From assembly GCA_025360005.1 (NCBI GenBank), contig JANYDA010000042.1, positions 62,001 through 126,000 on the forward strand: 64,000 nt of DNA, written 5' to 3'. This DNA comes from Fibrobacteria bacterium (GTDB lineage: Bacteria > Fibrobacterota > Fibrobacteria > UBA11236). A program made the position numbers and the translations under genes. Below are positions 1 to 64,000 of this stretch, in pieces (positions within the stretch are counted from its first letter, which is position 1; every line of letters starts with the position of its first letter). The notes under the pieces are model-generated. The model was not told where the DNA came from. It searched no databases and saw nothing but the letters and a program-made list of their open reading frames with translations.

Positions 1-529
1 TCTCGCGGCGGCAGGTGCCTTGGCGGCCGGAAGCGAAGATATGCCCGAAATCGAGCTGCTCATGCGTGGCTCCGAGTTCGCCGAACAAATCGAACACCTT
101 GTCCAGGGCTTTATGAGGCTCGCTGCCGGCGCGGTCGATCTTGTTGATGACCACGGCCAAAGTAAGCCCCATCTCCAACGCCTTCTTGGTCACGAAGCGC
201 GTCTGCGCCATGGGGCCTTCAAAGGCATCCACGATCAGCAATGCGCCGTCTACCGTGCCCAGCACGCGCTCCACTTGCCCGCCGAAATCGGCGTGCCCGG
301 GGGTGTCCACGATATTGATGAGGTAATCCTTATACTGGACCGAGGCGTTCTTGGATAGGATGGTGATGCCACGTTCCCGCTCCTGATCGTTCGAGTCCAT
401 GACCCGCTCCGTCATTACGGAGCCTTCGCGGAACACGCCGCTCTGCCTCAGGAGGCCGTCTACGAGGGTGGTCTTGCCATGATCAACGTGTGCGATGATG
501 GCGACATTGCGGATATGGGAACTTTTCAT
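1..529 (-). CDS. typA: Ribosome-associated GTPase TypA/BipA, N-terminal part (cut by window edge)
   Basis: Reading the minus strand from an ATG at 529 gives an open frame of about 176 codons that runs off the left edge of the window. It begins [20 protein letters not shown], with the translational-GTPase P-loop (AHVDHGKT, residues 13-20). The switch I block follows ([12 protein letters not shown], about 45-56), then the G3 motif DTPGH (about 72-76) and the G4 motif NKID (about 126-129). This arrangement, with 'ERVMDSND' and '[10 protein letters not shown]', is that of TypA/BipA rather than LepA or EF-G. TypA is a cytoplasmic GTPase that binds the 70S ribosome and helps ribosome assembly and stress adaptation. 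The GTPase domain is intact as far as seen. The later domains lie outside the window. A promoter is proposed about 110 bp upstream of the start. Confidence 0.95.
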
Positions 530-1206
530 GGAACAACTCGATGAATCGCCTGGAGGCGTGGGGTGGGAAAGGAAAGTTTCTGTTTGCCGGCTTGTATTAC
601 GGGGCTAGGCCTGATAGTGTACTGTTTTTCCGAAAGCCGAGCAAATAAGAGCAGAAAACGGGATTTCTGTCAACTAAACGGGTATTAATCCATAAAATCA
701 AGGTCCGAAGACATGGCCCTTGCCCCAAATAACCGAACTGAAACCGGTTTACGAAACGTTAACCCGCTTCAGAGTCGCGGTTATTCCCGGGTATGAGGAG
801 CCGGATCCGACCGCCCAGGGCTTTCCTGGAGACGATGGGCTATGACTTGGAGTCCGCGTCCGGACCGTTCCTATCATCCTGCTCCGGAAAAGGCGGCATC
901 TTGGATGCGACCATGGCGCGAGAGCGGAGACGGTAGCTTGCCGGTTACGTGGTGGGCGAATAACATTGTGCCGGAGAGGGACTTGGGAAACTAGTGGTTG
1001 GCAATATGTTGGCAACCGGGCAAGGGGGTCGGGAATAGCCGTGGATAAAATGTTTGCAACATGGCTAACCCGATAATCCTGATGAATTTATGCCGGCCTG
1101 GCTCCCACCGGTCTCTAGGAGCCGGATTTCCGGATCCCGTTGACTATCTTTTTCCTCTGTTTCTCAAGCCGTGGGGCAGTTGAGGCCCCTTTCCATAAGG
1201 AAATAC
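530..1206. other. 677-bp intergenic region between typA and smc
   Basis: This divergent spacer carries the typA promoter (645-673) and the smc ribosome-binding site (AAGGA near 1197-1201). No tRNA or convincing protein gene was found. A 7-bp direct repeat TTGGCAA occurs twice at 998-1015, separated by 4 bp, and a short inverted repeat ATGTT-TGC-AACAT lies nearby around 1049-1061; these could be protein-binding sites upstream of smc. The remaining open frames are short, lack ribosome-binding sites and resemble nothing known to me. Confidence 0.5.
645..673 (-). promoter_or_regulatory. Sigma70-type promoter for typA
   Basis: On the minus strand a perfect -35 hexamer TTGACA (673-668) is followed after exactly 17 bp by TCTTAT (650-645), which matches four of six -10 positions. 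Transcription would start near 638, leaving a leader of about 109 nt before the typA ATG at 529. This is read by eye; no start-site data are available. Confidence 0.5.
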
Positions 1207-4200
1207 ATGTACTTATCGAAGTTGCGGATTTTCGGATTCAAGTCGTTCGCGAACAAGGTGGAAGTCAACTTCCCCGGCGAAGGCATCACCTCCGTGGTGG
1301 GCCCCAACGGCTGCGGCAAATCCAATATCATCGATGCCATCCGCTGGGTGTTGGGCGAGCAACGCGCCAAGGTATTGCGATCCGGCAAGATGGAAGACGT
1401 CATCTTTTCCGGAACCGCCGAGCGCCCGCCCCTCAACATGGCGGAAGTCTCGCTCCTCATCAACAACGATTCCGGCGTACTGCCTTCCGAATACACCCAG
1501 ATCATGATCACGCGTCGCGCCTTCCGCAACGGCGAAACCGAATACCTGATCAACAATACGCCTTGCCGCCTCAAGGACATCCATAACCTGTTCTACGATA
1601 CGGGAATGGGAGCCGCTTCCTATTCCCTGATCGAAGCCAAGATGATCGACAGCATCCTGTCGGACAAGGCGGAAGAACGCCGGGTGATGTTCGAGGAAGC
1701 TTCCGGCATCAGCAAGTACAAGCAACAGCGCAAGGAAACCCTGCGCCAATTGGAGCGTACCGCCCTGGATCTGGCGCGCGTGGAAGACAACCTCAAGTTC
1801 GTCCAGCAGAACGTGAATATGTTCGAGCGCCAGGCCAAGAAGGCGGAGAAATGGCGCGAGATCAAGAAGGCCTATGTCTCCCTGGAATTGAGCTACAACT
1901 ACGATTCCTATATCCAACTGGAAGAGCGCTTTGGAACCTTCTCCGCGGAAGCGGAAAAGAACTTGGATCGATCGGGCGCGGTGCAATCCCAGATCACCGT
2001 GCGTGAATCCGAATTGGAAGAGGGCAAGCTGCTGATCCTGGAAGAGGAGCAGGAGTTGAGCCGCCTCAATCAGGTCGTCGCGGCGACGAATGCGGAAGTG
2101 GTGCGCCTGGAGAACGAACTGGATCGCTCCCGTGATCGCCTGGTCCACCTGGACGAATCCATGCGCCGCTTGGCTGGGGAAAGCGAACAGGCAGGGCGCC
2201 GCATGGGCGAGTTCGCGGTGGAGAAGCGCACGGACTACGAGGAGATCGCGCGCCTGGAAACGGAAAAGTCGGCTTTGGCCCGCTTGACGGAAGGGCATGC
2301 GGAGGAAAAGACCCGCCTGCACCAGAACTATGCGGAGAAGCGGCGCCGCGCCGATGAGCTTGCGGAAGAGCGCATGCAGGCGCTGGAAGAGTTGTCCGGG
2401 TTGCGCAACCGGGCGGCCGCGGCCAACAGCGAATTGCAGCATCTGAAAGAAGATGAAGGCGAACTTGACGCCGCTCTGCAAGACGTTTCCGATCGCTTCC
2501 GGACCTTTGCGGAAGAGAAACGCGCTCTGGAAGAGGACGTGCGCAAACTGGAAATCCAGGTGACGGAATTGGGCGGCCGTATCGGCGCCGGTTCCGCCCG
2601 GCTGGTGGAGATAGCCCGGGAGCTGGATGGCTTGCGTTTGGAAGAGCGCGCCTGCACATCCGAAAAGGTGGCCCTGGAAACGCGCCATGCCATGCTCAAG
2701 GGTTTGCAGGAAAGCATGGAAGGCGTGGACGGCGGCGTGCAGCACCTTTTGGCCAAGGCCAAGGACCGGATCCAATCCCTGCTGGCCGATGCCGTGCAGG
2801 TTCCCGAAGACGCCGTGGTGGTGGCGGAAAAATGCCTGGGCCGTTATCTCCAGACCTTGGTGGTTCAGGATCGCGGCGCAGAGTTGGATCTCTTGCGGGA
2901 GCTGAAGCAATCGGAAAAAGGCGAGGCCTTGTTGTTCGCTTCCGGAGGCGGTTCCCAGTTCGCCCGCGTGCGGCCGGATTTCTCCGGCGAACCCGGCTTC
3001 CAAGGTTGGATAGTGGACAAAGTGAAAAGCGATGCCGGCCTGCGGCCCCTGTTGGAGTTGGCGTTGGGCCACTATGCCCTGGTGGAAAGCCAGGATGCGG
3101 CCTGGACCCTGTTGCCCAAGCTGGGCGGTCGGGACATTTGGCTGGTGACCCCGTCCGGCGAGATGTTGCACGCCTCGGGCCTGGTTTTGGGCGGCGCCAA
3201 GAAGGGCCAGCAAACCGGCCTGTTGCAACGCAAGCTTTTGCTGGAACAGACCGCGACCCGGCTGGTGGACGTGACCGCCAAGGTAAAGGAGCTTTCGGAA
3301 GCCATCCTGGCGCTGGACGCGGAGCGCAAGACCCTGGAGGCGGGCCAGAACGCCATGGGCCAGGAGCAAAAGCAGACCGAGCGCAAATGGCAGGAACAGA
3401 AATCCAAGCTGAACTACCTGAACACCTCGCTGGAAACCATGGACAAGGACAAGTCCCAGAAGCGCCTCAAGCTGGAGACCGTGCGCGAGCAGCTGGAAGA
3501 ACGCGAACGCGGCCAGGCCGACATGGCCGGGCGCCTGGAACAGGGCGAAGAGTCCCGCAAGGTGCTGGAGAACCAGTTCCATCAGGCGCTGGAATCGGTG
3601 CATAAGGCGGAAGCGGAGCGCGCGCGTTTCGAGGAAGCCCTGCGGGACCTGGACAAGAACAAGGCCCACAACGAGTCGCAGACCAAGGCGCTCAAATTGC
3701 GGTTGGAATACCTGGATCGATCCGAGAAGGAACAATTGGAGCTGGTGGGCAAGAACGCGGCCCAAAAGGAAGAGTGGGACGCGCTGGCGGTGCAATTGCG
3801 GGAACGCATGGAAACCCTGGCCGACCAAATCCAGTCTTTGCATGGGCGTATGACCGGCGAAGAGACATTGCGCGATGAAGCCAAGGGCGTGTACGATTCC
3901 AAGATCGGCCGGTTGGACGAGATGCGCATCCTCATCCGCAACCTCAACGACGAATTGCGCGCGGCAACCCAGGCTCATCACGATTTCTCCATGAAGATGG
4001 AGCAGGCGCGCGCAGCCATGAAGAATATCCGCGAACGCATGTTCGAATTGCACGAGGTCGATCTTTCCAATCCCACTAAGCCCGGTGACGAAGGCGAGGC
4101 GGTGCTGGTCTTTGAGCGCGTGGCCTATGATTCCGCCACGGCCGGCGAGGAGATCGCTTCGTATAAGGATAAGCTCAAGAACCTGGGCAACATCAATCCC

Positions 4201-4797
4201 GGCGCCTTGGACGACTACGAGGCCGAAAAGGCCAAGCTGGACGAGGTGAACAAGCAGTACACGGACCTGGAGAAGGCGCGCCTGGGGCTGGAGAAGGCCA
4301 TCAAGAAATTGGACAAGGTTGCGCGCGAGCAGTTCCTGGCCACCTTCGGCGTGGTGCAGAAGAATTTCCAGGAAGTGTTCTCCAGCCTGTTCGAAGGCGG
4401 CGAAGCGCAGCTGGCGCTGGAAGACAACGTGGATCCGCTGGACGCGAAGATCGAGATCAACGCCCGGCCCACCGGCAAGAAGATGCGCGGCGTGTCCCTG
4501 CTTTCCGGCGGCGAACGCGCGCTCACGGCCATCTCCCTGCTTTTCGCATTGTACCTGGTCCGCCCCTCGCCCTATTGCATCATGGACGAGGTCGACGGTC
4601 CGTTGGACGACGCCAATATCGGGCGCTTCGTCAACTTGCTGCGGCGCTTCGCGCACCAGACCCAGTTCATCGTGGTCACCCATAACAAGCGCACCATGGC
4701 CGCCTCGGACATGCTGTACGGGGTGACGCAGGAGATCAAGGGCATCTCCAAGCTGGTGAGCGTGCAACTGGACGAAGCCAGCCGGATCGCGGCGTAA
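1207..4797 (+). CDS. smc: Chromosome segregation ATPase SMC
   Basis: The 1196-residue protein has the full SMC architecture. A Walker A motif GPNGCGKSN lies at residues 32-40. Two long charged coiled-coil arms (about 170-500 and 670-1000) flank a hinge at about 510-670. The C-terminal half-ATPase has the signature LSGGE (about 1099-1103), Walker B with the catalytic pair DE at about 1127-1128 (CIMDEVDGPLDD), and the D/H-loop segment VVTHNKRTM. SMC dimers compact and help segregate the chromosome with ScpA and ScpB, neither of which is in the window. The ATG at 1207 was chosen over one at 1171 because it follows AAGGA at good spacing and begins the conserved MYLSKLRIFGFKSF. The length is normal for bacterial SMC. 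The gene is followed immediately by an intergenic repeat. Confidence 0.97.
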   Translation: MYLSKLRIFGFKSFANKVEVNFPGEGITSVVGPNGCGKSNIIDAIRWVLGEQRAKVLRSGKMEDVIFSGTAERPPLNMAEVSLLINNDSGVLPSEYTQIMITRRAFRNGETEYLINNTPCRLKDIHNLFYDTGMGAASYSLIEAKMIDSILSDKAEERRVMFEEASGISKYKQQRKETLRQLERTALDLARVEDNLKFVQQNVNMFERQAKKAEKWREIKKAYVSLELSYNYDSYIQLEERFGTFSAEAEKNLDRSGAVQSQITVRESELEEGKLLILEEEQELSRLNQVVAATNAEVVRLENELDRSRDRLVHLDESMRRLAGESEQAGRRMGEFAVEKRTDYEEIARLETEKSALARLTEGHAEEKTRLHQNYAEKRRRADELAEERMQALEELSGLRNRAAAANSELQHLKEDEGELDAALQDVSDRFRTFAEEKRALEEDVRKLEIQVTELGGRIGAGSARLVEIARELDGLRLEERACTSEKVALETRHAMLKGLQESMEGVDGGVQHLLAKAKDRIQSLLADAVQVPEDAVVVAEKCLGRYLQTLVVQDRGAELDLLRELKQSEKGEALLFASGGGSQFARVRPDFSGEPGFQGWIVDKVKSDAGLRPLLELALGHYALVESQDAAWTLLPKLGGRDIWLVTPSGEMLHASGLVLGGAKKGQQTGLLQRKLLLEQTATRLVDVTAKVKELSEAILALDAERKTLEAGQNAMGQEQKQTERKWQEQKSKLNYLNTSLETMDKDKSQKRLKLETVREQLEERERGQADMAGRLEQGEESRKVLENQFHQALESVHKAEAERARFEEALRDLDKNKAHNESQTKALKLRLEYLDRSEKEQLELVGKNAAQKEEWDALAVQLRERMETLADQIQSLHGRMTGEETLRDEAKGVYDSKIGRLDEMRILIRNLNDELRAATQAHHDFSMKMEQARAAMKNIRERMFELHEVDLSNPTKPGDEGEAVLVFERVAYDSATAGEEIASYKDKLKNLGNINPGALDDYEAEKAKLDEVNKQYTDLEKARLGLEKAIKKLDKVAREQFLATFGVVQKNFQEVFSSLFEGGEAQLALEDNVDPLDAKIEINARPTGKKMRGVSLLSGGERALTAISLLFALYLVRPSPYCIMDEVDGPLDDANIGRFVNLLRRFAHQTQFIVVTHNKRTMAASDMLYGVTQEIKGISKLVSVQLDEASRIAA

Positions 4798-4860
4798 TGG
4801 CTCGTCGCTCCAGAGTTTGCAAAGCAAACTCTACGCTCCTCGCTTTTACAAGTTTGCCGG
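4798..4860 (+). repeat. Intergenic repeat, copy A, with a perfect hairpin
   Basis: This 63-bp block starts right after the smc stop codon and matches copy B at 7801-7863 in about 54 of 63 positions by my manual alignment, without gaps. It contains a perfect 9-bp inverted repeat, AGAGTTTGC-AAA-GCAAACTCT (4812-4832). A degenerate half-copy follows at about 4866-4905. Read on the minus strand, the copies encode the same peptide (KARSVEFALQT), which reflects the repeat and not a gene. The hairpin may act as a processing or weak termination signal for smc, although no T-run follows directly. Confidence 0.75.
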
Positions 4861-4918
4861 ATCGGCTCTCCGGAATTCGCTTTGCAAGCTCCACGTTTCC
4901 TCGCACGGAAGAAGCGGC

Positions 4919-6259
4919 GTGAACGCGTTGCGGGAGTTCTTCCTCCGCGGCGTCCATTTCCTGACGCGACCCAACCTTTCCGAACGCCGCCAAAACATCT
5001 GGTTCCAGGTGGAGGCCAAGGCCGAGCGTTCCTCCAACGTCATCCGCTCCATCTATGTGTTGATCTGGGTCATTTCCACCCTGGGGCATGCGCGGGGCAA
5101 TATGTATTGGTCCAATGTGGCCAATCTCGGCTGCGGCGGTTTCTGGCTGGCCTGGTGCATGGGCTACCAGACCTATCTGCTGCGCCGCCCCTACCAGAAA
5201 TGGTTCAAATATTTCTCGACCAGCGTGGATATGGTGGTCATCACCGCCATGCTCGCCATTTACGCCCACGGGTCCGGCTATGCCTATGCGCTCAAGGTCC
5301 CCACCTTCTATAATTATTTCTGCTGCCTTGGGCTGGCCGCCATGCGCTACCGTCTGCACCTGGCCGTCTATAGCGGCGTGGTCGCCGTGGCCTGCTATCT
5401 GGCCCTGTTCATCCATCTGTGCCTGACCTACCCCGTGCAATTCGGCACCGGATTGGAGCATGCGACCACCGGCAAGATCAGCGGAAGCTATATCGGATTC
5501 AATTTCCTTTACCTCATCGTCTTCACCTTCCTCATCTATTTCCTGGTATACAACGTCAAGCGCCTGGTGAATGTGCGCGTGCGCGAAGGGGAGGCCGCCC
5601 TCAAGGCCAAGGAGCGCGCCGCCATCGCCGCCAATGTGGCGCATGAGATCAAGAATCCCCTGGAAGGCATTTACGGCGCCGCGCAAATCCTCAAGGAGGA
5701 AGGCAAGGGTAATCCCAAGTTCATCGACATGATCCTCAAGGATTCCGTGCGGCTCAACGGCGTGGTGCAGCAGTTTTTGCAATTCTCCCGGCCCTTCCGC
5801 ACGCGCATGTCCGATTTCGATCTGGTCGAATCCGTCTCCGGGTTCTGCAGGGAGCAGGCTTCCGTGGCCGGGTCCGAGAAAGTCCGCTTCCATTCCGATA
5901 GCGACTACGTCCCCATCCACGCCGATCAGGAAGGCCTGCGCCAGGTTCTGCTCAACCTCTACCAGAACGCGCGCCGCTACCAGGATGCGGGCAAGGCCGT
6001 GGACGTGAGCGTGCGCGGGAAAGGCGAATACGCGGAAGTGCTGATCGAGGACGATGGTGAGGGTATTCCGGAGGGCAACCGCGAGCGCGTCTTCGATCCC
6101 TTCTTCACCACTTCTTCCAAAGGCACCGGCTTGGGGCTGGCCATCTCGCGTAAGATCGCCCGGGAAATGGGCGGGGATTTGTACTTTGAGCCCAAGCAGC
6201 CCGGAGCCCGTTTCGTGCTGTCTTTGAAACCCGGAACCCCCGGAGAGACCGCCCTTTGA
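4919..6259 (+). CDS. Membrane-bound sensor histidine kinase
   Basis: The protein of about 446 residues has an N-terminal sensor region with about six hydrophobic segments (roughly residues 40-210), a DHp helix with the phospho-acceptor H-box [10 protein letters not shown] (His near residue 242), and a HATPase domain with the N-box NLYQNARR, the G1 box [10 protein letters not shown] and the G2 box [12 protein letters not shown]. It should autophosphorylate in response to an unknown signal and pass the phosphate to the regulator encoded by the overlapping next gene. The frame is open upstream to 4817, but that part lies inside the repeat. I chose the GTG at 4919, which has GGAAG 7 nt upstream. 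There is no PAS, GAF or periplasmic sensor domain, so the signal is probably sensed within or near the membrane. Confidence 0.9.
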
Positions 6260-7611
6260 ACCAGAGCGAATCCGTACGCGGACGCTTTCTCGTCGTCGAC
6301 GACGAAGAGCATATCCGCGAAATCCTGAAAGCGACCTTGGAGCCTTTGGCGCTTTCCGTGCATGAAGCGGGTTCCGCCGAAGAGGCGCTGGATCTGGTGC
6401 GCGAGGAAAACCTGGACGTCATCATTTGCGACGTGCAAATGCCGGGCATGAACGGATTGGAATTCCTGAACAAGGTCAAGACGGAACAGCCCGCCATCAA
6501 GTTCCTGATGATCACGGCGCACGGCACCATGGATACCGCCGTCAAGGCCCTGCGCTATGGCGCTTCCGATTTCCTGACCAAGCCTTTCGAGAACGAGGCC
6601 ATCCGGCAAATCGCCCGTCGCCTGCTGCGCGAGCGCGCCGGCCCCGTGGATCCGGGCCTGACATCGGCCTCCAGCGGAACTGTCCGCAGCGTACTGGAAG
6701 GCATAATCGGCAAGAGCGCCCCGTTTTCCGCCTGCCTGGAGAAGGCCCGCAAAGCTTCGGCGGCGGATACCACCGTGCTCCTCTGCGGAGAAAGCGGCAC
6801 CGGCAAGGAAGTGATGGCGCGCGCCATCCACAATCTCAGCCGCCGTGCGGACAAACCCCTGATCGCGGTCAATTGCGGCGCCATCCCGGAGAACCTGCTC
6901 GAGAGCGAGTTGTTCGGCCATGAAAAAGGGGCGTTCACTGGCGCTATCGCTTCCAAGCCCGGCAAATTCACCTTGGCCGACGGTGGCACCATTTTCCTCG
7001 ACGAAATAGGGGAGATGCCCTTGATCATGCAGGTCAAGCTGCTGCGCGTGATCCAAGAACGGGTGGTGGAGCCGGTCGGCTCCACGCGCACGCAAAAAGT
7101 GGACTTCCGCCTCATTGCCGCCACCAACCGCAATCTCAAGGACGAGATCAAATCCGGCCGCTTCCGCGAGGATCTCTACTACCGCCTCAACATCATCCCC
7201 ATCGATTTGCCGCCCTTGCGGGATAGGGACGGCGATGTGCTGATCCTGGCCCGCAATTTCCTGGCCTATTACAACGATCGCTACGGTTGCCGCTATAACC
7301 TGACGGACGAGAACGAACGGGATCTCCAAGCCTACGCATGGCCTGGCAATGTGCGCGAGTTGGCGAACGCCATCGAGCGCGCCGTGGTGCTCGCTTCCGG
7401 GGACGGATTGGCCTTTGCGTTCGAAGGCGCTGCCGTCCCCTCCGGCCAGAAAGCGGCCGTGGGCATCAAGGACAAGAAGCAGGCCGTGGAACGCGAAGAA
7501 ATAGTGAAAGCCCTGGAGTTGAACCGTTGGAACAAGACGCAGACGGCCGAGTCCTTGGGGATAAGCCGTCGGTCGCTGCTGTATAAGATCAAAGAGTTCG
7601 GCATCGCCTGA
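6256..7611 (+). CDS. NtrC-family sigma54-dependent response regulator
   Basis: This 451-residue regulator has three parts. A receiver domain (about 10-120) carries the phospho-acceptor Asp59, the switch Thr88 and Lys109. An AAA+ domain (about 145-375) has Walker A GESGTGKE (178-185) and the sigma54-contacting GAFTGA loop (225-230). A Fis-type helix-turn-helix lies at the C-terminus (about 420-450). Phosphorylation by the partner kinase should drive ATP-dependent opening of sigma54 promoters. The start is a TTG that overlaps the kinase stop as TTGA, so the two genes are translationally coupled. A bidirectional terminator follows at 7689-7727. Regulated genes are not evident; the pair is flanked by copies of the same intergenic repeat. 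Confidence 0.95.
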
Positions 7612-7688
7612 GCGGCTTTAAGGCTGCGGGAGAACCGCGTCAAAGAGAAGGGCACTGGCCCAGTGCCGCCCATACTCCGCCTGCGAAT

Positions 7689-7727
7689 AAAAAACCAACC
7701 GCGCTTCCGGAACGGGTGGTTTTCTTT
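7689..7727. terminator. Bidirectional rho-independent terminator
   Basis: The arms AAAACCAACCG (7691-7701) and CGGGTGGTTTT (7713-7723) pair with one mismatch around an 11-nt loop, and TTCTTT follows on the plus strand. On the minus strand the stem is followed by a T-run too. It can therefore end the kinase-regulator operon from the left and the ECF sigma gene from the right. A separate 7-bp hairpin GGCACTG-GCC-CAGTGCC precedes it at 7651-7667. Confidence 0.7.
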
Positions 7728-7800
7728 CAGTGGATGGGATGCGGAGCATGGCCCCTGGCGCGGGTACCCCTTGTGGGGGGACCAAAGGCCATGTCCGCAT

Positions 7801-7863
7801 TGGCTCGTCGCTTCTGAGTTTGCAGGGCAAACTCAACGCTCCTCGCTTTATTAAGTCTGCCGG
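7801..7863 (+). repeat. Intergenic repeat, copy B, with hairpin
   Basis: This is the second good copy of the 63-bp repeat seen after smc. It keeps the hairpin GAGTTTGC-AGG-GCAAACTC (7816-7834), in which the loop has changed while both arms are conserved. That pattern suggests the stem matters. It lies between the two-component operon and the convergent ECF sigma gene, inside a 356-bp gene-free stretch (7612-7967) otherwise occupied by a terminator and copy C. Confidence 0.75.
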
Positions 7864-7902
7864 CTCCCGCTTCGCGGTTCGCCCGGTTGGGGTGGGGGTG
7901 AT

Positions 7903-7957
7903 TCGCTTCTGAGTTTGCAGGACAAATCCAACGCTTCTCGCTTTTTAAATCTAGCGG
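7903..7957 (+). repeat. Intergenic repeat, degenerate copy C
   Basis: It begins TCGCTTCTGAGTTTGCAG, identical to copy B at that point, and continues with the recognisable blocks ACGCTTCTCGCTTT and AGCGG, but the right hairpin arm is eroded (ACAAATCC instead of GCAAACTC). It lies about 100 bp downstream of copy B. The half-copy after copy A has a shorter offset of about 60 bp. It ends just before the stop codon of the ECF sigma gene. Confidence 0.6.
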
Positions 7958-7967
7958 TTCCCGCTTT

Positions 7968-8594
7968 TTAGCCTTCGTCATATTCTTCGGCGGTGATGCG
8001 AGCGGTTCCGGCTTCGCAGCAAACGTCTTCCAGGGAATCGCTGAGTTCGGTCTTGAGCAGGGCTACCTTGGCCTGGAACTTCGCCAGGCGCTTGGTGATG
8101 GCCACACGGGACACGCCGCAAATTTCGGCTATCTCTTCGTGTGTCAGGCCCACTTCAAAGCGGAGGAAAACTACTTGGCGGTTGGCCGCGTCCATGGTTT
8201 CCAGCAAGCGGCGGAACAGGCGCTTGGCGGGATTGTCCGGGGAGGTTTCCGGCGTGCGGCTGAAGGCCAGATCGTCGCCATAGCCGGCCAGCAATTCGGT
8301 CTGGCGTTTCTTCCAGCGCAGGTGATCCAGGCAATGGTTGGTGGCAACGCGATAGAGCCAGGTGGAAGGCTGGGAGTTGCCTTCGAAACCGGCGAAGCTT
8401 CCGTGGACCTTGAGGAAGATCTCCTGGGACAGGTCGTCGGCTTCTTCCCGGTTTTTAGTATATCGGTAGCACACGCGATGTACGAGCTGGAAGTACAACT
8501 CGTACATGTTCTGGAAGGCATCATGACCCAGGGTCTTGTTAACGGTGTCGAGGGTCTTGGATTCGGTCTGGTTCGGAAGCGTTGTATTCATCAT
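7968..8594 (-). CDS. RNA polymerase ECF-type sigma factor
   Basis: The 208-residue protein has sigma70 region 2 (about residues 25-95, with 'ADDLSQEIFLKVH' and 'STWLYRVATNHCLDHLR') and region 4.2 (about 135-185, with a helix-turn-helix around 'LTHEEIAEICGVSRVAITKRL'), and no regions 1 or 3. This is the ECF layout. Such factors direct RNA polymerase to a small set of envelope or stress promoters and often autoregulate. No anti-sigma gene follows in the same direction. The gene is divergent from a three-gene outer-membrane operon, which makes that operon a candidate target. A tandem ATG (8594 or 8591) leaves the exact start open. The C-terminal tail after region 4 contains a Cys-Cys pair and a further Cys-free acidic end. 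Confidence 0.92.
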   Translation of the reverse strand: MMNTTLPNQTESKTLDTVNKTLGHDAFQNMYELYFQLVHRVCYRYTKNREEADDLSQEIFLKVHGSFAGFEGNSQPSTWLYRVATNHCLDHLRWKKRQTELLAGYGDDLAFSRTPETSPDNPAKRLFRRLLETMDAANRQVVFLRFEVGLTHEEIAEICGVSRVAITKRLAKFQAKVALLKTELSDSLEDVCCEAGTARITAEEYDEG

Positions 8595-8654
8595 GTAGAC
8601 CAGTCAAAGCAACGGGCGTGCCATAGTGGAAATGGCCCTTTTTCCTGCGAATAA

Positions 8655-8725
8655 CCGGAAATTTTGAGCTTTCCGGGTGAATGTGCGCAAGGGTTTGCGC
8701 AGGGTGCGCAAGGGGTTTTGCGCAA
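8655..8725 (+). promoter_or_regulatory. Candidate operator: inverted repeat plus four TGCGCA direct repeats
   Basis: Between the ECF sigma gene and the divergent lipoprotein gene lies an inverted repeat CCGGAAA-N8-TTTCCGG (8655-8676). It is followed by four copies of TGCGCA, three extended to TGCGCAA, starting at 8684, 8696, 8705 and 8719. Spacing is 12, 9 and 14 bp, about one helical turn on average, and most copies are followed by GGG. The core TGCGCA is itself palindromic. The position suits a regulator site for one or both divergent units; the binding protein is unknown. Confidence 0.45.
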
Positions 8726-8799
8726 GCCGGGAAGGAAGATTGGGAAGCAGGCTTCATATGGCCCATAAGGCTTGCAAGGGATGGGCGGGATTAGCCACA

Positions 8800-9678
8800 A
8801 TGAAGCGATCGGCCCAACGGCCGCGGGTGCGAATGAGAACAAGACTGCTATGCGGCGCCGTGACTTTGCTGATCGGTTGCGCCTCCGCTCCCAAGCCCGC
8901 GCCCGGTGAGGGATCCGTCTCTGTGCGTGTGGACGCGGTGCTTCCTTCCGGCCGCAACCTTTTCATCTTCGACTTCGCCCAATCCCGCTACCAGAAATGG
9001 AACCTGTCGCAGGGGCCGTTCGATTCCCTGGGAATGTGCCGCATCCTGGACACGCTCGCCGGCGGCTGGGCGGACGCCTCGCATTGGCTCGCATTGCCTT
9101 CTCCCAGTCGGCCTTTCGCGCCCATGCAGGCCATCTGGGGCGCGAGCGGGGATTTCTATCTGCTCGATCGCGCGGGCAAACGCCTGAACCTTTACGATAC
9201 CAACGCGCAATTCCTCTCCAGTTTCTCGCTGCCGCAGGAAATCCGGGAACGCAACCTGGATCGCTTCGAGATATTCTGGACCCGCAACGGCCAGTTCTCT
9301 TTCCTGGATCTGGGCGAGGGCAAGCTCTGGCAATATGCGGAGCTGAGGACCACGGAAAACCAGGGGGATTGGCGCCTCCAGAACAGCGGCATCCTCCCCG
9401 CCGGGCTGGAGTCCTGCCGCTGGGAGCCGTATTACCGGGACCCTTGTTGCCTCCGCGACGGCAAGGAAACGTGTTTCGATAAGTACTTCAATCCCGTGGG
9501 CCCTTCCCGGGAAGCGGGCGACGCTGGTCCGCATCCGGGAATGACCCGGACCGGGGAATGGAAACTGATGCTGGACGGAGGGGCCGCTTGCGGTCCGCGC
9601 CCGCCCGCCTGCTTCCTCCCCGATAAAGGCCTCTATCCCGCCTGCCCGCCGGAAACGGGCGCCGCCCCTCCCAGGTAA
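8800..9678 (+). CDS. Putative outer-membrane lipoprotein with propeller-like repeats
   Basis: About 292 residues. The N-terminus has a basic stretch, a hydrophobic core and a lipobox (LLIGC, Cys near residue 27), so it should be lipidated and sent to the outer membrane. The mature part has repeated strand patterns such as 'NLFIFDFAQSRYQKWN', 'FYLLDRAGKRLNLYD' and 'QFSFLDLGEGKLWQY', resembling NHL/beta-propeller blades. The C-terminal third is Cys-rich (at least seven Cys). I chose ATG 8800 because it follows GGGCGGGA and puts the lipobox at a normal distance; the longer frame from 8677 covers the operator repeats. The next gene starts within 25 bp, so it is the first gene of an outer-membrane operon. 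No specific function recognised. Confidence 0.75.
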   Translation: MKRSAQRPRVRMRTRLLCGAVTLLIGCASAPKPAPGEGSVSVRVDAVLPSGRNLFIFDFAQSRYQKWNLSQGPFDSLGMCRILDTLAGGWADASHWLALPSPSRPFAPMQAIWGASGDFYLLDRAGKRLNLYDTNAQFLSSFSLPQEIRERNLDRFEIFWTRNGQFSFLDLGEGKLWQYAELRTTENQGDWRLQNSGILPAGLESCRWEPYYRDPCCLRDGKETCFDKYFNPVGPSREAGDAGPHPGMTRTGEWKLMLDGGAACGPRPPACFLPDKGLYPACPPETGAAPPR

Positions 9679-9700
9679 CATCCGGATGACGGAAGCGCGC

Positions 9701-12700
9701 ATGTTGCCCCGGTTCCCGGCTCTTCCGGCGGCGCTCGCCGTCCTGGGCATCCTGCTTCCGTCCCGGACCGCCGTCGCGGGCGAACCCGGATGGGTGTGGA
9801 CGCGTGCCTGTTGGACGTTGCCGTCGGCGGATACCGTTGCGAGCGGATCGGATTCCTCCCGCGCCAAACACCCGGCGCGCTTGTTCCCGTCCTGGCATGG
9901 CGCGGACACCCTGCAACCCGGAGGCGGCCTGGGCTCGATCCGCCGGCTGCGCGCGTTACGGGACGGCGCGCCGTTGCTGATCGATCAGGATTACCGAGTT
10001 CTCCCCGGAGACTCCCTGGTGCTGTTGGCTGCGCCCATGCTGCCGGGGGAAAAGCTTTGCCTGGAGCGCGCGTCCACGCCGTTGCTGGCCAATCCGGCTT
10101 TCTCCCTCTATCGCATGGATCGAGTTCCGGTATTCCGCGGGAGTTCTCTGGACAGCGCATGGGAGTCGGGAGCGCAGCCTTTCCTCAGGGCCGAGGATAC
10201 GGCGTATTCCAAGTACCAGCTGAATTATTCCGGCAGCAAATCGATGGCGGTGACGGTGGGAAGCGGCGGCGGGCTGGGACTGGACGCATCCCTGTTCATC
10301 AATCTCAACGGCCAAGTGGCGCAAGACGTATTCGTGGAAGGGCAATTGTCCGATCAGAATGTGCCCATTCAGCCGGAAGGCAATACCGCCACGCTGAAGG
10401 AAGTGGATACCAAGTACATAAAGGTGTTCGGAAGCCACTACGCCTATACCTTGGGCAATTACCTGATGGACTACGGGGCGGCGGGCGAGGATAGGTTCAC
10501 GGCCAAGGTGCAAGGCGTTGACGGCGGCTATTTCCGGAACGGCTACGCCTTGCACGGAAGCTGGTCCCTGAGCGATGGGCAATACCAGAGCGATACCCTG
10601 CGCGGCGTGGACGGGAAGCAAAGCGGGTACTACCTGCGCGGCCGCGACGGCCATCAATTCATCACCGTGCTGGCGGGGACCGAGCGCATATGGCGCAACG
10701 CGGTGCCGCTGAAGCGCGGCGTCGACTATACCATCGATTATAGCGAAGGCCGGTTGGATTTCCTGGCTCCCATGGTGGTCACCGGCGAAAATCTGTTCTC
10801 GGCGGAATTCCAATATACCGAGCAGGATTTCCAGCGCACCCTTTCCGCGGGGGAGATCCGCGACAGCGCAGGTCCATTCACCTGGTCTTTGCGCGCCATC
10901 TCGGAATCGGAGAACAAGGATCAGCCTTTGAACCTGGTGCTGGATTCCACCCGCCTGCGCGAATTCGCCGCCCTCGGGGATGCCCCCTACCGCGACTCGC
11001 TGGGACGCACGGTGGCGATGCCGCATCGCCAGTCGGCGGGGGCGGCGGACGCGGCTTATCGAGGGCATGGGTACGATGGGCGCGCGGCGTTGCTGTTCTC
11101 CCAGCTCGATCGCAACCTGTATTCCCCCCGCGACGACGGGGACAACCTGGGGTATTCCACGCGTTACCTGGGCACGCAGACCCTGGGCCGGCCCATCAAT
11201 GCGGGCGGAGTGGGGAAGACGGATGTGACTTTGGATCATGAATACCGCGCCGCCCATTACGAGTCGTTCAAGCAGTTGACAGAACCCAGGGGATTCCTGG
11301 AAACCTGGAACCTGGACGCGAGCGTAGCCGAGCGCGGGTTCATGGCCAATCGCCTTAAGCTGGAAGAGCGGCCGTATTCCTTTCTGATCCTGGGCGGCGA
11401 GGCGGGCCGGGCGGATGCCGATGCGGCCGCGGATACGGCTTCCTCCAATCGATCGGCGGGGAGCGAGTCGCGCCGGGGAAGCCTCTCCGCGCACCTGGGA
11501 GGCGAGCGGACCTTTCTGGAAACCGCCACGGAGGCCAAGCTGGCGCGCTCGCCGGATCGCCGGGATAATTACCGCCAGTACGGGAAACTGCATTGGGATG
11601 CATCCGGCCTCACGCCCGCATTCACGTGGACGCGCAACGAATGGCTGGCGGATGTGCCGGGAGGCGCATTATCGCGCTCGGTAAAAGAGGAACCGGCTTT
11701 GGAACTGGCCACCATTCCCTTCTGGGGGCGGGTGAGCCTGACCACGGGGCTTTCCGCCCTTTCGCAACGGGCCAACTTCTCGGCCCGCCTGCCGGATCTG
11801 CGGGACTCCGTGCGCGATTGGGGTGTGACCCAGAAGGTGGTCGTGGCGGGATTGGGTCTTCTGAACACGGACGTTTTCTATTCCTACCGCAACCATCGCT
11901 TATGGCGCCTGGACGATGCCGGAGCCTACGCGGACCTTCCCGAGGAAAGCGACTACAACCAGGCGGAATGGAATACGCAAATCGCCGATCACCGCAAAGG
12001 CTATGGGTTCCAATCCTCGTACCGCATCAGCCAAACCGCCGAGTTCCCGTTGGTGCCCGATTACCGCGCTTTGCCTGGACGCGGGAATTACCGGTTCGAT
12101 TCGGTGACGAACGCGTATAACCCCGTGGAAACGGGCGGCGATTTCGTATTGATCGGATTGAAGCGGGACACCACAATCGGGTCCCGGCCCTACCAGGATC
12201 TTTCCTGGACATCCGGCCTGCAATTGACGCCGGCGAAATTCCCCTTCCCGGTCTCCGGGGTCCTGGCGGACATGGAGCTCAGCCTGGATCTGGCCATGGA
12301 CGATCAGGATACGGCCGCCCATCCCGGCTTATTGCCTTTGTTCACCGACGATCAAATCAAAGGGGCGCGCAGCGGACGTTCCCGCTATAGTCCGGCCTTG
12401 CATTGGCGATCGCCCGCGGGCGGCCGTTCGGCGAACCTGTACCTGGACAGATCCTATAACCGGGCCGCCGGCGTCTACGCCTTCCAGGAACGGCTCTGGA
12501 ACGAACGCGGGGATTACCGCCGCGAGGTGGGCGAGGCCTGGGAATGGTTCCTGGATCAGTCCTACGAGAACCGCGCGCGGCAAGGGCTGTCCGGATCTTC
12601 CGCGGGGGAATCCCGCAACCAGACATATGCTTACGGCAGCCGGGTAACGCGCAAGCTACCCTGGACCCTCCTGGGCGAAGCCCGGGGGCAATACCAGACC

Positions 12701-13012
12701 ATTACGGGGTCTTCCGTTTCCGGCCCCATCGACTTGCAGGGGGTCAAACCGGCCCTCAAGCTGGAAAAGACGTCCCTCTATAACGGGCGGGCTTACGTGG
12801 AATACGGGCTTATCTATTATTGGGGCCAAGGGGACGGGAGTTATTACGCCACCGGGGATTTCGCCAAAGGCCTGACGCATCGGGCGGAGGCGAACGCCAA
12901 TTTCCAGGTGGGGCAGAATATCTACCTCAATTTCGACTATGTGATCCGCCTGGAACCGGGCGGGGGCAAGTTGGTGCAGAAGATGACGGCGGAAGCCAGG
13001 GCGGTTTTCTGA
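9701..13012 (+). CDS. Large outer-membrane beta-barrel protein of uncharacterised FCB-type family
   Basis: About 1103 residues with an N-terminal signal peptide (basic start, then ALPAALAVLGILL, then a small-residue cleavage site) and a final Phe, as in outer-membrane barrels. After a 150-residue N-terminal part come conserved-looking blocks: 'VEGQLSDQNVPIQPEGNT' (about 207-224), 'GYYLRGRDGHQFITVLAGTE' and 'LKRGVDYTIDYSEGRLDF' (about 310-355). The rest is Gly/Tyr/Trp-rich alternating strand sequence. From memory these blocks recur in large uncharacterised outer-membrane proteins of FCB phyla; resemblance to SprA-type translocons is only a loose impression. ATG 9701 has GGAAG at good spacing; ATG 9686 is an alternative. 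The stop overlaps the next start (TGATG), so it is coupled to the Omp85 gene. Confidence 0.75.
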   Translation: MLPRFPALPAALAVLGILLPSRTAVAGEPGWVWTRACWTLPSADTVASGSDSSRAKHPARLFPSWHGADTLQPGGGLGSIRRLRALRDGAPLLIDQDYRVLPGDSLVLLAAPMLPGEKLCLERASTPLLANPAFSLYRMDRVPVFRGSSLDSAWESGAQPFLRAEDTAYSKYQLNYSGSKSMAVTVGSGGGLGLDASLFINLNGQVAQDVFVEGQLSDQNVPIQPEGNTATLKEVDTKYIKVFGSHYAYTLGNYLMDYGAAGEDRFTAKVQGVDGGYFRNGYALHGSWSLSDGQYQSDTLRGVDGKQSGYYLRGRDGHQFITVLAGTERIWRNAVPLKRGVDYTIDYSEGRLDFLAPMVVTGENLFSAEFQYTEQDFQRTLSAGEIRDSAGPFTWSLRAISESENKDQPLNLVLDSTRLREFAALGDAPYRDSLGRTVAMPHRQSAGAADAAYRGHGYDGRAALLFSQLDRNLYSPRDDGDNLGYSTRYLGTQTLGRPINAGGVGKTDVTLDHEYRAAHYESFKQLTEPRGFLETWNLDASVAERGFMANRLKLEERPYSFLILGGEAGRADADAAADTASSNRSAGSESRRGSLSAHLGGERTFLETATEAKLARSPDRRDNYRQYGKLHWDASGLTPAFTWTRNEWLADVPGGALSRSVKEEPALELATIPFWGRVSLTTGLSALSQRANFSARLPDLRDSVRDWGVTQKVVVAGLGLLNTDVFYSYRNHRLWRLDDAGAYADLPEESDYNQAEWNTQIADHRKGYGFQSSYRISQTAEFPLVPDYRALPGRGNYRFDSVTNAYNPVETGGDFVLIGLKRDTTIGSRPYQDLSWTSGLQLTPAKFPFPVSGVLADMELSLDLAMDDQDTAAHPGLLPLFTDDQIKGARSGRSRYSPALHWRSPAGGRSANLYLDRSYNRAAGVYAFQERLWNERGDYRREVGEAWEWFLDQSYENRARQGLSGSSAGESRNQTYAYGSRVTRKLPWTLLGEARGQYQTITGSSVSGPIDLQGVKPALKLEKTSLYNGRAYVEYGLIYYWGQGDGSYYATGDFAKGLTHRAEANANFQVGQNIYLNFDYVIRLEPGGGKLVQKMTAEARAVF

Positions 13013-14664
13013 TGCGCAGGGAACCGACGGCAATCCGCTCGTCCCTCTGGCTGCGGTTAGCACTGGGGATTTGCCCGGCGGCGCTGCCTTTGCGGGCCGC
13101 CGCCCCAGGTACCGCGCCTGTTACGTTGGCGCGCGCTTCCGCGGCCGGGGATTCGGCGGCGGCGGCGGATTCCGCCGCGGGAAGCATCGTGCGGCCGGAT
13201 TCGGGAGTGGAGGCAGCCATGGCCGGCGGGCACTTGCGCGCCGAAAGGGATGCCGCGGGCAAGCTGGCGATGGGCCCGCTTTTCAAGCTGGGCGCTATCC
13301 GCATTCTCAGCAGGCCCGCGTTCACCACCGTGCAGTTCGGCATCAACGCCTATCCGGGGGAACCGGCGACGGCTGCCAACCTCAAGGCCATCGGCGATCG
13401 CATCCGCGCCTATTTGCTGGATAACGGCCAACCGTTCGCTGCGGTGGCCATCGATTTCGCCGTGAGCGGGAGCCAACCCGTGGCGGATCTCACCGTGGCC
13501 ATCGACCCCGGCGAGGGATACAAATTCGGGGGTTATAAGCATTCCGGCAGCCGCACCCGTCCCGACGTGCTCGATCGGCTGTCGCTGCTGCGTTACGGGG
13601 AAACGTTCAGCGAAGCGCGCTTGCGGCTGGCCGCGGAGAAACTCTCCCGTACCGGTTATTTCGAAGCCGTGGTGCCGGGCGCCGTTTTCCGCGACTCCAC
13701 GCGCAACCTGCTCTATCCCAGCCTGGTTCTGACGGATCTCAAAGGCAACCGCATGAGCGGCATCCTGGGATACGATTCGGAGAAGAAGGGCGGCCAGGGA
13801 TTGAACGGATACGTGGACATCCATCTGATCAATCTCAGGGGCACGGCCCGCGATCTGGATTTCACGTTCGACAGCAAACAGACGGCCCAGTCCACGGATT
13901 CGCGCGAGGCCAGGCTGGCCTACACGGAACCTTGGATCCTGACCACGCATGTGGGCGCGCACGTGGATGGCAGGCTGATCCTGGAAGATTCCGTGTATAC
14001 GGAAAAGAACCTGGAGCTGACCCTATTCCAGGATTTCGATTTCCATTCCCGCTGCCTGCTGGCCTTCGCCACGCAAAGCAACCAGGATTTCCTCGCGGAT
14101 ACGCGCTCGAACGCGGAGATAGCCGGACTGGGGTTCCAGTACGATGCCCGCGACCATGTGCCCAACACTTTGAACGGTATGCGATACTCCCTGCGCGTGA
14201 ACGGCGTGCACCGTGATCTGGCGGACACCGCCTACTTCCTGGTGCAGGACATCAACGAGTTCGCGCTGTGGAAGAATGCGGGTCGGTGGGTGGGCTATGC
14301 CCTGGTTTCCGGCAGCGGGAATTGGCCCTTGCAGGCCCGGGCCAATCGCGGCGAACTGTACGCGGTGGGGGGCGCCAACACCATCCGGGGATTCCGCGAA
14401 CGGGAATTCCTGACCAATCTTTTCCTGTACGGGAATTTTGAATTGCAATTCCTGTTGGCTCCCGGCAGCCGCGCCTCCCTGTTCGTCGTGCCCGGCCTCA
14501 TCAACCGCCTGGGCGGCGATATCGATTGGCAAAGGGTGATCGGCTACGGTATGGGGATCGAATCCGGCGCGAAGGACTGGACCTTTGGGATCAGTTATGC
14601 CTTGAATCCGGCCCGCGCGATGGGGAACGGCTTTGTGCATCTCAGCGTCACCAATAATTTTTGA
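13012..14664 (+). CDS. Omp85-superfamily outer-membrane protein (TamA/ShlB/BamA-like)
   Basis: 550 residues: signal peptide, an Ala/Asp-rich linker, one or two POTRA-like modules (about 90-240, including 'TRPDVLDRLSLLRYGETFSEARLRLAAEKLSRTGYF' split across strand-helix elements), and a C-terminal 16-strand-type barrel. The barrel has the diagnostic loop-6 motif in the form GGANTIRGFRE (VRGF class) and ends in Phe. Omp85 proteins insert or translocate other proteins at the outer membrane. The ATG overlaps the stop of the barrel gene by one base, suggesting this protein handles the 1.1-kaa partner or works with it. It is shorter and has fewer POTRA units than BamA, so it is probably an accessory Omp85 and not the essential one. 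Confidence 0.85.
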   Translation: MRREPTAIRSSLWLRLALGICPAALPLRAAAPGTAPVTLARASAAGDSAAAADSAAGSIVRPDSGVEAAMAGGHLRAERDAAGKLAMGPLFKLGAIRILSRPAFTTVQFGINAYPGEPATAANLKAIGDRIRAYLLDNGQPFAAVAIDFAVSGSQPVADLTVAIDPGEGYKFGGYKHSGSRTRPDVLDRLSLLRYGETFSEARLRLAAEKLSRTGYFEAVVPGAVFRDSTRNLLYPSLVLTDLKGNRMSGILGYDSEKKGGQGLNGYVDIHLINLRGTARDLDFTFDSKQTAQSTDSREARLAYTEPWILTTHVGAHVDGRLILEDSVYTEKNLELTLFQDFDFHSRCLLAFATQSNQDFLADTRSNAEIAGLGFQYDARDHVPNTLNGMRYSLRVNGVHRDLADTAYFLVQDINEFALWKNAGRWVGYALVSGSGNWPLQARANRGELYAVGGANTIRGFREREFLTNLFLYGNFELQFLLAPGSRASLFVVPGLINRLGGDIDWQRVIGYGMGIESGAKDWTFGISYALNPARAMGNGFVHLSVTNNF

Positions 14665-14704
14665 ACCGGTTCAGCGGTCGGCTCTTGGCCGCGGAGCGGC
14701 GGCG

Positions 14705-15739
14705 TCAGCCGGAGAGCGGCGTCTTGTAGGCCTCGCCCGCGATTTCCCGGACATAGCGCGGGATGGCGTAACCGGGAAGTTTCCCCCGCAGGGACTCGAT
14801 CAGCCCGCGGCCGCGCGCTTCCTCCACCTCGTAATGGGCGGTGCCGGTAACGCGATCCAATTGGTGCAGGTAATAGGGAAGCGCTCCGTTGCGGATCAGA
14901 GCGCGGGACAGATCCGCAAGCGTGTCCGCATCGTCGTTTACGCCCGCCAGCAAAACGGACTGGTTCAGCAGCAAGGCCCCGGTGGATCGCAACGCCTGCA
15001 AGGCCCGGGCGCAGGCGGCATCGATCTCGGCGGCATGGTTGGCGTGGATGACCATCACCAGGGACATCCGCTCGGCCGCCGCGCCGAGCAAGGCGAGCAA
15101 ACCCGGCTCGATGCGGGAAGGCAGCACGATGGGCAGGCGGGTATGCAAGCGCAAAGTGCGGATGGACGGCAGTGCCAGGATCCTTTCCAGAATGCGTTCC
15201 AGGCGCCGATTGTCCAGCAAGAGCGGATCGCCTCCGCTCAAGATGATTTCATCCAGTCCTTGCGCTTGGCCCAGATAGGCCCAGGCCTCTTCCCAAGCTT
15301 CCGGGCCGCGCGGGAGATCGCCGTAGGGGAATTCCCGCCGGAAGCAATAGCGGCAATGGACGGCGCATTGATGGGAAACCATCAGCAGGGCGCGGGACGC
15401 ATATTTGTGCAATAGCCCGGGCACGATTTGCGAGGGCAGATCGCCTACGGCATCGGAGCGAAAGCCGGCAACTTCCTGGTTTTCCCGCGCCAGCGGCAGG
15501 ATCTGCAAAAGCAAGGGATCGCGCCAATCGCCCTTGGCCATGCGGGAAGCGAACCCCCGGGGGATTAGCAGCGGGAAGGCGGGATCCGCGGACAGGCGCT
15601 CGGGAGCCAGCGCAGGGTCCAATTCCAGATAAGCCAGCAAGGGCGTCAAGCTACGGAAGGCTGTTTGCATCTCCCGTTGCCAAGCGACGCCCGCGGGCTC
15701 CTGGAGCGCAGGATAGGAGGCTTTTGGAATTAAAGGCAT
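14705..15739 (-). CDS. epmB: EF-P beta-lysylation lysine 2,3-aminomutase EpmB
   Basis: This 344-residue radical-SAM enzyme has the cluster-binding motif C-x3-C-x2-C (Cys125, Cys129, Cys132 in CAVHCRYCFRR). The following regions are typical of lysine aminomutases ('LSGGDPLLLDN', 'LRLHTRLPIVLPSRI', 'LNQSVLLAGVNDD'). At about 344 residues it lacks the long C-terminal part of KamA from lysine-fermenting clostridia, matching EpmB. It converts (S)-alpha-lysine to (R)-beta-lysine for EF-P modification. It is divergent from efp, which sits 64 bp away and is followed by epmA, so the pathway assignment is strong. Confidence 0.93.
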   Translation of the reverse strand: MPLIPKASYPALQEPAGVAWQREMQTAFRSLTPLLAYLELDPALAPERLSADPAFPLLIPRGFASRMAKGDWRDPLLLQILPLARENQEVAGFRSDAVGDLPSQIVPGLLHKYASRALLMVSHQCAVHCRYCFRREFPYGDLPRGPEAWEEAWAYLGQAQGLDEIILSGGDPLLLDNRRLERILERILALPSIRTLRLHTRLPIVLPSRIEPGLLALLGAAAERMSLVMVIHANHAAEIDAACARALQALRSTGALLLNQSVLLAGVNDDADTLADLSRALIRNGALPYYLHQLDRVTGTAHYEVEEARGRGLIESLRGKLPGYAIPRYVREIAGEAYKTPLSG

Positions 15740-15774
15740 GATTTTTCTATATATCTGGGCCCAATTTTATTGAA

Positions 15775-15797
15775 TATAATCAGAATCGACCAGGAGG
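15775..15797 (+). promoter_or_regulatory. efp -10 element and strong ribosome-binding site
   Basis: A perfect TATAAT lies at 15775-15780, with AGGAGG at 15792-15797, seven bases before the efp ATG at 15804. No clear -35 is present 16-18 bp upstream. The mRNA leader would be short, roughly 15-20 nt. Confidence 0.45.
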
Positions 15798-15803
15798 CCA
15801 CCC

Positions 15804-16370
15804 ATGGGCACGGTTAGCACAAACGAATTCAGGAAGCGCTTGAAAATCATGTTGGACAACCAACCCTGCATGATTGTGGAGAACGAGTTCGTCAAGCCCG
15901 GCAAAGGCCAAGCCTTCAACCGCGTCCGCCTTAAGAACCTGATCACGGGCCGGCAATTGGAAAAGACCTTCAAGTCCGGCGATTCCTTCCAGGAAGCCGA
16001 CATCACCAATACCACCATGCAGTTCCTGTACACGGACGGCGTGAACTACACCTTCATGGACACCAAATCCTATGAGCAGGTGGAGATCAGCAAGGAAAAC
16101 ATGGACGGCGCGGAAAAGTGGCTGCTGGAGAATACCGAGTGCGATATTTCGTTTTGGGGCGACAAGCCCATCTCGGTCACGCCTCCCGTCTTCATGGATC
16201 TCACCATCACCTATACCGAGCCCGCCGTCAAGGGCGACACCTCCAACAACGTGACCAAGGCGGCTACGGTCGAGACCGGCGCCGAAGTGCAAATCCCCCT
16301 GTTCATCGGCCAGGGCGATCGCGTGAAGATCGATACCCGCACGGGTGAATACGTGGAACGGGCCAAGTAA
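15804..16370 (+). CDS. efp: Translation elongation factor P
   Basis: The 188-residue protein has the standard EF-P three-domain length. The KOW-like domain I carries the loop FVKPGKGQAF with the modifiable Lys34 at the same position as in E. coli. The OB domains follow, with 'ITYTEPAVKGDT' and 'VKIDTRTGEYVERAK' near the end. EF-P relieves ribosome stalling at polyproline. The Lys34 loop and the flanking epmB and epmA genes indicate beta-lysylation. This matters here because the giant TPR protein downstream has a Pro/Ala-rich linker. Translation starts at an ATG with an excellent AGGAGG, and epmA begins 16 bp after the stop. Confidence 0.98.
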   Translation: MGTVSTNEFRKRLKIMLDNQPCMIVENEFVKPGKGQAFNRVRLKNLITGRQLEKTFKSGDSFQEADITNTTMQFLYTDGVNYTFMDTKSYEQVEISKENMDGAEKWLLENTECDISFWGDKPISVTPPVFMDLTITYTEPAVKGDTSNNVTKAATVETGAEVQIPLFIGQGDRVKIDTRTGEYVERAK

Positions 16371-16386
16371 GCGGAAGAGGGCTCGC

Positions 16387-17397
16387 ATGGGCTTGACCCC
16401 TTTCCACCGCCCCGATCCCGCCGCGGCCGCATTCCGCGCGCAAGCGCTCCAAAAGATCCGCGCTTATTTTTCCGGGCAAGGCGTCTTGGAAGTCGACACT
16501 CCCGCGTTGTCGCGGGGCATTTCCCTGGATTGCCACATCGACGTTTTCACGGCGATGTACCACCCGCTCGGGTTCGCCCGCCCGCCGATGGAGGGGGCGC
16601 CGGTACCCGGCCCCGGAGCTGAGGCTGCCTACTTCCTGCAAACCTCCCCGGAGCCGCACATGAAAAGGCTGCTCTGCCGCGGCTTTCCGGATATCTACCA
16701 GATTGCCAAGGCCTTCCGCAACGGAGAGCGCGGAGAACGGCATAATCCCGAGTTCACCATGCTGGAATGGTATCGCAAAGGATTCCCTCTTTCCGGATTG
16801 ATGGATGAGGTGGAAGCGCTTTGCATCTTGGTGGCCGGACAAAGACCCAGCGTGCGACGTAGCTACAGGCAGGTGTTCCAGGAAACTTTAGGAGCGGATC
16901 CGCTGGCATTGGATCTCGACGCCCTCCTGGATTTGCCGGCATTGCGGGAGCGCTTGCCTTCCCGGGAGGCTTTTCCCGACAAAACCGACGCGCTGGATTT
17001 CATCATGGCGCATATTATCGAACCTACCTTTCCGGCAGGCACGCTTACCTTTGTCCATGGTTTCCCTTCCGAACAGGCCGCCCAGGCCCAGGTCCTGGCC
17101 GAAGATCCCCGCGTGGCCCATCGCTTCGAGGTATACGGGGGCGGAATGGAATTGGGGAACGGGTATTTGGAATTGACCGATGCGGACGAATATGCACGCC
17201 GCTTTGACGGCGAAAATGCCAAGCGAAGGCTCAAAGGAAAGCCCGAATTGCCCAAAGACCGGAATTTGTTGGCCGATTTGCGGCTGGGATTGCCGCCTTG
17301 CGCGGGGGTGGCCGTGGGGCTGGATCGGTTGATCATGTTGGGTCTCGGCTGCTTGGACATCGCCGCGGTCCTCAGCTTCCCTTGGGAAGTTTGCTAG
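16387..17397 (+). CDS. epmA: EF-P--(R)-beta-lysine ligase EpmA (GenX/PoxA/YjeA)
   Basis: This 336-residue class II lysyl-tRNA synthetase paralogue lacks the N-terminal anticodon-binding domain. Class II motif 2 is visible as 'FRNGERGERHNPEFTMLEWY' (about residues 107-126), and motif 3 as 'GVAVGLDRLIMLGLG' near the C-terminus. It activates (R)-beta-lysine with ATP and transfers it to EF-P Lys34. The ATG at 16387 is preceded by GGAAGAGGG; the longer frame from 16345 would overlap efp. It forms a two-gene operon with efp, ended by a terminator at 17452-17486. Together with epmB this gives the whole core pathway in 2.7 kb. The hydroxylase EpmC is not here. Confidence 0.95.
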   Translation: MGLTPFHRPDPAAAAFRAQALQKIRAYFSGQGVLEVDTPALSRGISLDCHIDVFTAMYHPLGFARPPMEGAPVPGPGAEAAYFLQTSPEPHMKRLLCRGFPDIYQIAKAFRNGERGERHNPEFTMLEWYRKGFPLSGLMDEVEALCILVAGQRPSVRRSYRQVFQETLGADPLALDLDALLDLPALRERLPSREAFPDKTDALDFIMAHIIEPTFPAGTLTFVHGFPSEQAAQAQVLAEDPRVAHRFEVYGGGMELGNGYLELTDADEYARRFDGENAKRRLKGKPELPKDRNLLADLRLGLPPCAGVAVGLDRLIMLGLGCLDIAAVLSFPWEVC

Positions 17398-17451
17398 TCC
17401 GCCTCGCGTAGAAGAGTCCCGGATCAAAGCCTTGCTTCCACTGGCCCAAAG

Positions 17452-17486
17452 GCGGATCGGAACAAAACCGTCCGCTGCTCTTTTTT
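17452..17486 (+). terminator. Rho-independent terminator of efp-epmA
   Basis: The arms GCGGATCGG (17452-17460) and CCGTCCGC (17468-17475) pair over 8 bp with one bulged T around a 7-nt A-rich loop. A TC-TTTTTT tract follows (17479-17486). The stretch from here to 17670 holds only the upstream region of the giant TPR gene, in which a TAAAAT at 17499-17504 is the best -10-like hexamer. Confidence 0.65.
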
Positions 17487-17670
17487 ACCCCGTTCGGCTA
17501 AAATAGTTATCTTTGCTGGGGTTTCCGGAAATCCTTTTTTACCGGTGACTTGGACGTTTTTGCCTCCTGATTTATCAAGGCGCGTCCGCCTGGGGACAGG
17601 CGAAATCCCTGGTCATGATTCGTTGGGCGATATTTCAGGTTGATGCCGATTTCTCATTGTTGGAGATACC

Positions 17671-20600
17671 ATGTTAAACTTTTCCTTCAACCGCAAACCT
17701 TCCCATCTCAGCGGCCTGCTGGGTTTCGGCGCGAAAATTTCCGCCGCGCTCGGCTTGGTGCTCGCGCTTGCGGGCGCGGGTTTCGCCGAAGGTCCCAAGA
17801 CTGCGGAAGAATGGTTCAAGCGCGCCAATGAAGTGTACCAGGAAGGCGCGGTGGACGAAGCCATCGGTTCCCTCCAGGAAGCGATCAAGCTAAAGCCCAA
17901 TTATGTGGAAGCCCTGGCCTTGCTGGGCGCGGCCTATGTGGAGTCCGGCGAGTTCGCCAAAGCGGTGGAGCCCTATAAGGCGGCCGTGCAACTGAAGCCC
18001 AACGATTATTCCGTGCTGCTGGGCTACTCCAATGCCCTCGAAGGCGCGGGCAAGCAGGAAGACGAGCTCCCGGTGCTCAAGTCCCTGTTCAATATGAATA
18101 AGAATGATATGGTGACGGGGATCAAATACCTCACCTTGATCGAAGCCGCCGGCCGGGAAAAGCATGTCGCCGATTATATCGCCGTGCTTGAAGACCTGCG
18201 TAAACTGCCGAATTTCGATCCCACCTACACCGCCAAATTGGCGCGTGCCTACAATAAGACGGGGGATTTCCCCAAAGCCGCGGGCATTTACCAGGAACTG
18301 GTGCAGAGCAGTCCCGAGTCCGCGGAATACTGGTCCGGACTGGCCAATGCCCAAGCCAAGATCGATCCTACGGGCGCGCGCGAATCTTATAAGAAGGCCA
18401 TCCTCTACACCCAGCAGGCCGGCGAGAAAGCCAAACTGGAAAAAGCCATGAACGCCTTGGGCAAAGCTCCCGCGCCGGCTCCGGCAGCGACTCCTGCGGC
18501 CCCAGTTGCCGCAGCCGCCGCCCCGGCACCGGCCGCCCCTTCTGCCCCCGTCGCGCCACCCGTAGCGCCCGTGGTACCCCCGGCCCCCGCTGCTCCTTCC
18601 GGTCCCTCCGCAGCCGACAAAGCCAAGGCGCTGGCAGATGCGAAAGCCCAAGCGGATGCGGATGCCAAAGCGGCCGCCAAGGCCAAAGCGGATGCGGTTG
18701 CGCAAGCCGCCGCCGAAAAGAAAGCCGCCGCGGAAGCCAAAACGAAAGCGGATGCCGATGCCAAGGCTCAAGCGGAAGCGGAGAAGAAAGCCGTCGCCGA
18801 CGCTAAGGCCCAAGCGCATGCGGACAGTGCGGCTCAGGTCCAGGCGGACAAGAAAGCCAAGCTGGATGCGGCCGCGGTAGCGGCGGCGGAAAAGAAGGCC
18901 GCCGGTGAAGCCAAGGTGAAAGCGGATGCCGATGCCAAAGCGCAGGCGGTGGCTCAAGCCGCGGCCGACAAGCAGGCCCGGGACGATGCCGCCCGCCTGG
19001 CCCGCGAAGAAGCCTCCCGGAAAGCCAAGGAACACGCGGACAGCGCGGCCCAAGCCATTGCGGCCAAGAAGGCCGCCGATCTGGCCGCCGCCGCGGACGC
19101 CAAGTCCAGGGCTGAGGTGGAGCGGCAAGCGCGCGAAGAGGCCCAGAAGCTGGCCCGCGAGGAAGCGGCCCGCAAAGCCAAGGAACATACGGACAGCATA
19201 GCCCAAGCCCTGGCGGAGAAGAAGGCCGCCGCCCTGGCGAAGGCGGAAGCCAAGGCCAAGGCCAAAGCGGACAGCACCGCGCAGGCCCAAGCCGACAAGC
19301 AAGCCCGATTGGAAGCCGTCCGCCTGGCCAAGGAAGAAGCCGCGCAAAAAGCCAAGGAGCACGCCGATAGCGTAGCAGCCGTGGTGGCCGCCAAGAAGGC
19401 CGCCGATCTGGCCGCCGCCGCGGATGCCAAAGCCCGCGCCGAAGTGGAGCGCAAGGCGAAGGAAGATGCGCTCAAGCTCGCCAAAGAAGACGCCGCCCGC
19501 CGCGCCAAGGAACGCGCGGACAGCGTAGCCCAAGTCCAGGCCGAGAAGAAAGCCGCCGCGCAAGCGGAAGCCCAAGCCAAAGCGGAAGCCTTGAAGCTGG
19601 CGAAGGAAGATGCCGCCCGGCGCGCCAAGGAACGGGCCGACAGCCTGGCCCAGGTGGCGGCGGAGAAAAAGGCGGCCGCGGAAGCGGAAGCCAAGGCCAA
19701 GGCGGAAGCGCAGAAGCTGGCCAAGGAAGAAGCGGACCGCCGCGCCAAGGTGCGCGCGGATAGCTTGGTCCAAGCGGCGGCGGAAAAGAAGGCCGCTTTG
19801 GAAGCCAAGGCCAAAGCGGATGCGGAAGCCCGGGCCGCCGCGCTCGCGGAAGCCGCCGCCCAGAAAAAGGCGAAGGAAGAGGCGTTGCGATTGGCCAAGG
19901 AGGAGGCTGCCCGCCTGGCCAAGGCCCGCGCCGATAGCCTGGCCCAAGTAGCCGCAGAGAAGAAAGCCGCCGCGGAAGCGGAAGCCAAGGCGAAGGCCGA
20001 AGCGGCGCGTTTGGCGAAGGAAGAGGCGGATCGACGCGCCAAAGTGCGTGCGGATAGTCTGGCCCAGGCAGCGGCGGAGAAGAAAGCGGCCGCGGAAGAA
20101 GCGGCCCGCTTGGCCAAGATCGAAATGGAACACCGAGCCAAGGCCCGCGCCGACAGCTTGGTACGGGTTGAAGCGGAACGCAAAGCGAAGGCGGAAGCGG
20201 AACGTTTGGCCCGCGAAGAAGCCGCGCGCCTGGCCAAGGAAGAAGCCGATCGCCGCGCCAAGGCGAAAGCGGACAGCCTGGCCAAGGTGGAGGCCGATCG
20301 CCGCGCCGCCGCCGAAGCGGAAAAGGAATTCCAAGGACAGGTCTCCGCCCTGGTGGCCGAACAACCCGCCAAGATGGATACCGCCGCCGTGCTGGCTAAG
20401 ATCCAGGATCGCAGGGCTACGGCCAAGGTCCCGGATTCGCGGCTCGCGGAGGCCGAAGCCGTCATTCATTTCCACCAATGGAATTTCCGTCCCGCGGTGG
20501 ACAATCTCCGCAAGGTGAAGGTGTTGTCGGCATCCGGCAACCGCATGATGGCGCTGTCCCTGTTCGAGTTGCAGGACTATCCCAATGCGCTCAAATATTT

Positions 20601-23600
20601 CCAGCGCATCCCCAACATCTCCGCCGATCGCGTGGAGTGGGGCAAGTACATCAAGACCCTGCTGGAAAACAAACAGCGCGCCACGGCGGCTACCCAATAC
20701 GAGGCCTACCTGGCCAAGTACCCGGACGCGGACGATGCCTTGGCCTTCCTGGTCGATTATTATCGCCAGCCCCTGCAAAGGGAAAAGCTGGTTCCCAAAC
20801 TGGAAATGCAGCTGGCCAAGAATCCCAAGGACGTGCCCCTCTTGACCGATCTCATCGCCTTAACCGACAAGGCCAGCCCAAAATCGATCGAGTATCGCGA
20901 ACGTTACCTGCAGCAGAATCCCGACGATACCAAGCAATCGATGGCATTGGCCCAGGCCTACGAGGCCAAGAACAACCTGCCCGGAGCCCTGAAGATTTAT
21001 CAGAAGCTGGCCAAGGATGCGCCCGCGGATAAAGCGCTGAACCTCAAGACCGCGGAACTCCTCTACGCGGCGAACCAGAAGGATGAAGCCGTCAAGGCTT
21101 TCGAACAGGCGCATGCGGCCGATCCGGCCGACAAGAAGCTCACCCTTCGCTTGGCGGCCGTCTATGAAGAGATGAAGCTGGGCGACAAGGCCGCAGACAC
21201 TTACGCCGCGGCCCTGGAAGCGGATCCCAAGGACAAAGCGGTGCAGGCGAAACTGTTCCAGCTCTATTCCGTCAAAGCCGACAAGTCCCAGTTGCGCGCC
21301 CTGCTGATGAAAATGGACGATGCCGATCCCACCGCCCATCAGGCCCAATACCAATTGGCAAAGGCTTTCCTGGCGGACGGCGACAAGGACAAAGCCTATG
21401 CCTATCTGACCAAGGCATTGCGCAACCAGCCCGCCAATCCGGAATACCTGGCGCTGCTTCCCTCCGTGGTGCAAAGCGACGATCAGGTAGACGCGCATTT
21501 CCCCGCCCTGCAGAGCGCGGCCATCCAGGCCAACGCCAAGCCGGAACTGCAGGCATTGGTGGCCCGCGGTTATGCCAAACGGAAGAATAACGCCATGGCA
21601 GGCAAGCTTTACGCGGAAGCCTATGCCAAGAACCCCAAGCTTTTGGACGGCCAGCGCGAAGCCGTGGTCGCGACTTACGAAGCCAAGAACCTGGAGCTGT
21701 CCGGTTCCCTGGCCGAGAAATACCTGCTGACGGACGATAAGGATCGCGCCATCCGCGAGATCGAAGTCAACTCCTTCATGGCCACCAACAAGCCGGCGGA
21801 CAAGATGCGCGATGCCATCAAGGGACTTTCAGCCCTGGATCAGGACGCCGCCGTCAAATGGGCCATGCGCCTGGCGCAACTGGATCTGGGCGCCGGCGAC
21901 ACCGCGGCCGCCATCGACCATGCCAGGCAATTCCTGGACAAGAATCCCAAGAACGCGGAAGGCTGGCGTTTCCTGGCGCCGTTGGTAGCCAAGCGTCCGG
22001 GCCAAGAGGATACTTATATCTCCGTTTTGGAGAAGCTGGTGCAATTGGAACCCGCCAATCGCGGCCGTTACGATTTGGAGCTGGGTAACCTGTACGTTTC
22101 CAAAGGCAGTTTTGAAGATGCGGAAAAATCCCTGCTGAGCGCATCCAAAGCCAATCCGGCCAATGCCGCCTTGTGGTTCAAGCTCGCCGAGACCGAAGTC
22201 AAGCTGCGCAAGGATAAGGACGCGGCGGAGAAATACAAGCGCGCCTACTTGCTGGAAAAAACCAACCTGGTCTATGCCCGCGCGTACGCCGGCTCCGTGG
22301 ATAGCAAGGATGAAATCCGCGCGAACCTGCCGCTCTTCCAATTGCTGTCCCAGAACGGGCCCAGCGTGGAGGAACGCAAGAAGCTGGCCCAGGCATATTT
22401 CCTCACCGGCGACTACGCCGATGCGGCCAAGGAATTCGACGCCCAGGTCAAAGCGGATCCCACCTTGGGCACAACCGAACCCATGGTATCGGAGTCCTAC
22501 ATGCGCTCCGGCCAGACCGCCAAGGCGCGCGGACTCTTCGAGGCCCGCCTGGCGTCCGATCCCAACAACCTGCCCATGCTGGAAACCATCGCCAATATCT
22601 ACAAGACGGAAGGCAACCAGGCCGGCTACGTGGCTACAGTCGAGAAGATCGTGAACGTGGATCCCAAGTACAAGGGTTATCAACTGGTGCTGGCCGTGGA
22701 AAAGGAAAAAGCCAAGGACTATAAAGGCGCCTTGGATCAATACGGCCAATGGGTGGCCCGCAATGGCGGGGACCTGGCCGCCGTCAAGGCCATGCATCGC
22801 CTGGCGGATCAGCAGAAGGATACCACCGCGCTGATGGACGCACTGGTGCGCCTGAACCGCGAGAAGAACGTGGACAACGCCTACAAATTCCAGCTCGCGG
22901 AATTGGATTACAAGCGCTCCGCCAACGTGGGCGGCGTGGAACGCCTGGTTAAGACGCATCCGGAGTGGAAACGCGGCAAGGGCATCCTGGTCAAGGAGTA
23001 CATCCGCCAGAACGCCAAGATCAAATTGCTGCCGCTGCAGGGCTTCCTGCTGGCCGAGTCCAAGACCGACAAGGATCTGCTGGAACCGTTGGCGGATCTG
23101 TTTGTCATGCAGAAGAAGACCTTGCAGGCCAACGGCGCTTACCATGATCTGCTGGTAGCCAATCCCAAGGACAAGGACATCTACGCCAAGGTCTACAAGT
23201 ATTCGGCCGCCAACGCATCGCCTTACCTGCCGGACATCCTGCGGATCGGGTATGAATCCTTCCCGGACGATATGGATATCAAGCTGGCCTACGCCGGCAC
23301 CTTGGGGAAAACCGCCAAGGCGCTGGCGGTCTACCAGGAAATCCTGGCCAAGGAAACCGATGTGAAGGTGGTGGCCAAGGCTTTGGACATCGCCCTGGCC
23401 CTGAAACAAACGCAGGCCGCTTCCGGTTTGCTGGACAAATGGATCAATATCGAATCCAAGGATCCCAAGGTGTGGGAACAGGCGCTGGCCGTGCATACGC
23501 AGATGGGCAATAAGCCCCGCATGATCGAGGACTTGGAGCAGTTGGTGCGCTTCTATCCGACGCGCAAGGATTATCCCCTGCAACTGGCGCGCTTGTACGA

Positions 23601-26600
23601 AGACGGTAAACAGCCGGACAAGGCCGCGGACATGTACCAGAAAGCGCTGGCCCTGGATCCCAAGAACAAAAGCGTGCAAGTCAAACTGGTAAGCCTCTAC
23701 ACGGCGCAGAACCGCGGTCCGGAATTGCGCGAGCTGCTCCTCGGCATCGATAAGAACGATCCCACCGCCAACGAGGCGCAGTTCCTGTTGGCCAAATCCT
23801 ACCTGGCCGAGAACGATCGCGATCGCGCCTACGTGTTCGCCAGCAAGGCCCTGCGCAACCAGCCCGCCAATCCGGAATACCTGGCTTTGCTGCCCCAGAC
23901 CGTGGTCAGCGACGAGCAGGTGATGGCAAATTTCCCGGCCCTGGAAAAGTTCGCCTTGCAGCCCAACGCCAAGCCGGAATTGCAGGCCCTGGTGGCGCGC
24001 GGCTATGCCAAGAAGAAGAACAATATCATGGCTGCCAAGCTTTTCTCGGAAGCCTACGCCAAGAGCCCGCATCTCCTGGACGGCAACCGCGACGCGGTGC
24101 TTTCCCTTAACGAAGCCAAGAACTATGACTTGGCGGGAAGACTGGCGGAGACCTATCTGCTCAAGGACGACAAGGATCGCCAGGTCCGGGAAATCCAGGT
24201 CAACGCTTACGCGGCCACCAACAAGCCGCCCGAGAAGATGCGCGCCGCCCTGAACGGATTGGTGGCGGTGGATCCGGACGGCAAGAAATACTCCATGCGC
24301 CTGGCGCAGTTGGATCTGGCCGTCAAGGATACCGTGTCCGCCATCGAGCATGCCCGCGAATGGCTGGCGCGCACGCCCAAGGATGTGGCCGGCTGGCGCT
24401 TCCTGTTGCCGTTGGTGGCCAAACGCCCGGGCCAGGAGGATACCTATATCAACGTGCTGGAGAAACTGGTGCAATTGGAACCGGCCACGCGCGCGCGTTA
24501 CGATCTTGAATTGGGCAACCTGTACTTCGATAAAGGCAGCTACGAGGAAGCGGAAAAATCCCTGGCCAACGCGGTCAAGGGTTCGCCCGCCAGCGCCAAG
24601 CTCTGGTACCGACTGGGAGAGATCCTGATTAAGCTGCGCAAGGACAAGGAAGCCTTCGAGAAATACGGCCGCGCTTACCAACTGGAGCCGACCAACCTCA
24701 CCTACGCCCGTGCCTATTCGCAAAGCGTGGACAGCAAAGCGGAAATCAAGGCCAATCTTCCGCTGTTCAAAACCTTGTCCCAGAACGGACCCAGCGTCCA
24801 AGAGCGCAAAAAGCTGGGAGTGGCGTATTACCTGAACGGCGACTATGCGAATGCCGCCAAAGAGTTCGACTGGCAACTGCAGGGCGATCCCAACCTGGGT
24901 TCCACCGATCCTATGTTCGCGGACGCCTATATGAAGACCGGCCAAACCGCCAAAGCGCGCGGGCTCTACGAAGCCCGCCTGGCCGCCGATCCCAATAACC
25001 TGGTTGTTCTGGAAACCCTGGCCGGTATTTACAAACAGGAAGGCAACCAGAAAGGCTACCTGGCCACCGTCGAGAAGATCGTGAGCGTGGATCCCAAATT
25101 CAAAGGCTACCAGTTGATCCTGGCCGTGGAGAAAGAGAAGGCCAAGGACTACAAGGGCGCATTGGCCCAGTACGGCGATTGGGTCACCCGCAACGTCAAC
25201 GATGAAGTGGCGTTGAAGGCCATGCATCGCCTGGCGGATCAGCAAAAGGACACCGCCAGCCTGATGGATGCGCTGGTCCGCCTCACGCGACAGAAGAATC
25301 CGGACCCCGCCTACTCCTTCCAATTGGCGGAAGTGGATTATGTCCGCTCCGGCAATATCGGCGGCATCGAACGCCTGGTCAAGACGCATCCCACCTATAC
25401 GCGCGGCAAGGTCATACTCATCAAGTCCTATTATAAGAAGGGCGCGCTGGGCAAGATGGTTCCCTTCCTGCCCTTCCTCAGCTTGCAAGCCAAACAGGAC
25501 AAGAGCCTTTCGGAACCGCTGGCGGATCTGTACGCCTCCATGAAGAAACACGTTCCCGCCAACGAAGCCTATTTCGACGCGGTGCGCTTCGACAAGAAGG
25601 ATCGCGATCTGTTCGACAAGGCCTACAAGTACGCCAAGGATCATGATTCACCCTACCGGGCCGCGCTCCTGAAACAAGGCTATGAAGGCTTCCCGGACGA
25701 CGTGGGGCTCAAGTACGACTATGCCATGACCTTGGGCAAGACCCAGAAAGCGTTGGACTTGTTCGCCGAAATCCTGGCCAAGGATCACAACAACCTCCCG
25801 GCCGTGCGCAATGCCGCCGAGATCGCCGTCGCCATCGGCAAGACCGCGGACGCGGGCGAGCATCTGCAGCATTGGGTGACCCTGGAACCGGATCAGCCCA
25901 GGCCCTGGGCCTTGTCGGTGGATTTATATGCGCAAACCAAGAACGACGCCAAGCTGGCGGATGCGCTGGAGCATTTGTCCGGCCTCTCGCCCAAGAACGG
26001 GGACCTGGCTTTCCGAGCCGCCATGGCCAACAAGAAAATCGGGGACAAGGAAAAGACCCTATCCCTATTGACCAAAGCCGTGACCCTCAATCCAATGAAC
26101 CCCAACTACCAGAAGGAGTTCGGCTTGCTGCTGTATTCCACCGGGCAGGTGGCCAAAGCCAAGGCTCCGTTGCTGATCGCCGATCGCACCCTGAAGAACG
26201 ATGAAGCCATCAACTCGGCCCTGTACAATATCTACCTGAACGAGAAGAACAAAGGCCTGGCGCGCGAACGTCTGCGCTTCCTGTTCGCGCTCCGTCCCGC
26301 GGATAAGAATTACGCCTATTCGCTGGCGCGTTTGGAATCCGATCTGAAGAACCCTTCCGAGGCGGTCAAGATCCTGGAGCGCCCCAATCTCAAAGAGGAT
26401 TTGAACGCGGAGATGTCCTTCCTATTGCTGGATGGGTATTTCAAACTGGGCCAGAAGGATCGCGCAGCCAACCTGGGCCCGGTTCTGATCCGGAAATTCC
26501 CGGAGGAGGCCAAGCAATCCCTGCCGCTGGCCATCCTGTTCTACGAAACCAAGAATAAGACCAAGGCCAAGGAAATCCTGGAAGCCTATGTGCGCAGCAC

Positions 26601-28869
26601 GCCTTCCGAGGAGGCGAACTACTATCTCGGCAAGGTGTATTTCGACGAGAAGAACTGGCAGGGCGCCATCAACAACCTGGAACATGCGGATATGAGCCGT
26701 CCGGACGTGCTCAGTATGCTGGGCCAGGCCTACATCCAGAACAAGGAACCCGAACGCGCTATCAAGGCTTACGAGGATTATTACGCCAAGACCAAGGACA
26801 TCAAGGTCCTGGCCCAGTTGTACAGCCTCTATAAGAAGATCAACGATCCGGAAGGCACCCGCGCCATCCTGGAGCGTCTGATCGCCGCCGAACCCGGCAA
26901 CTACGACTATCGCGTGGAACTGGCCGAGTTGTACCGGGGCAAGGGCGACATCAAAAAAGCCGAGGCCCAGTATGAGATGATCCTGAAGAAGATGCCCGCG
27001 CATCCGGCGTCCAACATGAACTACGGCATGATCCTGGCGGTCCGCAAAGACTACGCCCGGGCCATCCGCATGCTGGAGACGGGTTTGGCCAAGTACCCGG
27101 ATAGCGCCACCGCCTGGCGTTTCCTGGGCGATGCCTACCGCGCCGAGAAGCGTTACGCCTCATCCTTGCAAGCCTATAAGAAGGCATTCAAGCTGCAACC
27201 CCAGAGCCTGCCCATCGCCGTGGCCAAGATGCAGATGTCCAAGGAGATCGGCTCCGCGGACGAATTGCCGGCGGCCTATGCCGACGTTATCCGCCTGGAC
27301 TCATCCAATTACGAAGCCGCTTCGGCATTGGCGGATATCCGCTTCAACGAGCGCAAGTACAAGGATGCCGCCGCTTTGTACGAGAAGATCACGGATATGA
27401 AGGACGGAGCGGGCAAGGGCGTGGACAAAGGCGTATGGGCCAACTACGGATATGCCTTGATCGAGACCAAGAACATCCAGGAAGCCAAGCGCGCCCTGCA
27501 ACGCGCCGTGGACCTGGGCGAAAAGAGCCCGCGCGTGATGACCAGCCTGGCCCGCATTTATAAGGAAGAAGGCAACAGCGAAAAGGCCGAAGCCATCCTC
27601 TCGGAGATGGTCAAGAAGGATCCGCGCAATCACATGGCCTATTACTGGCTCGGGCAGATAGCCATGGAACGCAACCAACCGGGCGTGGCGGAGGATTATT
27701 TCAAGAAGGCCCAGCTGCTGGCTCCGGCCAACGGGGATTATGCCGAAGCGCTGGCGCGCATGCAATACAACAAGGACGAGTTCGCCAACGCCGCCCGCAT
27801 CCTGGAGCCGGTGCATGCGAACCTGTCGTCTTCGGGCCGCCTCATCTACGGGGATTGCCTGATGAAACAAGGTAAGAACGAAGCCGCCCTGGCCGAGTTC
27901 AACGCCGTATTCGCCAAGGACCCCTCCGCCCCCGTGCTGGCTAAGCTGGCGGAACTGCAGATCAATAAGGGCAACTCCCGCGAGGCCATCCGCACCATCG
28001 AAGGCTCCGAGTTCAAGGACGATTCCACCGTTCAGTTCGCTTTGGCCAAGGCCCGCGTCGAAACGCGCGAGACGGACAAGGCGCGGGATGTCCTGGAGCG
28101 CCTTATCCGCGCCAACAAGTACAACGCGGCCTATTACCATTACCGCGGGCTCAGCTACTATTATGACCGGAATTACTCCAAGGCCAAGAGGGATTTCGAT
28201 CAGGCCCTCAAGTACAACCCGGACTTTATGGATGCGGTATACCATATCGGCCTGTGCCTCCTGAAGGACGGCAGCTCCACGGAAGCCAAGAATTATTTCA
28301 AGGAGCTTTCCCAGCATGCCAACCCGAATTGGCAGGCCAAGGGATTCTTGGGGCTGGCGATGTCCTTCGAGTCGGATAAGAAGTACGAGGCGGCGGAAAA
28401 CTTCCTGCAGAAGTCCGTGGCCGCGGACGAGACGCCGGAAGCCTTGAGCCTATTGGCGAAGGTGCTCTTGAAGATGCGCAAGCCGACCGAGGCCGAGAAG
28501 CATGCCCGCCGCGCCCTGGAACTGCAGCCGGGCAACGCTACGGCCGTAATGGCCATGGGAGACGTGCTGTTGGCCCAGAATCGTAAGCCGGACGCGCTGG
28601 CTCTGGCCAAGAAGGCGCTGGAAGGCAATCCCAATTCCTGCGAACTGCTGATCGGCTCCGCCAAGATCAACTTCGCCTCCGGCAACTACGAGACCAGCAA
28701 GTCCAACAGCACCTATGCCATCTCGATCTGTCCGGAAGAGGCTTCCCCGTACTACTATGCCGGCGTGGTAGCCGACAAAAAGTACCAGAAGAAGGAGGCC
28801 AAGGATTATTTCAGGGCCTTCAAGAAGCACGGCGGGGACGAGGCCCTGCTGCCGGCGGATTACCGCTAG
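17671..28869 (+). CDS. Giant exported protein: TolA-like Ala/Lys/Glu rod plus very long TPR array
   Basis: 3732 residues in one intact frame. Residues 1-39 form a signal peptide (cleavage after AGAGFA). Residues 45-265 are about five TPR units. Residues 266-314 are a Pro/Ala linker. Residues 315-887 are an uninterrupted Ala/Lys/Glu/Arg helix like TolA domain II, with 12 copies of an (A/T)DS tripeptide at about 25-60 residue intervals. From about 888 to the end are dozens of TPR units (typical: 'GSFEDAEKSLLSASKANPANAALWFKLAE'-like helices, split across pairs). An 811-residue block is tandemly duplicated. There is no transmembrane segment after the signal and no LPxTG or barrel, so it should be periplasmic or surface-exposed. 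TPRs are protein-binding scaffolds; the rod could bridge peptidoglycan to the membranes. A strong terminator follows. Function unknown. Confidence 0.9.
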   Translation: MLNFSFNRKPSHLSGLLGFGAKISAALGLVLALAGAGFAEGPKTAEEWFKRANEVYQEGAVDEAIGSLQEAIKLKPNYVEALALLGAAYVESGEFAKAVEPYKAAVQLKPNDYSVLLGYSNALEGAGKQEDELPVLKSLFNMNKNDMVTGIKYLTLIEAAGREKHVADYIAVLEDLRKLPNFDPTYTAKLARAYNKTGDFPKAAGIYQELVQSSPESAEYWSGLANAQAKIDPTGARESYKKAILYTQQAGEKAKLEKAMNALGKAPAPAPAATPAAPVAAAAAPAPAAPSAPVAPPVAPVVPPAPAAPSGPSAADKAKALADAKAQADADAKAAAKAKADAVAQAAAEKKAAAEAKTKADADAKAQAEAEKKAVADAKAQAHADSAAQVQADKKAKLDAAAVAAAEKKAAGEAKVKADADAKAQAVAQAAADKQARDDAARLAREEASRKAKEHADSAAQAIAAKKAADLAAAADAKSRAEVERQAREEAQKLAREEAARKAKEHTDSIAQALAEKKAAALAKAEAKAKAKADSTAQAQADKQARLEAVRLAKEEAAQKAKEHADSVAAVVAAKKAADLAAAADAKARAEVERKAKEDALKLAKEDAARRAKERADSVAQVQAEKKAAAQAEAQAKAEALKLAKEDAARRAKERADSLAQVAAEKKAAAEAEAKAKAEAQKLAKEEADRRAKVRADSLVQAAAEKKAALEAKAKADAEARAAALAEAAAQKKAKEEALRLAKEEAARLAKARADSLAQVAAEKKAAAEAEAKAKAEAARLAKEEADRRAKVRADSLAQAAAEKKAAAEEAARLAKIEMEHRAKARADSLVRVEAERKAKAEAERLAREEAARLAKEEADRRAKAKADSLAKVEADRRAAAEAEKEFQGQVSALVAEQPAKMDTAAVLAKIQDRRATAKVPDSRLAEAEAVIHFHQWNFRPAVDNLRKVKVLSASGNRMMALSLFELQDYPNALKYFQRIPNISADRVEWGKYIKTLLENKQRATAATQYEAYLAKYPDADDALAFLVDYYRQPLQREKLVPKLEMQLAKNPKDVPLLTDLIALTDKASPKSIEYRERYLQQNPDDTKQSMALAQAYEAKNNLPGALKIYQKLAKDAPADKALNLKTAELLYAANQKDEAVKAFEQAHAADPADKKLTLRLAAVYEEMKLGDKAADTYAAALEADPKDKAVQAKLFQLYSVKADKSQLRALLMKMDDADPTAHQAQYQLAKAFLADGDKDKAYAYLTKALRNQPANPEYLALLPSVVQSDDQVDAHFPALQSAAIQANAKPELQALVARGYAKRKNNAMAGKLYAEAYAKNPKLLDGQREAVVATYEAKNLELSGSLAEKYLLTDDKDRAIREIEVNSFMATNKPADKMRDAIKGLSALDQDAAVKWAMRLAQLDLGAGDTAAAIDHARQFLDKNPKNAEGWRFLAPLVAKRPGQEDTYISVLEKLVQLEPANRGRYDLELGNLYVSKGSFEDAEKSLLSASKANPANAALWFKLAETEVKLRKDKDAAEKYKRAYLLEKTNLVYARAYAGSVDSKDEIRANLPLFQLLSQNGPSVEERKKLAQAYFLTGDYADAAKEFDAQVKADPTLGTTEPMVSESYMRSGQTAKARGLFEARLASDPNNLPMLETIANIYKTEGNQAGYVATVEKIVNVDPKYKGYQLVLAVEKEKAKDYKGALDQYGQWVARNGGDLAAVKAMHRLADQQKDTTALMDALVRLNREKNVDNAYKFQLAELDYKRSANVGGVERLVKTHPEWKRGKGILVKEYIRQNAKIKLLPLQGFLLAESKTDKDLLEPLADLFVMQKKTLQANGAYHDLLVANPKDKDIYAKVYKYSAANASPYLPDILRIGYESFPDDMDIKLAYAGTLGKTAKALAVYQEILAKETDVKVVAKALDIALALKQTQAASGLLDKWINIESKDPKVWEQALAVHTQMGNKPRMIEDLEQLVRFYPTRKDYPLQLARLYEDGKQPDKAADMYQKALALDPKNKSVQVKLVSLYTAQNRGPELRELLLGIDKNDPTANEAQFLLAKSYLAENDRDRAYVFASKALRNQPANPEYLALLPQTVVSDEQVMANFPALEKFALQPNAKPELQALVARGYAKKKNNIMAAKLFSEAYAKSPHLLDGNRDAVLSLNEAKNYDLAGRLAETYLLKDDKDRQVREIQVNAYAATNKPPEKMRAALNGLVAVDPDGKKYSMRLAQLDLAVKDTVSAIEHAREWLARTPKDVAGWRFLLPLVAKRPGQEDTYINVLEKLVQLEPATRARYDLELGNLYFDKGSYEEAEKSLANAVKGSPASAKLWYRLGEILIKLRKDKEAFEKYGRAYQLEPTNLTYARAYSQSVDSKAEIKANLPLFKTLSQNGPSVQERKKLGVAYYLNGDYANAAKEFDWQLQGDPNLGSTDPMFADAYMKTGQTAKARGLYEARLAADPNNLVVLETLAGIYKQEGNQKGYLATVEKIVSVDPKFKGYQLILAVEKEKAKDYKGALAQYGDWVTRNVNDEVALKAMHRLADQQKDTASLMDALVRLTRQKNPDPAYSFQLAEVDYVRSGNIGGIERLVKTHPTYTRGKVILIKSYYKKGALGKMVPFLPFLSLQAKQDKSLSEPLADLYASMKKHVPANEAYFDAVRFDKKDRDLFDKAYKYAKDHDSPYRAALLKQGYEGFPDDVGLKYDYAMTLGKTQKALDLFAEILAKDHNNLPAVRNAAEIAVAIGKTADAGEHLQHWVTLEPDQPRPWALSVDLYAQTKNDAKLADALEHLSGLSPKNGDLAFRAAMANKKIGDKEKTLSLLTKAVTLNPMNPNYQKEFGLLLYSTGQVAKAKAPLLIADRTLKNDEAINSALYNIYLNEKNKGLARERLRFLFALRPADKNYAYSLARLESDLKNPSEAVKILERPNLKEDLNAEMSFLLLDGYFKLGQKDRAANLGPVLIRKFPEEAKQSLPLAILFYETKNKTKAKEILEAYVRSTPSEEANYYLGKVYFDEKNWQGAINNLEHADMSRPDVLSMLGQAYIQNKEPERAIKAYEDYYAKTKDIKVLAQLYSLYKKINDPEGTRAILERLIAAEPGNYDYRVELAELYRGKGDIKKAEAQYEMILKKMPAHPASNMNYGMILAVRKDYARAIRMLETGLAKYPDSATAWRFLGDAYRAEKRYASSLQAYKKAFKLQPQSLPIAVAKMQMSKEIGSADELPAAYADVIRLDSSNYEAASALADIRFNERKYKDAAALYEKITDMKDGAGKGVDKGVWANYGYALIETKNIQEAKRALQRAVDLGEKSPRVMTSLARIYKEEGNSEKAEAILSEMVKKDPRNHMAYYWLGQIAMERNQPGVAEDYFKKAQLLAPANGDYAEALARMQYNKDEFANAARILEPVHANLSSSGRLIYGDCLMKQGKNEAALAEFNAVFAKDPSAPVLAKLAELQINKGNSREAIRTIEGSEFKDDSTVQFALAKARVETRETDKARDVLERLIRANKYNAAYYHYRGLSYYYDRNYSKAKRDFDQALKYNPDFMDAVYHIGLCLLKDGSSTEAKNYFKELSQHANPNWQAKGFLGLAMSFESDKKYEAAENFLQKSVAADETPEALSLLAKVLLKMRKPTEAEKHARRALELQPGNATAVMAMGDVLLAQNRKPDALALAKKALEGNPNSCELLIGSAKINFASGNYETSKSNSTYAISICPEEASPYYYAGVVADKKYQKKEAKDYFRAFKKHGGDEALLPADYR
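18613..20330 (+). repeat. Coding repeat: Ala/Lys/Glu rod with ADS register
   Basis: Within the giant gene, this 1.7-kb segment encodes repeated units resembling 'RLAKARADSLAQVAAEKKAA' with variations. I count twelve ADS or TDS tripeptides. The DNA is built from AAG, GCC, GCG and GAA codons, which opens long artificial reading frames on the other strand. Drift between units is high, so this is an old repeat and not recent slippage. Confidence 0.8.
21163..23595 (+). repeat. Tandem in-gene duplication, copy 1 (about 2.43 kb)
   Basis: The block from 'VYEEMKLGDKAADTY' onwards matches the next block at an offset of 2433 bp (811 codons). Matching landmarks include ALRNQPANPEYLALLP (from 21415 and 23848), ELQALVARGYAK, GWRFLAPLVAKRPGQEDTY and DQQKDTTALMDALVRL. 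Many stretches are identical in protein; DNA has diverged mostly at third positions. Confidence 0.85.
23596..26025 (+). repeat. Tandem in-gene duplication, copy 2
   Basis: Second copy of the 811-residue TPR block. The landmark EGFPDDVGLKYDYAMTLGKT at about 25687 answers ESFPDDMDIKLAYAGTLGKT at about 23257, an offset of 2430 bp, so one codon has been gained or lost between copies. Fainter similarity continues on both sides, suggesting growth of the array by repeated unequal exchange. Confidence 0.85.
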
Positions 28870-29887
28870 CGGCCTTCGCGGACGGAATCGGCGGGAATGC
28901 AGCCGCCGGCGATCGGGGGACGAGGCTTGTGCCCCGTCCCTTTTTCATCGGCCTGATTTTGGGATAGGACCAATTCCATTGGTCGGGAGCCGCGGCGATG
29001 GCCGATTCCAAATAGGCGCGCACGCATCCGGCCAAGGCCCGCCCCACCTCTTCTCCGTTTCCCTTTGCCCCTCCCCCGCGCGGAATCTCCCACGGCTCAT
29101 GGAAGCGGAAGGCTTTCGTCCCATCCGCTTCCAGCCGGACCGATACGGGAAGGAAAAGGAATTCCCGCCCGGCCAGGAAATGGAGCAGGCGCGCGGGGTA
29201 GGGAACCTGCACGCTACCCCATAGGGTAATCCATCGGCACTCCCCGGCGGGCCCGGGATGCTGATCGGCCATCAAGGCCAGCACTCCCCGTTCGGAGATC
29301 ACTTGCCGGATGCCGGCCGCCAAGCCGCGTCGGCCTTTGCCGCCCAGCCATAGGATCCTTTTTCCCCGGCGCTCCCTACCCCGGGCCATGAAGGCGGTGA
29401 GGGGCGGGGAGAAGGCGGGCGCGGTGAGGATGCGGAAGGACCGGCTTCCGGCCCCGGGGATCCGATGCAATTCCTCCCAAGGGCCTGCGTGCAAACCGAT
29501 CAGTGCGATGGGCCGGCCCGATGCCAGGGCGGCCGAATAGTGATCCCGGCCGGCAATGGTCGTTGTAGGGCCGCCGGTGGCGAGGCTGTCTTGCCCGTTG
29601 CGTTCGTCCTTATCGTACCTGTCCTCCTTACTGCCCTTGCGGCCATGGGCCGCCAATCCCAGCGACAGCAAACGCAGACGCATGGCATAATACCGGGTTA
29701 TGTCCAAACCCGGGCTTAACTGGCGGAACGGGCCGGCGGCGGCAAAGCAGGCGCGCAGGCGCGCGGTATGCGCGGCACGCAGCCGGGGATAGATGCGGAG
29801 CGCGGGTCGGAGTAACCTTTCCGTTACCCTGGGGGGCAGCCTGGACAGGCATGCGAGAATGAGGACGCAAAGGTGGCCTGCGGCCAC
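28820..29887 (-). CDS. LpxL/HtrB-like lipid A or phospholipid acyltransferase
   Basis: The protein has one N-terminal hydrophobic helix and then the acyltransferase HX4E motif in LHAGPWEE. The block 'LMADQHPGP' and a C-terminal 'WNWSYPKI' are also as in LpxL/HtrB/LpxM enzymes, which add secondary acyl chains to lipid A at the inner membrane. The frame is open to 30094, but that would overlap the M28 gene, so I place the start at GTG 29887 (about 355 residues). This start is uncertain, with no clear ribosome-binding site. The last 40 residues are Pro/Ala/Arg-rich and are encoded over the TPR-gene terminator; the stop lies 50 bp inside the 3' end of the convergent TPR gene. A low-complexity insert (RKGSKEDRYDKDERN) precedes the active site. 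Confidence 0.75.
   Translation of the reverse strand: MAAGHLCVLILACLSRLPPRVTERLLRPALRIYPRLRAAHTARLRACFAAAGPFRQLSPGLDITRYYAMRLRLLSLGLAAHGRKGSKEDRYDKDERNGQDSLATGGPTTTIAGRDHYSAALASGRPIALIGLHAGPWEELHRIPGAGSRSFRILTAPAFSPPLTAFMARGRERRGKRILWLGGKGRRGLAAGIRQVISERGVLALMADQHPGPAGECRWITLWGSVQVPYPARLLHFLAGREFLFLPVSVRLEADGTKAFRFHEPWEIPRGGGAKGNGEEVGRALAGCVRAYLESAIAAAPDQWNWSYPKIRPMKKGRGTSLVPRSPAAAFPPIPSAKAASGNPPAAGPRPRRAS
28917..28945 (+). terminator. Strong rho-independent terminator of the giant TPR gene
   Basis: GGGACGAGG (28917-28925) pairs with CCCCGTCCC (28932-28940) over nine positions with one mismatch, around a 6-nt loop, and is followed by TTTTT (28941-28945). It lies 48 bp after the TPR stop and inside the 3' end of the convergent acyltransferase frame. 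Confidence 0.8.
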
Positions 29888-29960
29888 GATTAGCGGATGG
29901 TATCCCGTAGCGGAATATTGAACGAAGGAGGCTGCCGCAGGCGGTTGCTGCGGCGGCGAT

Positions 29961-30911
29961 TCAGGGAAGTCCCCGGAACGCAAGGCTGGCCACCAGCTTT
30001 CCCACCACGCCCAGACTGTGCGCGGAGCATTTGTCAGGCGTGTCGCCCTGGGTATGCCAAGCGGGGTATTCGAAGTCGATGATATCGATGGCATGCACGC
30101 CCTTGGCTTGGATGGGCATATGATCGTCCAGCACGGAAGGCCCGGGCCGGGCTTCGAATTGGGAGAGTCCCAGGCTTTTCGCGCGCGCCCAGATCTGGGT
30201 GGTGATATCCGGGCTTTGCTTCAGGGAGTTCTGTTCCATGGGCAGATGCAAATCCTTGTCCCCGACCATGTCCATCAGCAGCACATAGTCCAGATTGGCG
30301 GCAGGCAGGTTGTCGGCGAACCAGCGCGCGCCCAGAAAGTACTCCTCGATGTTGCCTTCGCGCCCGTAATCCTCCCCGTCGAACAACACCAGGTAGACGG
30401 TTTGCAGCGGAGGTTTTTTCCCCATCAGGTTGCCCAGCTCCATCAGGATGGCTACGCCGGACGCGCCATCGTTGGCGCCCAGGATGGGCCGCGTGCTCAG
30501 CATTTCGCTGGCCTCTTGGTCCGCGCGGGGGCGGGAATCCCAGTGGGCGCAGAAGACCACGGGCTTACGGCGGGGATCCTTGCCCGGAACGGTGATAATG
30601 AAGTTGGTGAGCGGAACGGGTTTCCCCGTCGCCATATCCGCATGGACGAAAGCCTGCGGGGCAAAGGTCAGGCCAAGACCTTTGAAGTACGCCGTGAAAT
30701 AGCCGATGGCGCGGCGATGCCCTTCCCCCTCCGGATCGCGCGGCCCCATGGCGCATTGCTCTTTGAGGTAACGGAAAGCACGGGTGGAATCGAAGGCGGG
30801 TTCCGCGCCGGAGGATTTTGAGGCGGGCTTGGAAGCCGGACGGGACGCTTCCGGGGCGGTTCCCGTGGCCGCCGAAATCAGGGATGCTGCGAGTATCAAG
30901 GCCTGGATCAT
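29961..30911 (-). CDS. Exported M28-family zinc peptidase / glutaminyl-peptide cyclotransferase-like
   Basis: The 316-residue protein has an N-terminal signal peptide and no lipobox. Zinc-site motifs of M28 are present: 'CAHWDSRP' (His), 'GANDGASG' (bridging Asp), 'DGEDYG' (Glu), a later Asp in 'LLMDMVGD', and 'YPAWHTQGDTPDK' (His). The closing part with 'AIDIIDFEYPAWHT' is especially like bacterial glutaminyl cyclases, which turn N-terminal Gln into pyroglutamate, although aminopeptidase activity cannot be excluded. It should act in the periplasm or outside. It is followed 73 bp later by the acyltransferase in the same direction. Confidence 0.85.
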   Translation of the reverse strand: MIQALILAASLISAATGTAPEASRPASKPASKSSGAEPAFDSTRAFRYLKEQCAMGPRDPEGEGHRRAIGYFTAYFKGLGLTFAPQAFVHADMATGKPVPLTNFIITVPGKDPRRKPVVFCAHWDSRPRADQEASEMLSTRPILGANDGASGVAILMELGNLMGKKPPLQTVYLVLFDGEDYGREGNIEEYFLGARWFADNLPAANLDYVLLMDMVGDKDLHLPMEQNSLKQSPDITTQIWARAKSLGLSQFEARPGPSVLDDHMPIQAKGVHAIDIIDFEYPAWHTQGDTPDKCSAHSLGVVGKLVASLAFRGLP

Positions 30912-30965
30912 GGGGTCAATGTAAAAACAATCCCGGCGGGAAAAACCGCCGTCGCCGGCATCCCA

Positions 30966-32195
30966 TCATAAAATCAGGTTCATATCCCCGAATTCGTGCC
31001 AAAGGTATTTCTCCCGCAGCGCGGTCTGATAAACCTGCGCTAGCCGATCCGGAGGCAGGAATGCCGTCAGCAAATCCAAGTGGCTGGCCGAGGGCTCGTG
31101 GAATCCCGTCAGCAAGCCGTCCACGGTTTTAAGCGCATAGCCGGGGGTGATGCGCAAGCGCGTATTTCCGGCCTCCGCGTGCACGCGCCCGCGCGCATCC
31201 GCGATGCTTTCCAGGGCGCGCACCACGGTGGTCCCCACCGCGATCACGCGGCCTCCGCGCGCCTTGGCCGCATTGATGCTTTCCGCCGCGGGCGCGTCCA
31301 GCCGGAATGGTTCCACCGAAGCGGGATGCCCTGCATCGAACTCCTCGTCCAGGTAGGAGGATAATCCCGCGTGCAGGATCAGGAAGGCGGTGGCGATTCC
31401 CCGGCGGCGCAATTCCAGCAATAATTTCCAGGTGAAGGGCCGCCCGGCCGAGGGCATCTCCACCGATCCCGGCTCGCGCGCATACACGGTCTGGTAATAA
31501 TCCAGATCCCAAGGCGCGGAGGCGTACCAGTAACGCACGGGATCCCCCAGGCGGGAAAGGGCTTCCATCAAATCCTGGCCTTGCAGGGAAAAACGGATCT
31601 TCCATAAGCGATTGATATTGGGGTCCCGCCCCAACACACGGGCGCTCAGGCCCAATCCCGCCCCTATCGCGGTCCCGCCGCCCGCCGCTTCCGCCAATAC
31701 CAGGCTGGCACCCGACAAATCCTGCCGCCAAGGTTCCTCGTTCCCGGTCAATGCCAGCACCGACCAGGATTCGTCCTGCCAACGCCGCGCCAGGCGCAGT
31801 TGCAGCCGCGGTGCGTCGGATGGGCGGCGATCTTTCGCTATACCATTTTTCCTGGTCGGATCCCCGCGCGCTATCGGTCCGGTACCGACGGCTTGATCAT
31901 GCGGATCAAGCCGCTTGACGGCTTCGATATAGGCGGGCAATACCGCGGGCAAGGTGCGGCTGGCGTTGAAGACCAGGCAATCGCCCGGCCGGAGCAGATC
32001 GGCGATGAGATGGAAGCGGGTATGCGTCGGCGTGCCGCCATCCCGATTGACCGAGAGCAGACGCACACCGTCGCGGGTGAGCCCGCGTTTTTCCGGAGGT
32101 TCGTGCGCCGCCAACCCATCAGGGAGTTCGAACCGGAAAGGCGCCGGGGGGACGGAGGCCAGCGGGGAAGCCGGGAGAGCTGAGGGAGGGACCAT
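30966..32195 (-). CDS. Divergent QueA-like S-adenosylmethionine:tRNA ribosyltransferase-isomerase
   Basis: 409 residues. QueA signatures are recognisable: 'RPGDCLVFNASRTLPAVL', 'YYQTVYAREPGSVEMPSAG', 'GGRVIAVGTTVVRALES', 'VDGLLTGFHEP' and 'YLWHEFGDMNLIL'. It departs from canonical QueA at normally constant places: AGRPFT replaces AGLHFT and LHAGLSS replaces HVGLGTF. It is about 60 residues longer, with an extra segment around residues 85-125. From memory, the same departures occur in a QueA-like clade common in Actinobacteria whose role is not established, so I do not assume queuosine synthesis. The ATG at 32195 lies 3 bp after the SDR stop, in an operon with a SufR-like regulator. No tgt, queF or queG is in the window. 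Confidence 0.8.
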   Translation of the reverse strand: MVPPSALPASPLASVPPAPFRFELPDGLAAHEPPEKRGLTRDGVRLLSVNRDGGTPTHTRFHLIADLLRPGDCLVFNASRTLPAVLPAYIEAVKRLDPHDQAVGTGPIARGDPTRKNGIAKDRRPSDAPRLQLRLARRWQDESWSVLALTGNEEPWRQDLSGASLVLAEAAGGGTAIGAGLGLSARVLGRDPNINRLWKIRFSLQGQDLMEALSRLGDPVRYWYASAPWDLDYYQTVYAREPGSVEMPSAGRPFTWKLLLELRRRGIATAFLILHAGLSSYLDEEFDAGHPASVEPFRLDAPAAESINAAKARGGRVIAVGTTVVRALESIADARGRVHAEAGNTRLRITPGYALKTVDGLLTGFHEPSASHLDLLTAFLPPDRLAQVYQTALREKYLWHEFGDMNLIL

Positions 32196-32198
32196 GGT

Positions 32199-32972
32199 TC
32201 ACACCTCCCGCTTAATCAGGCCGGGACGATCCGCTTGCGGCCGCCAATCCTCCTGGGCCTTGAAGCGGCGGCCGGAAATCCCCGCCGCCGCGTCGGAAGC
32301 CAGGTAGAGGAACACTTCCGTGACGGCGGCGGGATCGGCCCATTGCGAGGGATCCCCGTCCGGTTCCGCGGCACGATGCATGTCCGTATCCATATTGCCC
32401 GGGTCCACCCAATTCACGCGGATGCCGCTGCCCTCCAGCTCGGATGCCCAGGTCTGCGACAAACCCTCCAGCCCGAACTTGGAGATCCCGTATGCGCCCC
32501 AGCCGGGATACCCGGTAACACCCGCGTCACTGGTGACGTTGATGAGGGATCCTCCATGTTCCAGCATGGCGGGCAGAAGCTTCTTCGCCAACAGGAACGG
32601 GGCGATGAGATTGGTGTCCAGCACGCGGCGGAATTCCTCCAGCGGGAAGTCCAGCAGATAGGGCATGGGCGAGGGTCCTAGCGCAGAAGCATTGTTGATG
32701 AGCACGTCCAGCCTTCCCCGGAATTCCGACAAGGTGGCGGCGGCCACGCGTTCCACCGCCTTGGAATGGCGCAGATCCGCGGGCAGGGCAAGCACCTTGG
32801 CGCGCGGGTTCAGATCGCGGATTTCCTCGCGCACTTTGTACAGGAGATCCGCGTGCCGCGCCACCAGGCTGATGCCGGCGGCGCCCTCGCGGGCAAGGTC
32901 CAGGGCCAACTGCCTGCCCAGCCCCTTGGAGGCGCCGGTAATGAGGATGTTCTTGCCTTCTACGCGTCTCAT
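32199..32972 (-). CDS. Short-chain dehydrogenase/reductase (classical SDR)
   Basis: 257 residues with the classical SDR motifs: the cofactor loop TGASKGLG (about residues 13-20), 'NNAS' (about 90), the catalytic Ser in 'NVTSDAG' and YGISK (Tyr-x3-Lys), and 'VDPGNMDTDMH' after the active site. It ends with a tail of about 25 residues (QEDWRPQADRPGLIKREV). It is an NAD(P)-dependent oxidoreductase of unknown substrate. ATG 32972 overlaps the stop of the upstream regulator by 4 bp (ATGA), and the QueA-like gene starts 3 bp downstream, so all three are co-transcribed and probably coupled. The longer frame to 33233 lies inside the regulator gene and is not used. Confidence 0.9.
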   Translation of the reverse strand: MRRVEGKNILITGASKGLGRQLALDLAREGAAGISLVARHADLLYKVREEIRDLNPRAKVLALPADLRHSKAVERVAAATLSEFRGRLDVLINNASALGPSPMPYLLDFPLEEFRRVLDTNLIAPFLLAKKLLPAMLEHGGSLINVTSDAGVTGYPGWGAYGISKFGLEGLSQTWASELEGSGIRVNWVDPGNMDTDMHRAAEPDGDPSQWADPAAVTEVFLYLASDAAAGISGRRFKAQEDWRPQADRPGLIKREV

Positions 32973-33748
32973 TCCATGCCTCCGTCCGTTTTGCGTTTCA
33001 AAGCGCGCGCGCCGGGCGCCGCCGGATCCGTTCTTGGCGCGATCGGTTTCGTTTTCCGGGAGCCCGCTTGCGCGCCTGCCGCGGGCGAAATGGAGTAGAC
33101 GCAACGGCGCGCGCCGGAAAGCAGATGTTCCTCGCGGGTTACCGTAGCACCGGGACCCATCACCTGGGTGAAGACCTGCCACTCGCTTTGGCAGAATCCC
33201 TGGCATGTCTTGGCCGCGGTGCAGATGGGGCAATGGTTTTCGATCAGCCGGAATCCGCCCTCCGGAAGGGTTTCCACCTCGGTCATATAACCTTCGCTAT
33301 CGCGCTGGCGGGCCAGGGCCTCCACCTTTTCCCTGAGCGTCGCTTCCGCCGGGACGGCATGCGCGTATTCGATCTCCTGCTGGCGCGTGCGCGCATCCAG
33401 GATTTTCCGCATGCCTTTCTCGCCGTAGATTTCCTGAAGGGAACCGAGCAGACCGGCGGTGAGCAAGGCATGAGCGTCCGGGAAAACGCGGTTGGCCGCC
33501 GCGGTAAGGGCCCAGCGATGCACCGGGCGGCCGCGCGCTCCGGGACGGGACGGTTGCGGTTCCGCCGCCAGCAACTTCTCTTCCACCAGGGAGGCGAGCT
33601 GCAGGCCCACGGCCATAGGCGTTATGCCCAGGCGCGCGGCCAGGATCCTGGCCTCCTGGGCGCCTTCCCGTTTGAGGATATCGAGGATGGCGTGGCGTGT
33701 GCTTTTGGGAGGGATGGGGGGCGAGGCATGGGCGGGCTTGGCTTTCAT
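32969..33748 (-). CDS. SufR-like winged-helix regulator with Cys-rich (probable Fe-S) domain
   Basis: About 259 residues. The N-terminal DNA-binding domain (about 15-70) reads as a DeoR/ArsR-type winged helix ('TRHAILDILKREGAQEARIL', 'LGITPMAVGLQLASL'). The C-terminal half carries five Cys in 'HCPICTAAKTCQGFC' and later 'RRCVYSI', matching the cluster-ligating pattern of SufR-type repressors that sense Fe-S status. A basic tail follows. It heads an operon with the SDR and QueA-like genes and probably regulates it from the AT-rich region 33773-33830. ATG 33748 is preceded by AAGG at long spacing; an ATG at 33772 is also possible. Confidence 0.8.
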   Translation of the reverse strand: MKAKPAHASPPIPPKSTRHAILDILKREGAQEARILAARLGITPMAVGLQLASLVEEKLLAAEPQPSRPGARGRPVHRWALTAAANRVFPDAHALLTAGLLGSLQEIYGEKGMRKILDARTRQQEIEYAHAVPAEATLREKVEALARQRDSEGYMTEVETLPEGGFRLIENHCPICTAAKTCQGFCQSEWQVFTQVMGPGATVTREEHLLSGARRCVYSISPAAGAQAGSRKTKPIAPRTDPAAPGARALKRKTDGGME

Positions 33749-33772
33749 GATCAGAATATACCTTGCCCGCAT

Positions 33773-33955
33773 TAATTAGTAAAGAAAAAACTTTAATATA
33801 TATATAAGGCTCATCACGCTGGGAGGTAAGGACGCCGGAAAGAACCGTTTCGGGAAAGGGTTTTTATGGATTCGCATCTGAAAAGAAAATGGCTGCGCGC
33901 ATTCGGCCGGCCTAAACAAGAAGCATGGGCCTGAGACGGCCGTTGGCGATTGGGT
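33773..33955. promoter_or_regulatory. AT-rich regulator promoter region
   Basis: The segment 33773-33815 is unusually AT-rich for this genome (TTTAATATATATATAAGG and flanks) and lies directly upstream of the SufR-like gene. It should hold that gene's promoter and perhaps its autoregulatory site; a clear palindrome was not identified. It may also drive the short plus-strand frame at 33866. Confidence 0.4.
33866..33934 (+). CDS. Possible 22-residue basic small protein
   Basis: An ATG at 33866 follows GGGAAAGGG at about 5-bp spacing and opens 22 codons (MDSHLKRKWLRAFGRPKQEA and two more residues), ending at TGA 33932-33934. It lies downstream of the AT-rich region and opposite in direction to its neighbours. 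The peptide is basic and could form one amphipathic helix. The evidence is only a good ribosome-binding site and position, so it may be chance. Confidence 0.2.
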   Translation: MDSHLKRKWLRAFGRPKQEAWA

Positions 33956-35176
33956 TCAGGCTTTGGGGATGGGGCGCGCGCTGAACCAGGCCACCGCGAA
34001 AGCGGCCAGCAGCAATGCGGTGGCCAGTAGGAAGGGCGCCCCCGGGATAGGATGCGCCAGCCTGGGCCCGATGGACCAGGCGAATATGGAGGTGAAGGCC
34101 GTGGGCCCGATCATGCCGGTGATGCCGCGCATGCCGGCGAGCGCGCCTTGTAGCCGGCCTTGTTCGGCGGGGTCCACGCGCTGGGACATGATGGCCTGCG
34201 CGGACGGCCCCGCGAATCCCCACATCGCGCCCAAAGGAATGCCCAGGTAGAAAATCGCCGGCGTGGCCGCCAGGCCGTAGATGGCGAAACTGATCGCGCC
34301 GCACAACAGGCCGAACAAAAGCGCGTTGCGTTCGCCCATGCGCGCCACGCCGATGCGGATCAAGCCGCCTTGCACTATGGCGCTGAAGACGCCGACGGCG
34401 GCCAGGGTAAGGCCCACCATCCTGGTGTCCCAATGGAAGCGGTAATCGGTGTACAGCACCCACATGCTGGGCAGTACTTCATGCGCCAGGTAGAAGAACA
34501 TGATCACCACCGCTACGGACAGCACGCCGGGATATTTGCGCAGCAGTTTCAGGGAGCCCACGGGATTGGCCTTGGACCATTCGAAACGGGAGCGCTTTTC
34601 GCGAGGATGGGATTCCGGCAGGATGAACAGGCCATAAACGGCATTGGCCAGGCTGAGGCCGGCGGCTACCCAGAAGGGCAGACGCGGATTCAGATCCCCC
34701 AGCAGTCCCCCGAACGCCGGACCGATGACGAAGCCGAGCCCGAAGGCGGCCCCGATCATGCCGTAGCCGGCGGCGCGCTTTTCCGGCGTCGTCACGTCCG
34801 CGATATAAGCGCTGGGAACGCTGAAGCTGGCGGCGCATATGCCGGAGATGGTGCGGCCCACGAACAACCAGGCCAAGCTGGGCGCCATGGCCATCAGAAT
34901 ATAATCCAGCCCCAAGCCGAAATTGGAGAGTAGGATGGCGGGCCTGCGCCCGAACCGGTCCGAGACTGCGCCCAGGATGGGGGCGAAGAAGAATTGCATG
35001 GCGGCGAAAATGGTTCCGAAGGCGCCGTACACGGCAGCCGCCCGCGCGCTGTCGCCGCCCCTGAAGCCCAGGATAAGCTTGGGCAATACCGGTATGGTGA
35101 TGCCTAAGGCCAGCATGTCCAAAAGCACGGTGATGAAGATGAAGACGAGCGCCGCTTTCCGATGCCGGGTGTTCAT
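33956..35176 (-). CDS. Major facilitator superfamily transporter, TetA-like (DHA1 drug:H+ antiporter)
   Basis: 406 residues with about 12 transmembrane helices. The first helix reads '[20 protein letters not shown]' and the loop 2-3 motif A is [17 protein letters not shown] motif-C-like glycine-rich helix 5 follows ('[19 protein letters not shown]'), characteristic of antiporters. These match the TetA/DHA1 group of inner-membrane drug-proton exporters, although the substrate cannot be read from sequence and tetracycline resistance should not be assumed. ATG 35176 begins [12 protein letters not shown]; the longer frame would run into the UAP gene, whose stop is only 5 bp upstream. It thus appears co-transcribed with UAP. 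Confidence 0.9.
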
Positions 35177-35181
35177 GGGTA

Positions 35182-36576
35182 TCAGGAAACGTGGATGATG
35201 GGGTTTCCGAGTTGTGACCGGATCAAGGCGGTATTGATGCCTTCGCCCGCGTAGGAGGCCAGGGGCGAGATTTCCACCAGCTTGCCCCTGAGCTCTTCTT
35301 CGCTCACGCCTGCCGCTACGGCCCATTTATGGTGGAGTTCCAGCAGGAGGTTGCGCGCCGAGGCCGGGCTATCCACGCCGTCCTTGTTCTTGACGGGGGC
35401 GAATTCCTCTTCCCGGCTCACCAGCAGCCCGGCCATGGCGCCCGCCATGGGGAACAGGTCGAACATGAACAATTCGAACTTGTAGGCGTTGGGTAGCGTG
35501 GGGGTTACCGTCTCCCCGGAAGGGGAGGTGTAGGCGATTTTCTTGTGGGCCAGGTGGAAAGGCAGGGAAGCGCCGGCGTGGCTTTCCAGGAAGGCGCGCG
35601 TGAATATGTGCATGGCGATGTTGGCGGAGTCGTACAGGTAGCGGCCGTCCGCGGTCTTGGAATAGATCATCTCTTCGGTCATTTCCGAGTATTCGATCAC
35701 GGACGGCTTACCGTTGCGGAGGCAGAGCACGCCCACCTTTTCCTCCGGCTGTACCTTCACCACGGCTTTGCTGGCGGCGGGCATTCCCATCTGGGCCGCG
35801 AATCCGACGAAGCGGGGATCGCATACGCGCACCAGCGCATTGTCCACGCTGTAGAAAAACACATGCTCGATGCCGCGCCGCTTCATATCCTCCAGAGCGC
35901 CCGATTTCGCCAAGGCCAGGAAACAGCCGCCGTTGCCGTTTGGTCCCATGGAGAGCCGGCCCTTGGACGCCAGCAGGATTTTCCCGTCCGCATCCACCAC
36001 CGGCATCTCGCCCTGCTTGAAGAAGAATATATCCCGCTCCGAGAGACCGAAGAAGCGCCGTTCCTTGAAGAACCCCGTGGTCTCGGCGTGGTTCTCCCTG
36101 CTGGTCATGATGTACCAGGGAATGGTCTTGCCGGCCTGGCGGGAAAGCCGGAGAATGCGCTCGGCCTGGAGCTGGAACAGGGATTTGCGCGAGGGCAGGC
36201 CGATATCGAAAACGCCCTTGGGCCCATTGTGGCCCAGGCGCGTGCCTTGCCCGCCGGCCACCAGGAAGGCGGCGACCTTGCCTTCGCGCAGAATGCGCAT
36301 GCCTTGGTTGGCCAGCGCGGCCCGTTCGCTCAGGGAGAAATCCTCCCATGCGCGCGCGCGCAGGGGTTCGATGCTTTCCCGCGCGGCGGAAGCGCTGTGG
36401 TTCCTGACCAGATCCCGATGCAAGGTTTCGATTTGCGCGAAGTCCACGGACATGACTTGTTCCACCAGGGCTTCTTGGCCGGCGGAGTCCAGTTCGTCAT
36501 GGAATTTGAAAAGATGTTCCTGGCCGTAGCGGGCCGCCGCGTCAAGTGCCTGTTTCAGTTTTGCGTTGTCCGGCAT
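35182..36576 (-). CDS. Eukaryote-like UDP-N-acetylhexosamine pyrophosphorylase (UAP/AGX type)
   Basis: 464 residues. The nucleotidyltransferase loop LVAGGQGTRLGHNGPKG (about 105-121) is the UDPGP-family form with G-G-x-G-T-R-L-G and the later Pro-Lys-Gly. 'MGPNGNGG' (uridine binding), 'FFYSVDNALVR' and 'KNKDGVDSP' fit human AGX1 and yeast UAP1. It makes UDP-GlcNAc or UDP-GalNAc from UTP and the sugar 1-phosphate in the cytoplasm. Most bacteria use GlmU instead; UAP-type enzymes occur in some FCB bacteria. MraY, which consumes a UDP-GlcNAc-derived substrate, is next door (158 bp). No left-handed beta-helix acetyltransferase domain is attached. Confidence 0.88.
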   Translation of the reverse strand: MPDNAKLKQALDAAARYGQEHLFKFHDELDSAGQEALVEQVMSVDFAQIETLHRDLVRNHSASAARESIEPLRARAWEDFSLSERAALANQGMRILREGKVAAFLVAGGQGTRLGHNGPKGVFDIGLPSRKSLFQLQAERILRLSRQAGKTIPWYIMTSRENHAETTGFFKERRFFGLSERDIFFFKQGEMPVVDADGKILLASKGRLSMGPNGNGGCFLALAKSGALEDMKRRGIEHVFFYSVDNALVRVCDPRFVGFAAQMGMPAASKAVVKVQPEEKVGVLCLRNGKPSVIEYSEMTEEMIYSKTADGRYLYDSANIAMHIFTRAFLESHAGASLPFHLAHKKIAYTSPSGETVTPTLPNAYKFELFMFDLFPMAGAMAGLLVSREEEFAPVKNKDGVDSPASARNLLLELHHKWAVAAGVSEEELRGKLVEISPLASYAGEGINTALIRSQLGNPIIHVS

Positions 36577-36734
36577 CAGGCCTGCAATCCCCCCGCATCG
36601 GTTCCGTCATTCCAGGGGAATGCCACCGGACCAACCGGGAAAGATAAAATTTTCCCTGCCGACCGTCCCTGATAATTGCGTCTCCGTCGCCGTGCTTCTT
36701 CGGGATTGCGCGTCTCACGCCTTAGGCGACACCT

Positions 36735-37886
36735 TCAACGGACCTTGAAGAAAATCAGGCTGCCGATGATCAAGGCCAGGATGGAAACGAGATGGAAGCG
36801 CCAGATGATTTTTGAATTCAGGGATTGCCCGGACTCGAAGCGCTCCTTCCATTTGATCTGGTAATGGTGGTGCAACGGGGCGCGCAGGAACAGCCGCCGG
36901 CCCACCTTGTCCTTGCTGAATTGCTTGGTGAACTTAAAGCCCATGATCTGCAAGAGCACGGAGAGGGCCTCGGCCAGGAACACCACGCCCACCACCGGGA
37001 GGAACAATTCGATCTTGAGCAGGATGAACATCATTCCGATGGCGCCGCCGAAGCCGATGGAACCGGCGTCGCCCATGTAGATCTCGGCGGGCGGGCTGTT
37101 GTACCAGAGATAGGCCAGCATGGTGCCGATGATGGCGGCGCAGATGGGGAAGAGTTCGTCGCCGCCGGGTATGTGGGGGATCAGGAAATACTTGGCCAGG
37201 ATGGCGTTGCCGGAGATGTAGGCCACCACGCCCGCGAACATGGAGGTGGTGATGATGGGGACGGAGACCAGCGAGTCCAGCCCGTCCGTGAAATTGGCGC
37301 CGTTGGCGCTGGAGGTGGTGACCAGGCAGATGAGCAGTATGAAGGCCCAATTGGGCAGGCGCGGGAACCATATCTCGGGTTTGAAGAACGGCATGGTGAG
37401 GTGCCCGGAAAGCCCGGGGATGAATTTATAGGCGAAGACGGCCACAATCAGCGAGAACAGGAAATACAGGAATAAGCGCAGGCGCGCGGAGATGCCGTCC
37501 GCCTTGAGCTGGTAATCCGCCCTGGAGATCTTCCCAAGCGCCACCAGCTTTTTGTTGTGGATCTTCATCACATCGTCGATACCGCCGATGGTGGCGTAGG
37601 CCAGCAGGATCAGAAGGGCGGAGATGGAATAAGCGTTGAGCTTGACGAAGCTCAGGGAGGCGATCAGCACGGCCGAGACCAGCAGCATGCCGCCCATGAT
37701 GGGCGGCGATTTGCGTTTGCCTTGGTCGAAATCGGAAGTGGCGTCCATGCGGTTGAGCAAGGCGATATAGCGCGGCATGAGCAGGAAGACCAGCAAGGAG
37801 GCGAACAGCGAAGCCGCCCCTGCGCGGAAAAGGCGATCCTCGAAAAGGCTGATGCCGGTGAGCCGGAAAAGGTAGTAGGAGAGCAT
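36735..37886 (-). CDS. mraY: Phospho-MurNAc-pentapeptide translocase MraY
   Basis: 383 residues with about ten hydrophobic helices. Family motifs are 'TIGGIDDVMKI' (about 107-117, Asp-Asp pair), 'NGANFTDGLDSL', 'IYMGDAGSIGFGG', and the MraY-specific 'RAPLHHHYQ' (HHH loop), which separates it from WecA. It transfers phospho-MurNAc-pentapeptide to undecaprenyl phosphate to make lipid I at the inner membrane. It is not in a dcw cluster here but alone beside UAP. ATG 37886 starts MLSYYLFRLTG; a frame extension to 37985 runs through the inverted-repeat element and is not used. The family is usually about 360 residues, so the length is normal. Confidence 0.95.
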   Translation of the reverse strand: MLSYYLFRLTGISLFEDRLFRAGAASLFASLLVFLLMPRYIALLNRMDATSDFDQGKRKSPPIMGGMLLVSAVLIASLSFVKLNAYSISALLILLAYATIGGIDDVMKIHNKKLVALGKISRADYQLKADGISARLRLFLYFLFSLIVAVFAYKFIPGLSGHLTMPFFKPEIWFPRLPNWAFILLICLVTTSSANGANFTDGLDSLVSVPIITTSMFAGVVAYISGNAILAKYFLIPHIPGGDELFPICAAIIGTMLAYLWYNSPPAEIYMGDAGSIGFGGAIGMMFILLKIELFLPVVGVVFLAEALSVLLQIMGFKFTKQFSKDKVGRRLFLRAPLHHHYQIKWKERFESGQSLNSKIIWRFHLVSILALIIGSLIFFKVR

Positions 37887-37925
37887 TCGGCTAGGTCGAT
37901 CCTTGGAAGCGAAGAATTTTGCAAG

Positions 37926-38071
37926 TTGCAAATTGAAAATTGAAAATTGAAAATGGACGGATTGGGGGACGCCGCGAGGCGGCATCGAATGCCCTGCCGC
38001 GCGCCCCAGCCGCCCAATTTCGCATTGGTGTTATGGTTTTCATTTTACGATTTTCAATTTTCAATTTGCAA
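37926..38071. repeat. Intergenic inverted-repeat element 1 (22-bp perfect arms, 102-nt core)
   Basis: TTGCAAATTGAAAATTGAAA plus two more bases at 37926-37947 is exactly the reverse complement of 38050-38071. The arms are AT-rich and internally repeat AATTGAAA, in sharp contrast to the GC-rich core (37948-38049) and neighbouring genes. The element fills the 199-bp gap between the epimerase-like SDR stop and the mraY start, so the transcript of mraY must cross it. Total length is 146 bp. Element 2 at 47834-47976 has the same layout. Confidence 0.85.
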
Positions 38072-38085
38072 TCTGTTTTGGGATT

Positions 38086-39054
38086 TCAAACCGCCGCCCG
38101 CTTCCCCTGCAGCCTGACCTTGATCTCCGAATACAGGTCCTTGAGGCTGTCCTCGATGGAGATGATGGGCTTCCAACCCGTAAGGGTCATGATCTTTTCC
38201 GGCGAGCCCACCAGTAGGGGGATGTCGATGGCGCGTTCCAGGGCCGGGTCCACGCGCGTTTCGATGGGGCAGCCGGAGAGGCCGATGAGGTATTGGACCA
38301 GGTCCCGGATGGTGCGGGCCTTGCCCGAACAGACGTTATAGACTTCCCCCGTGGCCGCGCGCTTGGCGAGCATGGCGATGGCGCGCGCCTGATCGCGCAC
38401 GTCCAGGTAGTCCCGGGACACGTCCAGGTTGCCGGTGTAGATGGCGGTCTCGCCGTCGTACATTTCGATGGAGGCGATTTGCGCGGCTACCGAGGGGAGC
38501 ACGAACTTGCGCTCCTGGTAGGGCCCGGTGGAGCTGAACGGCCGCACGGTGACGATGTCCAGGTTATGCGCGTAGATGTATTGCTTGGCCAACAGCTCGC
38601 AGGCGGCCATGGCGGTGGCATAGGGCGTGAAGGGGATGGGCGGATCCGTTTCGCGGTGGATCACGTCCACCACGCCGCGCCCGGCGCCGTAGATTTCCGA
38701 GCTGCTCACCAGCAGCACGCGCGCCTTGGGCACGGTGAGGCGCACCGCCTCGAACAGGTTCTGCGTTCCCAGGATCAGGAATTGCAGGATGGCGTTGGGC
38801 TTGACCTGGGAAGTGCCCAACGAGAAGCCCTGCGAGACCATGTGGTAGATCTCGGTGGGGCGATGCTCCCCGAGTATTTGCAGCAGGTTCTTGAAATCGA
38901 GCAGATCGCCGGTAATATAGGTGACGTGCCGGAGGGTGGCGCTGGGTTCCGGGTCTTCGCCGGAAAAGGAAATCAGTTCCCCTTTGCCGTGGGAGAGGAG
39001 GCTGAGCAGGTGATATCCCAGGCAACATGTGCCGCCGCTCAGGAAAATGCTCAC
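38086..39054 (-). CDS. Extended SDR of the NDP-sugar dehydratase/epimerase type, with altered catalytic motif
   Basis: 322 residues with an extended-SDR Rossmann start (MSIFLSGGTCCLGYHLL) and the order of motifs seen in GDP-mannose 4,6-dehydratase or GDP-6-deoxymannose reductase ('VSSSEIYG', 'RPFSSTGPYQ', 'SRDYLDVRDQARA', 'YNVCSGKARTIRDLV'). It would act on a nucleotide sugar for surface glycans. The usual Tyr-x3-Lys site reads YATAM (Tyr145, Met149), checked in the DNA as an ATG codon, so the catalytic Lys is missing. It may use another residue or have lost catalysis. The GTG start at 39054 overlaps the aroKB stop by 4 bp (GTGA), so translation is coupled. Confidence 0.82.
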   Translation of the reverse strand: MSIFLSGGTCCLGYHLLSLLSHGKGELISFSGEDPEPSATLRHVTYITGDLLDFKNLLQILGEHRPTEIYHMVSQGFSLGTSQVKPNAILQFLILGTQNLFEAVRLTVPKARVLLVSSSEIYGAGRGVVDVIHRETDPPIPFTPYATAMAACELLAKQYIYAHNLDIVTVRPFSSTGPYQERKFVLPSVAAQIASIEMYDGETAIYTGNLDVSRDYLDVRDQARAIAMLAKRAATGEVYNVCSGKARTIRDLVQYLIGLSGCPIETRVDPALERAIDIPLLVGSPEKIMTLTGWKPIISIEDSLKDLYSEIKVRLQGKRAAV

Positions 39055-40691
39055 GGGCCCTTGCTCTCCTTGGCGATGGCCAAGGCCAGCAATACGGTTT
39101 CTTTGGGCACGTCCCGAACCGGCGCCACTTCCCCGATGCGGGTGGGCAGGATGTAAACGCGGCTGCCGTCGTCGACTTTCTTGTCCAGACCCATCGCGTC
39201 CCACGCCTTGTTCTCGTCCAGCTTTTTTGGGAAATGCTTGGGCATGCCCAGCAAGTCCAGCAAATCGTTGTGGCGTTTTTCCGCGGCCTCGTCCAACATG
39301 CCCAGCGATGCCGCCAGGCGCGCGGCAACCCGCATTCCCAAGGCCACCGCCAGGCCGTGCGGCAAGGTCCCATAACCGGCCAATACCTCGAAGGCATGTC
39401 CGAAGGTATGCCCGTAGTTGAGGATGGCCCGGCCGCCCTCGGCGGTTTCCCTTTCGTCCTTGCCCACCACTTCCGCCTTGATGGCGCAGGAGCGCAGCAC
39501 AACTTGACGCAGGAGATCCGGGCGCATGGCCAGGATGCCTTCCACGTTCTGTTCCAGGAAAGCGAAGAATTCCGGATCGCGGATGACGCCGTACTTGAAC
39601 ACCTCGGCCAATCCCGAGAGGAACTCCTGCTTGGGCAATGTGATGAGGGCTTCCAGGCTGATGGCAACGGCTTTGGGCTGGTAGAACGCGCCGATCATGT
39701 TCTTGCCCAAGGGATGGTTGACCGCGGTCTTGCCGCCCACGCTGCTATCCACCATCGCAAGCAAAGTGGTGGGCACCTGGATGAAGTCGATGCCGCGCAG
39801 ATAGACGGCGGCCGCGAAGCCGACCATATCGCCGGTGACGCCGCCTCCGAAAGCGATCAAAGTCGTCTTGCGCGGATAGGCATAGCGCAGCATGAAGGTG
39901 AACAGCTTGTTCAGCGACTTGAGGCTTTTCTCCTCCTCGCCCGATTTGAAGAAGAAGATGCGGCAATCGCCCAGGCTGGCGCGCAATTGCTCCAGCATGC
40001 GTTTCTGGTGGCTCTTGAGGTTCTGATCGGTCACGATCAGGAAGCGCTCCGGACAGGCGGCTTTGGCCGCGATGGAATCCAGGTGGGCGGAGAGGTTGTT
40101 TTCCACGTAAATGGGATAGCTGCGCTCGGCCAGGTCCACCGTCAGCGGTTTCAACTCGTTCACCTGCAGGCGGTGGATGATGCGGCGCGTCAGCACATGA
40201 TGCGGGATTTTCTCGTCGGACTCGAAATGCAGATCGGCCAATTGGTATAGGGGTTTGCGGACCTCCAGCATTTCTTTGATCTTGGCCATCTTGGCTTCAT
40301 CATCGAGATTGGCGAGCAGGGGGCGGGATTCCTTTTTCCGGTTCACGCGTTCCAGAATCACTTCCGGCGAAGCGCGCAGCCCCACCAGCACGCCGTTCCT
40401 GCGGATGATCTCGATGGCTTCCGGGTTGATCAGGGTACCGCCGCCGAGCGAGGCCACCATGGGCCCTTGATCGCCCACTTCGCGCAGCGCGTCCACCTCC
40501 ATGCGGCGGAAGGCGGACTCGCCGTCCTCGGCGAAGATCCTGGGGATGCTCTTGCCGATCTTCTCCTCGATCAATTTGTCGATATCGAAGAATTTCCAGC
40601 CCAGGGATGCGGCCGTGAGCGAACCGATGCGGCTCTTGCCGGAGGCCATGAAGCCGGTGAAATAGATGTTGCGCGTCAGGGGAAGAGGCAT
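39051..40691 (-). CDS. aroKB: Bifunctional shikimate kinase / 3-dehydroquinate synthase (AroK-AroB fusion)
   Basis: 546 residues in one frame. Residues 1-175 are shikimate kinase: P-loop GFMASGKS (13-20), 'FFDIDKLIEE', and 'LGGGTLI'. From about 180 the protein is 3-dehydroquinate synthase: 'GGGVTGDMVGFAAAVYLRG', 'QVPTTLLAMVDSSVGGKTAV', 'NMIGAFYQP', and metal-binding residues in 'LAEVFKYG' and 'NYGHTFGHAFE'. The two activities catalyse pathway steps 5 and 2 of chorismate synthesis in the cytoplasm. Such fusions are known (for example in Thermotoga) but uncommon. aroE lies 5 bp upstream in the same operon. A small Lys-rich linker joins the domains, with no internal start needed. Confidence 0.95.
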   Translation of the reverse strand: MPLPLTRNIYFTGFMASGKSRIGSLTAASLGWKFFDIDKLIEEKIGKSIPRIFAEDGESAFRRMEVDALREVGDQGPMVASLGGGTLINPEAIEIIRRNGVLVGLRASPEVILERVNRKKESRPLLANLDDEAKMAKIKEMLEVRKPLYQLADLHFESDEKIPHHVLTRRIIHRLQVNELKPLTVDLAERSYPIYVENNLSAHLDSIAAKAACPERFLIVTDQNLKSHQKRMLEQLRASLGDCRIFFFKSGEEEKSLKSLNKLFTFMLRYAYPRKTTLIAFGGGVTGDMVGFAAAVYLRGIDFIQVPTTLLAMVDSSVGGKTAVNHPLGKNMIGAFYQPKAVAISLEALITLPKQEFLSGLAEVFKYGVIRDPEFFAFLEQNVEGILAMRPDLLRQVVLRSCAIKAEVVGKDERETAEGGRAILNYGHTFGHAFEVLAGYGTLPHGLAVALGMRVAARLAASLGMLDEAAEKRHNDLLDLLGMPKHFPKKLDENKAWDAMGLDKKVDDGSRVYILPTRIGEVAPVRDVPKETVLLALAIAKESKGP

Positions 40692-40696
40692 GCGCG

Positions 40697-41599
40697 TTAC
40701 CGTAAGCGCGGTTCGCCGATGCCGCGCGCCAACTTCTCCCGCGCGGAATCGTAGAACATCTTCGCATCCGGCTTGATGCCGGTCCAGAACTCGAAGGAGG
40801 CGCGCCCTTGGTGCACCAGCATGCCCAGGCCGCCCACCGTTTGCAGGCCCCGGGCTTCCGCGTCCTTAAGCAGGCGCGTGCGTTCCGGCGCGTACACGAT
40901 ATCGTAGACGGTTTGCCCCGCTTCCAGATCGGCCGCGTTCAAAGGACTGGCGTCGATATTGGGATGCATGCCCACGGGCGTTGTGTTCACCACCACCTGG
41001 ACTTCTTTGCGGATGGCCGTGTATTGGGCGAAAGTCACCGCTTCGGGCGCGGGCAAGGCGCCGGAGGAGCCGCGCAGCTCCAGGCGATCGGCGATTTCCG
41101 CAGCCAGCCGCTTGGACTTTTCCACGTCGCGGCCCACCAGGAGCACCCGGCTGGGCCTGTCCTGCATCAACAAGGCATAGGCGATGGTGCGGGCGGAACC
41201 GCCGTTGCCGATGATGGCGACCGATTGGCCGATGAAGCTGTGGCCGCCCTCGCGGAAGCATTCCAGGAACCCTTCCGGATCCGTGGTGGTGCCGATCAAC
41301 CGGCCGCTATCGTGGAGGATGGTATTGACCGCGCCTATCACCCGCGAGATTTCCGTAACGTCGTCCAGGAACGGGATGACGGTTTGCTTGTGCGGTAAGG
41401 TGACGTTGGCCCCGCGGAAATTGAAGGCCCGCAAGGCATCCATCGCCGTCTTCACGTTTTCCGCGGCCACGCGCAAGGGCACATAGGCGAAGTCCAGCCC
41501 GTAATGTTCAAAGGCGGGATTGTGCATGGCGGGAGAAAGGGAGTGCGCTACGGGATCCCCTAACAAGGCGATGAGACGGGTGGTACCTAGGATTTCCAT
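40697..41599 (-). CDS. aroE: Shikimate dehydrogenase AroE
   Basis: 300 residues. The substrate site is seen in 'DPVAHSLSPAMHNPAF' (the SxS motif) and the catalytic Lys in 'GANVTLPHKQ'. The partner Asp lies in 'TTDPEGF' and the NADP-binding loop in 'AIIGNGGSARTIAYAL'. It reduces 3-dehydroshikimate to shikimate. The typical DxxG is DPEG here, with Pro in place of Gly/Ala. It sits 5 bp upstream of aroKB and begins 2 bp after the BatA-like gene stop, so it belongs to one long minus-strand operon. Confidence 0.95.
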   Translation of the reverse strand: MEILGTTRLIALLGDPVAHSLSPAMHNPAFEHYGLDFAYVPLRVAAENVKTAMDALRAFNFRGANVTLPHKQTVIPFLDDVTEISRVIGAVNTILHDSGRLIGTTTDPEGFLECFREGGHSFIGQSVAIIGNGGSARTIAYALLMQDRPSRVLLVGRDVEKSKRLAAEIADRLELRGSSGALPAPEAVTFAQYTAIRKEVQVVVNTTPVGMHPNIDASPLNAADLEAGQTVYDIVYAPERTRLLKDAEARGLQTVGGLGMLVHQGRASFEFWTGIKPDAKMFYDSAREKLARGIGEPRLR

Positions 41600-41601
41600 G
41601 G

Positions 41602-43749
41602 CTAAGGCCGATTCCTTCGCAAGGAGAAAGTGGCGGAGATCAACCCTTCCAGCAAAAGTAATAATAATGCCGCCAGGATGAGAGCCGGCCAGAGCCGCCG
41701 CACCGAGGCTTCCACGCTCACCGGATCGGAGGGACCCAATACCGTCACGCGGCCGCGATAGGGTTTGCAGGCGGCCAGGAATTCCGTCTTGCCGGAGTCT
41801 TGGTCGGGAGACGATTCCGATCGCGATAGATTGACCGCGAAAGCGAAGGTGTCCTTCCCGGCGATGATGCGATGGATGCCCAACCTGTCGAAGGGCCCGA
41901 TCCGGAGACGGTTCCCGTCCCTGCGGACCTTGGTGAAGGGCCTGCCGTCCGGATCGGTCACCGCCGGTTGAGACCCCGCGGTCTTATCGCCGTCCGACGG
42001 GATATCGGATTCCCCTCCGCCCGCAATCGCATCCAGAGTCGTCGCATAGACGGAGTCCGAAGCCACGGAACGGTTTTCATTTCCGGATCCCCCTGGGCCG
42101 CCCTCGGCGCCTTCCTGGAAGGCCTGATGCAACAGCGGGGTCAGCGGATTCACGCCCAGATCCGTCCAATCCAAATCATCGATATCGGTCGTCCACAGGA
42201 GTACTTTCCCGTGTTGGAAATCCCGCGCGGCCAACACCGCTTCCGTGGGGCTGCCCTGGAACAGCAGGATGGCGGCGCCTGAATCGGGCGCGTAGGCGAA
42301 CCGCTTGCGCACCGTTCCCGGCGAACCCGGGTCGATGGGGATGCGCCCAAACCGGCCCAAGGCTTGGCGATCCGCGCTGATGGGTTGCCCGGTGGCCGTC
42401 TCGCCCAGGTTACCCAATCTCCCCATGCGTAAAGGTTGCAGCAGGAACCGGTTCACGGAAGGAATGTCGCTTTCCCGTCCCACCCCGATAATGAGCCTTC
42501 CGCCCCGTTTCACGAACTCGACTGCGTGCGCGTACGCTTCCGGCTGCGCCCCGCGTTCCGCCGCCAGGTAGGCCAGCTTCAATTCCACCGGCCCGCCGGT
42601 ACCCCTGTTCCCGCTTCCGGTTCGCGTCCCGCCCGGTTTCATCCCGCCGGTTCCCGGCGCCGGGCCGGGCCAAGGGATGTCCCGGGCGGATGCGACATGG
42701 GCGATGCGGCGGTAATAGCTATCCCGGCCCAGGCTCGGGAGGGAAGCCAGCGCGCTCCCTGAATGCGCCAGCAAGAGGCTGCCGGTTTCCGGAAAGCAGA
42801 AATGCAGATCCGGGGCCGCGAATCCGCCTTTGGTAAGGGAGAAGCTCCCGACGGTGCGAGGGCCTTCGCCCATGGGTAAGGTAACCTCTACGATACCCCC
42901 CGCGGCGGAAAGATCCTGGAAGGGGCGGCCGTTCAGGGTCATGCGGATCCGGTTGGGGGCTCCGGCCGCCGCCGCCCGGCTTAGCCGGGCCTGCACGTTG
43001 AGAGTGGGCGCGTCCGGAGAGGCGATAGCGCGTAATCCCGCGAAGGCGTTTACCTTGCCCGTTCCGGCGCTGAAATCGGTGAGCACCAATTGCAAGCCGG
43101 GATTCTCCTTGAGGGCGCGCGACAGGACGGACGCGGAGGCGGTCATATCGGACCAGGCGAAAACGGGAAGCTGGATCCGGACGGTTCCCGGCCGCGACCC
43201 GGCTTCCGCCAGCGCGCGTCCCACCGCTTCCCCATAGTCCCCATAGCGTTCGGAAACCTCCCGCGGGCCGGGCCCATCCGCGATGACAGGCACCACCTGG
43301 GTAACGCATCCCTGGGAGGAGTCCAGCGCCCGCAGGCGCGACCATTGGGTTTCCAAAGCATCGGAACCCTCCGGGCCCGGGGCTCCGGAAGCGGGCAAGA
43401 GGCCGGCTGCCAATCCTGCCGCGCCGGGGACGCCCGCATGCAGGCGGCCATAGATGCCGTTATGGATCAGGGCCAAGGAAAGATCCGGCTTGTCCGCGGC
43501 GTGGCGCGATTCCAAAGCGGGATTGGCAAGCGCCAGCAGCAGGCACAGGATGAGCAAGGTGCGCAAGATAAGCAGCAACAGGTTTTTCAGGCGGTGGCGG
43601 TGCATGGATTTGGCGAAACGCTCGCGTACCAGCAGCAAACTGGGGAACTGCTTGCGCTGCAATCGCTGCCGGCCCAGGAAATGGATCATCAAAGGCACGG
43701 CCAAAGCCGCGCCGAACCAGAGACTGATGGGACTGAGCAGGGAAAACAC
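41602..43749 (-). CDS. BatA-domain membrane protein without a MIDAS site
   Basis: 715 residues. The N-terminus (1-95) is the BatA-type start: a helix in 'SPISLWFGAALAVPLMIHFL', then basic 'FPSLLLVRERFAKSMHRHRLKNL', then a second helix. A large periplasmic region follows, and a last helix near 690 ends the protein. Where Bat proteins have a von Willebrand A domain with DxSxS, the sequence reads 'LSLALIHNGIYG', so the metal site is missing. A GATase-like segment 'KRGGRLIIGVGRESD' occurs around 420. It is paired with the DUF58 gene (3 bp apart), the usual partner in aerotolerance-type MoxR clusters, but no moxR is present nearby. It probably forms an inner-membrane complex of unknown role. Confidence 0.75.
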   Translation of the reverse strand: MFSLLSPISLWFGAALAVPLMIHFLGRQRLQRKQFPSLLLVRERFAKSMHRHRLKNLLLLILRTLLILCLLLALANPALESRHAADKPDLSLALIHNGIYGRLHAGVPGAAGLAAGLLPASGAPGPEGSDALETQWSRLRALDSSQGCVTQVVPVIADGPGPREVSERYGDYGEAVGRALAEAGSRPGTVRIQLPVFAWSDMTASASVLSRALKENPGLQLVLTDFSAGTGKVNAFAGLRAIASPDAPTLNVQARLSRAAAAGAPNRIRMTLNGRPFQDLSAAGGIVEVTLPMGEGPRTVGSFSLTKGGFAAPDLHFCFPETGSLLLAHSGSALASLPSLGRDSYYRRIAHVASARDIPWPGPAPGTGGMKPGGTRTGSGNRGTGGPVELKLAYLAAERGAQPEAYAHAVEFVKRGGRLIIGVGRESDIPSVNRFLLQPLRMGRLGNLGETATGQPISADRQALGRFGRIPIDPGSPGTVRKRFAYAPDSGAAILLFQGSPTEAVLAARDFQHGKVLLWTTDIDDLDWTDLGVNPLTPLLHQAFQEGAEGGPGGSGNENRSVASDSVYATTLDAIAGGGESDIPSDGDKTAGSQPAVTDPDGRPFTKVRRDGNRLRIGPFDRLGIHRIIAGKDTFAFAVNLSRSESSPDQDSGKTEFLAACKPYRGRVTVLGPSDPVSVEASVRRLWPALILAALLLLLLEGLISATFSLRRNRP

Positions 43750-43752
43750 TTT

Positions 43753-44640
43753 TCAGGACCGCTGCCGCTGCAAGAGCCGGCGCATGGCCTGGAAATAAGG
43801 CTCCGTGGTCTCCACGCGCAGGAACTTCACATTCAAATCGAAGCACTCGGATTTCAAAGCCTCCGTATGCGCAGCCAGGGTTTCCAGGTATTGCGGCTTG
43901 AGGTGCCGGGCGGAAATCCTCACGCTCTCCTTGGTTTCCATGTCCAACAGCTCCAAATGGGTCCCGTCCAGGAAGGCCGTCTCTTCCGGAGCCAGGATCT
44001 GCACCAAAGCGGCGGATTGGTTTTTGAAACGGATCTCCCGCAGGCCCGTCAGTACGGCCTTGGGGTCTTGCCACAGATCGGTGAAGAGGAACGTCATGCT
44101 GCCGGATTTGAGGCGCGCAGCCATGCGGCCGAACAGGGATTCCAAATCGGTGACGCCGGCGGGGAGCAAAGACTCCAGCATCTGCAAGGCCTGCCGCAAG
44201 TGCGCGGCGCTGTTGCGCGGCGGCAGGAAGGCGGAGGGCTCCCCCGCGCCATGCGCCACCGAGATCGCATCGCGCTGCCCGAATGCCATCATGGCCAGCG
44301 ATGCCGCCAGCACCTTGGCGTACTCCAGCTTGGACACATCGCCGCCGCCGGAGAATCCCATCGACTCTGAGCTGTCCAGCACCAGGTACACGCTGGCATT
44401 GGTTTCGTCGCGGTATTGCCGGGTAACCAATTGATCGTTGCGGCCGTACACCTTCCAATCCAGGAACTTGATATCATCGCCGGGGACATAACCTTTATAC
44501 TGGGAGAATTCCGAAGAGAAGCCGTGGAAAGGCGACAGGTGGCGGCCGGCCATGGTCCCTTCCAGCACCAGTTTGGCTTTCAAGGACAAACCCTTGAGGC
44601 TGGATAAATAGGCGGGGCTGAGTGCGGTGTTCAGATCCAT
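43753..44640 (-). CDS. DUF58 / von Willebrand factor A-type protein
   Basis: 295 residues. The DUF58 core is plain: 'RHLSPFHGFSSEFSQYKGYV', 'PGDDIKFLDWKVYGRNDQLV', and 'RQYRDETNASVYLVLDSSES', the last including an intact MIDAS motif DSSES. DUF58 proteins usually work with a MoxR AAA+ ATPase and BatA/B-like membrane partners in protein-complex assembly or envelope stress. Here the BatA-like partner follows by 3 bp, but the ATPase is absent from the window. It has no signal or membrane helix, so it is cytoplasmic. The gene is 99 bp downstream of hflX and could be part of the same transcript. Confidence 0.88.
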   Translation of the reverse strand: MDLNTALSPAYLSSLKGLSLKAKLVLEGTMAGRHLSPFHGFSSEFSQYKGYVPGDDIKFLDWKVYGRNDQLVTRQYRDETNASVYLVLDSSESMGFSGGGDVSKLEYAKVLAASLAMMAFGQRDAISVAHGAGEPSAFLPPRNSAAHLRQALQMLESLLPAGVTDLESLFGRMAARLKSGSMTFLFTDLWQDPKAVLTGLREIRFKNQSAALVQILAPEETAFLDGTHLELLDMETKESVRISARHLKPQYLETLAAHTEALKSECFDLNVKFLRVETTEPYFQAMRRLLQRQRS

Positions 44641-44739
44641 GGCTGCCTTCCCATCCTGGCCGGACGGCGCTTTCGGTCCCAGGGAGCGCTATGCGTTAAG
44701 CCGGCCATCATGCCCGGCTGAGCCGCTGCGGCTGCGGAC

Positions 44740-45915
44740 TCACTCGGCCGGCTCTTCTCCCCATCCGATATTGCGGACGGGACCGGCATCTTCCGTCGAG
44801 TCGGCGAACTTGCCTTGATCATAGAACTCGCGGATTCGATCTTTCAACGGATCCAGCCCCAGCTTGCCTTCCGCGGAGATGAACACGGCTTGCGGATGGT
44901 GGGCCCGCAGGAATTCCAGGCGTTCGGCGGCCAGCAAGTCGATTTTGTTGAACACGGTCATGCGCGGCACCTCGGCCGGGCAGAGTTCGGAGAGGATGCG
45001 GGCCGTGATCTCCATCTGGTCCTCGAAATCGTCCGCGCTGGAATCCACCAGGTGGACTATCAGGGTGGCCTGCGCCACCACGGAAAGCGTGCTCTTGAAA
45101 GAAGAAACCAAACCCACCGGCAGCTTGCGGATGAATCCCACCGTGTCCGATACCACCGCTGTCTTCTTGGGACCCAGGTAGACTTTGCGCGTGGTCGGGT
45201 CCAGGGTCGCGAAAAGCTTATCGGCCGCTTCCACCCCCGCGCGCGTCAAAGCGTTCATCAAGGTGGACTTGCCCGCATTGGTATAGCCCACCAGGGCGGT
45301 GTGGAAGGTGGGGATGCGGCGGTTGTGCTGCGCCACGCGGATCTCTTCCATCTTCTCCAACTTGCGCGTCAATTCGGATATGCGCTTGCGCACCAGGCGT
45401 TTGTCCGTCTCCAGCTGGGTTTCGCCCGGGCCTTTCATGCCTATGCCCACGCCGCCTGCCTGGCGGGACAAATGGCTCCAGGCATTGGTCAGGCGCGGCA
45501 ACAGGTATTCCAACTGCGCCACTTCCACCTGCACCTTGGCTTCGGCCGTGCGCGCATGCTTGGCGAAAATGTCCAGGATGATGCCGCTGCGGTCCAGGAT
45601 CTTGCAGCTGATGCGCGTCTCCAGCTTCTTCACCTGCGATCCGCTCAAGTCCTCGTCGAAGATCACCAGGTCCGCGCCGTGCCTCGCCACCATGTCCGCG
45701 ATCTCGTTCACCTTGCCTTCCCCCACCAAGGTGGCCGGATCCAAGGTTTCCCGCCGCTGCATGGTGGTCTCCACCACCACCGCGCCCGCGGTATCCGCCA
45801 GCCGCCCCAGTTCGGCCATATGCTCGCGGGCCATTTTGACCGAGACCGCGCGGGTGGCCACGCCCACGAGGATGGCTTTTTCCTTGGCGACTTTGTTGGA
45901 TTTAAGGGTTGGCAC
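44740..45915 (-). CDS. hflX: Ribosome-splitting GTPase HflX
   Basis: About 391 residues. The N-terminal HflX domain is seen in 'DPATLVGEGKVNEIADMV' and 'FDEDLSGSQVKKLE', followed by the glycine-rich 'GIGMKGPGETQLETDKR'. The GTPase domain has G1 GYTNAGKSTL, G3 DTVGFI and G4 NKID. HflX binds the 50S subunit and splits stalled ribosomes under stress. The start is uncertain: I prefer GTG 45915 (MPTLKSNKVAKEK), while a TTG at 45969 would run through a repeat arm. guaA ends 82 bp upstream in the same direction. Confidence 0.94.
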   Translation of the reverse strand: MPTLKSNKVAKEKAILVGVATRAVSVKMAREHMAELGRLADTAGAVVVETTMQRRETLDPATLVGEGKVNEIADMVARHGADLVIFDEDLSGSQVKKLETRISCKILDRSGIILDIFAKHARTAEAKVQVEVAQLEYLLPRLTNAWSHLSRQAGGVGIGMKGPGETQLETDKRLVRKRISELTRKLEKMEEIRVAQHNRRIPTFHTALVGYTNAGKSTLMNALTRAGVEAADKLFATLDPTTRKVYLGPKKTAVVSDTVGFIRKLPVGLVSSFKSTLSVVAQATLIVHLVDSSADDFEDQMEITARILSELCPAEVPRMTVFNKIDLLAAERLEFLRAHHPQAVFISAEGKLGLDPLKDRIREFYDQGKFADSTEDAGPVRNIGWGEEPAE

Positions 45916-45955
45916 TTGGGGGGGCTCTTTGATGGTAGCTAGGAAATGAGAAGAG

Positions 45956-45983
45956 ATTGCAATTTGCAATTTTCGATTTGCAA
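45956..45983. repeat. Solo AT-rich repeat arm between guaA and hflX
   Basis: TTGCAATTTGCAATTTTCGA and the following TTTGCAA have the same vocabulary as the arms of inverted-repeat element 1 (TTGCAAATTGAAAATT). No matching inverted partner is found within about 150 bp on either side. It could be the remnant of an element or a single insertion of an arm. It lies in the hflX 5' region. Confidence 0.5.
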
Positions 45984-45997
45984 AAATTCCTTTTCCC

Positions 45998-47785
45998 CTA
46001 CTCCCACTCGATCGTCCCCGGAGGCTTGTGGGTGATGTCGTATAGCAATGCGCCCACGCCGGCCGCCTTGAGTTTGAGCCACAGGGCGTCCAGCAAGGGA
46101 AAGGGCAATACGGCGAAGCGCGCGGTCATGGCTTCCGAGGAAACCACCGGCCTCAATACGATCACGGGTTTGCCGGACTTCTCCAAGGGCAGAAGCACCA
46201 CGGGCATTTGCCAGATGGAGGCGTACAGGTTTTCCGCCACCAGGAACCGGGTGCAGATATCGTCCACTTCCCGGAGCAGATCCAAACGCGGTTTATCGCA
46301 TTGCGCGATCACGGACTGGTAGCTTCCCCCCGCCAACGCGCCCAGCTCCAATACCACGCGGTTGACCTCGCGCACGCGGTTGGTCATGGCCACGCTGATC
46401 TTGTCGGCCCGATCCCAATCACGCAGGCCCTTGAGGAGGCAGGGATGGGCGTAGGTGCGGGCATCGCCCTGCACGCCCACGCTTTCGATGGGGAGCGCCT
46501 CCCCTTCCAATCCCTCCGCGGCCAATTGCGCCCGTACCTTGGCAGTTACGGTAGCGTCCATGGTCCGGCCGGCCTGGCGGTTGCAGAGCAGGCGCACGCC
46601 CAACCCGGGCCCCGGGAAGGGATGCCGCCAAATCAGCTTTTCCGGGATGCCCAGCAGCAGCCCCAGATCGCGCACCTCATCTTTATACAGATCCGCCAAG
46701 GGTTCCACTACCAGGCCTTTTTCCAAAAGCTCCATGATGGCGCCCACGCGGTTGTGGTGGGTCTTGATAACGGCGGCATTCTTGCTGCCCCCGCTCTCGA
46801 TCGTGTCCGGATAGATGGTGCCTTGGGCCAACAGCCATTCGCGCGCATCCAGGTGCAATGCCTCCAGCGCGTCGTCCTTCACCCTCAGGAAGGTGTCGCC
46901 GATGGCCTTGCGTTTCTGTTCGGGCGCGTAGACTTCCTCCAGGGCTTTCAGGAAGTCGGCCGTTGCGTCCCGCACCTTGAGATTGCGGAAGCCTTCGCGT
47001 TTCATGAACTCCAGCACGTCCGCGCTTTCATTCTTGCGCATCAGGCCGTTGTCGATGTGCAGGCCCAGCACGCGATCGGGACCCAGGGCCCGGTTCAACA
47101 GCGCGAAAGCCACGGTGGAATCCACCCCGCCGCTCACCAACAGGAACACCTTGCGGCCTTCGCATTGCTTGCGCAGCTTGGATTCCAGAGTATCAATGTA
47201 GTCCGCCACCTTCCAGGAGAACTTGCAGCCGCACAGGCTCAGGAAGTTCTTGAAGATGGCCATGCCTTCTTCGGAATGCGTCACTTCCGGATGGAATTGC
47301 ACGCCGTAGATTTTGCGGGCATCGTCCCCCACGGCGGCCAAATCGCAATCCGAGGTGTATCCGATGCGATGGAATCCCGGCGGCAGTTTTTTCACTTCAT
47401 CGCCATGGCTCATCCACACGATGGAGGATTCGGACATGCCCGCGAAGAGGGGGTGGCTCCGGTCCGGATGGAATTCGGCCGGCCCGAACTCGGGAACCTG
47501 GCCGCGCTCTACCTCTCCGGCCAACTTGTAACTGATCAATTGATGGCCATAGCAAAGGCCCAGGATGGGCAGCCCCGCTGCGAGCAAGGACGCGGTCACC
47601 GTAGGCGCGTCCGGATCGTAAACGGAGGAGGGCCCTCCCGAAAAAATCAACCCGGAAAACCCCTGTAAATCCTTCGCTTCGCTGTGGGCCGGGAGTACTT
47701 CCGAATAAACGCCCAATTGCCGCACCCGGCGCGCGATCAGGTGTGTGTATTGCCCGCCTAAATCAACGACTCCGATTTTTTCCAT
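45998..47785 (-). CDS. guaA: GMP synthase (glutamine-hydrolysing)
   Basis: 595 residues. The class I amidotransferase domain (1-190) has the nucleophile Cys78 in GLCYGHQL and the His/Glu pair in 'FHPEVTHSEEG'. The PP-loop ATPase follows with 'LVSGGVDSTVAFAL' (about 220), and the dimerisation domain ends in 'KPPGTIEWE'. It converts XMP to GMP. At 595 residues it is longer than the E. coli enzyme (525); the extra length lies in the synthetase and C-terminal half ('RRHPFPGPGLGVRLL'-type core followed by an added helix-rich part), as in the long form. ATG 47785 starts MEKIGVVDLGGQY; the open frame to 47851 would enter inverted-repeat element 2. Confidence 0.96.
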   Translation of the reverse strand: MEKIGVVDLGGQYTHLIARRVRQLGVYSEVLPAHSEAKDLQGFSGLIFSGGPSSVYDPDAPTVTASLLAAGLPILGLCYGHQLISYKLAGEVERGQVPEFGPAEFHPDRSHPLFAGMSESSIVWMSHGDEVKKLPPGFHRIGYTSDCDLAAVGDDARKIYGVQFHPEVTHSEEGMAIFKNFLSLCGCKFSWKVADYIDTLESKLRKQCEGRKVFLLVSGGVDSTVAFALLNRALGPDRVLGLHIDNGLMRKNESADVLEFMKREGFRNLKVRDATADFLKALEEVYAPEQKRKAIGDTFLRVKDDALEALHLDAREWLLAQGTIYPDTIESGGSKNAAVIKTHHNRVGAIMELLEKGLVVEPLADLYKDEVRDLGLLLGIPEKLIWRHPFPGPGLGVRLLCNRQAGRTMDATVTAKVRAQLAAEGLEGEALPIESVGVQGDARTYAHPCLLKGLRDWDRADKISVAMTNRVREVNRVVLELGALAGGSYQSVIAQCDKPRLDLLREVDDICTRFLVAENLYASIWQMPVVLLPLEKSGKPVIVLRPVVSSEAMTARFAVLPFPLLDALWLKLKAAGVGALLYDITHKPPGTIEWE

Positions 47786-47833
47786 GTGAAGGGATAATAT
47801 AGGAAAGGAGCGGAGTACCGGAAAATTCGAAGT

Positions 47834-47976
47834 GCAAAGTGCAAAAGGCAAAATTTAAGAGTAAGCGCGGGGAATCGGGCCGTTGCTTAGGGTGCGGAGA
47901 GGGGAGGCGTTTCCAACGGGAGCCGGAAAAACCAAGGTATTATCCCCAATTTTTCATTTTGCCTTTTGCACTTTGC
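47834..47976. repeat. Intergenic inverted-repeat element 2 (21-bp perfect arms, 101-nt core)
   Basis: GCAAAGTGCAAAAGGCAAAA plus T (47834-47854) is the exact reverse complement of 47956-47976. The arms contain two related GCAAA-type words. The core of 101 nt is GC-richer. It fills the 203-bp gap between the pepA stop and the guaA start. Total length of 143 bp and layout match element 1, while arm and core sequences differ, so the two are variants of one structural type and not recent copies. Confidence 0.85.
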
Positions 47977-47988
47977 TTTGCTCGGGGT

Positions 47989-49479
47989 TCAGCCGCCGGC
48001 GAGAAGCCTCGCCGTTTCCACCAAGCTCTTCACGCCCCAGCCCGTTCCGCCCGGCTTGAAGTATTTCCAGGGAGCCGTGGTGAAAGCCGTGCCGGCGATA
48101 TCCCAGTGGGACCAGGCTGTTTTCGCGGGGACGAATTCCTGCAGGAAAAGAGCGGCGGTGATGGCTCCGGCTTCTTGCTTGCCCACATTCTTCATGTCCG
48201 CCACCGGATCGTCCAGGTATTCGCGGTATTCTTCTTCCAGCGGCATGGCGACGAATTTCTCCCCCGCGCTTTCTGCCGCCTTGAACAGGGTCTTGGCAAA
48301 GGCATCGTCATTGCAGAATAGTCCGGCCATGGAAGGGCCGATAGCGCGCACAATGGCGCCCGTCAAGGTGGCCAAATCGATGATATGCGTAGCGCCCAAA
48401 GCGCCGGCTTCGGCCAGGCCATCGGTCAACACCAAGCGGCCTTCCGCGTCGGTATTGTCGACCATGATGGTCTTGCCGTTCTTGGCGGTGAAAATATCGC
48501 CCGGCAATACGGCGGCGTTTCCGGGGCGGTTTTCCGCCAGGCATAAAACGGCGCTCACCTTGATGGGGAGCTTCAAGGCCGAGATGGCGCATATCGCCGT
48601 GAGCACGGTAGCCGCCCCGGCCATATCGCATTTCATTTCCCACATCCCTTGGCTGGGCTTGATACTGATGCCGCCAGTATCGAAGGTGATGCCTTTGCCG
48701 ACCATGACGAAGTGGGACGCTTTCGCGCCTGATTTCCCGGCCTTACCGCCATCGTAGCCCAAAGTCACCATGCGAGGCGGCCTATCGGAGCCTTTACCCA
48801 CGGTCCAAAGACCCTGGTAGCCCTCGCCTTGCAATTTCTTTTCGTCCCGGATCTTGATGGTCAGCCCGGCTTCCTTGGCGGCCTTGCGGGCGTACTGGGC
48901 GAAGGTTTCCGGATCCAGCGAGGAGCCGGGTTCATTCACCAGGTCCCGGCAGATATTGATTTGCCGGCAAACGGCTTCCGCCTCTTCCAAGACCGCGGCA
49001 TTGCGCTTCAGGGCCTCGTTGGAGGTCAAAATCAGGATTTCCGGATTCCCGTTCTTTTCCGGTTTTTTTTCGGATTTGTATTTGCGGAAATCATAGGCCG
49101 CGATTAGGAACCCCTCGCAAAGAGCGCGGCACTCCGGAGTCGTCAATTGGTCCGCGGCCACGGCGATACGGGGCAGGGAGCGGCTCCTCTGCCACTCTCC
49201 GATACGGGAGGCGGCAAGGCGGATACGATCCTCTCGGTTGAGCCCCTTTTTCTGGGGTAACTGCATGACCGAGATCAGCAACTCGCCCACGGAAAAAAGT
49301 TCCATCGGATCGGTAAGGGTTTTCGCCGCTTGGCTTTTGACAATGCTTTGCACTTGATTCAGAATGGAAATGCGGTCCTTGGGAAGAGTCCCCAGCAGTT
49401 TTTCCTGTTCTGCCAGGATCAAAAGCGCGGGAATCGCATCGCTCCGACACTTTTCAATTGCTTCCAAAAGCAGCTTCAT
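47989..49479 (-). CDS. pepA: Leucyl aminopeptidase (M17 family)
   Basis: 496 residues. The C-terminal catalytic domain has the M17 signature NTDAEGRLVLTD, and metal-binding residues appear in 'VGKGITFDTGGISIKP', 'MKCDMAGAA' and 'LATLTGA'. The N-terminal 160 residues form the regulatory domain. This cytoplasmic two-metal hexameric enzyme removes N-terminal residues from peptides; some family members also bind DNA at dif-like or carAB sites. The gene is divergent from the GAF-sigma54 activator with a 227-bp AT-rich spacer. Start is ATG 49479. The length is normal. Confidence 0.93.
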   Translation of the reverse strand: MKLLLEAIEKCRSDAIPALLILAEQEKLLGTLPKDRISILNQVQSIVKSQAAKTLTDPMELFSVGELLISVMQLPQKKGLNREDRIRLAASRIGEWQRSRSLPRIAVAADQLTTPECRALCEGFLIAAYDFRKYKSEKKPEKNGNPEILILTSNEALKRNAAVLEEAEAVCRQINICRDLVNEPGSSLDPETFAQYARKAAKEAGLTIKIRDEKKLQGEGYQGLWTVGKGSDRPPRMVTLGYDGGKAGKSGAKASHFVMVGKGITFDTGGISIKPSQGMWEMKCDMAGAATVLTAICAISALKLPIKVSAVLCLAENRPGNAAVLPGDIFTAKNGKTIMVDNTDAEGRLVLTDGLAEAGALGATHIIDLATLTGAIVRAIGPSMAGLFCNDDAFAKTLFKAAESAGEKFVAMPLEEEYREYLDDPVADMKNVGKQEAGAITAALFLQEFVPAKTAWSHWDIAGTAFTTAPWKYFKPGGTGWGVKSLVETARLLAGG

Positions 49480-49584
49480 GGATTCCCCAAATTGGAATTT
49501 TCAAAAAAAATACAACGAAAAGCCAATCCAATAACGCGAATTGTAGAATTAGAGCTTTCCAATGGAAATTAGCTTCAAACCATT

Positions 49585-49600
49585 TGGTGTACAATTTGCT
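49585..49600 (+). promoter_or_regulatory. Candidate sigma54 (-24/-12) promoter
   Basis: TGGTGTACAATTTGCT has the invariant GG (49586-49587) and GC (49598-49599) separated by exactly 10 bp, and the -12 half TTGCT fits the consensus; the middle of the -24 half (TGTA for CACG) does not. It lies 107 bp upstream of a gene for a sigma54 activator, so autoactivation is possible. An overlapping sigma70-like reading (TTGGTG with TAAAGAT downstream) cannot be excluded. Confidence 0.35.
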
Positions 49601-49706
49601 TTTGTAAAGATTAGGCGAGCATAAGCATGGTAAACACAACAAAAGATGACAAATCCAGCATTTGTAGATTTATTTGTCAAATAATGACATTTCAGGAATT
49701 GAGGCA

Positions 49707-51299
49707 ATGAAAGATTTTACGGTCCATCAGGCGCGCATCATGGCTGCGCTAACCGAAATCAGCAAACTATTCAGCTCCTCCTTGGACTATAAGGAAGTAG
49801 CGAACCAATGTTTGCGAACCCTGTCGGAGACCTTGGATTTGGAACGCGGCACTCTTTTGATGCCCACCACGGATAGGAAATGCCTGGTCATCAAGGCCAG
49901 CGTAGGATTCAGCCCGGAGGAAATCCGTAGTTCCGTCTATAAGATAGGCGAAGACTTCGTGGGCCGCGTTTTCAGCAATTGCCTTCCCATGGCCTTGCCA
50001 GATGCGGACGAGGTTCCGGGCGTTCCCATTCCCCGTGAAAGCAAGGACGATTTCAACTTGTACCGGATCGGATTCATCGCCGTACCCGTGGTACTGGATT
50101 CCCGTCCCATCGGCGTCATCACCGCCCATCGCACCTCGCGCAGCACCACCATGGTGGATGAAGACATCAAGGTGATGAAAATCGTGGGCTCGCTTCTCTC
50201 CCAGACTTTGCGCATCGCCGAGATGATCCGGGAAGAGAACTCCAAGCTGGTGCAGGAGAACAAGGAACTGCATGCCGAGTTGGAAGAGCGCTTCAATCCC
50301 GATAATCTGATCAGCAATTCCTCCGCCATGGCCAAAACCCTGGCAATGGTCAAGCGCGTTTCCGGTACGGACGCGTCCGTGCTCTTGCGGGGAGAAAGCG
50401 GCACGGGTAAAACCCTGTTGGCCCGCTCCATCCACTATACCAGCCAGCGCCAAAAGGCGCCTTTCATCATAGTCAATTGCGCGGCCCTGCCGGCGGGGCT
50501 CATCGAAAGCGAGTTGTTCGGGCATGAGAAAGGCGCTTTCACGGGCGCGCTCAACCAGCGCATCGGCCGTTTTGAAGCCGCCGACGGCGGAACCATCTTC
50601 CTGGATGAAATCGGCGAGATCCCGCTGGAGACGCAGGCGAAATTGCTGAGCGTGATCCAGGACGGTACCTTCGAGCGCGTGGGCTCTTCCAAGACCATGA
50701 CCGCGGACGTGCGCCTCATCTGCGCCACCAATGCGAATCTGGAACAGTTGGTGCGCGACAAGCTCTTCCGGGAGGACCTGTATTACCGCCTGATGGTGGT
50801 GCCCATCAATGTCCCGCCCTTGCGCAGCCGCAGGGAGGACGTATTGCCGCTGGCATCGTACTTCCTCAAGAAGTTCACCACCAAGTACAACAAGCGCATT
50901 TCCATTTCCCGCGAGGTGATGGAGTTCCTGGAAGGTTATCCCTGGCCCGGAAACGTGCGCGAGTTGGAAAACACTATTGAACGCACGGTGGTGCTGGCGG
51001 GGAGCGAAGCCTTGACCGCCAAGGACATCCCTATCCTCAATTCGATGGTGGAAACCCCTGAGCCTGTGCCGGTGCCCACGGCCACCAACGGCGTGGTGAC
51101 CTTTTCCCCGCTGAGCCGCCGCTCCAAGGAACGCCAGCTGTATGAGCGGGTGCCCTTGCGGGAGAAGGATATCCGCGAAGCCATGCACAATGCCGGCGGC
51201 ATCCAGACCCATGCCGCACGTATGCTGGGGGTTTCCCTCCGGCAATTGCGGTATGCCCTGAGCCGCTTCGGGATCAAGGCGACCGAGTTCAAGTACTGA
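49707..51299 (+). CDS. GAF-domain sigma54-dependent transcriptional activator (NifA-like layout)
   Basis: 530 residues: an N-terminal GAF domain (about 15-165), a short coiled-coil linker ('[20 protein letters not shown]'), an AAA+ domain (about 200-430) with [14 protein letters not shown] and '[12 protein letters not shown]', and a C-terminal Fis-type helix-turn-helix (about 490-525). There is no receiver domain, so it is controlled by a small ligand or protein binding to GAF and not by phosphorylation. The frame opens with a TTG at 49674, but I use ATG 49707, preceded by AGGA at 10-bp spacing. recG begins 37 bp downstream. A -24/-12-like promoter lies upstream. No target genes can be named. 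Confidence 0.93.
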
Positions 51300-51336
51300 G
51301 GAGGTAATAGTACCGGCGAATTTTTAACTTTACCGC

Positions 51337-53388
51337 ATGTCCGATTTATCCCGGTTGACCGGAGTTGGTCCCAAACGCGTTAAGATCCTGGGCGAAGCCG
51401 GCATCGCCACCTTGCGTGATTTGATCTACCACCTTCCCCGGCGTTACATCGATCGCACCAAATTTACGCCCATATCGGAATTGCAAGTGGGCAAGGACGC
51501 CATTTTCCTCGCTTCGGTGCTCTCCATTTCCATGGTGCAGACGCGCTTGCTGATCACGGTGGAAGATGCGGGCGGAAGCATCGAACTGGTATTCTTCAAC
51601 GGTGCCCAGTTCCTGCGCAACCGTTTCCATGAAGGCCAGCAACTGTTGGTGGCCGGTGTTCCCGGCTTTTTCCGCGATCTGCAAATGGTGCATCCGGAAT
51701 TCGAGGCCATCAAGGACGGAAAAATCCCCCCAGGCGAGGTCCTACCGCGCTACCCGCTCACGGTGGAAATGTCCGAGGCCCATGTGGAACACAAGTTCCT
51801 GCAGCGCATCGCCCTGGAAGCCCTGCAAGGTTTCGCCTTTTCCGACGGGTTGGAAGAAGGCTACCGGCGCGAGTTACAACTGCTTCCGGAGGCGGAGTTG
51901 CTGCGAGCTTTGCACAAGCCCGCCACCGCGGAAGAGATTCCCGCCTTGCGCCGTCAACTCAAGTTGAGGGAATTGCTGCCTTTGTCCATGCGCCTGGAGC
52001 GGATCAAATCCGATCGCCGCAAGGTAGGCCGGGCCTGGCCCGTTTCCATCGACCTGAAACGGAAGCTCGCGGACGGTTTGCCGTTCACGCTGACCGCCGG
52101 ACAGGCCGAGGCGGTAGCGGCCATTTCCGGATTCCAATCCCAGCCCGGGCAATTCTGCGGTCTGCTGATGGGAGACGTGGGTTCCGGCAAAACCGTGGTG
52201 GCCATGCTGGCGGCGGCCAATGTGCTGGAGGCGGGCGGCCAAGCGGCCCTGATGGCGCCCACGGAAATCCTGGCGGCCCAGCATTACCAGACCTTGTCGC
52301 CCTTCCTGGCGCAAGCGGGCATCCGCGCCGCGCTCTTGACGGGCGATACACCCAAGTCCGATCGGGACGCCCTGGTTTCCGATTTGGCTTCGGGAGCGAT
52401 TGCCTTCATGGTGGGAACGCATGCGCTCTACTCCCAAGACGTGGCCTTCCGGCGGTTGGGATTGGCCATCATCGATGAGCAGCATCGCTTCGGCGTGCAG
52501 CAGCGCCTGGCCTTGTCCGCCAAGGGCGGCCATCCCGATATCCTTTATATGTCGGCCACGCCCATCCCGCGCACCCTGGCGCAAACTGTGTTCGGCGACC
52601 TGGAGAATTTCACCCTCAAGGATAAACCCGTGGGACGATTGCCGGTGAAGACGCGCCTGGTGCAGCCGGAAAAGCGCAAGGATATGCTCGGGTTCCTTCT
52701 TAAGGAAGCCTTGGGAGGCAATCAGGTGTTCTGGGTGGTCCCGCAAATCGGCGCTAAAGCGGATGCCTCCCCACATGCAGGCAAGACTGCCAAGGCGGAC
52801 AAGCCCGGCGGGGAAGACCCGGACATTTTCATTCCCGCCAACAGGAAACGGGAAGAGGATATCGCCAGCGTGGATAAGATCAAATCCGAGCTGGCCGCCT
52901 TTTCCCAGGAATGGAAAGTCGGGATCGTGCACGGCAAGCTTCCGGCGGATAAGAAAGAAACGGCTTTGACCGCATTCCGCAAGGGTGAACTGCATGTCCT
53001 GATCGCCACCACCGTCATCGAAGTGGGCGTGGACGTGCCCCAGGCCAATCTGATGGTGATCGAAAGCCCGGATCGTTTCGGGGTGGCGCAATTGCACCAG
53101 TTGCGCGGCCGCACGGGCCGGGGCACGGCTCAGGCCTGGTGCTTTCTGTCCATTCCGGATCGGGCCTGGCCGCCGGAAACCTACGAGCGCATCGCCGGTT
53201 TCGCGGAGACCACGGACGGATTCAAGATAGCGGAGATGGATTTGCGCTCGCGGGGAACCGGTAACCTGGAAGGTACGGATCAGAGCGGATACGGGGGCTT
53301 GCGGTTCACCGATTTGATCGAGGACTTCGCGTTGACGCAGGAGGTGCGGCAGTACGCCGCGGGGAAGGTGGAAGGAAGCGGGGGTTGA
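51337..53388 (+). CDS. recG: ATP-dependent DNA helicase RecG
   Basis: 683 residues, typical for RecG. The N-terminal wedge/OB region starts 'LTGVGPKRVKILGEAGI' and contains 'HLPRRYIDRT'. Helicase motif I is GDVGSGKT (near residue 280), motif II DEQH ('IIDEQHRFGVQQR'), motif III 'MSATPIPRTL', and motif VI 'QLHQLRGRTGRG'. RecG remodels stalled forks and branched DNA. An insert of about 30 residues (GAKADASPHAGKTAKADKPG and following) occurs between the helicase subdomains. The ATG at 51337 has no Shine-Dalgarno; TTTAAC lies 9 bp upstream. It follows the activator gene by 37 bp. Confidence 0.97.
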   Translation: MSDLSRLTGVGPKRVKILGEAGIATLRDLIYHLPRRYIDRTKFTPISELQVGKDAIFLASVLSISMVQTRLLITVEDAGGSIELVFFNGAQFLRNRFHEGQQLLVAGVPGFFRDLQMVHPEFEAIKDGKIPPGEVLPRYPLTVEMSEAHVEHKFLQRIALEALQGFAFSDGLEEGYRRELQLLPEAELLRALHKPATAEEIPALRRQLKLRELLPLSMRLERIKSDRRKVGRAWPVSIDLKRKLADGLPFTLTAGQAEAVAAISGFQSQPGQFCGLLMGDVGSGKTVVAMLAAANVLEAGGQAALMAPTEILAAQHYQTLSPFLAQAGIRAALLTGDTPKSDRDALVSDLASGAIAFMVGTHALYSQDVAFRRLGLAIIDEQHRFGVQQRLALSAKGGHPDILYMSATPIPRTLAQTVFGDLENFTLKDKPVGRLPVKTRLVQPEKRKDMLGFLLKEALGGNQVFWVVPQIGAKADASPHAGKTAKADKPGGEDPDIFIPANRKREEDIASVDKIKSELAAFSQEWKVGIVHGKLPADKKETALTAFRKGELHVLIATTVIEVGVDVPQANLMVIESPDRFGVAQLHQLRGRTGRGTAQAWCFLSIPDRAWPPETYERIAGFAETTDGFKIAEMDLRSRGTGNLEGTDQSGYGGLRFTDLIEDFALTQEVRQYAAGKVEGSGG

Positions 53389-53598
53389 AGGGGAGCGGAG
53401 TTGGGGGAGACGGGGCCCCTCCGCGTTCCCAAAGCCCTCTTACTAACGCCCCTCGTAAGCGCACAACCCGTTCCGGATCGGCGGCTCCGAACGCCCTGCC
53501 AGCCGCCGCCGCCGCCCATCCCGGCCGCTATTGCTGCCCTATTTCCCAGGTCCCGGGACCGGGAAGACGCCCGCCAAAAGTGTTATATTTCCAGCCCG

Positions 53599-56865
<3,267 letters not shown>

Positions 56866-56964
56866 AGGATCCGCCGCAATGCGGCCCATTTGACCCTAAA
56901 TGGCGTTGATCTCCGGATTTCACCGGCCGCTTGGTTGCCGGTCAAACCGTTTTGGGCCGATGCG

Positions 56965-56993
56965 GTGACGCGCAGGGCTTAAGTTCGTACAAT
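56965..56993 (+). promoter_or_regulatory. Promoter of the TPR lipoprotein gene, placing the start codon at the 5' end
   Basis: GTGACG (56965-56970) and TACAAT (56988-56993) are 17 bp apart and match four and five consensus positions. Transcription would start around 57000-57001, and the GTG start codon is at 57002. The mRNA would be leaderless or nearly so, which agrees with the lack of a ribosome-binding site. Confidence 0.5.
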
Positions 56994-57001
56994 ACTTTAC
57001 C

Positions 57002-59032
57002 GTGAGACCTTTCCGTTCCGGCATCCTCTGTCTGCTTGCGCCCGCCGCCTTTTTCCTGGGCGGCTGCGTCTACTTCAACACCTATTTCAATGCGGACAAG
57101 GCTTACGATCAAGCCATGCGGCTGCATGAAAAACGCCTGGACAAGAATCCGGAAGATACCATTCTGGTCTCGCCCGAAGAAAAGGTGAAACTGGACCGGA
57201 CCATCGCGAAAGCCTCCAAGGTGCTGGAGCTTTATCCCGAGAAAAAGAAATACCAGCCCAAATCCCTCTTCCTGATAGGGGAGAGCTACCTGGCGCTGGG
57301 GGAATATCCCAAAGCGATTCTCAAGTACGAGGAGTTGGCGCGTTTTTATCCGGAAGCCAAGGAAAAGCCCACGGCGGATTTCCATCATGCCAAATGCCTG
57401 TTCCTGAACGGGCAATATCTGGCGGCCCGGCCCGAGTTGGAGAAGGTGATGAATAATTCGGTCAATGGGGATTTCCGGGCAGAGGCCATGGCCCTCCTGG
57501 CCAAGCTGGAATTGGAGAACAATTCCCCCGCGGCCGCCCTGGACTTGTATGAAAAGCTCCTGAAGGATCAGGCCCGCACCCCTCAGGCGCGCGCCAACGC
57601 CCATTTTGAAGCGGCCAAGCTGGCCTTCGCCCTCAAGCAATGGGAACGCGCCCGCGGCCATGCCAAAGATGCGGACGTAAAGAACCTTCCCACCAAGCTC
57701 CGCTACCGTTGCGAGATGCTGGCGGCGGAATGCCTTTACAACCTGGACAAGGTTGCGGGCGGCATCGCCGAGCTGGAGTCCATGAAGAAGAACAGGCTCT
57801 ACTATGCCTCCGTCCCGGAAATCGATCTGAAGCTGGCGCAGGGATTCTTCCTCCTCAACCAACCGGGCAAGGCGGTGGATTTGCTGGCGGGGATTCCCAA
57901 GACCGCGCCCAAGACCGCCTATTCCGCGGAAGCCTTCTACCGCCTGGGCGAACACCAATTGCGGGATCTCAAGGATGAAAAGCAGGCGAAGATATTTTTC
58001 GATTCCGCCGCCGCGGCGGGTTCCCTTTTTGAATATGCCATCAAGGCGGCCGAACGTTCCGCCGCACTGGGCCGCCTGGCCGATCTGCGCAGGCCCGCGG
58101 ATACCACCGCCCGGGAAACCCACTATCGCGATTTCATGATCGCGGAGCTGTTCCTGTTCCGGCTGGAAACCGTTGACAGCGCCTTGAGCCATCTGGATCG
58201 CATCGTCAAGGATCCCCGTCAGGACTCCAGCCACACCATGCGCGCCGCCTACGCGCGCGCGTTCATCCAGGATGAGTTCAAGCAGGCCAAACCCGTCAGC
58301 GATTCCCTGTACCGGTACGTGCTGGAGAAATACCCCAATACGGAATACGCCAAGCAGGCGGAACGCAACCTGGGGTTGAAGCCTTCCGTAGAGACGCAGG
58401 AAGACAAGGCGCATGCCCTTTTCCTGGACGCGGAAAAGGCGCGCTTTGGCGGCGGGGATCTGGTAACCGCCGTGTTGCCTGCGTATGCCAAGGTGGTTTC
58501 CGAATTCCCGGCCACCCGGGAGGCCGCCCGGGCCCAATTCGATATCGCCGTGCTTTACGAAGAGAATGCCCATGGGGAAGAGAGGCTTGCGGGAAGCCTG
58601 GACTCGGCCATCAGCTCTTACCAGACTCTGAGGGAAAGGTATTCCAACACGCCCTTCGGCCAGGCCGCCGAGACAAAGCTGGCCACCGCGGGTATCAAAC
58701 CCCGGCCTAAACCCATCCCGGTTCCCGCCGCCACGGCCTCGGCTCCTGCCCCCGTCAAATCCGGAACGCAAACAACCGGAGGGCCCGCCGCTCCGGTAAC
58801 CGTTGCCGCTCCCGGCGCATCGCAAAGCGCCCTTCCGTCTCCCGCGCCGGCAACCGCCCCGGCCACCTCCGCGGTTCCGGCGGAACAGAATCATGACGGG
58901 GGAAAACATCCGAACGAGAGCGAAGCTTCTTCCCCCCCCAACGTCACTCCCCCCGATACCGCCGGCTACCAACCGGAAGACAAGCCCAAAGAAGAAATCG
59001 ACAACGGGTACGAGAACGTTGATCAATATTGA
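57002..59032 (+). CDS. TPR-containing outer-membrane lipoprotein
   Basis: 676 residues. A signal peptide ends in lipobox LGGC, followed by VYFNTYFNADKAYDQA, a sequence start that I recall from many FCB-phylum lipoproteins. TPR-like helix pairs fill most of residues 60-570 ('SLFLIGESYLALGEYPKAIL', 'AEAMALLAKLELENNSPAAA', and others). The last 110 residues are a Pro/Ala/Thr-rich disordered tail ending DNGYENVDQY. It is likely a periplasm-facing scaffold at the outer membrane, perhaps of the BamD/YbgF sort, but the partner is unknown. The start is a GTG at 57002 with a -10 immediately upstream. The rlpA-like gene overlaps its 3' end by 14 bp. Confidence 0.85.
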   Translation: MRPFRSGILCLLAPAAFFLGGCVYFNTYFNADKAYDQAMRLHEKRLDKNPEDTILVSPEEKVKLDRTIAKASKVLELYPEKKKYQPKSLFLIGESYLALGEYPKAILKYEELARFYPEAKEKPTADFHHAKCLFLNGQYLAARPELEKVMNNSVNGDFRAEAMALLAKLELENNSPAAALDLYEKLLKDQARTPQARANAHFEAAKLAFALKQWERARGHAKDADVKNLPTKLRYRCEMLAAECLYNLDKVAGGIAELESMKKNRLYYASVPEIDLKLAQGFFLLNQPGKAVDLLAGIPKTAPKTAYSAEAFYRLGEHQLRDLKDEKQAKIFFDSAAAAGSLFEYAIKAAERSAALGRLADLRRPADTTARETHYRDFMIAELFLFRLETVDSALSHLDRIVKDPRQDSSHTMRAAYARAFIQDEFKQAKPVSDSLYRYVLEKYPNTEYAKQAERNLGLKPSVETQEDKAHALFLDAEKARFGGGDLVTAVLPAYAKVVSEFPATREAARAQFDIAVLYEENAHGEERLAGSLDSAISSYQTLRERYSNTPFGQAAETKLATAGIKPRPKPIPVPAATASAPAPVKSGTQTTGGPAAPVTVAAPGASQSALPSPAPATAPATSAVPAEQNHDGGKHPNESEASSPPNVTPPDTAGYQPEDKPKEEIDNGYENVDQY

Positions 59033-59468
59033 TCGGAAACGCCCCCTTATTTTAGGCGCGTCGCTTTTACTGAGCGCCTGCGCCATCCATCCCGATACAG
59101 GTTCCGGACATCCGGATCGCGCCGGCTATGATCGGGACATGGGGCAATATCCGGAAGCCACGCGCGCGCGCGAAGCGGGTTATTCGGAAGAAGGGATGAT
59201 TTCCTATTACGCCGAAAAGTTCCAAGGCCGGCGAACCGCCAGCGGGCAGCGCTTCGACAAGAACGCGATGACCGCCGCCCACCGCTCCCTTCCGTTCGGG
59301 ACCAAGATCGAAGTGACCAATCTGGATAACGGCAAAAGCGTGATCGTAGTGGTCAATGATCGGGGTCCCTATTCGCGGGATCGCATCCTGGACGTCTCGC
59401 CGGCCGCGGCCCGTAAGCTGGGTCTGCTGGGGAAGGGGACCATCAAGGCTTCCTTGGTAGTGCAGTAG
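59019..59468 (+). CDS. rlpA: RlpA-like double-psi beta-barrel lipoprotein
   Basis: About 149 residues. A short lipoprotein signal (NIDRKRPLILGASLLLSAC) precedes one RlpA/DPBB domain: 'ISYYAEKFQGRRTASGQRFD', 'MTAAHRSLPFGTKIEVTN', and 'VVNDRGPYSRDRILDVSPAA' with the catalytic-type Asp in NDRGP. RlpA proteins are lytic transglycosylases acting on stem-peptide-free glycan at septa; this one has no SPOR domain, so it must be localised another way. The probable start is TTG 59019, inside the end of the TPR lipoprotein gene, implying coupled translation. The convergent glycosyltransferase stop lies only 2 bp away. Confidence 0.88.
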   Translation: MINIDRKRPLILGASLLLSACAIHPDTGSGHPDRAGYDRDMGQYPEATRAREAGYSEEGMISYYAEKFQGRRTASGQRFDKNAMTAAHRSLPFGTKIEVTNLDNGKSVIVVVNDRGPYSRDRILDVSPAAARKLGLLGKGTIKASLVVQ

Positions 59469-59470
59469 GA

Positions 59471-60631
59471 TTAAACCCGCCTTTTATGCTTCTGCCCTTT
59501 CCAGGTAAACCCACCGAAGCTGCCCGCCACCACCGCGGCGATGATCAAGGGGATATGGATCACGCTGGTAGCCGGAAAATGGCGCAGCAATTCCGGCTTG
59601 CCGAAAAGCCTGGCGCCTTTGCGCATCACCAGGAAATCGGTCGCCATCTTCACTGTCCAACTGCCCAGCCCCACCACCAGGTAACCGCGGTGAAACACCC
59701 CTGCCAACAGGCATAGCGGGATGGCCGAATAATAGGCGAAGATGCCGGCCAGGAAAGCGGTTTGCTTGGGCTGGTACAGGCTGGTCTTGCTCGCCCAGCG
59801 TTTTCGCTGTTCCCAGAACTGGCCCACGCTCAGGGGCGGTTCCGTCCGCACTTGGCTTTGCGGTTGGATGGAATAGCGGATGCGCCATTTCCCCAGCTTA
59901 TGGATGGCCTGGATCAGGAAGTCATCGTCCCCGCTCACGATGTCCGTGGCGAACCCGGCCGATTGGTCGTAGACGCTGCGGCGATAGGAGATGTTGTTGG
60001 CATTGCCGTGTACGGGAAAACGCAGGCCGATGAGGGCGGCGGCCACCACGCCGTGGGAAAGGAAATCCAGCGCCTGGACCCCGGCGCCGGTCGCGGGTTT
60101 CTCCGCGGGATAATAAGTCGTGAGTCCCAGCACCAGCCCGGTATCCTCGCCGTATTCGGAAACCAAGGTGGAGATCCAGGCAGGCGGCATGATGCAATCC
60201 GCATCCGTAGTCACGATGATTTCCCCGCTGGCCCGGAGCAATCCACGACTGAGGGCGTATTTCTTGGGGCTAAACCCCGCGGCCGTCTCCGTCAGGGTCA
60301 CGGCCTCGAACTGGCCCGGCCAGGCGGCGGCGTAATCCCGGAGCAATTTGGGAGTGGCATCGTCCGATCGATCGTCCACCACCACGATTTGTAGTTTGGC
60401 CCAATCGTAGTCTTGGGTCCGGAGGCAATCCAGGCATTTGCCGATGCGGGCCTCTTCATTACGCGCGGCGATCAGCACCGTCACGGTGGGCAGGGATTTT
60501 CCGGTGGGAGCGGGCCGGAAGGAAGAAAGAAGATCCAGGCCCTTGCAGAGCTTGAGATTGAGGTAAGCGTAGATGGAATTGGCCGCGCCCAAAAAAATCA
60601 AAACGGGTGGAAAAATCATCGGGTTCGCCAT
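59471..60631 (-). CDS. Membrane GT2-family glycosyltransferase
   Basis: 386 residues. The GT-A fold is shown by 'TVTVLIAARNEEARIGKCLD' (N-terminal strand), 'VVVDDRSDDAT', the metal-binding DxD-type 'TTDADC', the acceptor motif 'VSGDDDFLIQ', and 'QRKRWASK' (QxxRW). One helix lies at the N-terminus and three or four at the C-terminus (from about residue 285). This is the processive-type signature of membrane GT2 enzymes that build polysaccharides or glycolipids. The donor and acceptor cannot be read. Divergent from the yceD operon; overlaps nothing. Confidence 0.9.
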   Translation of the reverse strand: MANPMIFPPVLIFLGAANSIYAYLNLKLCKGLDLLSSFRPAPTGKSLPTVTVLIAARNEEARIGKCLDCLRTQDYDWAKLQIVVVDDRSDDATPKLLRDYAAAWPGQFEAVTLTETAAGFSPKKYALSRGLLRASGEIIVTTDADCIMPPAWISTLVSEYGEDTGLVLGLTTYYPAEKPATGAGVQALDFLSHGVVAAALIGLRFPVHGNANNISYRRSVYDQSAGFATDIVSGDDDFLIQAIHKLGKWRIRYSIQPQSQVRTEPPLSVGQFWEQRKRWASKTSLYQPKQTAFLAGIFAYYSAIPLCLLAGVFHRGYLVVGLGSWTVKMATDFLVMRKGARLFGKPELLRHFPATSVIHIPLIIAAVVAGSFGGFTWKGQKHKRRV

Positions 60632-60701
60632 CTGCGTGCTTGGAAGGCGGTTTAATCCCCTTTTTTGCCCTCCAAATATACACGAAAGACGGAATCATCA
60701 A

Positions 60702-60731
60702 TTGACGGAATTGCGCCAATTTTCCTACTTT
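60702..60731 (+). promoter_or_regulatory. Promoter of the yceD-rpmF-plsX-fabH-fabD operon
   Basis: TTGACG (60702-60707, five of six) and TACTTT (60726-60731, weak) are 18 bp apart. The predicted start falls at 60738-60742, at the proposed TTG start codon of yceD, so this transcript too may be leaderless. Confidence 0.4.
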
Positions 60732-60741
60732 AAACCCCGTT

Positions 60742-61293
60742 TTGGTACTTTCTCTAAGTTCAACAGGTAGCGAGCCGAAAGAGTTTTTACTCCAAGGCCA
60801 GAGTGACGATCTCCCGGAATTGGTGGAGCTCGGCTGCAGCGGTGAATTAACCGCTAAAGTCAAAGCCGTACCCACCTTGACCCATCATCTGATGGAGTTA
60901 TCGGTCAGGGGTTCCATCACCTTGGATTGCGGACGTTGCCTGGACAAGCTTACCGGCGTGTTCGTGGTGAAGCTGCGGCTGTTGGTCGAGAAAAAGGATT
61001 CACAAGGATTGGAGTGGCAGGAGGACGAGGGTCTTGGAGTCGAGGAATACATGGTCAAAATCGGGCCGGATATCCAGGATATACCCCTGGAGCATCCCAT
61101 CGCCGAGCAGATCATCCTCAACTACAACCTGAATCCATTGCCCTCTCTTGATGAGAAGGACCGCTGCATCCAATGCGGCCGGCAGGCGTTCAAGGCCGAA
61201 GCCGCCCGCAGGGATAAGGAAAAGGTGGACCCCAGGTGGGAAAAACTCCAGGCGCTGAAGAAGCCGGAGCCCAAACCACCCCAGGGTCCTTGA
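60742..61293 (+). CDS. yceD: YceD/DUF177 protein (23S rRNA accumulation factor)
   Basis: 183 residues. The conserved DUF177 segment 'GSITLDCGRCLDKLTG' and a later CIQCGRQ give two CxxC pairs, a possible zinc site. The protein always tends to sit upstream of rpmF, as here (109 bp), and is needed for normal 23S rRNA levels in bacteria and plastids. The open frame contains no ATG; a TTG at 60742 is the best start, without a Shine-Dalgarno. First gene of the lipid/ribosome operon. Confidence 0.88.
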   Translation: MVLSLSSTGSEPKEFLLQGQSDDLPELVELGCSGELTAKVKAVPTLTHHLMELSVRGSITLDCGRCLDKLTGVFVVKLRLLVEKKDSQGLEWQEDEGLGVEEYMVKIGPDIQDIPLEHPIAEQIILNYNLNPLPSLDEKDRCIQCGRQAFKAEAARRDKEKVDPRWEKLQALKKPEPKPPQGP

Positions 61294-61402
61294 TTGTCGC
61301 GGGGGCCGCGGACGCGGGAACCGTGAAAATGATGCGGGCGACCGCAGGAGTATGCCGAAACGAAAACCGGCGTATGGATTGACATTCTGACTGGAGTCGA
61401 AC

Positions 61403-61582
61403 ATGGCAGTACCTAAACGAAAAACCTCAACGGCCCGGCGCGACAAGCGCAAGACGCATTATAAGCTCAAGGCCCCCTCCACCACGAAATGCTCGCATTG
61501 CGGGCAGATCAAAATCTCCCATCGGGTCTGCTCCAATTGCGGATACTACGCTGGGGCGGAAGTCCGCCAGCCGGCTGAGTAG
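61403..61582 (+). CDS. rpmF: 50S ribosomal protein L32
   Basis: 59 residues starting [20 protein letters not shown] and containing two CxxC pairs (Cys30-Cys33 and Cys43-Cys46), the zinc-binding form of bL32. It binds the 50S subunit near domain VI of 23S rRNA. The ATG at 61403 is preceded by GGAG-type sequence (CTGGAGTCGAAC), and plsX begins 11 bp after its stop. The gene is short and sits in the classic yceD-rpmF-plsX order. Confidence 0.98.
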
Positions 61583-61593
61583 GCTTAAGCACC

Positions 61594-62565
61594 ATGATTA
61601 AGGTGGCCCTAGATGCCATGGGTGGCGATCACGCCCCCAAGGCTATAGTGGAAGGCGCCATCCTGGCCGCCAGGGAAAGCCAGGGAAAATACGGAATCGT
61701 TCTGACCGGCCCGGAAGACGTGGTGAAATCCACCCTGTCTTCCTTGGGTTATTCCGGCTATGCGGAAGCAGGCATGGAGATTTTCCACGCCCCGGATATC
61801 GTTACCATGGATGATACCCCCACCTCGGTGCTCAAGACCAAGCAGAACTCCGGTCTCATGGCCTGCGTGGGGCTGCAAAAAGCGGGCAAAGTACAGGCCA
61901 GCATCAGCGCGGGCAACTCCGGCGCCATGATGGCCGCCTGTCTGATGGTGCTGGGCCGCGTAGGCAGCATGCCCCGGCCCGCCATCGCCTGCGACGTTCC
62001 CTCCTTTGGCCGCAATGTCACCTTGCTCGATTGCGGCGCCAATGTGGACGAGAAGGCGCCTACCCTGGTGCACTTCGGCATCTGCGGCAGCATCTACGCG
62101 GAAACCATGCTTGGCATAGCCAATCCCAAGGTAGGCTTGCTCAACATGGGCGAAGAAGAGAAAAAGGGCACGGAAGTGCTGCAGGAAGCGCATCAGCTTT
62201 TGAAACAGGCGCCCATCAATTTCGTAGGCAACGTAGAAGGCCGCGACATCATGCTGGGCGAAGTGGACGTTATCGTGACCGGCGGCTATACCGGCAATGT
62301 GGTGCTCAAGCTGATGGAAGGTTTCTACGAATACCATCTCAAGACCTTCGGTAAGATCGACAGCGTGCAAGGCAGGCAGTTCCACCAGGATTGGGACTAT
62401 GCCAACCGCGGCGGCGCCATGCTGTTGGGGCTCAAGGGCACGGGCATCATTACGCATGGTCGCGCCAACGCCAAGGTGATCAAGAACGGCCTGGATCTGG
62501 CTTATCGCCTGGCCTCCAACCAGGTTTCCGAGAAGATCGCCGCCAAGCTGAGCCAGGTGGCCTGA
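61594..62565 (+). CDS. plsX: Phosphate acyltransferase PlsX
   Basis: 323 residues. The opening 'KVALDAMGGDHAPKAIVEGA' and blocks 'SAGNSGAMMA', 'LDCGANVDEK', 'GNVEGRDI' and 'VTGGYTGNVVLKLMEG' are diagnostic. PlsX makes acyl-phosphate from acyl-ACP, the first step of phosphatidic acid synthesis in the PlsX/PlsY route, at the membrane surface. Its stop overlaps the fabH start as TGATG. The length is standard. Confidence 0.98.
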   Translation: MIKVALDAMGGDHAPKAIVEGAILAARESQGKYGIVLTGPEDVVKSTLSSLGYSGYAEAGMEIFHAPDIVTMDDTPTSVLKTKQNSGLMACVGLQKAGKVQASISAGNSGAMMAACLMVLGRVGSMPRPAIACDVPSFGRNVTLLDCGANVDEKAPTLVHFGICGSIYAETMLGIANPKVGLLNMGEEEKKGTEVLQEAHQLLKQAPINFVGNVEGRDIMLGEVDVIVTGGYTGNVVLKLMEGFYEYHLKTFGKIDSVQGRQFHQDWDYANRGGAMLLGLKGTGIITHGRANAKVIKNGLDLAYRLASNQVSEKIAAKLSQVA

Positions 62566-63518
62566 TGGGCGCGGTCATCCGCGGCATCGGGGTTTACTAT
62601 CCCGAAACGGTCCTCACCAATTCCGACATCGAAAAAATCGTGGCGACCACGGACGAGTGGATCACCACCCGGACCGGGATCAAGCAACGCCATGTCCTTC
62701 CCAAGGGATCCAAGCTCAAGGCTTCGGATTTCGGCGCGTGGGCCGCTAAGGCGGCCTTGGAAAAAGCCGGCCTAACGGCCGCGGACATCGACGGGATCAT
62801 CTGCGCCAACATCAATCCCGATAAGCAATTTCCGGCCACGGCGTGTTTCATCCAGGCCAAGATCGGGGCGACCAGGGCTTTCGCCTTCGACGTGACCGCT
62901 GCCTGCGCCGGTTTCGTCTTCGCCGCCAACATGGCGGCCTTGCTCATCGATTCCGGCCAATGCGGGAACATCCTGGTGATCGGTTCCGAGATCATCACGC
63001 CCGTGCTGGACTGGACCGATCGCAACACCTGCATCCTGTTCGGCGACGCGGCCGGCGCGGTGGTTTTCAGCGCGGGCCCCAAGGAGCGCGGCATCCTGCT
63101 TTCGCAATTGAAAAGCGACGGTACCCGGTCGGAGGTCCTTTACCTCAACAATCCCGGCGACGATGGCCCCCGCGGCATGTTCATGGACGGCAAACAGGTC
63201 TTCAAGGCCGCCGTCACGGAGATCACGGAAATTGTAAAGACCACGGTGGCCAAGGGAGGGTTCGCCCTGACGGACTTGGATCTGCTGGTAATGCACCAGG
63301 CCAACGTGCGCATCATCGGCGCCGTCGCGGAGAAGCTGGGCCTACCCCCGGAAAAAGTCATCGTCAACGTCGACAGGTTCGGAAACACCTCCTCCGCTTC
63401 CATCCCCCTGGTCCTCCATGAAGCCGAAAGCCAAGGCCGCCTGAAACCGGGCACGCTGATAGCGATGGCCGCGGTGGGCGGCGGGATGAGTTGGGGATGC
63501 AATTTGATGCGGTGGTAG
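62565..63518 (+). CDS. fabH: Beta-ketoacyl-ACP synthase III (FabH)
   Basis: 317 residues with the complete Cys-His-Asn triad: Cys114 (TAACAGF), His244 (MHQANVR) and Asn274 (GNTSSAS), within two residues of the E. coli numbering. It condenses acetyl-CoA (or another primer) with malonyl-ACP to start fatty acid synthesis. ATG 62565 overlaps the plsX stop; the upstream frame extension to 62391 lies inside plsX. fabD follows after 52 bp. Confidence 0.98.
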   Translation: MGAVIRGIGVYYPETVLTNSDIEKIVATTDEWITTRTGIKQRHVLPKGSKLKASDFGAWAAKAALEKAGLTAADIDGIICANINPDKQFPATACFIQAKIGATRAFAFDVTAACAGFVFAANMAALLIDSGQCGNILVIGSEIITPVLDWTDRNTCILFGDAAGAVVFSAGPKERGILLSQLKSDGTRSEVLYLNNPGDDGPRGMFMDGKQVFKAAVTEITEIVKTTVAKGGFALTDLDLLVMHQANVRIIGAVAEKLGLPPEKVIVNVDRFGNTSSASIPLVLHEAESQGRLKPGTLIAMAAVGGGMSWGCNLMRW

Positions 63519-63570
63519 TGGAAATCCAAAGCCATTTCGCAATTTTCAAAATATTTCCCAAGGTTTCGTC

Positions 63571-64000
63571 ATGACCCGCAGAATCCTCCTCTTCCCCGGC
63601 CAAGGCTCGCAGTACGTGGGCATGGGCAAGAAATTGGCCGAATCGTCCGCGCCCGCCAAGGCATTGCTCGAGAAGGCGAACGCCGTGCTCGGTTTCGATC
63701 TTGGCGAAATCCTGTTCAACGGTCCCGAGGATCGCCTCACGCGCACGGACATCACCCAGCCCGCCATCTTCACCGTATCCATGATGGCGATGGAAGCGGT
63801 CAATCAGGAAGGCATCGGCTACGATTTCGTAGCCGGCCATTCCTTGGGCGAATACTCGGCCTTATGCGCCGCGGGCGCGTTCAGCTTCGAGGACGGCCTG
63901 GCCACGGTACGGTTGCGCGGCCAATTGATGGCGCAGGCCGGAGATAAGAGCCCCGGTTCCATGGCCGCTATCTTGGGGCTGGAAACGGAGAAGTTGGAAT
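63571..64000 (+). CDS. fabD: Malonyl-CoA:ACP transacylase FabD, N-terminal part (cut by window edge)
   Basis: The 143 codons to the window end start MTRRILLFPGQGSQYVGMGK. They include the oxyanion-side 'PGQGSQ', 'DITQPAIFTVS', and the nucleophilic elbow GHSLGEYSA with the catalytic Ser. The His of the dyad lies beyond the window. FabD loads malonyl groups on acyl carrier protein for the FabH and FabF condensations. Same direction and short gap as in the preceding operon. Confidence 0.97.
   Translation, partial: MTRRILLFPGQGSQYVGMGKKLAESSAPAKALLEKANAVLGFDLGEILFNGPEDRLTRTDITQPAIFTVSMMAMEAVNQEGIGYDFVAGHSLGEYSALCAAGAFSFEDGLATVRLRGQLMAQAGDKSPGSMAAILGLETEKLE

Follow-up and report, generated by a model that had tools for sequence, protein, structure and literature searches.

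The locus analyzed here, in a 64,000-nucleotide stretch of Fibrobacteria bacterium DNA (the window), raises the question of what role a giant outer-membrane barrel might play when it is encoded together with its own protein from the barrel-inserting Omp85 family. Four genes and their overlaps were confirmed: on the minus strand an ECF sigma-70 factor (7968-8594; Pfam Sigma70_r2 2e-18, r4_2 2e-9), and, divergent from it on the plus strand, an operon encoding a lipoprotein (ATG 8800 to TAA 9678), a barrel of 1103 aa (ATG 9701 to TGA 13012) and a TamA-like Omp85 of 550 aa (13012-14664). The tight packing of the plus-strand genes described in the first-pass annotation agrees with these coordinates: a 22 bp gap separates the lipoprotein stop from the barrel ATG at 9701 (an alternative in-frame ATG at 9686 would leave 7 bp), and the barrel stop and the Omp85 start have one base in common in the sequence TGATG. 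A radical-SAM KamA/EpmB-like gene (14705-15739, minus strand) and an elongation factor P gene (15804-16370, plus strand) form a conserved flank outside the module. Taken together, the analyses below point to the barrel and its dedicated Omp85 as an undescribed outer-membrane machine, nearly confined to genomes that also encode a type IX secretion channel.

The barrel, at about 1.1 kaa, has no assigned family: it reaches no Pfam or NCBIfam cut-off, and PDB sequence-profile searches with it gave nothing relevant, in line with its original description as an uncharacterized large outer-membrane protein. A literature search found no paper describing the barrel family or the barrel-Omp85 pair, and none on NHL proteins together with Omp85, on "SprA-like" barrels, or on MglA/roadblock proteins in Fibrobacter. 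The AF2 model of the window barrel (pLDDT 78.5, pTM 0.67) has strands occupying residues 170-1103 of a protein of about 120 kDa, and DSSP assignments on this model and on that of a relative from another phylum, L080 (pLDDT 81.2), predict approximately 36-42 strands. If this is true, the protein would rank among the largest single-chain barrels and would be relevant to the insertion of barrels of exceptional size into the outer membrane.

The obvious comparison is with SprA/Sov, the 36-strand translocon of the type IX secretion system (T9SS; TIGR04189; PDB 6h3i, 8gl6, 8gl8), which carries a large extracellular cap, with more than 150 kDa outside, binds PorV, Plug and CTD cargo, and to our knowledge has so far been regarded as unique. 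TIGR04189 scores the window barrel at only 14.5 bits against a 200-bit cut-off, and the barrels of other FCB members also fall below that cut-off. The match is confined to residues 321-360 (10661-10780, plus strand), a mini-domain with the pattern GTExxxxNGxxLxRGxDYxIDYxxGxIxF, which hhalign aligns to SprA with E 2.5e-13. As the same mini-domain is found in FlgK/FlgL, flagellar proteins of the same genome, this match alone was rejected as proof of homology to SprA, and the N-terminal strands were therefore compared with SprA separately. These strands (approximately residues 170-310 of the window barrel; 10208-10630, plus strand) display profile homology to SprA, with residues 140-299 of L080 aligning to SprA columns 176-322 (hhalign 93%, E 4e-7) colinearly with the DY motif, while the C-terminal part of the barrel gave no sequence signal against SprA.

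Structural comparison leads in the same direction: Foldseek searches with the L080 model return SprA (8gl8/8gl6) as top matches, SprA ranking first for one of the two models, and VIA-align superimposes 727 residues of the window barrel model on SprA 6h3i with Z 15.4. However, these matches to SprA come with low TM-scores and a large rmsd, other barrels including many porins and TonB receptors reach equally high Z against the models, and SprA is absent among the 50 matches listed by VIA for the L080 model, although Foldseek places it first. On the combined evidence, the giant barrel is distantly homologous to SprA, and shorter. It is not SprA itself, since the genome encodes a full-length SprA at another locus, beside which the barrel is a single-copy paralogue. 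The two have in common a giant single-chain barrel, colinear N-terminal strands, the DY-IDY mini-domain and occurrence in the same genomes; they differ in that the barrel is half as long (about 950-1250 as against 1900-2700 aa), has no room for the large extracellular cap, and is linked to an Omp85. Hence, SprA would gain a widespread short paralogue. LptD, likewise a large barrel with a partner lipoprotein, is also among the Foldseek matches of L080, but the giant barrel has no LptD-type match in Pfam or NCBIfam, has more predicted strands, and is partnered by an Omp85.

Inspection of this Omp85 bears out its initial description as a protein with few POTRA units and an IRGF loop: Pfam detects two POTRA stretches (E 2e-9) in addition to the Omp85 domain, and a motif search places IRGF of the L6 loop at residues 458-461 (14383-14394, plus strand), with G453, G454 and G460 around it invariant in the alignment. 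The protein lacks a lipobox, and its PDB profile matches are to BamA/TamA structures. It shares the Omp85 fold and the IRGF loop with BamA, but forms a distinct subfamily that the tree separates from the BamA-containing clade (support 100/99). Membership of BamA was rejected on account of this separation, the far smaller number of POTRA units and a score of 44 bits against the 297-bit cut-off of TIGR03303; further, a five-POTRA BamA is encoded separately elsewhere in the genome. In size, few POTRA units (TamA has about three) and profile matches to TamA structures it resembles TamA/TamL, from which it differs in having the giant barrel as its partner gene rather than tamB and in the missing lipobox. 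The loci compared contain the giant barrel, propeller/MglA genes, EpmB and EF-P as neighbors and no tamB, and the scores fall far short of both NCBIfam cut-offs, for TamA and for TamL; assignment to the TAM system was accordingly rejected. So was two-partner secretion (TpsB/TpsA), in which a ShlB/POTRA_2 transporter is paired with a secreted beta-helix TpsA carrying a TPS domain, as Pfam finds no ShlB, POTRA_2 or TPS domain and the partner is a barrel. In Flavobacterium johnsoniae, a TamA homologue with an SPase I signal and no TamB neighbor, Fjoh_0402, has been described, and deletion of the TamA-like protein caused no growth defect (PMC12045153). Fjoh_0402 may be the orthologue of the barrel-linked Omp85; if true, this orphan would be explained, with the Bacteroidota TamA-like Omp85 lacking TamB gaining a barrel partner.

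The phyletic distribution provides evidence for a link between the two proteins. The barrel is present in all 41 Fibrobacteria genomes searched, with the Omp85 directly downstream in 39 of these, a conservation far beyond chance, and is also found in many other FCB phyla. A six-frame search recovered adjacent pairs in Neomarinimicrobiota, Latescibacterota, Calditrichia, Zixibacteria and Eisenbacteria too, and the genes overlap or nearly overlap at such loci in several phyla. In most Bacteroidota and Ignavibacteria the two genes are unlinked, with the specific Omp85 still present. Among 198 Bacteroidota genomes, this Omp85 occurs in 112 of 120 with the barrel versus none of 78 without it (Fisher 2e-46). 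Additionally, on a tree of SprA genes from 70 Bacteroidota genomes and five outgroups, the genomes that have SprA and lack the barrel form nine clades, all without this Omp85. The pattern points to barrel and dedicated Omp85 being kept and lost together across Fibrobacterota-Chlorobiota-Bacteroidota, with about nine separate losses in the Bacteroidota sample. Given adjacency, co-occurrence and co-loss, their coupling is well supported. The first-pass annotation, which had proposed this coupling, would have given it up had the homologues not been neighbors in other FCB genomes, or had the barrel been a known translocon or porin with no Omp85 link; instead, several phyla have them as neighbors, they co-occur also in genomes where they are unlinked, and the barrel, while a relative of SprA, has the Omp85 link.

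The module is in turn almost wholly nested within the distribution of SprA. In the Bacteroidota sample SprA is present in 120/120 genomes with the barrel and the barrel in 0/44 genomes without SprA; in a further 30 barrel genomes picked mostly from other phyla, SprA is over the cut-off in 28. In one Bacteroidota genome the specific Omp85 is encoded just upstream of porP-gldK-gldL-gldM. In 34 genomes SprA is present and the module absent, so the module is dispensable for the T9SS; the nesting could stem from shared ancestry or lifestyle.

The suggestion of an accessory beside the barrel also finds support, as an exported propeller-type protein is often encoded there: in other phyla, NHL repeats are present in 21/21 of the proteins upstream of the barrel. 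For the window lipoprotein, the earlier description as a lipidated propeller-like protein stands as regards lipidation, the lipobox L-I-G-C having its cysteine at C27 (8878-8880, plus strand), a near-invariant alignment column kept in most homologues, which were found in the window's own family (f1) and in family f2 of the class. The propeller part stands only partially: the protein has no Pfam match, and hhalign relates it to the NHL propellers that occupy this position in other phyla with E 1.9e-5 (78%, 80 columns). It is hence probably a divergent relative of these NHL/six-bladed-propeller exported proteins.

We tentatively favor, at somewhat less than even confidence, the view that the module is a T9SS-associated accessory barrel assembled, or docked and gated, by its own TamA-like Omp85. 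This view starts from the observed SprA homology and adjacency, the near-perfect co-occurrence and co-loss, and the absence of the barrel from the SprA-less Bacteroidota sampled. The operon would then represent a conserved FCB outer-membrane module of a short SprA-type barrel and its own Omp85, often with an exported NHL propeller. The strand number of the barrel may exceed the capacity of BAM alone, and the Omp85 could be its specialized assembly or docking partner, with the POTRA domains receiving the barrel and the L6/seam region templating it or touching it laterally. The propeller might act as a cap or adaptor on the periplasmic or surface side, and the finished barrel might serve part of the T9SS output, beside the T9SS itself, either as an accessory channel or as a scaffold for surface assembly, which would bear on further surface activities of T9SS-bearing bacteria. 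A broader formulation makes the module a core FCB machine that acts with or downstream of the T9SS: a second barrel of the SprA type, lacking the cap and having about 36-42 strands, would be built and gated by a dedicated Omp85 and propeller. Its probability falls short of an even chance. The lack of linkage between the two genes in most Bacteroidota, and the dispensability for growth of the possible orthologue in F. johnsoniae (PMC12045153), speak against the favored view.

Homology to the SprA translocon, a private Omp85 and propeller, and single-copy conservation across phyla could alternatively indicate that the barrel exports its own substrates in parallel to the T9SS, gated by the Omp85 and propeller, which corresponds to the secretion option of the first-pass annotation. 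This is unlikely: the conserved neighbors of the barrel include no candidate cargo gene, neither a motor nor an inner-membrane component is linked to it, and in the Bacteroidota sample it always accompanies SprA, which makes its full independence improbable. Equally doubtful is a scheme making the barrel a machine part rather than a client, with barrel and Omp85 building other outer-membrane or surface parts, such as large T9SS components, SusCD-type complexes or surface lipoproteins. The POTRA-bearing Omp85 fold, the strict co-occurrence, the restriction to SprA-bearing genomes and the unusual BAM complexes for complex OMPs in FCB bacteria (PMC12611786) speak for it; however, BAM is separate in the window's genome, and as SprA is also found in genomes that lack the module, no component common to all T9SS depends on it. 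Least probable is a role in uptake, the barrel being a porin, or a receptor for some large ligand, that ordinary BAM inserts and that lifestyle retains alongside an Omp85 with its own TamA-like or lipid-homeostasis role, for while ordinary porins and TonB receptors do match the model by Z and a Bacteroidota TamA homologue without a TamB neighbor is known (PMC12045153), the (nearly) overlapping gene pairs in several phyla, nine joint absences with no Omp85 lacking a barrel, the SprA homology and the absence of any Pfam TonB-receptor or plug domain in the family all tell against it.

A place for the ECF sigma factor within the system is not supported. No anti-sigma gene is seen between it and its neighbors among the adjoining genes of the window, and it was not found at the loci of the other families of the class (f2-f4). 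Being confined to f1, it is not part of the conserved module, and is probably a local regulator outside it; in that family, 10/10 genomes have it in divergent orientation next to the operon.

The gene layout proposed by the first-pass annotation is borne out: an ECF sigma factor gene with Pfam Sigma70 regions (7968-8594, minus strand) lies divergent from three plus-strand genes encoding a lipoprotein (8800-9678), a giant outer-membrane barrel protein of 1103 aa (9701-13012) and an Omp85 protein (13012-14664), with a 22-bp gap between the first two and a one-base overlap, TGATG, between the latter two. The lipoprotein and barrel have no Pfam matches, while the Omp85 shows POTRA and weak Omp85 matches. 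Paired genes for a histidine kinase and a sigma-54 response regulator (4817-7611, plus strand) lie upstream of the sigma factor and recur at this position in further genomes of the genus. The gap between the response regulator gene and the sigma gene contains two similar stretches, 'cgcttctgagtttgcagg...aacgct' (7808-7850 and 7904-7950), which may be a dispersed repeat, since the peptide KARSVEFALQT from their opposite-strand reading recurs in an ORF at 4736-5920. At 17671-28869 (plus strand) is the gene for a TPR-like protein of 3732 aa, in which a long Ala/Lys/Asp-rich stretch resembles TolA; related sequence occurs near the barrel locus in L035.

Within the class Fibrobacteria, the barrel is found in 41/41 genomes and the Omp85 in 40/41, the one lacking it being an 80%-complete bin; the two genes adjoin in all genomes except the two of family f4, and in most of the class the locus is bordered by genes for EpmB-like and EF-P proteins. 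The lipoprotein is confined to the window's family (f1) and family f2, and the divergent sigma factor, present in 10/10 f1 genomes, was not found at the locus in the other families of the class. Hence, the conserved core comprises the barrel and the Omp85. In Fibrobacteraceae (loci L042-L044 and L047-L071), three genes stand in for the lipoprotein gene upstream of the barrel: one for an MglA-like small GTPase extended at its C-terminus, one for a roadblock/LC7 protein, and one for a 153-aa protein that has no Pfam match and a hydrophobic stretch near its N-terminus. These neighbors suggest a link of the barrel-Omp85 pair to polarity or gliding control.

Several lines of evidence indicate that the barrel is related to SprA, the type IX secretion system (T9SS) channel. 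An AlphaFold2 model from 40 class sequences (pLDDT 78.5, pTM 0.67) places a huge barrel between residue ~170 and the C-terminus, with 36-42 strands counted by hand. For an independent model of a Neomarinimicrobiota relative, built from 38 diverse sequences (pLDDT 81.2, pTM 0.69), the top two Foldseek matches are SprA structures (E 9e-11 and 2e-10). VIA-align superimposes SprA (6h3i) on the window model across residues 170-1103 (727 residues, Z 15.4, rmsd 9.1), but small porins attain a similar Z. At the sequence level, the barrel's N-terminal strands, tested separately, match the N-terminal region of SprA (93%, E 4e-7) and lie in the same order relative to a ~50-residue mini-domain as they do in SprA; beyond these two elements there is no sequence signal to SprA. 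The match of the SprA model TIGR04189 is confined to this mini-domain and is by itself weak evidence of homology, because FlgK and FlgL of the window's genome (around 217918 of contig C14) carry it too, as an inserted 'GxDYxVDYxxGxIxF' mini-domain, which also explains the weak TIGR04189 signal on flagellar proteins.

The nearest structures to the Omp85 are BamA and TamA, and it scores below every curated family cut-off. In a tree of 37 proteins, including the paralogues of the window's genome, all 26 Omp85s of the barrel module split from BamA and other paralogues (support 100/99). Two further paralogues in that genome, neither BamA nor of the module type (C16:29554-29934 and C17:87938-88174), group together with 100/100 support. 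The F. johnsoniae protein Fjoh_0402, reported as an unexpected homologue of TamA that has no TamB neighbor and is dispensable for growth (PMC12045153), may be an orthologue of the module-type Omp85.

Run against GTDB contigs, the barrel profile of the class recovered homologues, mostly 1000-1250 aa long, in Neomarinimicrobiota, Latescibacterota, Cloacimonadota, Calditrichota, Zixibacteria, Eisenbacteria, Ignavibacteria, Balneolia and Bacteroidia. The Omp85 directly follows the barrel in Neomarinimicrobiota, Latescibacterota, Calditrichia, Zixibacteria, Eisenbacteria and some further records; in Bacteroidota it lies ~6 kb downstream in two genomes and elsewhere in most. Directly upstream of the barrel in other phyla is often an exported NHL-repeat protein (NHL match in 21/21 chosen for alignment), whose profile the window's lipoprotein matches.

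Among 198 evenly drawn Bacteroidota genomes, 120 carry the barrel, and the module-type Omp85 (E < 1e-30) is present in 112 of these as against 0 of the 78 barrel-negative genomes, for which the matches listed are BamA-length proteins; three of the eight barrel genomes short of the threshold carry a divergent member of 570-584 aa. SprA exceeds its cut-off in 154 genomes, 120 with and 34 without the barrel, the remaining 44 having neither, such that in this sample the pair occurs within SprA-bearing genomes. A SprA gene tree with 75 sequences, taken as a stand-in for the species tree with the outgroup scored barrel-positive, places the barrel-negative genomes in nine separate clades (Fitch 9 changes versus a shuffled mean of 24). 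The Omp85 is absent from all nine, and therefore both genes were probably lost jointly several times. SprA passes the cut-off in 28 of 30 barrel genomes that were picked for the most part from other phyla; the remaining two are probably bins with missing sequence, one totalling just 1.5 Mb.

The giant barrel, a SprA relative, and its specific Omp85 are conserved, linked, co-occurring and probably lost together. They belong to known kinds, the SprA-type barrels and the TamA-type Omp85 proteins. The barrel falls outside all Pfam and NCBIfam models, and the open-access literature searched held no description of it or of the pair. The Omp85 could assemble or dock the barrel, which might act as a T9SS-associated accessory. 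As SprA persists without the pair, the pair is no core T9SS part; the barrel probably depends on something the T9SS provides, since it never occurs without SprA in the Bacteroidota sample. In a Chitinophaga MAG (L202, 6420-15001), the module-type Omp85 closely precedes the T9SS core genes porP, gldK, gldL and gldM.
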